Shown here piece after piece: positions 1-32,133 of a stretch of 32,133 nt of DNA. The stretch spans positions 1-32,133 of the forward strand of contig JAIOYV010000078.1 in the NCBI GenBank assembly GCA_021740905.1, written 5' to 3'. The notes under the pieces were generated by a model. It did no database searches. It saw nothing but the letters and a program-made list of their open reading frames with translations, and was not told the origin of the DNA. Within the stretch, counting starts at the first letter, position 1. Each line of letters starts with the position of its first letter. The translations under genes and the position numbers were made by a program. The stretch comes from Bacteroidales bacterium. GTDB taxonomy: Bacteria > Bacteroidota > Bacteroidia > Bacteroidales > M50B96.

Positions 1-1414
1 GTAGCATAGTATCTGTACCAAGTAAGGAATAAAATACTGGTAACTTAATCTCAGTTTCAGAAACTGAATAATCATATTCTTCAGGCCCAGCATATTGGGG
101 ATTCGTAATAATGGCTTTTCTCATCACAATTATAGGTCGTGGAAACTTCCGTAACAAATCGCCCCGTATGGCAAGTATCAGGTAGTTGACCGCTCCTCCA
201 ACGGACGGATTGTTTTCGCCCAGTTTTGTAAGTGGTAAGCCAGTCCGCCATGTATGGATTGGTGAAATGTCGGTAAAGTTATTGTCCAAAGCCCTCCAGA
301 AATGCTGGAAATAGGTTCCGCGTTGGTCGGTTGGATAACCGCGCCATAACAGCTCCCTCGCCATCTCGACATTGGCCCCCACCATATATGCCTCAAGGGC
401 TTTATAATCGGTTTCGAAAGCCGTTGCCGTATTGTTTTTTACTATGTCAGATAAACCTGGTATCATATATTCAGGGGCCTGGTCGAACAAAACTTCTCCC
501 AGTGGCATGTCGAATTTGGGGGATGCCAGTACCGGACCTATTTCAAAGAAACTATACCCTGTCTGTGTGCCTGTTTCAACCAAACCCAACGAACCAGAGA
601 TGTGTTCTGCCATACCTGCCTTTGGGTCGATACCAACATAGATAGCTTCGGCAGCAGAAGCAAAATCGGGTGGCGGTGGTATAGGAGGTGTAGGCAGGTC
701 TTTGAAATACTCAAAGTTGATGCCATTGGCCTGCGATACCATATCCCTGAAAAAATTGGACTGATCATTATCGCCTCCGGGAGTAAAAGTATCAGGAAGG
801 TATCCGGGTTTGGTGAGCACGAAATCTTCCTTCGGTTCAATTAAATTTACATAGCTTTCGGTCAGTTGTTCGGGTGTCAATTCCTGAAGGGGTTCAATCA
901 CGGCAGGTGTAACATACTCATTCGCACAACTTACATTCCCATCGGCCAATTGTTGAAGCCAATCGCGTGTGCCATTTATTGGGTCATCGGGCGAAAACGA
1001 TTTGGCCAGTTTTCCGCCAGGGGTCATAAGCGAACGCATTTGTCCACTGAGTACAGCCTTTGGCAGATTGCTGTTTTTGAAATCGAAATGAATTGTTTTA
1101 TTGTTGCCTGTCAAAACTGTTTTATGGATATGCGGTCCTACCATCAACGCCAATTGTGCATTGCTATCGGGCCCGGGTGCAGGTATCCTCTTGGTATATT
1201 GTTGGAACTGCACCAATTGGGCAGCCTGCATGGCAAGCAAATCCTTGTTGGCTTCCATTACTTCCTCAAGGTCTTTCCAGGCTGTATCCATAAGAGAATC
1301 ACAGCGCCGACGCGGAATTGGAACCGTGCCTTTCTCACAATTCTTGTCTTTCCGGCCATTTCGTACCACCTGGTGTTGCGAATTGTGATTATGAAATTTA
1401 TACTTCCTGCTCAT
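1..1414 (-). CDS. Partial large protein of the ELLWRxYPTDQRGTYF family (function unknown)
   Basis: The minus strand is open from the ATG at 1414 to the window edge without a stop, giving at least 471 residues; the C-terminus lies outside. An in-frame TGA 15 bases upstream fixes the start near 1414. There is no signal peptide: the N-terminus is basic and Cys/His-containing (about residues 1-40), followed by a charged, probably helical segment (about 42-75). A Pro-rich stretch occurs near residues 240-250. The most recognisable part is ELLWRGYPTDQRGTYF at residues 354-369, followed by a DISPIHTW motif and then LILAIRGDLLRKFP. From memory, this block marks a family of large hypothetical proteins, some of them encoded near extracellular contractile injection systems; I could not check this here. 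No baseplate, sheath or tube gene is visible in the window. The reading frame is secure; the function is unknown. Confidence 0.85.
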   Translation of the reverse strand, partial: MSRKYKFHNHNSQHQVVRNGRKDKNCEKGTVPIPRRRCDSLMDTAWKDLEEVMEANKDLLAMQAAQLVQFQQYTKRIPAPGPDSNAQLALMVGPHIHKTVLTGNNKTIHFDFKNSNLPKAVLSGQMRSLMTPGGKLAKSFSPDDPINGTRDWLQQLADGNVSCANEYVTPAVIEPLQELTPEQLTESYVNLIEPKEDFVLTKPGYLPDTFTPGGDNDQSNFFRDMVSQANGINFEYFKDLPTPPIPPPPDFASAAEAIYVGIDPKAGMAEHISGSLGLVETGTQTGYSFFEIGPVLASPKFDMPLGEVLFDQAPEYMIPGLSDIVKNNTATAFETDYKALEAYMVGANVEMARELLWRGYPTDQRGTYFQHFWRALDNNFTDISPIHTWRTGLPLTKLGENNPSVGGAVNYLILAIRGDLLRKFPRPIIVMRKAIITNPQYAGPEEYDYSVSETEIKLPVFYSLLGTDTML

Positions 1415-1739
1415 CAGTGGATTTTTTCATCTACCAAAGGTAAGAATAAAGATTCAAAAAACAGGTACTCTTACTACTCAAAAAAAATATTGGCCTTTGA
1501 CCATAAGGGGGCGGCGGTTGCAAACCGGCATCACAGTACTGTGGAATGCAGGATTTTATGGCGATAGGGGAATTCGATTTTTGAATATTATGGAATTGAG
1601 ATATATTTATTCACTCCGCTCATGAAGGTAGACGTTGTTTTTTGATGTTTGATTTTTGGCTCTTTCTTGCTGGTAATAAACACGGTTAATTTCATGCCAT
1701 CCATAAAGTTCGCAGTATAACCATTGAAACAAATATCTT
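1415..1739. other. Intergenic spacer, 325 bp
   Basis: No convincing gene on either strand. It contains a perfect 12-bp palindrome, CACAGTACTGTG, at 1532-1543 and a small CGGTT/AACCG stem at 1515-1527. Both flanking genes read on the minus strand, so the promoter of the gene at 1-1414 should lie here, but I see no clear TAnnTTTG element. Confidence 0.5.
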
Positions 1740-2156
1740 CTATCCCTTCTCAATAATCATATTCGTCAACCTGCAAAGCGAAATTTTCCTGCCGGATTCA
1801 TCAGCTATTTCAATATCGATAACATGAGTCTTTTTGCCGATGTGGATTGGTTTGCACCGCGCAATCACGAATCCTTCCGAGATGCTCCCGACATGGTTTG
1901 CCTGCATGTTCATGCCAACTACCGAATATTTATCATCATCCAACAAAACCAAGGAATACGCACTTCCGATTGTTTCGGCCAGGGCCAGGCTTGCCCCTCC
2001 ATGCAAAATACCAAATGGTTGAAGGTGATTGGGGCTTACCGGCATCTTCGCCATCAATTCATCTTTTTCAGAAAAAAAGAGAATTCCCAAGTGGCTGACA
2101 AAACTATTTTTACAGATTTTGTTCATCCGGTGGGTGTCTATGTGCTTATCAATCAT
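1740..2156 (-). CDS. Hotdog-fold acyl-CoA thioesterase, MenI/YdiI-PaaI type
   Basis: A 138-residue single-domain hotdog protein. The block QPFGILHGGASLALAETIGS (residues 46-65) closely matches the active-site helix of E. coli YdiI/MenI. Glu61 is at the catalytic acid position, and His52-Gly-Gly contributes the oxyanion/CoA site. Further matches are the ANHVGS segment and the KPIHIGKKT strand. Family members hydrolyse aromatic or acyl-CoA thioesters; MenI acts on 1,4-dihydroxy-2-naphthoyl-CoA in menaquinone synthesis, which would fit a Bacteroidota cell. No menaquinone gene is adjacent, so the substrate is inferred from similarity only and a generic PaaI-type thioesterase is the alternative. 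The start is ATG at 2156; an internal ATG at 2126 would drop ten residues outside the conserved core. Cytoplasmic, no signal peptide. Confidence 0.85.
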   Translation of the reverse strand: MIDKHIDTHRMNKICKNSFVSHLGILFFSEKDELMAKMPVSPNHLQPFGILHGGASLALAETIGSAYSLVLLDDDKYSVVGMNMQANHVGSISEGFVIARCKPIHIGKKTHVIDIEIADESGRKISLCRLTNMIIEKG

Positions 2157-2324
2157 GTTTCAAAGTTAAAGTTTGTTAAAACAAAAGCCCGAAAATACGA
2201 CAAAAATTTTGTTCGCCGGAAATTGGAATGCCCGATTGTTGAGCCAAATAGCGCATTGTAGGCCGAAATACCACTTGAAAAAGTGGATATGATAGATTGC
2301 CTATAAGCTTATGATGTGTTGTGG

Positions 2325-2391
2325 ACACCTGTTGGAATCATACACTTTTTATATTTTTACATCGTTTTACATCGGCGAATTTTACAGGTGT
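2325..2391. promoter_or_regulatory. Inverted and direct repeats upstream of the thioredoxin-like gene
   Basis: Within the 279-bp divergent spacer 2157-2435, an 8-bp inverted repeat ACACCTGT (2325-2332) / ACAGGTGT (2384-2391) brackets a tandem 10-bp direct repeat TTTTACATCG (2355-2364 and 2365-2374). A possible -7 element TATTTTTA lies at 2352-2359 with a TTG at 2332-2334. A regulatory role is inferred from position only. Confidence 0.35.
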
Positions 2392-2435
2392 ATCAATAGT
2401 TGTACGGAATATTTAACAAAAAAATAAAAGGAAAG

Positions 2436-3878
2436 ATGAAAAGGATACTACACAGTTTAGTTTTTCTGCTGATTCTCGTTTCGGTAAGCAATTTTAGTTT
2501 TGCCCAGGGCTATGAGATTAAAATCCAATTGCGTGGCATGGAAAGCCAGGAATTGTACATGGGCCATTATTATGCCGAGAAAACGTATGTGATGGATACC
2601 GTAAAAGCCGATGCCCAGGGGAATGTAGTGTTTAGGGATGACAAAACAATTGATGGGGGTATCTACTACCTTGTGCTACCAACCAAGTCGATTGCCTTTG
2701 AATTTCTGGTTACCGAAAACCAGCATTTCAGCATTTCTACCGATACCCTTAATTACCTCGATCACATGGTCGTGAAAGGATCGAAGGAAAATGAACTGTA
2801 CCTTGACTACAGCCGGTTTATGCGCGACAAAAACAAGCAAATGGCGAAACTGCAAGAGAAGCTAACTGCAGCCAAGGAGGATAAAAAGGAATCGGATGAA
2901 ATTATGGAGAAAATCCGTATTATGCAGGAAGAGGTAAAGGCCAAATGGGAATCTTATGTAGCCGACAACCCGGGAACTTTTTTTGCCAATATTGTGAAAG
3001 CACAGATGTTTCCCGATATGCCCGATTTCGAAGTCGACCCGTCCGAAATCAACAAAGACTCTGTATTACAGGTCAAGCGCTACTATTTTAACAAAAACCA
3101 TTTTTTCGACAATATCGATATGACCGATTCGCGTCTCCTGCGCACGGCTTATCTCTACAACCGGCTTCAGACTTATTTTACCAAGATGGTTTTCAACCCA
3201 GATACCATTATAAAAGATGGCGATAAGTTGATCAAACGCGCTGAACCGAACAAGGACATGTACCGCTATATGGTTGAATATATGTTGAACCTGAAATACG
3301 AGACCAACCGCATGGGCATGGATAAAGTGCTGGTGCATGTGGGTGAAGAGTACTACTTGTCGGGACGGGCCGATTGGGTCGATTCCACCCGTATGGAAAA
3401 GATCAAAGACCGCATTATCAAGACTCGTCCAAACGTGCTTGGCGAAAAAGCAAAAGACATGAAATTGGTGACAGATGACAATCAGATTATCAATTTATAC
3501 AATCTCAAAAAGGAATACATCATAATTGCTTTTTGGGAACCGGGTTGCGGTCATTGCAAAAAGACCCTGCCTAAATTGCACGAAATATATACCCGTTTGC
3601 GCTGGGAACTCGAATGGGATATCGAGGTATTGGCCATTTGGACACAGGTACAAGAACATGATAAATGGACTAATTTTATTGAGGAACATGCCATGACCGA
3701 TTGGATCAATGCTTACGATCCTTATGGATGGGCGAAGTTTCGCGATAACTACGATATTTATTCAACCCCTGTAATTTACCTTCTCGACAAGGATAAGAAA
3801 ATTATTGCCAAGCGATTAGATGTGGAAAGTATCGAAGAGTTTATCGAAAATCACAAGAAATATAATAAGGATAAGTAG
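2436..3878 (+). CDS. Secreted TlpA/AhpC-TSA-like thioredoxin-fold protein with N-terminal DUF4369-like domain
   Basis: A 480-residue exported protein. ATG at 2436 is preferred over the upstream TTG at 2400 because it directly starts a signal peptide (MKRILHSLVFLLILVSVSNF, cleavage probably after SFA near residue 23) and is preceded by AAAAGGAAAG. The N-terminal part (about 25-115) looks like the beta-rich DUF4369 domain. Residues about 125-175 are charged and probably coiled coil. The C-terminal 130 residues are a thioredoxin fold with the redox pair Cys371-Gly-His-Cys374 in FWEPGCGHCKK and the cis-Pro loop STPVIYL. Bacteroidota encode many such DUF4369/DUF5106 thiol-disulfide proteins, usually periplasmic. 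Its partner is unknown and no cytochrome maturation gene is adjacent. Confidence 0.88.
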   Translation: MKRILHSLVFLLILVSVSNFSFAQGYEIKIQLRGMESQELYMGHYYAEKTYVMDTVKADAQGNVVFRDDKTIDGGIYYLVLPTKSIAFEFLVTENQHFSISTDTLNYLDHMVVKGSKENELYLDYSRFMRDKNKQMAKLQEKLTAAKEDKKESDEIMEKIRIMQEEVKAKWESYVADNPGTFFANIVKAQMFPDMPDFEVDPSEINKDSVLQVKRYYFNKNHFFDNIDMTDSRLLRTAYLYNRLQTYFTKMVFNPDTIIKDGDKLIKRAEPNKDMYRYMVEYMLNLKYETNRMGMDKVLVHVGEEYYLSGRADWVDSTRMEKIKDRIIKTRPNVLGEKAKDMKLVTDDNQIINLYNLKKEYIIIAFWEPGCGHCKKTLPKLHEIYTRLRWELEWDIEVLAIWTQVQEHDKWTNFIEEHAMTDWINAYDPYGWAKFRDNYDIYSTPVIYLLDKDKKIIAKRLDVESIEEFIENHKKYNKDK

Positions 3879-3941
3879 ACTGATTGTTGGTTGCTTGGTG
3901 TTTGGACTGTTGAGATCGACCAGAAACCTGATGCTGTTAAT

Positions 3942-3986
3942 ATCCCCACCCAAGCCCTCACACAAAGCGAGGGCTTGGGTGGGGAT
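3942..3986. terminator. Perfect 18-bp hairpin after the thioredoxin-like gene
   Basis: Arms at 3942-3959 and 3969-3986 are perfectly complementary over 18 bp, GC-rich, with a 9-nt loop (ACACAAAGC), beginning 63 nt after the stop codon. No T-run follows, so it is not a canonical intrinsic terminator. It may still end or stabilise the upstream mRNA, or be a short dispersed palindromic element. The rest of 3879-4192 holds no gene apart from the promoter region described separately. Confidence 0.5.
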
Positions 3987-4107
3987 CGTTGGTAGTTATG
4001 TGACTTTCAATTAATAAAGATACAGCCATGCAATTTTGGGAGTAATTTCAATAGAATTCATTCGATGACTTTTTAGCTTAGGATATTTTCTCAAAAGAGG
4101 TATTTTT

Positions 4108-4139
4108 TTTGTCAAATGAACTTATGTTCATTATATTTA
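4108..4139 (+). promoter_or_regulatory. Promoter with embedded palindromic operator for the NifX-like gene
   Basis: A Bacteroidota-type promoter: TTTG at 4108-4111 as the -33 element, a 20-nt spacer, and TATATTTA at 4132-4139 as the -7 element (consensus TAnnTTTG). A 7-bp inverted repeat, AATGAAC-TTAT-GTTCATT (4115-4132), fills the spacer between the two elements. That position is typical of a repressor operator. The cognate regulator is not in the window. The coding start is about 54 bases downstream at 4193. Confidence 0.6.
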
Positions 4140-4192
4140 CGAAATAATTATTCGTACGTAATATTGAATGTAAACATTTAAAAATCAAGAAA

Positions 4193-4537
4193 ATGAATCC
4201 AAATCAAAAATTCGCCATCCCAACATTAAACCAGGGATTAACTGCCCATTTCGGACATTGTGAAAAATTTGCCATTTTAGATGTGGTAGATAATAAGGTC
4301 GTTAATGAAGAATATGTGACACCACCGGTCCATCAGCCCGGGGTTTACCCGAAATACCTGGCAGACCTGGGAGTAAATATCATTATTGCAGGAGGTATGG
4401 GTGTGAAAGCTCAGAATCTGTTTGCCGAAAACAATATCCAGGTTTACATGGGTGTGCAGGAAGGACTTCCAAAACAATTAGTCGAAGATTACCTGAACAA
4501 CCAGCTAAAAACTGGCATGAATTTGTGCGACCATTAG
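4193..4537 (+). CDS. Dinitrogenase iron-molybdenum cofactor biosynthesis (NifX/NifB C-terminal-like) family protein
   Basis: A 114-residue small cytoplasmic protein of the NifX/NifB-C/MTH1175 fold. Typical features are the N-terminal strand FAIPTLNQGLTAHFGHCEKF, where the HFG motif is the family hallmark, a central GVNIIIAGGMGVKAQNLF segment and a C-terminal helix containing NNQLKTGMNLC. Members bind iron-molybdenum or Fe-S cofactor precursors in nitrogen fixers. Stand-alone copies in non-diazotrophs are uncharacterised and often occur near Mrp/ParA-like ATPases. No nif gene is present here, so a role in nitrogen fixation should not be inferred. It is monocistronic, under the promoter with the embedded palindrome, and followed by a heptad-repeat element. 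Confidence 0.88.
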   Translation: MNPNQKFAIPTLNQGLTAHFGHCEKFAILDVVDNKVVNEEYVTPPVHQPGVYPKYLADLGVNIIIAGGMGVKAQNLFAENNIQVYMGVQEGLPKQLVEDYLNNQLKTGMNLCDH

Positions 4538-4538
4538 G

Positions 4539-4685
4539 TCAGTCTTCAGTCTTAAGTTGGCAGTATGCAGTTCACAGTCTTCAATCGGGAGTATTCAGTA
4601 GGCAACACTATCTTGGCAGTACAGAATGGTGGCAGACTACTACTGACTGTGGACTGCCGACTGCCGACTGTAGACTGCCCACTGC
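4539..4685. repeat. Inverted heptad-repeat element A (7-bp units)
   Basis: From 4539 to 4622 twelve consecutive 7-bp units in one register mostly follow NCAGTNN (TCAGTCT, TCAGTCT, TAAGTTG, GCAGTAT, GCAGTTC, ACAGTCT and so on). From 4644 to 4685 six units follow the reverse complement NNACTGY (TGACTGT, GGACTGC, CGACTGC, CGACTGT, AGACTGC, CCACTGC). The arms are in the same 7-nt register (offset 105 = 15 x 7). The transcript could fold into a hairpin in several alternative registers. It fills most of the spacer between the NifX-like gene and the ATP-grasp gene. Confidence 0.75.
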
Positions 4686-4747
4686 AACCTTTCCTATAAT
4701 TTTTTTGAAAACCAGCATCAGTCCTCCCATATTGATTGAGTAATTCT

Positions 4748-4755
4748 TATTTTTG
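4748..4755 (+). promoter_or_regulatory. Putative -7 promoter element of the ATP-grasp gene
   Basis: TATTTTTG matches TAnnTTTG exactly and lies 22 bases before the ATG at 4778. No convincing TTTG lies 19-21 bases upstream, so support is partial. Confidence 0.4.
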
Positions 4756-4777
4756 AAAAGATTTTTAATTGCCTGAT

Positions 4778-7700
4778 ATGGAGATGCCGAAGATTACGTC
4801 GAAAGATGTAAACGAACAAAAATATTATTTCGCCGAAACGTCTTTCAACCAACTGATGAGGACCAGGATTTCGCAGGTGTTGCTGATTTGCAGTACATAC
4901 GATGCCTTTACTCTGGAAGAGGATGGCCGGATCGATGAGCAAATTTTCATGGAATATGTTTCGCTCAACTTGCGCTATCCACCTCATTTTATTCATGCCT
5001 CCACAACCGATCGGGCCATGGAAATCCTTTCCGAAGGAAAAACCGATTTGGTAATCACCATGCCCAGCGGTGGCGATATGGATGTTTTCGAATTGGCGAA
5101 AAAAATCAAGTCGGAATATGAAGAAACCCCAATTGTAGTCCTAACAGCTTTCTCTCGCGAGGTTTCATTGAAATTGCACCACGAGGACATGAGCGCTATC
5201 GACTATGTATTTTCATGGTTGGGAAATGCCGACATCCTACTTGCTATCATTAAATTGATCGAAGATAAAATGAATGTGGAGGAGGATGTGTTTGAAGTAG
5301 GGGTACAAACCATTTTGTTGGTCGAAGATTCGGTCCGTTTTTATTCAAGCTATCTGCCTAATATTTATAAGATCATTTTTCAGCAATCGAAAACCTTTAT
5401 GCGCGAGGGCCTAAACGAGCACCAGCAAATGCTGCGGATGCGGGGAAGGCCCAAAATATTGCTTGCCAGGAATTACGAAGAAGCCATTGGCCTGTACGAA
5501 AAATTCAAAAGCCATTTGCTGGGGATAATCACCGATATGGCTTACGAACGGAACGGGAAACTCGACAATAGGGCAGGGATAAAACTATGTGAAAGGGTAA
5601 AAGCCGACGATCAGTACATGCCGATCCTGATACAATCATCAGAAATAAAAAACAAGCTGATGGCCAAGTTGATAAAGGTTGGTTTTATACATAAGGCATC
5701 GAAAACCTTATCGATGGAATTGCGCACCTTTATCAAAGAGTTTTTTGCCTTTGGCGATTTTAAATTCATCGACCCGGATACCAATAAGGTAATTACAACG
5801 GCCTCCGATCTAAGATCGTTGCAAGAGGTTATTTATCAAATCCCTGATTCCTGCCTGCAATATCACATCGATCGGAATCATTTTTCGAAATGGTTGAATG
5901 CTCGTGCACTCTTTCCAATTGCCGAAGTGTTTAAATACCTCCGTCCCGAAGATTTCGCAAATCTCGACCAGATCAGACGTTTTTTGTTCGATACAATAGC
6001 CAATTTTAGACAGAACAAAGGTCGTGGGATAATTAGCAAATTCTATCGCGAACGCTACGATGAGTACCAGATTTTTTCACGTATCGGCGAGGGTTCCATT
6101 GGTGGGAAAGCCCGGGGGCTGGCCTTTGTCGATTCCCTGATAAAGCGTAACTATTTGTTGGATAAATTCGACAATGTGATTGTGACAATTCCTCGCACGG
6201 TGGTTCTGAGCACCGACGTGTTCGATGAATTTATGGAAGGAAACGATCTGTATAAAATCGGGTTGAGTGATTTGTCGGATGAGGCAATCCTCGATAAATT
6301 TGTCAATTCTGCTTTGCCGGTACGGATCCATAAGGATTTATATTCCTTTATTAGGGTGATGACCAACCCCATTGCAGTTCGTTCATCGAGTCTTCTCGAA
6401 GATTCACACTATCAGCCCTTTGCCGGTATTTATTCAACCTATATGATACCTCTTATCAAATCGGATGAATGTGCAATGCTCGACATGTTGAGTAATGCCA
6501 TCAAATCGGTGTATGCCTCGGTGTTTTACAAAGATAGCAAAGCCTATATGAGTGCCACATCGAACATGATTGATGAGGAAAAAATGGCCATTGTGTTGCA
6601 GGAAGTATGCGGCAAAGCGTATGGCGACCGGTTTTATCCGACAATTTCTGGGGTGGCGCGTTCGGTCAACTTTTATCCGATCGAACCCGAAAAGCCCGAA
6701 GATGGCATTGTGAATATTGCCTTTGGATTGGGAAAATATGTGGTAGAAGGCGACACTACCCTGCGATTCTCACCCAAATACCCGAAAAAGATTTTGCAGT
6801 TATCAACGGCTGATATGGCCTTGCGCGAAACCCAGAAAAAATTTTACAGCCTCGACCTCAATTGCAAAAATTTTAAGGTGTCGATAAACGATGGTATCAA
6901 CTTGAATTACGAGCGGATAAAGGAGGCTGAAAAGGATTCTAACTTGAAATATGTAGCCTCAACGTATGATTTTCAGAACAATATAATAAGGGATGGCATA
7001 AATTACGAAGGCAAAAAAATAATCACCTTCGCCAATATCCTGAAATATGACACTTTTCCCCTACCCGAGATCATTTCATCTTTGCTCGAAGTGAGCCAGC
7101 GCGAAATGAACAACCCGGTGGAAATTGAATTTGCTGTTAATTTGGATGTGCCCCCAAATCATCCTAAAATATTCAATGTTTTGCAAATCAGGCCCATTGT
7201 CGACAACAAGGAAAAAATTGACGAAGACCTTGAATTGATCAAAGAAAACGAAACAATTATCCATTCCCATTCAGTGCTTGGTAATGGCATTATTTCGGAT
7301 ATCAAAGATTTTGTTTATGTAAAACCAGAAAGTTTCCATCCCTCAAAAACAAGGGACATTGCTACTTTTATTGGAACTTTGAATGACTCCTTTATTGCAG
7401 CGAAGAAGAATTATATTCTTGTTGCCCCCGGACGTTGGGGCTCAAGCGATCCCTGGTTGGGCATCCCGGTAAAGTGGTCGCAAATTTCGGCAGCCCGGCT
7501 TATAGTTGAATCGGGTCTCGAAAACTACAGGATCGACCCAAGTCAGGGGACCCATTTTTTTCAAAACCTGACTTCTTTCAAAGTCGGATATTTTACCATC
7601 AACCCCTTTACCAACGATGGCTATTACGATCTTGAATTCCTTTCCGAAAGCAAAGCTGTTTATGAAGATGAGTTTGTGCGTCATATTGAATTTATGCAAC

Positions 7701-7834
7701 CCGTGGTAATAAAGATTGACGGGCAGAAAAACATTGGGATGGTTATGAAACCAAAAACTGAGCGTGAAGATGCAAACCAAGATCGGGGTGATGCGTTGGT
7801 TTCAAAAGGGATTATTTTGAATTTAGAGGATTAG
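4778..7834 (+). CDS. Two receiver-like domains fused to a PPDK/PEP-synthase ATP-grasp domain
   Basis: A 1018-residue cytoplasmic protein, counted from ATG 4778 (a TTG at 4769 is the alternative). The first receiver-like domain (about 30-165) has lost the phospho-acceptor: the expected Asp position in LVITMPSGG is not Asp. The second (about 175-325) looks intact: acidic pair Glu183-Asp184 in LLVEDS, Asp253 in IITDM, Ser in IQSS and Lys306 in FIHKAS. Residues from about 430 match the PPDK_N ATP-binding domain of pyruvate phosphate dikinase/PEP synthase: GSIGGKARGLAF, IAVRSSSLLED with AGIYSTY, and NVLQIRPI near the end of the core. Unlike true dikinases, I see no phospho-His swivel motif and no PEP-utilising TIM barrel; about 190 unassigned residues follow. 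The substrate is therefore unknown. It lies 48 bases upstream of gdhA on the same strand and may share its transcript. Confidence 0.85.
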   Translation: MEMPKITSKDVNEQKYYFAETSFNQLMRTRISQVLLICSTYDAFTLEEDGRIDEQIFMEYVSLNLRYPPHFIHASTTDRAMEILSEGKTDLVITMPSGGDMDVFELAKKIKSEYEETPIVVLTAFSREVSLKLHHEDMSAIDYVFSWLGNADILLAIIKLIEDKMNVEEDVFEVGVQTILLVEDSVRFYSSYLPNIYKIIFQQSKTFMREGLNEHQQMLRMRGRPKILLARNYEEAIGLYEKFKSHLLGIITDMAYERNGKLDNRAGIKLCERVKADDQYMPILIQSSEIKNKLMAKLIKVGFIHKASKTLSMELRTFIKEFFAFGDFKFIDPDTNKVITTASDLRSLQEVIYQIPDSCLQYHIDRNHFSKWLNARALFPIAEVFKYLRPEDFANLDQIRRFLFDTIANFRQNKGRGIISKFYRERYDEYQIFSRIGEGSIGGKARGLAFVDSLIKRNYLLDKFDNVIVTIPRTVVLSTDVFDEFMEGNDLYKIGLSDLSDEAILDKFVNSALPVRIHKDLYSFIRVMTNPIAVRSSSLLEDSHYQPFAGIYSTYMIPLIKSDECAMLDMLSNAIKSVYASVFYKDSKAYMSATSNMIDEEKMAIVLQEVCGKAYGDRFYPTISGVARSVNFYPIEPEKPEDGIVNIAFGLGKYVVEGDTTLRFSPKYPKKILQLSTADMALRETQKKFYSLDLNCKNFKVSINDGINLNYERIKEAEKDSNLKYVASTYDFQNNIIRDGINYEGKKIITFANILKYDTFPLPEIISSLLEVSQREMNNPVEIEFAVNLDVPPNHPKIFNVLQIRPIVDNKEKIDEDLELIKENETIIHSHSVLGNGIISDIKDFVYVKPESFHPSKTRDIATFIGTLNDSFIAAKKNYILVAPGRWGSSDPWLGIPVKWSQISAARLIVESGLENYRIDPSQGTHFFQNLTSFKVGYFTINPFTNDGYYDLEFLSESKAVYEDEFVRHIEFMQPVVIKIDGQKNIGMVMKPKTEREDANQDRGDALVSKGIILNLED

Positions 7835-7882
7835 CATTCAATGAATATGACACAAAATTAAATTAGTATAAAGATATATAGC

Positions 7883-9223
7883 ATGATAGACATTGACCAA
7901 TTAATGTTCAAGCTTGAAAAAAACAACCCGGGACAACCGGAATACATTCAGGCTGTAAGGGAGTTCCTCGAAAGCATTGAGGATTTTATCAACGATAATC
8001 CACAGTACGAAGATTCAGGGATTATCGACCGGATTATCGAACCCGACCGGTCCCATATTTTCAAAATAGCATGGTCGGATGATGAAGGCAAAGTTCAAGT
8101 GAACAAGGGCTTCCGGGTGCAATTTAACAACGCCCTTGGTCCTTATAAAGGCGGTCTTCGATTTCACCCCAATGTCAACCTTGGAGTTTTTAAGTTTCTG
8201 GGTTTCGAGCAAGTCTTTAAAAATGCCCTTACCAGCCTGCCTATGGGCGGGGCAAAGGGCGGCTCCGATTTCGACCCGAAAGGGAAATCGAACGACGAGG
8301 TTATGCGTTTTTGTCAGGCCTATATGCTCGAACTTTGGAAACTGATCGGCACCGAACTCGATGTGCCTGCCGGCGAAATGGGGGTTGGCACCCGCGAAAT
8401 AGGGTACCTGTTTGGGATGTACAAAAAGATAAGCGGGCAACATTCGGGGGTACTCACAGGTAAAGGTATCGACTGGGGAGGCAGCCAGATGCGCAACCAT
8501 GCCACCGGCTACGGCCTCATTTACTTTACTGCCGAAATGCTCAAAGCCAACAATATGGAGCTAAAGGATAAGCGCATTGCCCTATCTGGCTTTGGAAACG
8601 TGGCCTGGGGCGCTGCTCAAAAGGCCACCGAAATGGGTGCAAAAGTGGTGAGTATATCCGGACCCGATGGCCACGTGTACTTTGAAAACGGGATGGACAT
8701 GGAAATGATCGATTACATGCTCGAATTACGTTCTACCAACGAGGATATTGTCAGGCCCATGTCGTACGAATTCCCAAATGTTCAGTTCAGGCAAAATAAA
8801 AAATCATGGGAAGTCCGCTGCGATATTGCCATCCCCTGTGCCATCCAGGACGAGCTGAACGAGCACGATGCAGCCATTTTGGTAGCCAATGGTTGCAAAT
8901 GTGTGGTGGAAGGTGCCAACATGCCCTGCACCCCTGAAGCCATTGATTACCTAAAGGAGAATGCCATTTTGTTTGCACCAGGCAAAGCTGCCAATGCAGG
9001 AGGTGTGGCAACCTCCGGCCTTGAAATGTCGCAAAATGCTTTGCGTTATCAATGGTCGAACGAGGAAGTGGATAAACAATTGTTCACCATCATGAAACGC
9101 ATCCATGATCTCTGCCGTGAACATGGCACCGACGAGGATGGAAAAATCGACTATGTGAAAGGGGCGAACATTGCATCGTTCAAGAAAGTGGCGAATGCGA
9201 TGTTAGACCAGGGGATGATTTAG
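7883..9223 (+). CDS. gdhA: Glutamate dehydrogenase (probably NADP-specific)
   Basis: A 446-residue full-length hexameric-type glutamate dehydrogenase. It would interconvert 2-oxoglutarate, ammonia and NAD(P)H with glutamate in the cytoplasm. The residue numbering happens to coincide with the Clostridium symbiosum enzyme: Lys89 (YKGGLRF), Lys113 and Lys125 (LPMGGAKGG) are present. Position 165, the catalytic Asp in VPAGD, is Glu in this protein (VPAGEMGVGTREIG). The nucleotide-binding fold follows with GFGNVAWGA; cofactor choice is inferred from overall resemblance to GdhA. The C-terminus is intact (NAGGVATSGLEMSQN). The 48-base spacer after the ATP-grasp gene allows co-transcription. Immediately after its stop begins the left arm of the heptad repeat that brackets the next gene. 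Confidence 0.95.
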   Translation: MIDIDQLMFKLEKNNPGQPEYIQAVREFLESIEDFINDNPQYEDSGIIDRIIEPDRSHIFKIAWSDDEGKVQVNKGFRVQFNNALGPYKGGLRFHPNVNLGVFKFLGFEQVFKNALTSLPMGGAKGGSDFDPKGKSNDEVMRFCQAYMLELWKLIGTELDVPAGEMGVGTREIGYLFGMYKKISGQHSGVLTGKGIDWGGSQMRNHATGYGLIYFTAEMLKANNMELKDKRIALSGFGNVAWGAAQKATEMGAKVVSISGPDGHVYFENGMDMEMIDYMLELRSTNEDIVRPMSYEFPNVQFRQNKKSWEVRCDIAIPCAIQDELNEHDAAILVANGCKCVVEGANMPCTPEAIDYLKENAILFAPGKAANAGGVATSGLEMSQNALRYQWSNEEVDKQLFTIMKRIHDLCREHGTDEDGKIDYVKGANIASFKKVANAMLDQGMI

Positions 9224-9226
9224 TGG

Positions 9227-9254
9227 TTCTTAGTTCAAAGTTCTTAGTTCAAAG
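9227..9254. repeat. Left arm of inverted heptad repeat B
   Basis: Two perfect tandem copies of TTCTTAGTTCAAAG (9227-9240 and 9241-9254), each consisting of heptads TTCTTAG and TTCAAAG, starting three bases after the gdhA stop. The reverse complement, CTTTGAACTAAGAA, differs at one position from CTTTGAACTCAGAA in the right arm at 9736-9749 and 9771-9784. Confidence 0.75.
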
Positions 9255-9320
9255 TTTGAGGACAAGGGGTTCTGTTCCCTTTATGAATAATTAGATTTCA
9301 TATACATTAAATGCGGAATT

Positions 9321-9695
9321 ATGAAGATTACTAAGTTTGAAGATATTATTGCCTGGCAAATGGCGCGAAAATTAACACAACAAGCCTATTCTTTGACTAG
9401 AAAGCTTGAGTTCGGTCGTGATTACGTACTATGCAAGCAAATTACTGGTGCTGCGGGATCTGTTATGCACAATATTGTTGAAGGATTTGATTCTGAATCA
9501 AATGTAGAGTTTGTTCGATTTTTAAGGTATTCAAAGCGATCTTGTACTGAAGTACAAAGCGAACTATATGTTGCACTTGACCAAGGATATTTTTCAGATT
9601 CTGAATTTCAAAAGAGTTACGATCAAGCTGCTGAAACCAGTGCTACAATTGTTGGATTTATTAAATACCTTCTGAACAGTAATCGAAAAAAATAG
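9321..9695 (+). CDS. Four-helix-bundle protein, 23S rRNA intervening-sequence (S23/IVP) family
   Basis: A 124-residue all-helical protein matching the TIGR02436-type four-helix-bundle family. It opens with FEDIIAWQMARKLTQQAYSL and has the family's VMHNIVEGFDSESNVEFVRF and FLRYSKRSCTEVQSELYVAL blocks. Relatives are encoded inside 23S rRNA intervening sequences of some bacteria, as free-standing genes in many Bacteroidota, and, as bAvd, next to diversity-generating retroelements. Their biochemical role is poorly known; nucleic-acid binding has been shown for Avd. No rRNA, reverse transcriptase or template repeat is present here. The gene is bracketed by inverted heptad arms and sits between gdhA and the SUI1 gene, so it may be an inserted cassette. 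Confidence 0.9.
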   Translation: MKITKFEDIIAWQMARKLTQQAYSLTRKLEFGRDYVLCKQITGAAGSVMHNIVEGFDSESNVEFVRFLRYSKRSCTEVQSELYVALDQGYFSDSEFQKSYDQAAETSATIVGFIKYLLNSNRKK

Positions 9696-9707
9696 CTACT
9701 TACTCAG

Positions 9708-9784
9708 CTCAGAACTTTGAACTTTTAACTTTGAACTTTGAACTCAGAACTTTGAACTTTGAACTTTGAACTTTGAACTCAGAA
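9708..9784. repeat. Right arm of inverted heptad repeat B
   Basis: Eleven uninterrupted heptads: CTCAGAA, CTTTGAA, CTTTTAA, CTTTGAA twice, CTCAGAA, CTTTGAA four times, CTCAGAA. It ends nine bases before the SUI1 start codon. The units are the reverse complement of those at 9227-9254, so the two arms flank the four-helix-bundle gene as inverted repeats. Confidence 0.85.
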
Positions 9785-9793
9785 CTTCATATT

Positions 9794-10135
9794 ATGGCAA
9801 AACAGAAAAACAGGGTAAATGTGGTGTACTCCACAAACCCAAATTTCAATTACGAATCGAATGAAGAACCGGAAGTTGAAACCGTGCCACCATCTCAGCA
9901 AAAGCTATATGTTTCGCTCGACAAGAAACAACGCAAGGGCAAAGCTGTTACTTTAGTGGAAGGCTTTGTGGGAACAGAAGATGATTTAAAAGAATTAGGG
10001 AAATGGCTTAAATCGAAATGTGGGGTTGGCGGCTCGGTAAAAGATGGCGAGATTTTGATCCAGGGCGATGTGCGGGATAAAGTAGTCACTCTTCTCGAAT
10101 CGGATGGCTACAAGGTCAAGCGCAAGGGAGGATAG
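9794..10135 (+). CDS. SUI1/YciH-like translation initiation factor family protein
   Basis: A 113-residue protein with a disordered, acidic N-terminus (about 1-40) and a C-terminal SUI1 (eIF1-like) domain. The domain has the basic KKQRKGKAVTLVEGF strand, a GTEDDLKELGKWLKSKCGVG helix, the glycine-rich GGSVKDGEILIQGD turn and a VVTLLESDGYKVKRKGG end. The family is homologous to eukaryotic eIF1 and is present as YciH in many bacteria, where it affects translation initiation under stress. ATG at 9794 is chosen because the in-frame codons upstream are made of the heptad repeat. Its promoter must lie within or upstream of that repeat, or it is read through from gdhA. Confidence 0.92.
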   Translation: MAKQKNRVNVVYSTNPNFNYESNEEPEVETVPPSQQKLYVSLDKKQRKGKAVTLVEGFVGTEDDLKELGKWLKSKCGVGGSVKDGEILIQGDVRDKVVTLLESDGYKVKRKGG

Positions 10136-10159
10136 GCTTATCTATTTATAAGTTTGAGT

Positions 10160-10245
10160 CTCTGTGTAACTCTGTGCTCCTTTGTGTAACTTTGTGAAAT
10201 AGCTCTAACACAGAGGGCCCCAGAGAGCCACGAAGTTGGTCAGAG
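10160..10245. repeat. Inverted decad-repeat element C (10-bp units)
   Basis: Four 10-bp units on the left (CTCTGTGTAA, CTCTGTGCTC, CTTTGTGTAA, CTTTGTGAAA at 10160-10199), a 6-nt centre, then four inverted units on the right (TAACACAGAG, GGCCCCAGAG, AGCCACGAAG, TTGGTCAGAG at 10206-10245). CTCTGTGT at 10160-10167 pairs exactly with ACACAGAG at 10208-10215. It occupies the spacer between the SUI1 and sigma factor genes. Confidence 0.7.
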
Positions 10246-10295
10246 TAGACTGATAGTTATTTTGCGATATTTAACAAACCATTTTAAACAGACTA

Positions 10296-10829
10296 TTGGA
10301 ACAAAAGGAAAAGGAAATATTAGCCAGGATCAAAAGATCTGATCCCAAAGCTTTCGAGGAGCTTTTCCGAAGATATTATCCTGCCCTGTTGCGTTATGCC
10401 ATTACTCTTTTAAAAGATGAAGACCTTGCCGAAGATGCGGTTCAGTCAGTCTTCGTTCACATCTGGGAGAAACGCATCGAACTTGAAATTAAAAAAACCA
10501 TAAAGTCATACTTATTCCGGTCGATGTACAATGCCAGCCTCAATCTCCTAAAGCAAAAAGAACTGAACGAGAAAAGCCGGAAAGCTTTGTCACTTATCCA
10601 CCCGGGTATCGAACAATCCTTTTTGTTGAACATAGAAGCCCGCGAACTCGAAACACGAATAGCCGCAGCATTGGAAACCCTGCCCGAAAAATGCCGTCTG
10701 GTTTTCGACCTCAGCCGCAACAAAGGATTGAAAAACCGGGAGGTTGCCGAAAAATTAAGCATCTCGATAAAAACTGTGGAAGCCCATCTCAGTAAGGCTT
10801 TGGGGGTTCTTAAAAAAAAGATTGGGTAA
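10296..10829 (+). CDS. ECF-type RNA polymerase sigma factor (Bacteroidetes expansion family)
   Basis: A 177-residue ECF sigma factor. Region 2 is at about residues 15-85 (AFEELFRRYYPALLRYAITL, then DLAEDAVQSVFVHIWEKR). Region 4 is at about 120-177, with a helix-turn-helix in LKNREVAEKLSISIKTVEAH. The start is probably TTG at 10296: an in-frame TAA lies at 10272 and there is no ATG near the conserved N-terminus. In Bacteroidota such factors usually precede a FecR-like anti-sigma factor and a SusC/SusD pair. Here the downstream gene is on the opposite strand and unrelated, so the factor is an orphan in this window. Its last two codons and stop lie within a 10-bp periodic repeat. Confidence 0.9.
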   Translation: MEQKEKEILARIKRSDPKAFEELFRRYYPALLRYAITLLKDEDLAEDAVQSVFVHIWEKRIELEIKKTIKSYLFRSMYNASLNLLKQKELNEKSRKALSLIHPGIEQSFLLNIEARELETRIAAALETLPEKCRLVFDLSRNKGLKNREVAEKLSISIKTVEAHLSKALGVLKKKIG

Positions 10830-10866
10830 GATTGAAGGAGATTGACCAAGATTAAAAGAAGATTGA
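10821..10866. repeat. 10-bp periodic ATTG...AG repeat at the 3' end of the sigma gene
   Basis: Units ATTGGGTAAG, ATTGAAGGAG, ATTGACCAAG, then a degenerate 11-bp ATTAAAAGAAG and ATTGA. The first unit contributes the last codons and stop of the sigma factor gene. No inverted arm was found for this repeat. Confidence 0.55.
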
Positions 10867-10908
10867 TTTGTTATGATCGAAAAGGTTGCATCCCCTTATT
10901 TTTTCTTT

Positions 10909-12447
10909 CTATCGATCGAAAGCTTCATACCTGTAATCATCGGCCCGTTTTGTTTCTGTGTCGAAGTTTATGCCCAACAGAAATTTTGGACGGTTGTCGT
11001 TCTGATACTTTTTGGCGTATCCCTTTTCCAGTATCTGATTGATGGCGACATCGGCACTTTGGTTTATTTTAAATTCAATGATGATTATCGAATTTTTGGT
11101 TTTCACAACGGCATCTATCCGTCCGTCGATGGTCAAAATCTCAGCCTCGATTTTTACCCCCAGCAACTTCAATACGGTATAGAAGATGGAGTGGTAGTAT
11201 TTTTCTTTTTCATCGATAAGGGTATAGGGGATGTTCCTGAACAGGATGTTGATGGTATCGATAACCTTCTCGATATCCTTGTTGGTAAATGCTTCGGCAA
11301 TATCGCCGAGCATCATATCGGTTTTATCTAATTTTACTTCGGTAAGCTCCGATAAAATATGCCTTGAGAAGGAGTCGGCCACTTCCTTGTTCGGGTAATC
11401 GAGGGTGATAATATTGGTGAAGAAATCGTATTGCTTGATGGTTAAATAACCAGTTTGGACCAAAAGTGGAAGCAGGGTCATGTTATTTAGGTCGTACTTT
11501 TCAAGGATCCCAATATTTACATCCTTTTTTTCGATATCAAAAGCTGTATATTGGTCATCTTTGATCAATTTCATTAAAAAAGTAGGTGTGCCGGTACTAA
11601 ACCAATAATTGTTGAATACCCGTTTGCTGAAAAGGTTGAGCAAAGAAACAGGGTTGTACACAAAGTTGACACCATCCCACGAATAGCCATTGTACCATTG
11701 TTTTATCACAGGCTTTATGTCGCTGTAGTGTTTGGCATACCGCTTTTCTACAATAGCGATGTAATCAGAAAAATAATGCTCCAGTTCTTCTTGTGTCCAG
11801 CCCAGCATAGTTGAGAAATCATCATGAATAGTTATGTCCTCCAGATGGTTAATATCAGAAAATATAGACACCTTGCTAAATTTCGACACCCCGGTGATAA
11901 AGAAAAACCGGATAAATCGGTCGGCATCTTTTATGATCGAGTAGAAATTTTTAAGGGTTTCGCGGTTTGACTCGGCCTGCTTAAGGTTTTCTAAGTAGTC
12001 GATAATGGGCTTGTCGTATTCATCAATCAAAATGACCACCTTTTCTTTGGCAGCGAGTTTTTTGATCAACTCGTCAAATTTCAAAGCATAGGAACTCATG
12101 CTTAATTGAAGGCCAAAATCTTCCGCAATTTTTGTCAACATCAATTCGATAGCCTTTTCCAGCCCTACGGTTTTGTAATCAATATTCGAAAACGAAATCT
12201 TGATCACAGGGTGGGCTTTCCAGTCTATTTTGTCGTAAATCCACAATCCTTTGAACAATTCCTTGTTCCCCAAAAAAATCTCTTTTATGGTGTTCAACAA
12301 CAGCGATTTCCCAAACCGGCGTGGACGCGAAAGGAAGTAATACTCATGTTCAAGCATCCGAAAAATCTGTTCTGTTTTATCAACATAGATACAGTTTGTT
12401 TCAATCAATTTTGAAAATTCCTGTATGCCAATGGGTAGCTTTTTCAT
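10909..12447 (-). CDS. AAA-ATPase-like protein with C-terminal PD-(D/E)XK nuclease-fold domain
   Basis: About 512 residues from ATG 12447 (a TTG at 12459 adds only four residues). The N-terminal domain is of the AAA-ATPase_like type (PF09820): MKKLPIGIQEFSKLIE start, P-loop SRPRRFGKS at about 40-48 and Walker B VVILIDEYD at about 136-144. The C-terminal domain is of the PD-(D/E)XK type (DUF1703-like) with Asp445 in GRID and the EFK motif at 458-460. Such proteins occur in many copies in anaerobic and gut Bacteroidota. Their role is unresolved; proposals include mobile-element or defence-related functions. The gene faces the sigma factor gene tail to tail and is divergent from the TauE/SafE gene. 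Both motif sets are intact, so there is no sign of decay. Confidence 0.9.
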   Translation of the reverse strand: MKKLPIGIQEFSKLIETNCIYVDKTEQIFRMLEHEYYFLSRPRRFGKSLLLNTIKEIFLGNKELFKGLWIYDKIDWKAHPVIKISFSNIDYKTVGLEKAIELMLTKIAEDFGLQLSMSSYALKFDELIKKLAAKEKVVILIDEYDKPIIDYLENLKQAESNRETLKNFYSIIKDADRFIRFFFITGVSKFSKVSIFSDINHLEDITIHDDFSTMLGWTQEELEHYFSDYIAIVEKRYAKHYSDIKPVIKQWYNGYSWDGVNFVYNPVSLLNLFSKRVFNNYWFSTGTPTFLMKLIKDDQYTAFDIEKKDVNIGILEKYDLNNMTLLPLLVQTGYLTIKQYDFFTNIITLDYPNKEVADSFSRHILSELTEVKLDKTDMMLGDIAEAFTNKDIEKVIDTINILFRNIPYTLIDEKEKYYHSIFYTVLKLLGVKIEAEILTIDGRIDAVVKTKNSIIIIEFKINQSADVAINQILEKGYAKKYQNDNRPKFLLGINFDTETKRADDYRYEAFDR

Positions 12448-12588
12448 CCTGTGTCTCAATTAAGTTTCAATACAAAAATACGGCATTTTTTGCGAACACC
12501 AATTTCCAACCCTACCCGCACTAACGATCCAGTTTGTACCAGATGTGTGTTTTACCAGTTTCTCCTGGTTAGCAACAATACCGGTGGC

Positions 12589-13434
12589 ATGGGTTTCTCC
12601 ATGATTGAATTTTTCCATATTTTCGGCACCTATATGAACCTCGATTTTATTGCTCATATCGACATTTATTCCTGGCAAGGGATAGCACTATTGGTAGTCG
12701 CAGGTTTCTTGGTGGGCATTGTCAATACCATTGCCGGGAGCGGGACAGCCATTACCTATTCCCTTTTTATGCTAATGGGTTTGCCGGCAGGTTCGGCAAA
12801 CGGGACCATCCGGCTGGGGGTGATCATGCAAACCCTGGCGGCATCTTTTAATTTCAGAAGAAAAAAGGTGCTGGAGTTGCGAAAGGGTTTGATCATAGCC
12901 ATCCCTACGGTGGTGGGCACTGTGGCCGGGGCATTGGTTGCGGTGAACATCAACGAAGGCATCTTCCAAAAGATAATCGGAATGGTCATGCTGTTGATGC
13001 TCTTTTTCCTGTTCTACAAACCCGAGCGGTGGATCAGGGGAAAAGAAAGCCTTCGCATCGAACGGAACCCCTGGTTGCAAATGCTCATTTTTTTCCTGAT
13101 TGGCATATACGGTGGTTTTATACATATTGGAGTGGGCATTTTTCTGTTGGCTGCCCTGGTGCTGTTCTCGGGCTACGACTTGTTGCACGCCAATGCACTG
13201 AAGGTGTACATTGTGTTTTTGTACAGCCCCTTTGCCCTGGCGGTGTATATGTACAACGACCAGGTACATTACGGCATGGGGCTGATAGCCGCCATAGGGA
13301 ATCTACTCGGGGGGATGGTTGCCTCGCGATATGCTGTTGAATGGGGTGCAAAATTTATTCGTTGGTTTTTAATTATTGTGATAATTTTGTTCGCTGCAAA
13401 ACTGTTCGGGGTTTACGATTTTTTGATACGCTGA
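12589..13434 (+). CDS. TauE/SafE (DUF81) family membrane permease
   Basis: About 281 residues with seven or eight hydrophobic helices. The first repeat has GIALLVVAGFLVGIVNTIAG and an NGTIRLGVIMQTLAASFNF loop; the second has IYGGFIHIGVGIFLLAALVL. The duplicated GxxxGxxN/GxGxG pattern is typical of TauE/SafE. Family members export sulfite, sulfoacetate or other small organic anions; the substrate here is unknown. The open frame extends upstream to 12451, but that stretch lacks hydrophobic or conserved sequence. I therefore chose ATG 12589, with ATG 12601 also possible. It lies 33 bases ahead of the transketolase gene on the same strand, so co-transcription is likely. Confidence 0.88.
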   Translation: MGFSMIEFFHIFGTYMNLDFIAHIDIYSWQGIALLVVAGFLVGIVNTIAGSGTAITYSLFMLMGLPAGSANGTIRLGVIMQTLAASFNFRRKKVLELRKGLIIAIPTVVGTVAGALVAVNINEGIFQKIIGMVMLLMLFFLFYKPERWIRGKESLRIERNPWLQMLIFFLIGIYGGFIHIGVGIFLLAALVLFSGYDLLHANALKVYIVFLYSPFALAVYMYNDQVHYGMGLIAAIGNLLGGMVASRYAVEWGAKFIRWFLIIVIILFAAKLFGVYDFLIR

Positions 13435-13467
13435 TTTTGCAGTTGTTGTGGGGTTAGAACTAAGTGT

Positions 13468-14439
13468 ATGTTTGAATTGAAGGAAATGAAACCCACCCGC
13501 TTTGGCTTTGGTGAAGGGCTTTGCGGGTTAGGCAGGCAATACGAAAATGTATTAGCCCTGGGTGCAGATATTACCTCCTCGGTAAGCATGGACTTTTTCA
13601 AAAAAGAATTTCCCGACCGTTTTTTTTCCTTTGGCATTGCCGAACAAAATATTGTGGGGGTGGCCGCTGGCCTTGCTTTGTCGGGAAAGGTCCCCTTTAT
13701 GTCAACCTATGGGGTATTTGCCGCCCTACGCACCACTGATCAAATCAGGGTGTCGGTTTGTTATAATAATGTGAATGTGAAAATTGGCGGCGCACATGTA
13801 GGTATTTCGGTGGGCCCCGACGGGGCAACCCATCAGGCACTGGAAGATATTGCCGTGATGCGGGTGTTGCCAAACATGACAGTCCTTTCGCCCTGCGATG
13901 CCACACAAACCCGACTGGCGACTATTGCAGCTTACGAGCAAGTTGACGGACCGGTGTATATCCGTTTTGGACGCGAAGCAGTTCCTAATTTCACACCCCC
14001 CGATATGGATTTTAGAGTGGGGAAAGCCCAGGTCTTTCGTGAAGGGGGTGATTGTACAATAGTTGCCACCGGACATCTTACCTGGGAAGCCCTGAAGGCT
14101 GCCGAACAACTTCAACAGGAAGGAATATCGGTCCGGGTGGTCAACTTGCACACAATAAAACCTATCGATGAAGCTTTGTTGATTGCCTGTGCGCGCGAAA
14201 CAGGGGCAATTGTTACGGCAGAGGAACATCAGATATTTGGAGGGATGGGAAGTGCAGTGGCCGAAGTATTGGCAAAAAATTATCCCGTGCCCATCGAATT
14301 TATCGGCATGGACGATTCCTTCGGCGAATCGGGCCAACCAACCGAACTAATGGAAAAATATAAAATGACTTCGACCCATATTGCAATGGCCTGTCGGAAA
14401 GTAATCAAACGAAAATCAGACTTCAAACTTAAAATATGA
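13468..14439 (+). CDS. Transketolase, C-terminal subunit (split form)
   Basis: A 323-residue protein equivalent to the C-terminal half of transketolase: the pyrimidine-binding domain with GIAEQNIVGVAAGLALSGK, containing the Glu that activates the thiamine cofactor, then the AAYEQVDGPVYIRFGRE region and the C-terminal domain (VVNLHTIKPID, TAEEHQIFGG). It transfers two-carbon units in the pentose phosphate pathway only when paired with an N-terminal, diphosphate-binding subunit. No such gene is present in this window. ATG 13468 is used; ATG 13486 (MKPTRFGFG) is an alternative preceded closely by GAAGGA. The stop overlaps the start of purF by four bases (ATGA), indicating translational coupling. 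Confidence 0.9.
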   Translation: MFELKEMKPTRFGFGEGLCGLGRQYENVLALGADITSSVSMDFFKKEFPDRFFSFGIAEQNIVGVAAGLALSGKVPFMSTYGVFAALRTTDQIRVSVCYNNVNVKIGGAHVGISVGPDGATHQALEDIAVMRVLPNMTVLSPCDATQTRLATIAAYEQVDGPVYIRFGREAVPNFTPPDMDFRVGKAQVFREGGDCTIVATGHLTWEALKAAEQLQQEGISVRVVNLHTIKPIDEALLIACARETGAIVTAEEHQIFGGMGSAVAEVLAKNYPVPIEFIGMDDSFGESGQPTELMEKYKMTSTHIAMACRKVIKRKSDFKLKI

Positions 14440-16337
14440 GCGATAGAATAAAACACGAATGTGGCATTGCCATGATCCGCTTGCTAAAGCCCCTTGAATA
14501 TTACCAGATTAAATATGGCTCGTGGATGTACGGCATCAACAAGCTTTATTTGCTGATGGAAAAACAGCACAACCGTGGACAGGATGGTGCCGGGATGGTC
14601 AGTGTGAAGCTTGATTTAAAACCGGGCAAGGACTACATCCACAGGGAACGCTCGAACGAACGGGAGCCTATACGCAGAGTATTCGATTCTATCCACAAAC
14701 AACTTTCAAGTGTTGAAGCAAAAAAACCTAATTTATTGCGTGATCCGGTTTGGGTGAAAGATAACTTGCCTTTTGCCGGCGAGCTTTTTCTAGGCCATGT
14801 GCGCTATGGAACTTTTGGAGTAAACCGGATACAAAATATTCACCCGGTGATCCGTTCCAATAACTGGAAATCGCGTAGCCTGGCCATAGCCGGAAATTTC
14901 AACCTGACCAATGTTGATGAGCTGTTTTCTCAACTATTAGACCTGGGACAGCATCCCAGCGATTACTCCGATACGGTTACAGTTCTTGAAAAAGTCGGTC
15001 ATTTTTTGGATACCGAAAACCAAAAGCTTTTCAGGGAATTTAAACAGGAAGGACATTCAAACAAAGAAATATCAGCATTAATAGCCCACCAAATCAACAT
15101 TGGAAATATTTTGGCCGAGGCCAGTAAATATTGGGATGGTGGCTATGTAATGGGGGGTGTGCTGGGACATGGTGATGCCTTTGTAACCCGCGACCCCTGG
15201 GGTATCCGTCCGGCTTTTTATTATTATGATGACGAGGTGGCTGTGGTAGCTTCCGAACGACCGGTTATACAAACCGTTTTCAATGTTAAGGTTGATGATG
15301 TGAAAGAACTGGAACCAGGCTATGCGTTTATTGTAAAGGCTGATGGACGGATCCGCCATAAAATGATCCGCGAACCTCAAAAGAAAACCCCTTGCTCTTT
15401 CGAGCGGATTTATTTCTCACGAGGTTCGGATATGGATATTTACCAGGAGCGTAAAAAATTAGGTGAGTTATTGGTCCCTCAAATATTGGAGTCGGTGGAC
15501 AACGACTTCGAAAACACAGTCTTTTCTTTTATCCCAAACACGGCAGAGACAGCTTTCTATGGAATGGTAAAGGGAATTGAAACAGCCATGCTCAATTCTC
15601 AAAAGAAAAAAATATCGGAACTCGGCAATAATGTGACAGTAAAAGATCTGGAGGCACTTGCTTGTATTCGGCCACGCATCGAAAAAATTGCCATTAAAGA
15701 TGTGAAGCTTCGTACTTTCATCAGTCAGGATGAAGGCCGTAATGATATGGTGGGTCACGTGTATGACATTACGTATGGTACCATAAATACCGGAGAGGAC
15801 AACCTGGTGATTATTGATGATTCGATTGTACGGGGCACTACCTTAAAACAAAGTATTCTTGGGATTCTCGACCGTTTAAAACCCAAGAAAATTGTCGTAG
15901 TTTCTTCGGCACCACAAATCCGTTACCCCGATTGTTACGGCATTGACATGGCCAAACTGGGCGATTTTGTTGCTTTCGAAGCCGCTATTCAATTATTAAA
16001 AGACACTGGACAACAGGCTATCATCAACGAAGTGTACAACTTGTCGAAACAACAACAAGGATTGCCAAAAGAGGAAATTGTAAACCACGTGAAGAAAATT
16101 TACGAACCGTTCACGGCAAAACAAATAAGCCAGAAAATTGCAGAAATCCTCAAACCAAAGAATATCCAAGCGGAAGTGGAAATTGTGTACCAAAGCATCG
16201 AGAACCTGCACCTTGCCTGTCCCAACCATAAAGGCGACTGGTATTTTACAGGAAACTACCCAACACCAGGAGGCAACAAAGTAGTGAACACATCTTTCAT
16301 CAATTATATTGAAAAAAAGGACGGTAGGGCGTATTAA
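14436..16337 (+). CDS. purF: Amidophosphoribosyltransferase, long Bacteroidota form
   Basis: A 633-residue protein, longer than the 470-500 of classical PurF but of the size I associate with the Bacteroidota type. The Ntn glutaminase domain begins at Cys9 in HECGIAMIRL, probably exposed after removal of a short propeptide, with HNRGQDGAG at 45-53. The phosphoribosyltransferase domain has the PRPP loop VIIDDSIVRGTT at about 458-468. The reaction is glutamine plus PRPP to 5-phosphoribosylamine, the first step of purine synthesis. The ATGA overlap with the transketolase gene links pentose-phosphate chemistry to a PRPP-consuming enzyme. Many Bacteroidota carry a second, shorter PurF, so this could be the paralogue rather than the only copy. 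The gene ends 81 bases before the convergent SusD gene. Confidence 0.9.
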   Translation: MSDRIKHECGIAMIRLLKPLEYYQIKYGSWMYGINKLYLLMEKQHNRGQDGAGMVSVKLDLKPGKDYIHRERSNEREPIRRVFDSIHKQLSSVEAKKPNLLRDPVWVKDNLPFAGELFLGHVRYGTFGVNRIQNIHPVIRSNNWKSRSLAIAGNFNLTNVDELFSQLLDLGQHPSDYSDTVTVLEKVGHFLDTENQKLFREFKQEGHSNKEISALIAHQINIGNILAEASKYWDGGYVMGGVLGHGDAFVTRDPWGIRPAFYYYDDEVAVVASERPVIQTVFNVKVDDVKELEPGYAFIVKADGRIRHKMIREPQKKTPCSFERIYFSRGSDMDIYQERKKLGELLVPQILESVDNDFENTVFSFIPNTAETAFYGMVKGIETAMLNSQKKKISELGNNVTVKDLEALACIRPRIEKIAIKDVKLRTFISQDEGRNDMVGHVYDITYGTINTGEDNLVIIDDSIVRGTTLKQSILGILDRLKPKKIVVVSSAPQIRYPDCYGIDMAKLGDFVAFEAAIQLLKDTGQQAIINEVYNLSKQQQGLPKEEIVNHVKKIYEPFTAKQISQKIAEILKPKNIQAEVEIVYQSIENLHLACPNHKGDWYFTGNYPTPGGNKVVNTSFINYIEKKDGRAY

Positions 16338-16418
16338 TGAGGTTCCGATTCCATTATTTAAGCCTTAGGATTTTCCTTCATTATTATTGGTGAAGTTAAT
16401 TTGTAATCTCTTCTCCCA

Positions 16419-18032
16419 TCAATTCATCCACCACACTTTTGTATTTGTATTATCGCCCTGCGAGCCATATCGCTCCGTATAATTTGCGCTGTTGTGGTTT
16501 TTTTCGCTGGGAGGAATGGGCAGCCTGAAAAAGTTTAGGTCATCCCCTTCCCGGGGTGTTTGCATGGTTTGCCGGGCAAAAGCAAAAGCTTCGCAGGGTT
16601 GCATAAAAAGGTCGATCCATCGCTGGGCATAAATCAGTTCGAGGCTGACAGCAAAGTTGGTGGCCGATTCCCAGTTACCCACATCCAACGATGTTGGTAC
16701 GTCAATGTAAGACCCAAATTCATTTCCGTACCTAAGCTCTGAAACTTTCATTACATTTTTCCACGCGACCATTGAGGCTTGCACCCCGTTCCATAATTCA
16801 ATAACAGCCTTACTGGCGTCTTCTGGTACTCCAATCCCTCTATAATAGGCCTCGGCTTTTATCAGGTGGACTTCGGAACCTGAGATCAGGATTTCAGGGA
16901 TATTGAGTTCGTCGCTAGCCAAAAAGAAATTGACAGGGGAGAAAGCACATCCGGCACCCTTATCAAAAAACAAAGAATCCACTTCGCGATTACTACTGTA
17001 AGGATTCCCGCCTTCTGATGGGTAACTTGATGTATCAGATGGATAGGGTGCCCATACACCGGCATTGTTGGTCTCGAAAAAGTAAAATAGACGGGGATCG
17101 ATAATTTCGCTATTCACAATAAATTGATCCCATATTGAGGTGCTCATCCTCAAATTGGGCTGTTGGGAAAACGACCAATACTTGCCCGGGTTTTCGTATC
17201 CATGCGAGACGGGTGTTATCTTGGCCTGTTCTAAAACCGGGCTGGCAAAGTTGACCCCTACAAGTACCGGAAGGTTGTTGTTGATGATTTCAGCAATAAT
17301 TTCGCCGGCCAACTCAGGCTCGGCATCGGCCATGCGCATGGCATAGCGTAATCGGAGCGAATTGGCAAACTTCCTCCAATTGGTGAGGTTGCCCGAAAAT
17401 AGGGCATCGTATTTTATGAATTCCACATATCGCCCGGTATCTACAGCAGTAGGTGCAAGTAAAGTGCTGTCGGCCCAGGCCAGTTGAGCCAGAAGGGTTT
17501 TGTAAATGCTTTCCTGGCTGTCGAATTTGGGTAGTTTGTTAAATTCTTGATAAGCATATCCGGCTTCGGAAAAAGGGATATCGCCAAACAGGTCGGTCAC
17601 TTTAAAAGTTTTGTAAGCCAGCAAAATACTGAGCATGGCCTTCATGTTATTCGCATTTACATTCACAATTGTTGTGGAGTCGGTATCATTTACCGTGGGG
17701 GTCATCTGGCTTATCCTTTTTTCCAACTCCCTGAAATTAGGCAAGACACTGTAATAGTTCGACCAAATTTCTTCCGTGCCTGGCGTAAGGCTACTGTTTG
17801 CAGGATGAGTCAATGCGGCCAGTTGTGTCTGGGGGTACAAGATATTGTTATTGATGTACAGGTTTTCGTTCTTGCCTATCCTCAACGAATTCAATATCCC
17901 GTTCAGCAAAGCGCCGTCACTCGTGATCACATACGTGTCTTGTTTGTGGTTGATATCGTCGAAGTCTTTTTTGCACGAAACAAACAAAAGAAAGGCTAAT
18001 AGTAATGTGGAGATATAAATATTCAATTTCAT
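16419..18032 (-). CDS. SusD/RagB-type outer-membrane lipoprotein (SusD-like_2), pair 1
   Basis: A 537-residue surface lipoprotein. The signal peptide ends in LLFVSC with lipobox Cys20, followed by KKDFDDIN. It resembles the SusD-like_2 (PF12771) group: YYSVLPNFRELEKR, LLAYKTFKVTDLFGDIPFSEAGY, KFANSLRLRYAMRMAD and the C-terminal QRWIDLFMQPCEAFAFARQT with ending GDNTNTKVWWMN. SusD proteins cap the SusC barrel and capture substrate. It is 18 bases downstream of its SusC partner, the last gene of the minus-strand locus. It is a clear paralogue of the protein at 21390-23006. Confidence 0.93.
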   Translation of the reverse strand: MKLNIYISTLLLAFLLFVSCKKDFDDINHKQDTYVITSDGALLNGILNSLRIGKNENLYINNNILYPQTQLAALTHPANSSLTPGTEEIWSNYYSVLPNFRELEKRISQMTPTVNDTDSTTIVNVNANNMKAMLSILLAYKTFKVTDLFGDIPFSEAGYAYQEFNKLPKFDSQESIYKTLLAQLAWADSTLLAPTAVDTGRYVEFIKYDALFSGNLTNWRKFANSLRLRYAMRMADAEPELAGEIIAEIINNNLPVLVGVNFASPVLEQAKITPVSHGYENPGKYWSFSQQPNLRMSTSIWDQFIVNSEIIDPRLFYFFETNNAGVWAPYPSDTSSYPSEGGNPYSSNREVDSLFFDKGAGCAFSPVNFFLASDELNIPEILISGSEVHLIKAEAYYRGIGVPEDASKAVIELWNGVQASMVAWKNVMKVSELRYGNEFGSYIDVPTSLDVGNWESATNFAVSLELIYAQRWIDLFMQPCEAFAFARQTMQTPREGDDLNFFRLPIPPSEKNHNSANYTERYGSQGDNTNTKVWWMN

Positions 18033-18050
18033 GATACTGTAATTTTGAAG

Positions 18051-21000
18051 TTAAAATTTAGCATTGATCCCAAATGAAAATGTACGTGTGCCAGGCATCG
18101 CGCCATATTCGAAGGCTTGCGCGTTACCAGCACCTAAAATGCCCTCGGGGTTTATGTTGTCAGGTAGGGTGGTGTACAAATAGCCAACATTACGGCAGGT
18201 AAAATTGACCGACAAGCCTTGCACGAATTTTATTTTCCGGATCAAATCAGTGGGCAGTGTATAGCTCAGTGCCACTTCCCTTAGTTTGATATAAGAATTT
18301 TCGACAATACCAGGGCGCGAAATGGTTTGCCCGTACCCGCCCGAGTTGGGCATGTACTTGTAATAGTAGTGTACCACAGTTGTATTTTCGGAGCCGTCGG
18401 CATACACCCCATCGAGGATCACCCCTGTGTTGCTGGTGGTTCCATCGGGGCTGGTGTATGCCACTCCGCCGCCATCGCGTTCCAACAAGGTTTCGGGGCT
18501 TTGACCGCTTAGCAAGCCGTACACATAAGACCCAGAATAAATCTCCCCTCCAATTTTAGCATCGACCAAAGCAAACAAGCTGACGTTTTTATAAGAAAGT
18601 TTATTTGTCCATCCCAAGAAAAATTTAGGGGCGATATTGCCAATGGGCATTTTGGTTTCTGATATCAGATAATGAGTACCATCATCAGAAACTACCCGCT
18701 CCCCATCGATGTATTGATAGTCGTATCCGTAAATAGTACCGTACTGTTCGCCTTTTTTCACGCAAAGCGATGGGCTGTTTTCGCCGTCAAAATTTCCTAT
18801 TTCAATGTATTCGGCACCGCCCAAATCTAGTACTTCGTTGGAGTTTTTGCTGAACGACAAACCGGTGGTGTAATAAAAATCCTTGTTTTTGATGGGGGTC
18901 GATGTCAGTGCTATTTCTATCCCGGTGTTTGAAATTGAGCCTATGTTAGTATTGATAATGTATGCCCCGGTCGATGAGGCTGCCGGCGAGGAGATGATCT
19001 GATCCGATGTTTCTGACTTATAATAGGTAATGTTGAAGGAGAACAGATTGTTTAAGAATTCGGCATAAGTACCAAGCTCGAAGGAATTAGTTTGCTGGGG
19101 TTTCAGCTTAGTGTCGGGCACAATGCCGGAAAAGACAGTTGCCTGGTTGTTTCCAAAAGCACTTGCCGAATAGCTCCAGTCCAATAAATAGGGATCGGCA
19201 TCTATTTTTGTTTGATAGAAACCACCGCGTACGTTCCAATAGCTCAACAAATCTTTGTCGAGGTTAAGCGCATTGGATGCCACAAAATTAGCCGATACCG
19301 ATGGGTAGAAATAGGAGTTCTCGTCGCTGGGCATAGTCGACGACCAATCGTTTCTTCCGGTTACATCGACATATAAAAAGTTGCTGTACGACAGGGTAAG
19401 GAAAGAATACATCGACAACAGTTTTCGCTTGTAGATATTCTCGGTAGCGGCCACCAACGACCCGGGGTCGCCAACGGTAGTGTTGCTTGTACTGGTAAAG
19501 TTCGAGAACGTATATTTGTTCGGGTAATACCATGTCCCGGAATTTCCACCTTCAGAGTAATTGTCGACCAATAAGCTGCTCCCGCCCACACTAAATTCGA
19601 CACCAATTTTCGAATCCGAAATATTGTCCTTTTTTAGGGCCAACAGAAAACTATTGCTGTTGCTTTGTGTACGCCCCATGTCCTTGGCAAAGTGCCCGCC
19701 TTCAAGCCCCACCAGGTCGATGGGTTGGTGGCGTGTTTCCCACCGGTCGTAACCAAAGTTTATGCCTGTTGAACATACAAATTTCAGCCAGGAGGTAACA
19801 TCATAAGTAGCCACGACCGTACTTGTCAGGTTCGACCGGAACAGTTCGGTGTTGTGTTTTTGGTAGCCCCACCAGAAATAAGGATCGATATGGCCGTACG
19901 GAATACCTGTAAGATCGGTGCGGGTGAAATTGGGTTTTTGGTAATTATGAAAATCTTCGCCCTGGTAGCTGCGGGGCCACGAGTACAGCAAGCCTTTGCC
20001 GATAGATGCCGAATCGTCGCCCAGCATGGGGGAGTTTTGGTGGTAATAGTCCAGGTAGCTGGCCGATATGTCAACCATCACTTTGTCGGAAGCCCTGATG
20101 ACAGAACTTACACTGATGGTAGTCTGATTAAAGTTGCTGTTGTACACGATAGGCCTGGCATCGGTGCGCGAAACCGACAAACGCATGGTTGCCCATTCGT
20201 TGCCCCCTTCAACCGACAGGTTGTGCTGGGTAGATGTCCCATTGGTGAACGGCAGTTTAATGTTATCGGGTTGAGGCGACCAGGTTTTTGTAGTGCCATC
20301 CCACCATTTTATTTCTTGTCCGTTCATTTCGGGACCCCACGACGAGGAGGTGCCGAATTTTCCAAATTCGTTGCTCGTGGTCGAATATCCATTCTGCAAT
20401 ACCAACGAGTCGTTGCTTTGCAGGGTTGGGTACAATAAGTTTCCTTCGCCATCCACCTCAAACGAAGGGGCATTTAAGGATGTTGGGGATCCCGCTCCAT
20501 ATTTATTTTGGGTTTCGCGGTAGCGATAAGGCTTTTCGATATTGTAGGTAAAACCATAAGTGACCCCAAGACCTGGCTTGACAGCCCCCTTCTTTGTGGA
20601 AATCAATATGGCACCATTCGCTGCACGAGGGCCATAATAAGCCGCCGCCGCATTGCCTTTTATAATATCGACCGTAGAAATATCGGTAGCCAGTAAGTGG
20701 TTGATTTCCGAACCCCAATCCTGCCCCCTCGACGGGTTGACCATGCCCGGGTTGTTTTCGATGGGCATCCCGTCTATTACAATCAGTGGTTGGTTATTGC
20801 CCCTAATGTTGTCGTTGCCACGAATGGTTATCCTGGTGGTGCCACCATTCACGCCATCGGGGTGGGTAACCTGCACGCCTGGCATAAGACCTGTCAATGC
20901 ACTTATCACATTGTTTGCTCCCGACAGTTCGATCTTATCTCCGTCTTCATGCCCGCTCGCATAACCCATTTCGAATACAGGCTTTTCTTTTCCCGGTAGG

Positions 21001-21326
21001 ATAGGGATTTTTACATTGTTGGGTTTTGGAAAAATTGGCATCAGCCCTACATTCACAACTGCCAACTTGCCAACCGGTACATTCTGTACATGGTGTTCGT
21101 CGAGGCTAAAAACAAGGATGTCGTTTTCGGAAATACCTTCCATTGTAAACGTGCCGTCCTCATTCGTAGTTGCACTTTTGTCTTTTCCCAAAACCTGGAT
21201 GTTTACCTGGCCCAGAGCCGAGCCATCGTCGGTTGATGTGACTTTGCCTGTAATTGCTTTTTCTTGTGCCCCAACCATTGCCGCGAGGCCCATCAATAAA
21301 ACAAGTAGTGTTATATATTTTTTCAT
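18051..21326 (-). CDS. SusC/RagA-type TonB-dependent transporter, pair 1, with divergent TonB-box region
   Basis: About 1091 residues from ATG 21326, chosen because MKKYITLLVLLMGLAAMVGA is a typical signal peptide; an ATG at 21377 would add 17 residues ahead of it. Order of parts: carboxypeptidase-like regulatory domain (about 22-95), plug (NNVISALTGLMPGVQV; RITIRGNDNIRG; PLIVIDGMPIEN), 22-strand barrel, and the C-terminal GTRTFSFGINAKF. The usual linker motif resembling EVVVTALG before the plug is missing; residues about 99-125 read PKPNNVKIPILPGKEKP instead. It starts 63 bases after the stop of SusD pair 2 and precedes its SusD by 18 bases. The C-terminal 100 residues are very similar to the transporter of pair 2, so the pairs arose by duplication. 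Confidence 0.93.
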   Translation of the reverse strand: MKKYITLLVLLMGLAAMVGAQEKAITGKVTSTDDGSALGQVNIQVLGKDKSATTNEDGTFTMEGISENDILVFSLDEHHVQNVPVGKLAVVNVGLMPIFPKPNNVKIPILPGKEKPVFEMGYASGHEDGDKIELSGANNVISALTGLMPGVQVTHPDGVNGGTTRITIRGNDNIRGNNQPLIVIDGMPIENNPGMVNPSRGQDWGSEINHLLATDISTVDIIKGNAAAAYYGPRAANGAILISTKKGAVKPGLGVTYGFTYNIEKPYRYRETQNKYGAGSPTSLNAPSFEVDGEGNLLYPTLQSNDSLVLQNGYSTTSNEFGKFGTSSSWGPEMNGQEIKWWDGTTKTWSPQPDNIKLPFTNGTSTQHNLSVEGGNEWATMRLSVSRTDARPIVYNSNFNQTTISVSSVIRASDKVMVDISASYLDYYHQNSPMLGDDSASIGKGLLYSWPRSYQGEDFHNYQKPNFTRTDLTGIPYGHIDPYFWWGYQKHNTELFRSNLTSTVVATYDVTSWLKFVCSTGINFGYDRWETRHQPIDLVGLEGGHFAKDMGRTQSNSNSFLLALKKDNISDSKIGVEFSVGGSSLLVDNYSEGGNSGTWYYPNKYTFSNFTSTSNTTVGDPGSLVAATENIYKRKLLSMYSFLTLSYSNFLYVDVTGRNDWSSTMPSDENSYFYPSVSANFVASNALNLDKDLLSYWNVRGGFYQTKIDADPYLLDWSYSASAFGNNQATVFSGIVPDTKLKPQQTNSFELGTYAEFLNNLFSFNITYYKSETSDQIISSPAASSTGAYIINTNIGSISNTGIEIALTSTPIKNKDFYYTTGLSFSKNSNEVLDLGGAEYIEIGNFDGENSPSLCVKKGEQYGTIYGYDYQYIDGERVVSDDGTHYLISETKMPIGNIAPKFFLGWTNKLSYKNVSLFALVDAKIGGEIYSGSYVYGLLSGQSPETLLERDGGGVAYTSPDGTTSNTGVILDGVYADGSENTTVVHYYYKYMPNSGGYGQTISRPGIVENSYIKLREVALSYTLPTDLIRKIKFVQGLSVNFTCRNVGYLYTTLPDNINPEGILGAGNAQAFEYGAMPGTRTFSFGINAKF

Positions 21327-21389
21327 CTTACAGATGTTTAATAGGATTGCCATTATTTTGTCGATTCCTGTTTTCATAATTCCCCCCGT

Positions 21390-23006
21390 TTATTCCATCC
21401 ACCACACTTTGGTCGTGCTAAAATCGCCTTGCGCACTATAAGCACTTTCGTAGTTCTGTAAATTATTGTCTTTTTCAATATCAGGTATCGGAAGCCTGAA
21501 ATACTCCAGGGGGCTTCCTTCGCGTGGGGTTTTCATGGTCCTTCGGCAAAGGGCAAAGGCCTGGTCTATTTGCCTGAACATATCGATCCAGCGCTGTGTA
21601 TAGATCAGTTTCAGTTTATCATCGGTGGACGATACGTTGGAGAAGCCCATTTTATCATTCACACTGTCGAAATCCAGGTTTGAAGGCACCGTGATTTTTG
21701 AAGAGAAATATCCGCCTTGCGAAAGCTTTAAATGTTCGGCAGTAAACTTCCAGAAATCGAGCGATAATTTTATCCCGTTTTCAAATTCGGTTTGGGCCAT
21801 TGCCTCGTTTTGGGCAACCCCAATACCACGCAAGTAAGCTTCGGCTTTTAGGAAATGGACTTCGGCCCCGCTGATCAAGATGTTGGGCGAATTGTACCCA
21901 TCGCTTACCAGGAAGTAATTGAAGGGGGAATAAACACATCCGTCGCCTTTAATGGCAAAGGAAGCGTCGAAATTTCGTTGCGACCCATAAGGCGCGCCCT
22001 CGTCGGGGGCAGTGCCGGTGGGGACAATCTGTGGGAAAGCTGCCCATTCGTTGTCGTTGTTGGTTTCGAAAAAATAATACACCCGTGGGTCGAATATGCC
22101 GCTCCCGTCGGTGTTGTCGTTTTCCGAAAACTGATGCCAAAGGTTCGATCCCATGCGCACGTTTTTATGCTCGTAAAACTCCCACCAACCCTGGAAATAA
22201 TTCAATTTGTAGGGCCAAAGGGCGACACACGAGTAATCGATATTGGCACTGTCGACTTCCAATTCCCCGATCAGTGGCTTGTTGTTGTTCATGATGTCGC
22301 CAATTATTTCGGCAGCCAGGTCCGGGTTTTTATTTACAATCCGCATGGCATGGCGCATCCGCAACGAATTTGCAAACATTTTCCATTTGGCCAAATCGCC
22401 ATTGAATATATTTTCGAATACGGCAAAAGTCTTATATGGGTCTTCGGTTGCCGATGGGTCTATGTTTTCTTCACACCATTTCAGTTCATCCAATATATAG
22501 AGATAAATTGATTCCTGGGTGTCGAATATTGGGTGCAGGTTTTCTGAGCTTATAAACCCGTACCCGGCTTCCGAAAAGGGTATGTCGCCAAACAAGTCGG
22601 TAACCTTGAATGTAGTGTAGGCCAGCAATATTTTTACGATGGCCCGCATGTTTGTTACTTCGGCCGATGGTGGCAAAGCGTCGAACCGCCTTTCGAGTTC
22701 CCTGAAATTGGGCAGTGTCCCATAATAGTTTTTCCACATCTCTTTGGTGCCCAAGGTATAGGTCGACCATGCCTCCTTGGTGAGTGTCCCTAACTGGCTT
22801 TGTTTATAGAGGACCTCGATGTGTACATAGAACCTTTCGTTTACGCCCGAGCGCAAAGACCCGGTTATCCCGTTCAACAGCGAACCACTGTTTGCCGTAA
22901 CAAAATCGTCGGGGTCGGTATTGATATCTTCGAAGTCTTTTCTACACGAATTCAATAGTATGCTACCTAAAAGCACTGTCAACAATATTGTAATTTTCCC
23001 TTTCAT
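21390..23006 (-). CDS. SusD/RagB-type outer-membrane lipoprotein (SusD-like_2), pair 2
   Basis: A 538-residue lipoprotein. The signal peptide ends in ILLNSC with lipobox Cys21 followed by RKDFEDINTDPDDF. It has the same family blocks as pair 1: YYGTLPNFRELERR, LLAYTTFKVTDLFGDIPFSE, MFANSLRMRHAMRI, QRWIDMFRQIDQAFALCRRT, and the ending GDFSTTKVWWME. It would act on the cell surface as the lid of the SusC at 23026-26481, 19 bases upstream. The substrate is not predictable from sequence. The SusD-like_2 group differs from the classical starch-type SusD, and some RagA/B-type systems import peptides, which would fit a glycopeptide substrate in this locus. Confidence 0.93.
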   Translation of the reverse strand: MKGKITILLTVLLGSILLNSCRKDFEDINTDPDDFVTANSGSLLNGITGSLRSGVNERFYVHIEVLYKQSQLGTLTKEAWSTYTLGTKEMWKNYYGTLPNFRELERRFDALPPSAEVTNMRAIVKILLAYTTFKVTDLFGDIPFSEAGYGFISSENLHPIFDTQESIYLYILDELKWCEENIDPSATEDPYKTFAVFENIFNGDLAKWKMFANSLRMRHAMRIVNKNPDLAAEIIGDIMNNNKPLIGELEVDSANIDYSCVALWPYKLNYFQGWWEFYEHKNVRMGSNLWHQFSENDNTDGSGIFDPRVYYFFETNNDNEWAAFPQIVPTGTAPDEGAPYGSQRNFDASFAIKGDGCVYSPFNYFLVSDGYNSPNILISGAEVHFLKAEAYLRGIGVAQNEAMAQTEFENGIKLSLDFWKFTAEHLKLSQGGYFSSKITVPSNLDFDSVNDKMGFSNVSSTDDKLKLIYTQRWIDMFRQIDQAFALCRRTMKTPREGSPLEYFRLPIPDIEKDNNLQNYESAYSAQGDFSTTKVWWME

Positions 23007-23025
23007 GATAAATGCTTTTTAGTGG

Positions 23026-26000
23026 TTAAAATTTTGCGTTTATTCCAAATGTGAATGACCGTGTGCCGGGCAGCGACCCCCATTCAAACCCCTGTGCATT
23101 GCCCGACCCCATGATCCCCTCGGGGTTGATTTTGTCGGGAAGGGTGGTGTATAGATAGCACACATCGCGGCACACAAAGCTTACGCTCAGTTCCTGGGCA
23201 AATTTTATTTTGCGTTTGATCTGTGGTGGCAGGGTGTACGACAGGGCTACTTCGCGGAGCTTTACCCAAGAGTTTTCGAGTACCCCGGGGGTGGAAATAA
23301 AATTGCCCCAGCCTCCCAAATTAGGTAAATACTTGTAATAATAATGGACAACTTTGTCGTTCGATTCGCCGTTTTCGTAGACCCCGCCCAGGGTAACCCC
23401 AATATTGCTTTCGTTGCCGTCGGGGTCGGTATAGGGCAATCCGCTACCGTTGCGTTCCAACAAAGTCGCAGGGCTTTGCCCCAGCGACATGGCTTCAACA
23501 TAAGTGCCCGAATAAATCTGGCCTCCAATTTTTGCATCGACCAGGGTGCCCAGCGTAAGGTTTTTATATTTGAATTCGGTGTACCATCCACCAATAAACT
23601 TTGGGCTGGCATTCCCAATGGGCACACGGTTTTCGGTTATCAGGAATTTTGTCCCTTCTTCGTTTACCATAGGTGGGCCTTTTACATAATCATCCGGGTT
23701 AAACCCTTCAATTGGAAAATACCCTTCAGGTATTTCGTTTAGGTTATCATGATAATTGTATCCTATTGGCAGAGCCTGTCCATCATACTCTTCATAATAA
23801 TCATAATCCCAACCGTAAATGGTGCCATATGATTCACCTTCTTTTACCATCATATTTGGCCCGTTACCGCCCCATATTTTTCCTATCTCTACGGATTCGA
23901 CTATCCCAAGGCTTTCTATCTTATTGCTGTTCTTCGCAAAATTCACACCTGTCCGGAATACAAAGTCGTTGGTGCGGATCGGGACGGTGTTCAGGATAAT
24001 CTCGACCCCTTTGTTCGAGATAGCCCCATTGTTGATGGTCATAAATTCGGCACCTACCGATTGAGCGATTGGCGATTCGATGATTTGATCGAAAGAATAA
24101 CTGTAGTAATAGGTAAAATCGAAGGTGATCCTGCCATTCAGGAATTCTACTTCGGTGCCAGCCTCATACGCATTGGTCATCTGAGGTTTTAACCCAACTG
24201 CAGGTATTTTATTTGGGTACGAAACAGCCTGGTCGCCCCCCAGAAAGCTTGAGTCAAAAGAGAAACCACTCTCATAAGGGTCGGCATCGATGGCCGATTG
24301 GGCTATCCCTCCCCTTATTTTCCAATGGCTCAGCCATGCGCTTTCGAAATTAAATGCCTGGGTGGGAAAAAAGCTGACAGAAATGGAGGGGTAGAAATAT
24401 GAATTTGCATCGGAGGGCAAAGTGGACGACCAGTCGTTTCGCCCTGTTATATCCAGGAAAAGGTAATCGTTGTAGGAAATATTCAGAAAGGAATACACCG
24501 AGTTTATCTTTTTTCTCCAGACTTTTTCCTCGGCCCTTATATCATTAGGCTGAGTGGCTGAAGGGGTTGATGACCAGGAAGGGACGTAATTCGAGAATGA
24601 ATACATGTTTGGGTAATAGGAGCCACCCTTGCTTCCCTGTAAATAATAATTGTTTTGCGACCAGGTGTTCCCCCCAAAGTTAAATGAGACATTGAACGGA
24701 GATGCGAAAATATTGTCGCGGTAGGCAGTAAACAAAAAGTCGCTGTTGTTCCCCCTATTCTCGCTCAACGATTTTGCATAACCCAGGCCGGTAAGGTAGG
24801 TGCTGTCGGTAGGGGAATTTCTTGTTTCGCTTTGATCCAGGCCAAAATCCAACCCGGTGCGGCCCATAAACTTCAACCAGGGGGCAACATCGTAGGAAAG
24901 CGAAATGGTGCCTAATATTTTCGATCGGTCCAAGGTGGTGTTGTTTTCAAATATGCCCCACCATAAAGTGGGACTGATGTACAGATATGGAAATCCGTTT
25001 TGCTCGTTCCTTGTCCCGTCAGGGTTCATGTAACCAGTTCGGTCGGCCCCCTGGTACGACCGGGGCCACGAATATACAAAGCCTTTTGTAAATGAACTTT
25101 CGTCGTCGCCCAAACCAGGGGAATTAAGCCTGTGGAAATCGATATAGGAAGCCACCATGTTGACTTTTATTTTTTTCGAAACATTGACCAACAGGTTTGT
25201 ATTCACTGTGGTTTGGTTCGACGAGCTGTTCTCGATAATGGGCTTTAAGTCGTTCCTGGTAAGCGAAAAACGGGCTGTGGCTATTTCATTGCCCCCTTCC
25301 ACCGCAATATTGTGGGTTACCGAAGAACCATTTTGAAAAGGCATTTTCATATTGTCGGGCTGTGGCGACCAGGTGGTCATTTCGCCATTCCACCATTTTA
25401 TTGGTTCCCCGTTCATCCGTGGCCCCCACGATGCGCCTGAGCCATAGTAGCCAAATTCCTCGTGCGAGTCTCCAACACTGCCTGCCGTGTCCAAGATTAA
25501 TGCTGAGGTTTCATACATGGAATTGAACACATAGCTTGTGAAGCGAGGATGCAAGCCTCCAATGTCGCCAAAGTGGTCATTCAAAAAATCAACCATTTCA
25601 CTCCCTGCCGTATCTTTATATAATTTCGGAGGTGTGAAACTTATGGGGCCACCGCCGCCATATTCGTTTTGTACATCACGGTATCGGTAGGGGGTCACAA
25701 TTTTGTTGGTGTAATTGTAGGTTACCCCTATGCCTTTTTGTACGCGGCCTTTTTTGGTAGTGATGAGTACCACGCCATTTGCCCCACGCGATCCATACAA
25801 TGCCGAGGCTGCCCCTCCTTTCAAGATATTGATGCTGGCCACATCGGACGATACAATGTTGTTGATGGCCGAACCCCAGTCCGTTCCCCTTCCAATATCT
25901 TCGAGGCCAGGCTGGTTTTCCAAGGGCATCCCGTCCACCACGATCAGGGGCTGGTTGTTGGTATTGATGTTGTTGTTTCCCCGTATCACAATCCGGGTCG

Positions 26001-26481
26001 TGCCCCCTTCCACACCATTGGCATCGCTAATCTGGATGCCGGCAGTTTTTCCGGCCAGGGCACTCATCACATTGCTGGCATTCGATTTTTCAATGTCCTC
26101 GCCGCTCACTTTCTGGGTCGAATAGCCAATTTCTTTTTGCTGCCTATTGATACCGAGGGCCGTTACTACCACTTCGTTCAATTTATTCGCAGTCGGGCCA
26201 AGTTCAACATTAATGACAGTTTGGGTTTTTACCTCTATGCTTTTGGTCTCTAGCCCTATAAAGCTGAAAACAATAATGTCGGAGGACTTGACATCAGTAA
26301 TTTTATAATTGCCATCAAGGTCGGTCGACACCCCTTTCGTAGTCCCTTTGATGAACACCGAAACATAAGGGAGCGGTTCGCCATCTTCCAAAGATGTTAC
26401 AGTCCCGGAAATAGTTTTCACCTGGGCACTCAGCATAAAAGTGATAGCCATCAAAATGAAAAGAGTAAATAGTTGTTTCAT
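23026..26481 (-). CDS. SusC/RagA-type TonB-dependent transporter, pair 2
   Basis: About 1151 residues from ATG 26481 (signal peptide MKQLFTLFILMAITFMLSAQ). A TTG at 26520 would give a poorer N-terminus and overlaps the likely -7 promoter element. It has a complete SusC layout: regulatory domain (about 22-95), canonical NEVVVTALG linker at about 102-110, plug with SALAGKTAGIQISDANG and IRGNNNINTNNQPLIVVDGM, barrel, and the C-terminal SFTFGINAKF. It imports large oligomers across the outer membrane using TonB energy, together with the SusD encoded directly downstream. It is the first transporter of the locus after the two PNGase F-like genes and a 246-bp spacer. Confidence 0.95.
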   Translation of the reverse strand: MKQLFTLFILMAITFMLSAQVKTISGTVTSLEDGEPLPYVSVFIKGTTKGVSTDLDGNYKITDVKSSDIIVFSFIGLETKSIEVKTQTVINVELGPTANKLNEVVVTALGINRQQKEIGYSTQKVSGEDIEKSNASNVMSALAGKTAGIQISDANGVEGGTTRIVIRGNNNINTNNQPLIVVDGMPLENQPGLEDIGRGTDWGSAINNIVSSDVASINILKGGAASALYGSRGANGVVLITTKKGRVQKGIGVTYNYTNKIVTPYRYRDVQNEYGGGGPISFTPPKLYKDTAGSEMVDFLNDHFGDIGGLHPRFTSYVFNSMYETSALILDTAGSVGDSHEEFGYYGSGASWGPRMNGEPIKWWNGEMTTWSPQPDNMKMPFQNGSSVTHNIAVEGGNEIATARFSLTRNDLKPIIENSSSNQTTVNTNLLVNVSKKIKVNMVASYIDFHRLNSPGLGDDESSFTKGFVYSWPRSYQGADRTGYMNPDGTRNEQNGFPYLYISPTLWWGIFENNTTLDRSKILGTISLSYDVAPWLKFMGRTGLDFGLDQSETRNSPTDSTYLTGLGYAKSLSENRGNNSDFLFTAYRDNIFASPFNVSFNFGGNTWSQNNYYLQGSKGGSYYPNMYSFSNYVPSWSSTPSATQPNDIRAEEKVWRKKINSVYSFLNISYNDYLFLDITGRNDWSSTLPSDANSYFYPSISVSFFPTQAFNFESAWLSHWKIRGGIAQSAIDADPYESGFSFDSSFLGGDQAVSYPNKIPAVGLKPQMTNAYEAGTEVEFLNGRITFDFTYYYSYSFDQIIESPIAQSVGAEFMTINNGAISNKGVEIILNTVPIRTNDFVFRTGVNFAKNSNKIESLGIVESVEIGKIWGGNGPNMMVKEGESYGTIYGWDYDYYEEYDGQALPIGYNYHDNLNEIPEGYFPIEGFNPDDYVKGPPMVNEEGTKFLITENRVPIGNASPKFIGGWYTEFKYKNLTLGTLVDAKIGGQIYSGTYVEAMSLGQSPATLLERNGSGLPYTDPDGNESNIGVTLGGVYENGESNDKVVHYYYKYLPNLGGWGNFISTPGVLENSWVKLREVALSYTLPPQIKRKIKFAQELSVSFVCRDVCYLYTTLPDKINPEGIMGSGNAQGFEWGSLPGTRSFTFGINAKF

Positions 26482-26517
26482 GATTAGTATGTGTATTTTA
26501 ATTATTGTTTTCCTGAA

Positions 26518-26525
26518 CAAATATA
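26518..26525 (-). promoter_or_regulatory. Putative -7 element before SusC pair 2
   Basis: Read on the minus strand this is TATATTTG, an exact TAnnTTTG match, about 37 bases ahead of the ATG at 26481. No good TTTG lies at the expected distance, so this is a partial promoter match. It would let the SusC/SusD genes be expressed separately from the PNGase-like genes. Confidence 0.4.
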
Positions 26526-26603
26526 AAAATTATGTTTGCGTTGATTGGTGTACATGAGACAAAATCCTGTGAATAGATGATGATTTCCCATTTCTATTTC
26601 AGA

Positions 26604-26699
26604 ATTGGAGTGATGTACTGTTGGAGTATTGGGAAGGTATTTTCAAAGGTCACTCCATTACTCCATTACTCCATTACTCCATTACTCCATTACCCCAAT
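26604..26699. repeat. Inverted octad-repeat element D (8-bp units)
   Basis: Five perfect tandem copies of ACTCCATT (26652-26691) followed by ACCCCAAT (26692-26699). To the left, in the same 8-nt register (offset 48 = 6 x 8), are ATTGGAGT (26604-26611) and GTTGGAGT (26620-26627), reverse complements of the right-arm unit. It lies between the PNGase-like gene end and the SusC promoter. It could form a hairpin that attenuates or terminates read-through between enzymes and transporters. Confidence 0.7.
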
Positions 26700-26727
26700 T
26701 CGTTTGACATTTTCTATCCAAATTATT

Positions 26728-29235
26728 CTATTGAATAATCAGTTTTTTAACCTCCACATTTTCATCCGCCTGGATTTTTATCATATATAATCCTTTTGCG
26801 TACGAAGTCAAATCCTTGGTGATAGTTTCTCCCTTCAAGGTCAATTGTTCGACCAATTGCCCGCTTACATCGAATATTTGCATCGAAACCGGGTTGGAGC
26901 TTGATTCTCTGATCACCGAAATAGTAACTTCACGTTCTGCCGGGTTGGGCGACATTTGCACTTCGAACGGAGATTGTACCTTTGCGTTTTCAATTTCGGT
27001 ATAGATCAATTCGTTGCTGTAGGTAATCAAATTCCCCGAGATGATGTAATTTGGGTTATACCCATCGTTGCAATCGGAGCAAGTTACCCCTGTTATGCAA
27101 TCGGGGTGGCTGGGGTGGCACAAATCAACATAACCAGGATAGAATTCATACACTATTTCAACATTTGCCAAATTTACGTAAGGTGTTAAATCGTATTCGT
27201 ACACAGAACTTATGGAGCCTGGGCACCACCCGGCCCGGTTGTGAAACCAGGTCCCACTTTGGGGTTGGCACCCATCGGGGTTGGGGTTACACACCACCCA
27301 AAGATGTTGGTTGAATTCATCATTGTTTACCTTGATTTTATGCGTAGCTTCGTAGAATTCTGCAGCATTGCCCGTATTCAAATCGCCCCAGCCATGGCCT
27401 GTGTTAATGACTTTTAATTTCGCTGAAAGGGCATCGGCGGGGTAAAGCCAGTTTATCGTATCCATAGGCTGGAGGTTTGCATAATTCCCGAAAGGGAAAG
27501 TGCCGCGCCAGATCACATCTACCCAACTGTAAGTATAAGTAGGCTCGCCTGCCTGGAAATCGAAACTCAAATCGACTACATGACCATTTTGTGATATGCC
27601 GCTATTGTATCTTACTTCAACAAGTCCTTGTAGCAAGGAAGAATAATCCGTGACATCAAGGCTATGGTCGCAAGCAACACCATAAGAGGTGATGTACCGG
27701 AACAACTCCACCCATTGGCCTGTTGGCCCCCTTACTTCTAAACTGGCAACACGGTCCCAAGGCTCGCAACCTCCGGCGGGGCACGTAATATCTAAGTAAG
27801 TGGTAATATTGTCGAAAGCACCCGCAAAGGTAGGGAACTCAAAATCGGCAGTTTGGGTGGCATTGCTTCCTGTAAATTCGACCCCGGTAAAGGTGGGTAT
27901 CGAAAGATTGGAAATGGTCTGTGTAACCTCAAAGCTTACCGTATTTGTTTCAACTACCGGTCCAGTAGTGGTCACATTTACAGTCAGGGTATAAGGGCCA
28001 TAAGCCGGAGGAGTCCATTGGGCTGTATTGTAGCCGGTGTTCCATTTCTCCACACCCAAGCTTTGACTATCAATAATAAACTCGACATCCTCAATTTCCA
28101 ACACCTCGGGATGTTCGATATAGGCAGATGCCACCAACATAATGGGTTTCAAGGTTGACATGTAAACCATTGTATTGTTGGCTGGCCTTCGAATGGTAAG
28201 ATCTGCCGAATATGCTTGTGGGTCGACCACTTCGAAGGTCTGGAACACATCGGGGGCAGCAGCCCAGGTAGCATTGCCAGGCTGGCTTGCCTTCACAGTA
28301 ACAAATCCAGCAGTACCATTGAGGGTAACGGTATTTCCAACTATCGTGGCAGGCCCGCTGCTTATTTCAAATTCAACAGAAAGTCCCGAGCCAGCTGTCG
28401 CAACCACATCAAATGGTTGATCGGTAGTCAATTTATTTGAAATGGCGAGCATCTCGATAAATTGCAATTGACCGGTACTTGCCGGTTCCCGAATTAGTAA
28501 ATTGTCGAAACCGGCAGTGCCACCTTGTCCACGTATAAAGACTCCATCCCAAACCAGACGGTCAAGTTTATCGCCCGAACCGGGTGTAAGCCCCATGTTT
28601 ATACCTTGTATTTCGGGAATTGCCTGCCACGTTCCAGTCAGGCCCGGTTTTGAAAAAAGGGCCACAGCTCCCAGGCCACCATTGGCCGCAAAATCCAGGA
28701 CCATTTTATATCGCACCCATCCGGCATTGTTGTTCACAAAAACGACCGATGAGCCATTGGGTAACACTATTTTGTTGTTGGCAGCGCTTTGCTGGGCAAT
28801 ATTTACATAAATGCCGCCATCGTTTGGTTCAGTGGCCAATCCTACTGCAATATGTCCATCCCCATCGGCATCGAAGCCAACACCATAGCTCATCGACCAA
28901 TAATTCCTGTGCATGTCGCACTCGAACTCGATGACATCGTTGGATGTAAAATCGAAATTGAAATTCGCGCTGGCCTTCCGGGTCCCGCATCTTCCATACC
29001 CGGCACCACTGGCATTGTAATACACAAACAGGCTCCCGTCGGGATGTACGACACTTCCAACGCCATAATCCACATTCAAATCAGATGGACCTGTTGTGGT
29101 AAGGATTGTATGCCAATTGTCCTGCCCATCCAGGCCACCAATGGACAGGCTGTTGAAATCGTAGGTGTGTTCGATCTGGGCATGTAGGCCAGGTGAAAGT
29201 ACCGCTAATAAAATCAAGAATGTAAAGTGTTTCAT
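26728..29235 (-). CDS. PNGase F-like secreted protein with T9SS sorting domain (paralogue 1)
   Basis: About 835 residues from ATG 29235 (signal peptide MKHFTFLILLAVLSPGLHA). Domains: beta-rich lectin/laminin-G-like module (about 21-255), two Ig-like modules (about 265-340 and 345-440), PNGase F-like double jelly roll (about 450-743) and a T9SS type A sorting domain (about 760-835, MSPNPAEREVTISV to KKLIIQ). Compared with Elizabethkingia PNGase F, the CPAGGCEPWD block places Asp494 at catalytic Asp60, and GNAAEFYEATHKIKVNN places Glu626 at Glu206. NRAGWCPG is also conserved. No acidic residue is seen at Glu118, and the Cys204/Cys208 pair is absent. A cysteine cluster C-x6-C-x5-C-x2-C precedes the sorting domain. 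It probably removes N-glycans at the cell surface or outside the cell, or binds them if inactive. It follows paralogue 2 by 10 bases. Confidence 0.85.
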   Translation of the reverse strand: MKHFTFLILLAVLSPGLHAQIEHTYDFNSLSIGGLDGQDNWHTILTTTGPSDLNVDYGVGSVVHPDGSLFVYYNASGAGYGRCGTRKASANFNFDFTSNDVIEFECDMHRNYWSMSYGVGFDADGDGHIAVGLATEPNDGGIYVNIAQQSAANNKIVLPNGSSVVFVNNNAGWVRYKMVLDFAANGGLGAVALFSKPGLTGTWQAIPEIQGINMGLTPGSGDKLDRLVWDGVFIRGQGGTAGFDNLLIREPASTGQLQFIEMLAISNKLTTDQPFDVVATAGSGLSVEFEISSGPATIVGNTVTLNGTAGFVTVKASQPGNATWAAAPDVFQTFEVVDPQAYSADLTIRRPANNTMVYMSTLKPIMLVASAYIEHPEVLEIEDVEFIIDSQSLGVEKWNTGYNTAQWTPPAYGPYTLTVNVTTTGPVVETNTVSFEVTQTISNLSIPTFTGVEFTGSNATQTADFEFPTFAGAFDNITTYLDITCPAGGCEPWDRVASLEVRGPTGQWVELFRYITSYGVACDHSLDVTDYSSLLQGLVEVRYNSGISQNGHVVDLSFDFQAGEPTYTYSWVDVIWRGTFPFGNYANLQPMDTINWLYPADALSAKLKVINTGHGWGDLNTGNAAEFYEATHKIKVNNDEFNQHLWVVCNPNPDGCQPQSGTWFHNRAGWCPGSISSVYEYDLTPYVNLANVEIVYEFYPGYVDLCHPSHPDCITGVTCSDCNDGYNPNYIISGNLITYSNELIYTEIENAKVQSPFEVQMSPNPAEREVTISVIRESSSNPVSMQIFDVSGQLVEQLTLKGETITKDLTSYAKGLYMIKIQADENVEVKKLIIQ

Positions 29236-29245
29236 AAGTATATTT

Positions 29246-31816
29246 TTACTGAACAATTATCTTCGTAATTTGAACATCTTTCTCATCAGCAACTTTTACA
29301 ATATAAAGACCTTTCGGGGATGAAGAAAGATCTATATTCTCTGCTTCGCCGTTCCAATAACTCTGCTTTACCACTACGCCAGACACATTTAAAACCTGCA
29401 CTAAAACCGGTTTGTTAAATATCCTACTGGATGAAAGCCTGACGATCCCTGTCGTTGGGTTTGGTGCAACGGCTATGTTTAGCTGTTTAGGGTTATGGAT
29501 CGAAACTGCTGTCCAGTTTGGGATTGGCGGTTCGTCAAAATAAGTAATAAGCTGACCGGCCACGATAATTACCGGATTGTACATATTGTCGCAGTCGGTA
29601 CAGGTTATCCCGGTTACACAATTGGGATTGTAGGGGCTGCACAAGTCCTGGTAGGTTGGGTCTAGCTCGTACATAAGGTCGAAGGTTGTTCCTATTTTGG
29701 CGGATAAATCGAAGCGCCAAAGCATGGGGATTGATCCCGGGCACCAACCCGAACGGTTATGGTACCACGTTCCGCTTTGAGGCTGGCAACCAACAGGGTT
29801 TGGATTGCAGGTAGCCCACAGATGTTGGGTAAATTCGGTCGTCCCATTTATTTTGATATTGTGGGTCGATTCCCTGAATTCGGCAGCATTGCCGGTGTTT
29901 AGGTCGCCCCAGCCATGCCCCGAGGACATTTCGCGCAAAAAAGCCTCCTCTACCGGGGCGTGATAGCTTGAATCTTCCAAATCAATATTTACAAGCGGGA
30001 CAGGCTGCAGGTTTCCGATAGAACCAAAGGGATATTGTGCCCCCCAAAGTTTATCGACCCATGAGAATTTGTGGGCAGGCGTTCCCGCATAATATTTAAA
30101 CTTGATGGTGATGACCGATTTTGCAGGAAACTTTATCTTGACATGTACCTTTCCCTGTAATTGAGATACAAAATCGGTTACATCGATGCTATCCTGGCAG
30201 GCCACGCCATAAGGGGTGATGTAGGTGAAAAGCTTGATTTGTTCGCCATTGGCACCTGTGATGTACACGTCGGCGTTGGTGTCCCATTCTTCGCATCCAT
30301 CGGGAGGACAATCGTAGTCGAGGGTGGCAACCACCTGGCTAAAGGTGCCTGCAAAACTGGGGAATGTCACCGTAGAATCAACCGATCCAATAGTGGCAAA
30401 GTGTACATGGTCGAGCAATGTGAAAGTCGAACTTGCCGTAGAGCTGACTACATTAAAACTTAAGGACTTTGAATCGGAAACCCCGAAATTGCTTACCACT
30501 GTGGCAGACAAATTATAGGTACCCAAGGCTGGTGGTGTCCAATAGGCAATGTAATAGCCATTGTTTGTTGGATATGCATTTATCTGTTGGGCATCAATGG
30601 TGAAAAAAACTTCATCGACCGAAAGTAAATTGTCGAATTCGATTGTGGTGGCTGCGGTTAAAAGTATTGGGTCTAAGCCAGGAGCGTTTACCTCTTTTGT
30701 GTCAACCGGGTTTTTGATTTCTATTTCAGGTACCACCACATAAGGGTCGATAACATTAAAGGAAACCGTGTCGTTTTGGGCAGGGGCTATTGTTGCGTCT
30801 CCTGCCTGGCTTGCCACAACCGACACGATTCCTGGCGAACCTGTCAGGGTGATCATGTCGCCTGAAATAGTAGCTGGTCCCGAAGCAATAGTGTATGATG
30901 GTGTTAGCCCTTTGTTCGATATGGCATGGGCCGCAAAAGATGGGTCGGTGGTAAGATGGTCGGGGATCGGGTCAAAAATCAGGTACTGGTATTGCAATCC
31001 ACCGGTATTGGGCTGCCGCAAAATTATATCGTCGAAACAAGTCAGGCCGGTACCGTGTATCAGTAGTTTTGTCCACATCGCCGGATCCTTTCTATCGCCC
31101 GAGCCGGGTGTCAACCCTAAATTCAAATTGGCCACCGACGAACAGCTTACCCAGTTCCCTTCGCCATTTTGCTTATAACTGAGCGATATGCTCCCGGCCC
31201 CTCCATTTGCATCAAAATCGAGGATCATTTTGTAGGTGTACCAATAGGCATTTAAACTATCGTTGTTTATGTTTAGGGGGATGTAAGTACCGTCGGGCTT
31301 GATAAATACATTGTATTGAGAGTTTCCTTGCGACAAATGGATGCCAATCCCCCCATCGTTTGGTTCGAATTGCAGGGTATTCTCAATTCCTTTTAAGGTA
31401 ATGCCATTGTTGTTGCTGTCGTAGCCAAAGCCGAAATAGGTTTTCCAATACCCCCGTTTTATGTTCACCTGTATTTCCATTACCCCGCCAATGGAAAAAT
31501 CGAAAGGCAAGGAGTCGGTGGTCAATCTCGAAGCCGTGCGGCCCACGTTGGTGTTCTCGCCATCATAAGCCATGAACAACGATCCGTCGAGGGCAACTTT
31601 GCCCCATTTGTTTGAATAGGTAAGATGCCAGTCGTCAAGTTCGGGGTTGGGCGAGTTGTTCTGGTTTGTCACCGTTGTCCAATCATCAACCCCATCCAAA
31701 TAATTAGTCATCGACAGATTGTTAAAGTCATATTTGTGCTCAAACATTTGAGCATTGACATGTCTACTGGTAAGCAAACAAAGGATAATCAAAAAAGGTA
31801 AGGTAGACTTTTTCAT
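29246..31816 (-). CDS. PNGase F-like secreted protein with T9SS sorting domain (paralogue 2, first gene of locus)
   Basis: 856 residues from ATG 31816, signal peptide of about 22 residues ending VNA. It has the same architecture as the downstream paralogue: lectin-like module (about 23-268), two Ig-like modules (about 275-455), PNGase F-like region (about 465-760) and T9SS sorting domain (about 780-856, VAPNPTTGIVRLS to TKIIVQ). CPPDGCEEWD puts Asp512 at PNGase F Asp60; GNAAEFRESTHNIKI puts Glu647 at Glu206; NRSGWCPG is conserved. The Glu118 region is shortened and lacks an acid. The same C-x6-C-x5-C-x2-C cluster is present near residues 725-742. It is the first gene after the promoter near 31911-31940, so it probably leads an operon with the paralogue and perhaps both SusC/SusD pairs. 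Confidence 0.85.
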   Translation of the reverse strand: MKKSTLPFLIILCLLTSRHVNAQMFEHKYDFNNLSMTNYLDGVDDWTTVTNQNNSPNPELDDWHLTYSNKWGKVALDGSLFMAYDGENTNVGRTASRLTTDSLPFDFSIGGVMEIQVNIKRGYWKTYFGFGYDSNNNGITLKGIENTLQFEPNDGGIGIHLSQGNSQYNVFIKPDGTYIPLNINNDSLNAYWYTYKMILDFDANGGAGSISLSYKQNGEGNWVSCSSVANLNLGLTPGSGDRKDPAMWTKLLIHGTGLTCFDDIILRQPNTGGLQYQYLIFDPIPDHLTTDPSFAAHAISNKGLTPSYTIASGPATISGDMITLTGSPGIVSVVASQAGDATIAPAQNDTVSFNVIDPYVVVPEIEIKNPVDTKEVNAPGLDPILLTAATTIEFDNLLSVDEVFFTIDAQQINAYPTNNGYYIAYWTPPALGTYNLSATVVSNFGVSDSKSLSFNVVSSTASSTFTLLDHVHFATIGSVDSTVTFPSFAGTFSQVVATLDYDCPPDGCEEWDTNADVYITGANGEQIKLFTYITPYGVACQDSIDVTDFVSQLQGKVHVKIKFPAKSVITIKFKYYAGTPAHKFSWVDKLWGAQYPFGSIGNLQPVPLVNIDLEDSSYHAPVEEAFLREMSSGHGWGDLNTGNAAEFRESTHNIKINGTTEFTQHLWATCNPNPVGCQPQSGTWYHNRSGWCPGSIPMLWRFDLSAKIGTTFDLMYELDPTYQDLCSPYNPNCVTGITCTDCDNMYNPVIIVAGQLITYFDEPPIPNWTAVSIHNPKQLNIAVAPNPTTGIVRLSSSRIFNKPVLVQVLNVSGVVVKQSYWNGEAENIDLSSSPKGLYIVKVADEKDVQITKIIVQ

Positions 31817-31887
31817 TCGAGTAATTTTATGTTGAATTAGATTACATTCGCTTTCATTGTTAAGGAAATCTCAAAATTCATCCATCA

Positions 31888-31940
31888 TGTTAGTGTAAAT
31901 AAAACACTAACAAAAATAGTTGTTTTTTACATTCTTCAAA
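31888..31940 (-). promoter_or_regulatory. Promoter and palindromic operator of the PNGase-like/SusCD locus
   Basis: On the minus strand TTTG (31940-31937) and TATTTTTG (31918-31911) form a -33/-7 pair with an 18-nt spacer, slightly short of the usual 19-21. A 9-bp perfect inverted repeat, TGTTAGTGT (31888-31896) and ACACTAACA (31904-31912) with a 7-nt spacer, overlaps the end of the -7 element and covers the expected start site. This is a likely repressor site, or a hairpin at the 5' end of the mRNA. The leader to the ATG at 31816 is about 85-90 nt. Confidence 0.6.
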
Positions 31941-32133
31941 CAGGGATGTTAAAATATCTTAAAATTATAATTGCAAGCCTGATGAGAATGATTTTTAGGG
32001 TCTTGGATAAACAGTTTTTTTTGACGCTGATCTTCGCGGAAAAGCGCGGAGGCTTCTTTTCTGACTCGCGCTACGTTTGGCCATAAATCACAATCCTAAT
32101 TATCTTATTTAGAATGATTATAAATGGGGGGGG
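31941..32133. other. Right-edge non-coding region with short decad repeat
   Basis: No gene is supported between 31817 and the window end. Beyond the promoter there is a three-unit 10-bp run, CGCTGATCTT, CGCGGAAAAG, CGCGGAGGCT (32025-32054), resembling the periodic intergenic repeats elsewhere in the window. I found no clear inverted arm. The G-run at the extreme end may be a contig-edge artefact. Confidence 0.45.

Follow-up and report, generated by a model that had tools for sequence, protein, structure and literature searches.

Few descriptions appear to exist of how Bacteroidota from outside the gut use N-glycans as a carbon source. In Capnocytophaga canimorsus, the Gpd complex is described as joining SusC/SusD to a surface enzyme that removes N-glycans, the endo-β-N-acetylglucosaminidase lipoprotein GpdG, and to the lipoproteins GpdE and GpdF, with later trimming by enzymes encoded elsewhere (PMC3128124). 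The group 2 (type II) PNGases of Bacteroides are reported beside susC/D, with just a susC/D pair next to the PNGase in B. sartorii; their E118 is replaced by Gly, most of them have a bowl-like domain at the N terminus, and a T9SS tail is not named in the available part of that article (PMC9522356). T9SS tails are reported for PNGaseDo, which has three N-terminal beta modules, and for PNGaseL; the six PNGase genes of the same study are mostly orphans, an operon is named for PNGaseRz only, and a link to SusCD is not described in the accessible text (PMC12381499).

Here we describe a locus, in a genome whose gene types point to the Bacteroidota, which, like Gpd, would combine SusC/SusD with removal of N-glycans at the surface and later trimming by enzymes encoded elsewhere, except that the enzyme would be a T9SS-exported protein of the amidase type. 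It shares adjacent SusCD genes and, in one of its proteins, the Gly at E118 with the Bacteroides group 2 PNGases, and differs from them in its two PNGases, its two SusCD pairs and the palindrome that it has in common with a fucose operon. T9SS tails are shared with PNGaseDo and PNGaseL, from which the adjacent SusCD sets it apart. The parts are of known kinds, and their compact, fucose-wired arrangement looks new. We consider it probable that the locus serves to acquire N-glycans, with T9SS PNGases and SusCD import co-controlled with an L-fucose operon.

The window analyzed is a whole contig (G000:C159, 32,133 bp). Only 317 bp of it lie upstream of PNGase A, and anything beyond is out of view. 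The six-gene locus spans 16419–31816 and encodes two PNGase F-family proteins with T9SS tails as well as two SusC/SusD pairs. The genes, called co-directional in the preliminary description, all lie on the minus strand. PNGase A (29246–31816, likely start ATG 31816) and PNGase B (26728–29235, likely start ATG 29235) each comprise a signal peptide, a catalytic domain and a T9SS type A tail. The TTG at 29256 of the listed PNGase B ORF overlaps the PNGase A gene, and codon 8 of this ORF is the ATG at 29235. They are followed by the TonB-dependent transporter SusC1 (23026–26481, likely start ATG 26481, codon 14 of a TTG ORF at 26520), the SusD-like_2 protein SusD1 (21390–23006, likely start 23006), SusC2 (18051–21377, likely start 21377) and SusD2 (16419–18032, likely start 18032). 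SusD1 has a signal sequence and then a lipobox-like Cys, which is also present in SusD2. PNGase B and the SusC1 ORF are 207 bp apart, and the gap holds a tandem repeat (unit of 8 bp, 5.8 copies, 26652–26697, unstranded); the six genes may therefore form two transcription units.

Both PNGase proteins match N-glycanase_C (Pfam/NCBIfam, E 1.4e-10 and 9.7e-10) and, above cut-off, the T9SS type A sorting domain (TIGR04183/PF18962), in agreement with the earlier claim of two T9SS-secreted PNGase F-like proteins. In phmmer they match PNGase F crystal structures at E 2e-24 to 4e-23, and a 31-row profile matches PNGase F at E 1e-44 over the catalytic region. Homology over the catalytic domain places both in the PNGase F superfamily, for which amidase activity and a pair of eight-stranded beta-sheet domains are characteristic. 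The catalytic match covers aa 478–718 of PNGase A and about aa 451–706 of PNGase B, with the T9SS tails at aa 783–856 and 769–842, respectively (PNGase B numbered from TTG 29256). The N-terminal module(s) of PNGase A and the N-terminal module of PNGase B are without Pfam match. In the Pfam scan of the window proteins, N-glycanase_N (PF09112) was not found at E 0.05, although phmmer still aligns the region to PNGase F; this model had no match in the whole genome nor in 14 control genomes, and its absence is hence uninformative. Sequence comparison of the PNGase profile with 7zgn, relevant to the N-terminal bowl-like domain, gave a weak match (E 5e-5), in chain residues 350–509 only.

As in PNGase F of Elizabethkingia meningoseptica, Asp60 and Glu206, which we take to be the catalytic residues, and Arg248 have their equivalents in both proteins; in the family alignment they are kept in 58/58, 59/59 and 58/58 of the rows with a letter at the site. 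Glu118, classically counted as a third residue of the PNGase F active site, is found in neither protein: PNGase B has a Gly at this position, and the loop is shortened in PNGase A. Trp191 of PNGase F is replaced by His. Just 11 of the 57 rows with a letter at the E118 position have E, and Glu118, judging from the alignment, is not needed for membership in the wider PNGase F family. The Gly, a type II/group 2 trait, occurs in PNGase B and in both paralogues of the C29 PNGase pair, and not in PNGase A. In PNGase B it suggests that core α-1,3-fucose (plant, algal or invertebrate glycoproteins) may be accepted. The aromatic-D-positive/aromatic motif of the "orange" loop, described for the superfamily (PMC12381499), is intact in PNGase B (WDR) and broken in PNGase A (WDT), which, unlike PNGase F, has no positive or aromatic residue after Asp60. 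All five rows of the PNGase A clade (window, G109, G041 twice and G353) have T, V or L at this place and a shortened E118 loop, yet they retain Asp60, Glu206 and Arg248. A-type and B-type proteins are also adjacent in G200, where the A-type protein keeps WDR.

The two SusC/SusD pairs, attributed to the SusD-like_2 group in the preliminary description, were recovered. SusC1 and SusC2 reach 548 and 412 bits with OMP_RagA_SusC (TIGR04056, cut-off 368), each adjoins a SusD-family lipoprotein, and the SusD proteins reach 162 and 175 bits with SusD-like_2 (cut-off 27). With the 31-residue signature TIGR04057 (cut-off 46.2), SusC1 passes (57.1) and SusC2 is below (38.3). Identity is 47% between the SusC proteins, 46% between the SusD proteins and 42% between the PNGases. 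In the trees, SusC1 and SusC2 are sisters (SH-aLRT 96), as are SusD1 and SusD2 (SH-aLRT 84), which indicates duplication within their own lineage. PNGase A and PNGase B are not sisters, each clustering with proteins from other families; by their placement they are old paralogues, unlike the SusCD genes. The earlier idea of tandem paralogue pairs for every component, with divergence toward two substrates, is right only in form. SusC2 and SusD2 have long branches, compatible with divergence without demonstrating it.

We searched 393 genomes of the order for close homologues of the PNGases (E ≤ 1e-80) and of SusD1 (E ≤ 1e-60). PNGase homologues were found in 38 genomes and SusD1 homologues in 39, 38 being common to both; 1 genome had a SusD1 homologue without PNGase, and 354 had neither at these thresholds (Fisher 3e-52, uncorrected for shared ancestry). 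At 35 of the 40 SusD places outside the window, a same-strand PNGase gene is no more than 5 kb away. Given the 38 shared genomes and this linkage, the association of PNGase with SusCD is beyond chance. The preliminary description had proposed a glycoprotein or N-glycan locus from the T9SS PNGases and SusCD, and had named a lack of co-occurrence elsewhere as an argument against it; the genes do occur together, and many families of the order show this association. In the first 42 neighborhoods, no gene family was consistently recurrent beside these modules (proteases were not a specific target). At one relative, G320, a peptidase M16 gene lies upstream.

No glycoside hydrolase was found in the Pfam scan of 16 window proteins, which left some short ORFs aside: none of these proteins is a CAZyme of the sort that adjoins SusCD in a classical polysaccharide utilization locus, and none matches GH18, as the endo-β-N-acetylglucosaminidase lipoprotein of a Gpd-type system would. 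The earlier statement that the locus lacks such enzymes holds for these 16 proteins, but GH29 lies within the same gene run as PNGase in two relatives. One same-strand run in G269 reads PNGase-PNGase-NagB-like-GH29-LamG/T9SS-FucP, and PNGase-GH29 fusions are present in the genome of the window and in G002. GH29 was detected in 38/38 carriers versus 22/42 other genomes (p 1.5e-7), GH92 in 37/38 versus 26/42 (p 7e-5) and the control GH43 in 14/38 versus 23/42 (p 0.12), all uncorrected for ancestry and with unmatched comparison genomes. The genome of the window has three matches to GH92 mannosidases and five to GH29, C137 (with the fucose operon) and C152 being among the matches listed for the latter.

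Upstream of the operon lies a promoter-like site, TTTG-N18-TATTTTTG (31911–31940, minus strand). The Bacteroidota promoter consensus is TTTG ... TAnnTTTG; with 3 matches against 1.36 expected on both window strands, the site is weak alone. Directly behind it, ahead of the six genes, a perfect 8-bp inverted repeat, GTTAGTGT-N7-ACACTAAC (31889–31911, unstranded), shares one base with the -7 box and is a candidate operator. This palindrome has 2 exact copies in the 6.5-Mb genome, and the reversed pattern has 0. The second copy (G000:C137:33809-33831) is 3 bp ahead of a complete L-fucose operon, which is preceded by the same -7 box; the flank carrying this box is similar at both sites. The operon encodes an NrtR_WHD/AraR_C regulator, GH29, a class II aldolase, FucP, a 389-aa protein, FucU, FucI and FucK, with a GH29 fragment where the sequence stretch ends. 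The candidate shared operator is, among the sequences compared, seen in this genome only: apart from the window and the fucose operon themselves, 1.5 Mb of sequence hold no exact copy, the nearest (1 mismatch) being inside a PNGase ORF of G109. Of 30 other carriers, 10 have a homologue of the regulator (36–47% identical). In Bacteroides, AraR and XylR are described as NrtR-family sugar regulators; an NrtR-type regulator at the head of a monosaccharide operon is common to both cases, the operon here being for fucose. FucR of B. thetaiotaomicron is described as a GntR-family protein with a reconstructed regulon of one operon (PMC3878776).

Gene content, family membership, the catalytic residues, the conserved linkage and the shared palindrome are evident from the sequences. 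We infer that PNGase A and PNGase B would leave the cell via the T9SS, and that at least PNGase B, by its predicted activity, would cut N-glycans off glycoprotein asparagines, on the cell surface or close to it. SusC1D1 and/or SusC2D2 would import the freed oligosaccharides, and enzymes with genes in other parts of the genome, including the GH29 fucosidases and GH92 mannosidases, would degrade them. The NrtR/AraR-type regulator would control the operon of the locus too via the candidate operator; fucose, or an intermediate of its metabolism, would thereby signal fucosylated N-glycans; the locus is probably switched together with the fucose-utilization genes.

The preliminary description allowed uptake of either glycans or peptides. 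The palindrome, the fucose operon, the GH29 counts, the G269 run and the PNGase-GH29 fusions favor a fucose-containing glycan as the nutrient. It appears unlikely that the PNGases instead expose glycoproteins to proteases, with SusCD importing deglycosylated peptides like RagAB and BT2263-64. SusC1 has BT_2264 as its closest solved relative (E 2e-73, the next at 1e-34), whose complex was observed with peptide (PMC7782687), a kinship that fits peptide uptake as well; the match of the SusD proteins to PF12741 ("Susd and RagB"), the lack of glycosidases among the scanned window proteins and the M16 gene at G320 point the same way. The closest solved relatives of SusD1, however, are surface glycan-binding proteins, and the palindrome common to the locus and the fucose operon, the G269 run with GH29 and FucP, the higher frequency of GH29 and GH92 in carriers and the lack of a consistently recurring family in the first 42 neighborhoods likewise speak against peptide feeding.

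The broken motif of PNGase A, the minority of family members keeping E118, the candidate operator confined to this genome among the sequences compared, and the C29 PNGase pair that lacks adjacent SusCD also speak against the N-glycan reading. The residue after Asp60 and the shortened loop throughout the A clade, with an A-type protein beside a B-type one in G200 also, would suit a mixed system where PNGase B is the enzyme, PNGase A has a new specificity or only binds glycans, and the two SusCD pairs handle different products. We regard this as very unlikely: the catalytic pair is intact in PNGase A, and the SusC2/SusD2 branches fit divergence without demonstrating it. It seems highly improbable that the proteins act on another amide, for instance bacterial or archaeal asparagine-linked glycans or in a PHM-like reaction. 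E118 is indeed unconserved and the family extends to a distantly related animal protein with a PDB entry, 9lwg; but the match to PNGase F over the catalytic region, the conserved active-site residues, and the fusions and gene runs with fucosidase argue otherwise, and PNGaseDo, a T9SS PNGase, is reported among six enzymes assayed with N-glycoproteins (PMC12381499).

Returning to N-glycan acquisition, an N-glycan diet would have its genomic marker in a conserved PNGase-SusCD unit, and the shared palindrome points to fucose as a signal, and to a regulator, both open to direct testing. The PNGase family, with many members, varied active sites and some predicted to accept core α-1,3-fucose, is of interest for glycobiology tools, as are the natural PNGase-fucosidase fusions. 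We tentatively raise the possibility of a widespread and distinct type of N-glycan locus. Its commonest form would be a dedicated SusC/SusD clade with a T9SS-exported multi-module PNGase, a unit that many families of one order have conserved and that is coupled to monosaccharide regulators (NrtR-type for fucose here, LacI-type elsewhere), the glycan's own sugar being the signal; the accompanying PNGase A clade, with its altered active site, would have a new specificity, and the PNGase-fucosidase fusions would be a related solution. LacI-type regulators lie directly ahead of SusC at 5 loci. The C29 PNGase pair is without adjacent SusCD and without palindrome, and a LacI-type regulator is divergent to it.

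The six genes of the locus lie on the minus strand of contig C159 (32,133 bp), which the window covers in full and which belongs to a source genome of 6.5 Mb in 160 contigs. They run from 31816 down to 16419 in the order PNGase A, PNGase B, SusC1, SusD1, SusC2 and SusD2. The families that the preliminary description claimed for these genes were confirmed, as Pfam, NCBIfam and PDB sequence searches agree. Judged by likely starts, the intergenic gaps measure 10–19 bp, with one exception: PNGase B is separated from the SusC1 ORF by 207 bp, which contain 5.8 copies of an 8-bp unit (26652–26697). Short tandem repeats were also seen in or beside intergenic regions of the window at 9712–9787 (7 bp, 10.9 copies), 4645–4685 (21 bp, 2 copies) and 4547–4604 (14 bp, 4.1 copies). 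Between 4769 and 7834, the window encodes a 1021-aa protein matching a response-regulator receiver and a pyruvate phosphate dikinase ATP-binding domain.

To see how widely the locus is conserved, we searched 393 genomes of the order. The PNGase query (P0001) matched 43 of them, in 29 of 206 genera, at E ≤ 1e-30, and 38 of the 43 reached E ≤ 1e-80, a cut chosen after inspection of the table. SusD1 (P0003) matched 39 of the same 393 genomes at E ≤ 1e-60; these include all 38 genomes with a strong PNGase, the exception being G257. Five genomes with weaker PNGase matches (E 1e-38 to 1e-50) and no SusD match (G148, G169, G228, G346 and G359) fall below the cut. Among 395 genomes drawn from the phylum, two matched at E ≤ 1e-60, the source genome and one other, a pattern that points to a unit found chiefly in this order.

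The preliminary description had also proposed looking for the gene order elsewhere, and the gene association does recur: SusC-SusD-PNGase is the common order in the fetched neighbourhoods. At 35 of the 40 SusD places outside the window, a PNGase is encoded on the same strand no more than 5 kb away, a count that leaves out the source genome's own second PNGase pair on contig C29 (L007) and one stretch covering the same place as another (L075, L130). The five remaining places comprise L112, where the SusCD is the second in a tandem SusC-SusD-SusC-SusD-PNGase run, two contig ends (L121 and L126), L117 (G096) and L122 (G257). Other arrangements were PNGase-PNGase-SusC-SusD in G041 and G353, as in the window with its second SusCD, PNGase-SusC-SusD in G320, and PNGase-SusC-SusD-PNGase in G180 and G077. 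Of the 56 PNGase rows in the tree, 33 have a LamG-type N-terminus, and PNGases of this type are the commoner SusCD partner; the other group, of 23 rows, includes both window PNGases, whose own N-terminal module has no Pfam match. The tandem run on G006:C43 (L068/L112) places a doubled SusCD pair in another family as well. On G096:C19 and G257:C1, a SusC-SusD of this kind stands with no adjoining PNGase, and in G257 a FecR anti-sigma gene is found upstream in its stead.

We then looked for third-party neighbours. Among the first 42 stretches, strict linking produced no set that spanned at least 3 of them. Once linking was relaxed, the largest sets covered 5, 4 and 3 loci and gave no consistent neighbour. 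Most of these 42 stretches stop short of the region upstream of SusC. For part of the loci this region was fetched later, and it yielded LacI-type regulators: in the 76 fetched stretches searched, five loci (G173, G392, G211, G200 and G269) have such a regulator overlapping SusC or directly ahead of it. There may be further enzymes among the 87 listed same-strand neighbours, since the Pfam scan covered part of them.

Upstream of PNGase A, a promoter-like site, TTTG-N18-TATTTTTG (31940–31911), shares its last base with a perfect palindrome, GTTAGTGT-N7-ACACTAAC (31889–31911), located 72 bp before the ATG. Folding of the leader RNA gave z −0.91. The genome contains two instances of the palindrome with a spacer of 5–9 and none of the reversed control. 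The second copy (C137:33809–33831) ends 3 bp before the gene that encodes an NrtR_WHD/AraR_C regulator. Behind this gene, and in its orientation, stand those for a GH29 fucosidase, a class II aldolase, FucP, a protein of 389 aa that matches nucleotidyltransferase and GHMP-kinase families, FucU, FucI, FucK and a GH29 clipped by the stretch edge. This fucose operon and the PNGase operon also have the −7 box in common. The C137 regulator was considered as the Bacteroides FucR and this was dropped, because FucR is of the GntR family, the NrtR family being that of AraR and XylR in B. thetaiotaomicron (available part of PMC3878776).

Allowing up to 3 mismatches gave 16 further places in the genome versus 55 for the reversed control, and we took these as chance; the one inspected (C136:15524) is inside an ORF. 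In the fetched stretches, the nearest other palindrome-like site has 1 mismatch and lies within a PNGase ORF (L076), and sites with 3 mismatches precede SusC by 119 bp (L099) and 224 bp (L113). A homologue of the C137 regulator was found in 11 of the 31 carriers searched, source genome included, and no shared operator was derived from these 11.

Other genomes give independent support for the fucose link. In G269, which has the closest relative of PNGase B (62%), a single-strand run reads PNGase-PNGase-NagB-like-GH29-LamG/T9SS-FucP; downstream of PNGase B, the gaps in this run range from −3 to 65 bp. The PNGase B gene of G269, matched by two ORFs, seems to be broken close to the 5′ end and is read here as it stands. 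FucI follows past one opposite-strand ORF beyond the run. The order in G221 is SusC-SusD-PNGase-DUF5074/T9SS-GH29. Single ORFs combining a PNGase F C-terminal domain with a GH29 fucosidase domain are present in the source genome (L150:1617–4946, contig C152, 1109 aa) and in G002 (L151:4364–7714, contig C8, 1116 aa). GH29 was detected in 38/38 carriers versus 22/42 other genomes and GH92 in 37/38 versus 26/42 (one of the 42, G076, by a weak match, E 2.5e-4), while the control GH43 was detected in 14/38 versus 23/42, all counts ignoring kinship. The 42 are G001, G002 and 40 genomes hand-picked at near-even handle steps, unmatched for size or lifestyle; two of them (G158 and G212) are below 90% complete, and one carrier (G003) is at 60%. 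On C152, another GH29 gene follows the fusion. The NagB-like member of the G269 run is a 775-aa glucosamine-6-phosphate deaminase-like protein (L057:11669–13996), and its position between PNGase, fucosidase and FucP suggests joint use of fucose and GlcNAc in that genome.

Taken as a pathway, surface PNGases would release N-glycans, as their homology indicates, and the SusCD pairs would import them, a step proposed from what is known of SusCD systems and from the gene linkage. Fucosidases and mannosidases encoded elsewhere would complete the breakdown. Because the palindrome is shared with the fucose operon, the fucose regulator may couple N-glycan supply and use. It is possible that SusCD takes up peptides instead, since SusC1 is closest to BT_2264, whose complex was seen with peptide (available part of PMC7782687). 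Parts of the glycan pathway have precedents in the accessible text of earlier papers: a PNGase adjoining susC/D (PMC9522356), T9SS PNGases with several modules (PMC12381499) and SusCD-based deglycosylation (PMC3128124). A literature search of partial coverage found neither an order-wide PNGase-SusCD unit nor the fucose link; a prior description is possible given that coverage, as the PNGase and SusD query missed PMC9522356.

At the residue level, a profile of 31 homologues matched PNGase F (3pms, 1pgs and 1pnf) at E about 1e-44. We take Asp60, Glu206 and Glu118, with this numbering, to be the classical PNGase F residues. In a 59-row alignment, Asp60 (58/58 rows with a letter), Glu206 (59/59) and Arg248 (58/58) are conserved. 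After Asp60, PNGase A and four clade mates have T, V or L; the 53 remaining rows that carry a letter there have R, H, K or Y. The Glu118 column, alignment-dependent and read off the profile-to-PNGase F alignment, is variable among 57 rows (E 11, G 10, P 10, A 9, others); it holds glycine in PNGase B and in the two C29 paralogues. The type II enzyme of E. meningoseptica has a pocket for core alpha-1,3-fucose that this glycine opens (available part of PMC9522356). At the Trp191 position, 57/59 rows have histidine, the residue named in the accessible text of PMC12381499, with PNGase F as the exception. A PF09112 search was uninformative, with no match in the source genome nor in any control genome. 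AlphaFold2 modelling of the two window PNGases from a 2-row alignment gave a mean pLDDT of 35.5, and the model was set aside. Scanning the contig database with two N-terminal patterns of that alignment returned one distant planctomycete locus (L011), which was set aside, and a scan of viral contigs with SusC1 confirmed no relative.

Trees were built by a quick method from SusD above 450 aa (40 rows), SusC above 900 aa (21 rows) and PNGase ORFs above 780 aa (56 rows). SusC1 and SusC2 are sisters (SH-aLRT 96), as are SusD1 and SusD2 (84), and both pairs fall inside a starred group with G041, G109, G320 and G353; the place of SusC2 is less sure because its branch is long (1.23). PNGase A and PNGase B are not sisters: A clusters with six rows of other families (100) and B with a protein of G200 (95). 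So the transporters duplicated within this lineage, the enzymes being old paralogues (or else separate arrivals by transfer). The C29 pair (L007:8762–13842) consists of tandem PNGase-like T9SS proteins with a LamG N-terminus and no adjacent SusCD; it is flanked by a divergent LacI-type regulator and by a downstream gene with protein-mannosyltransferase family matches.
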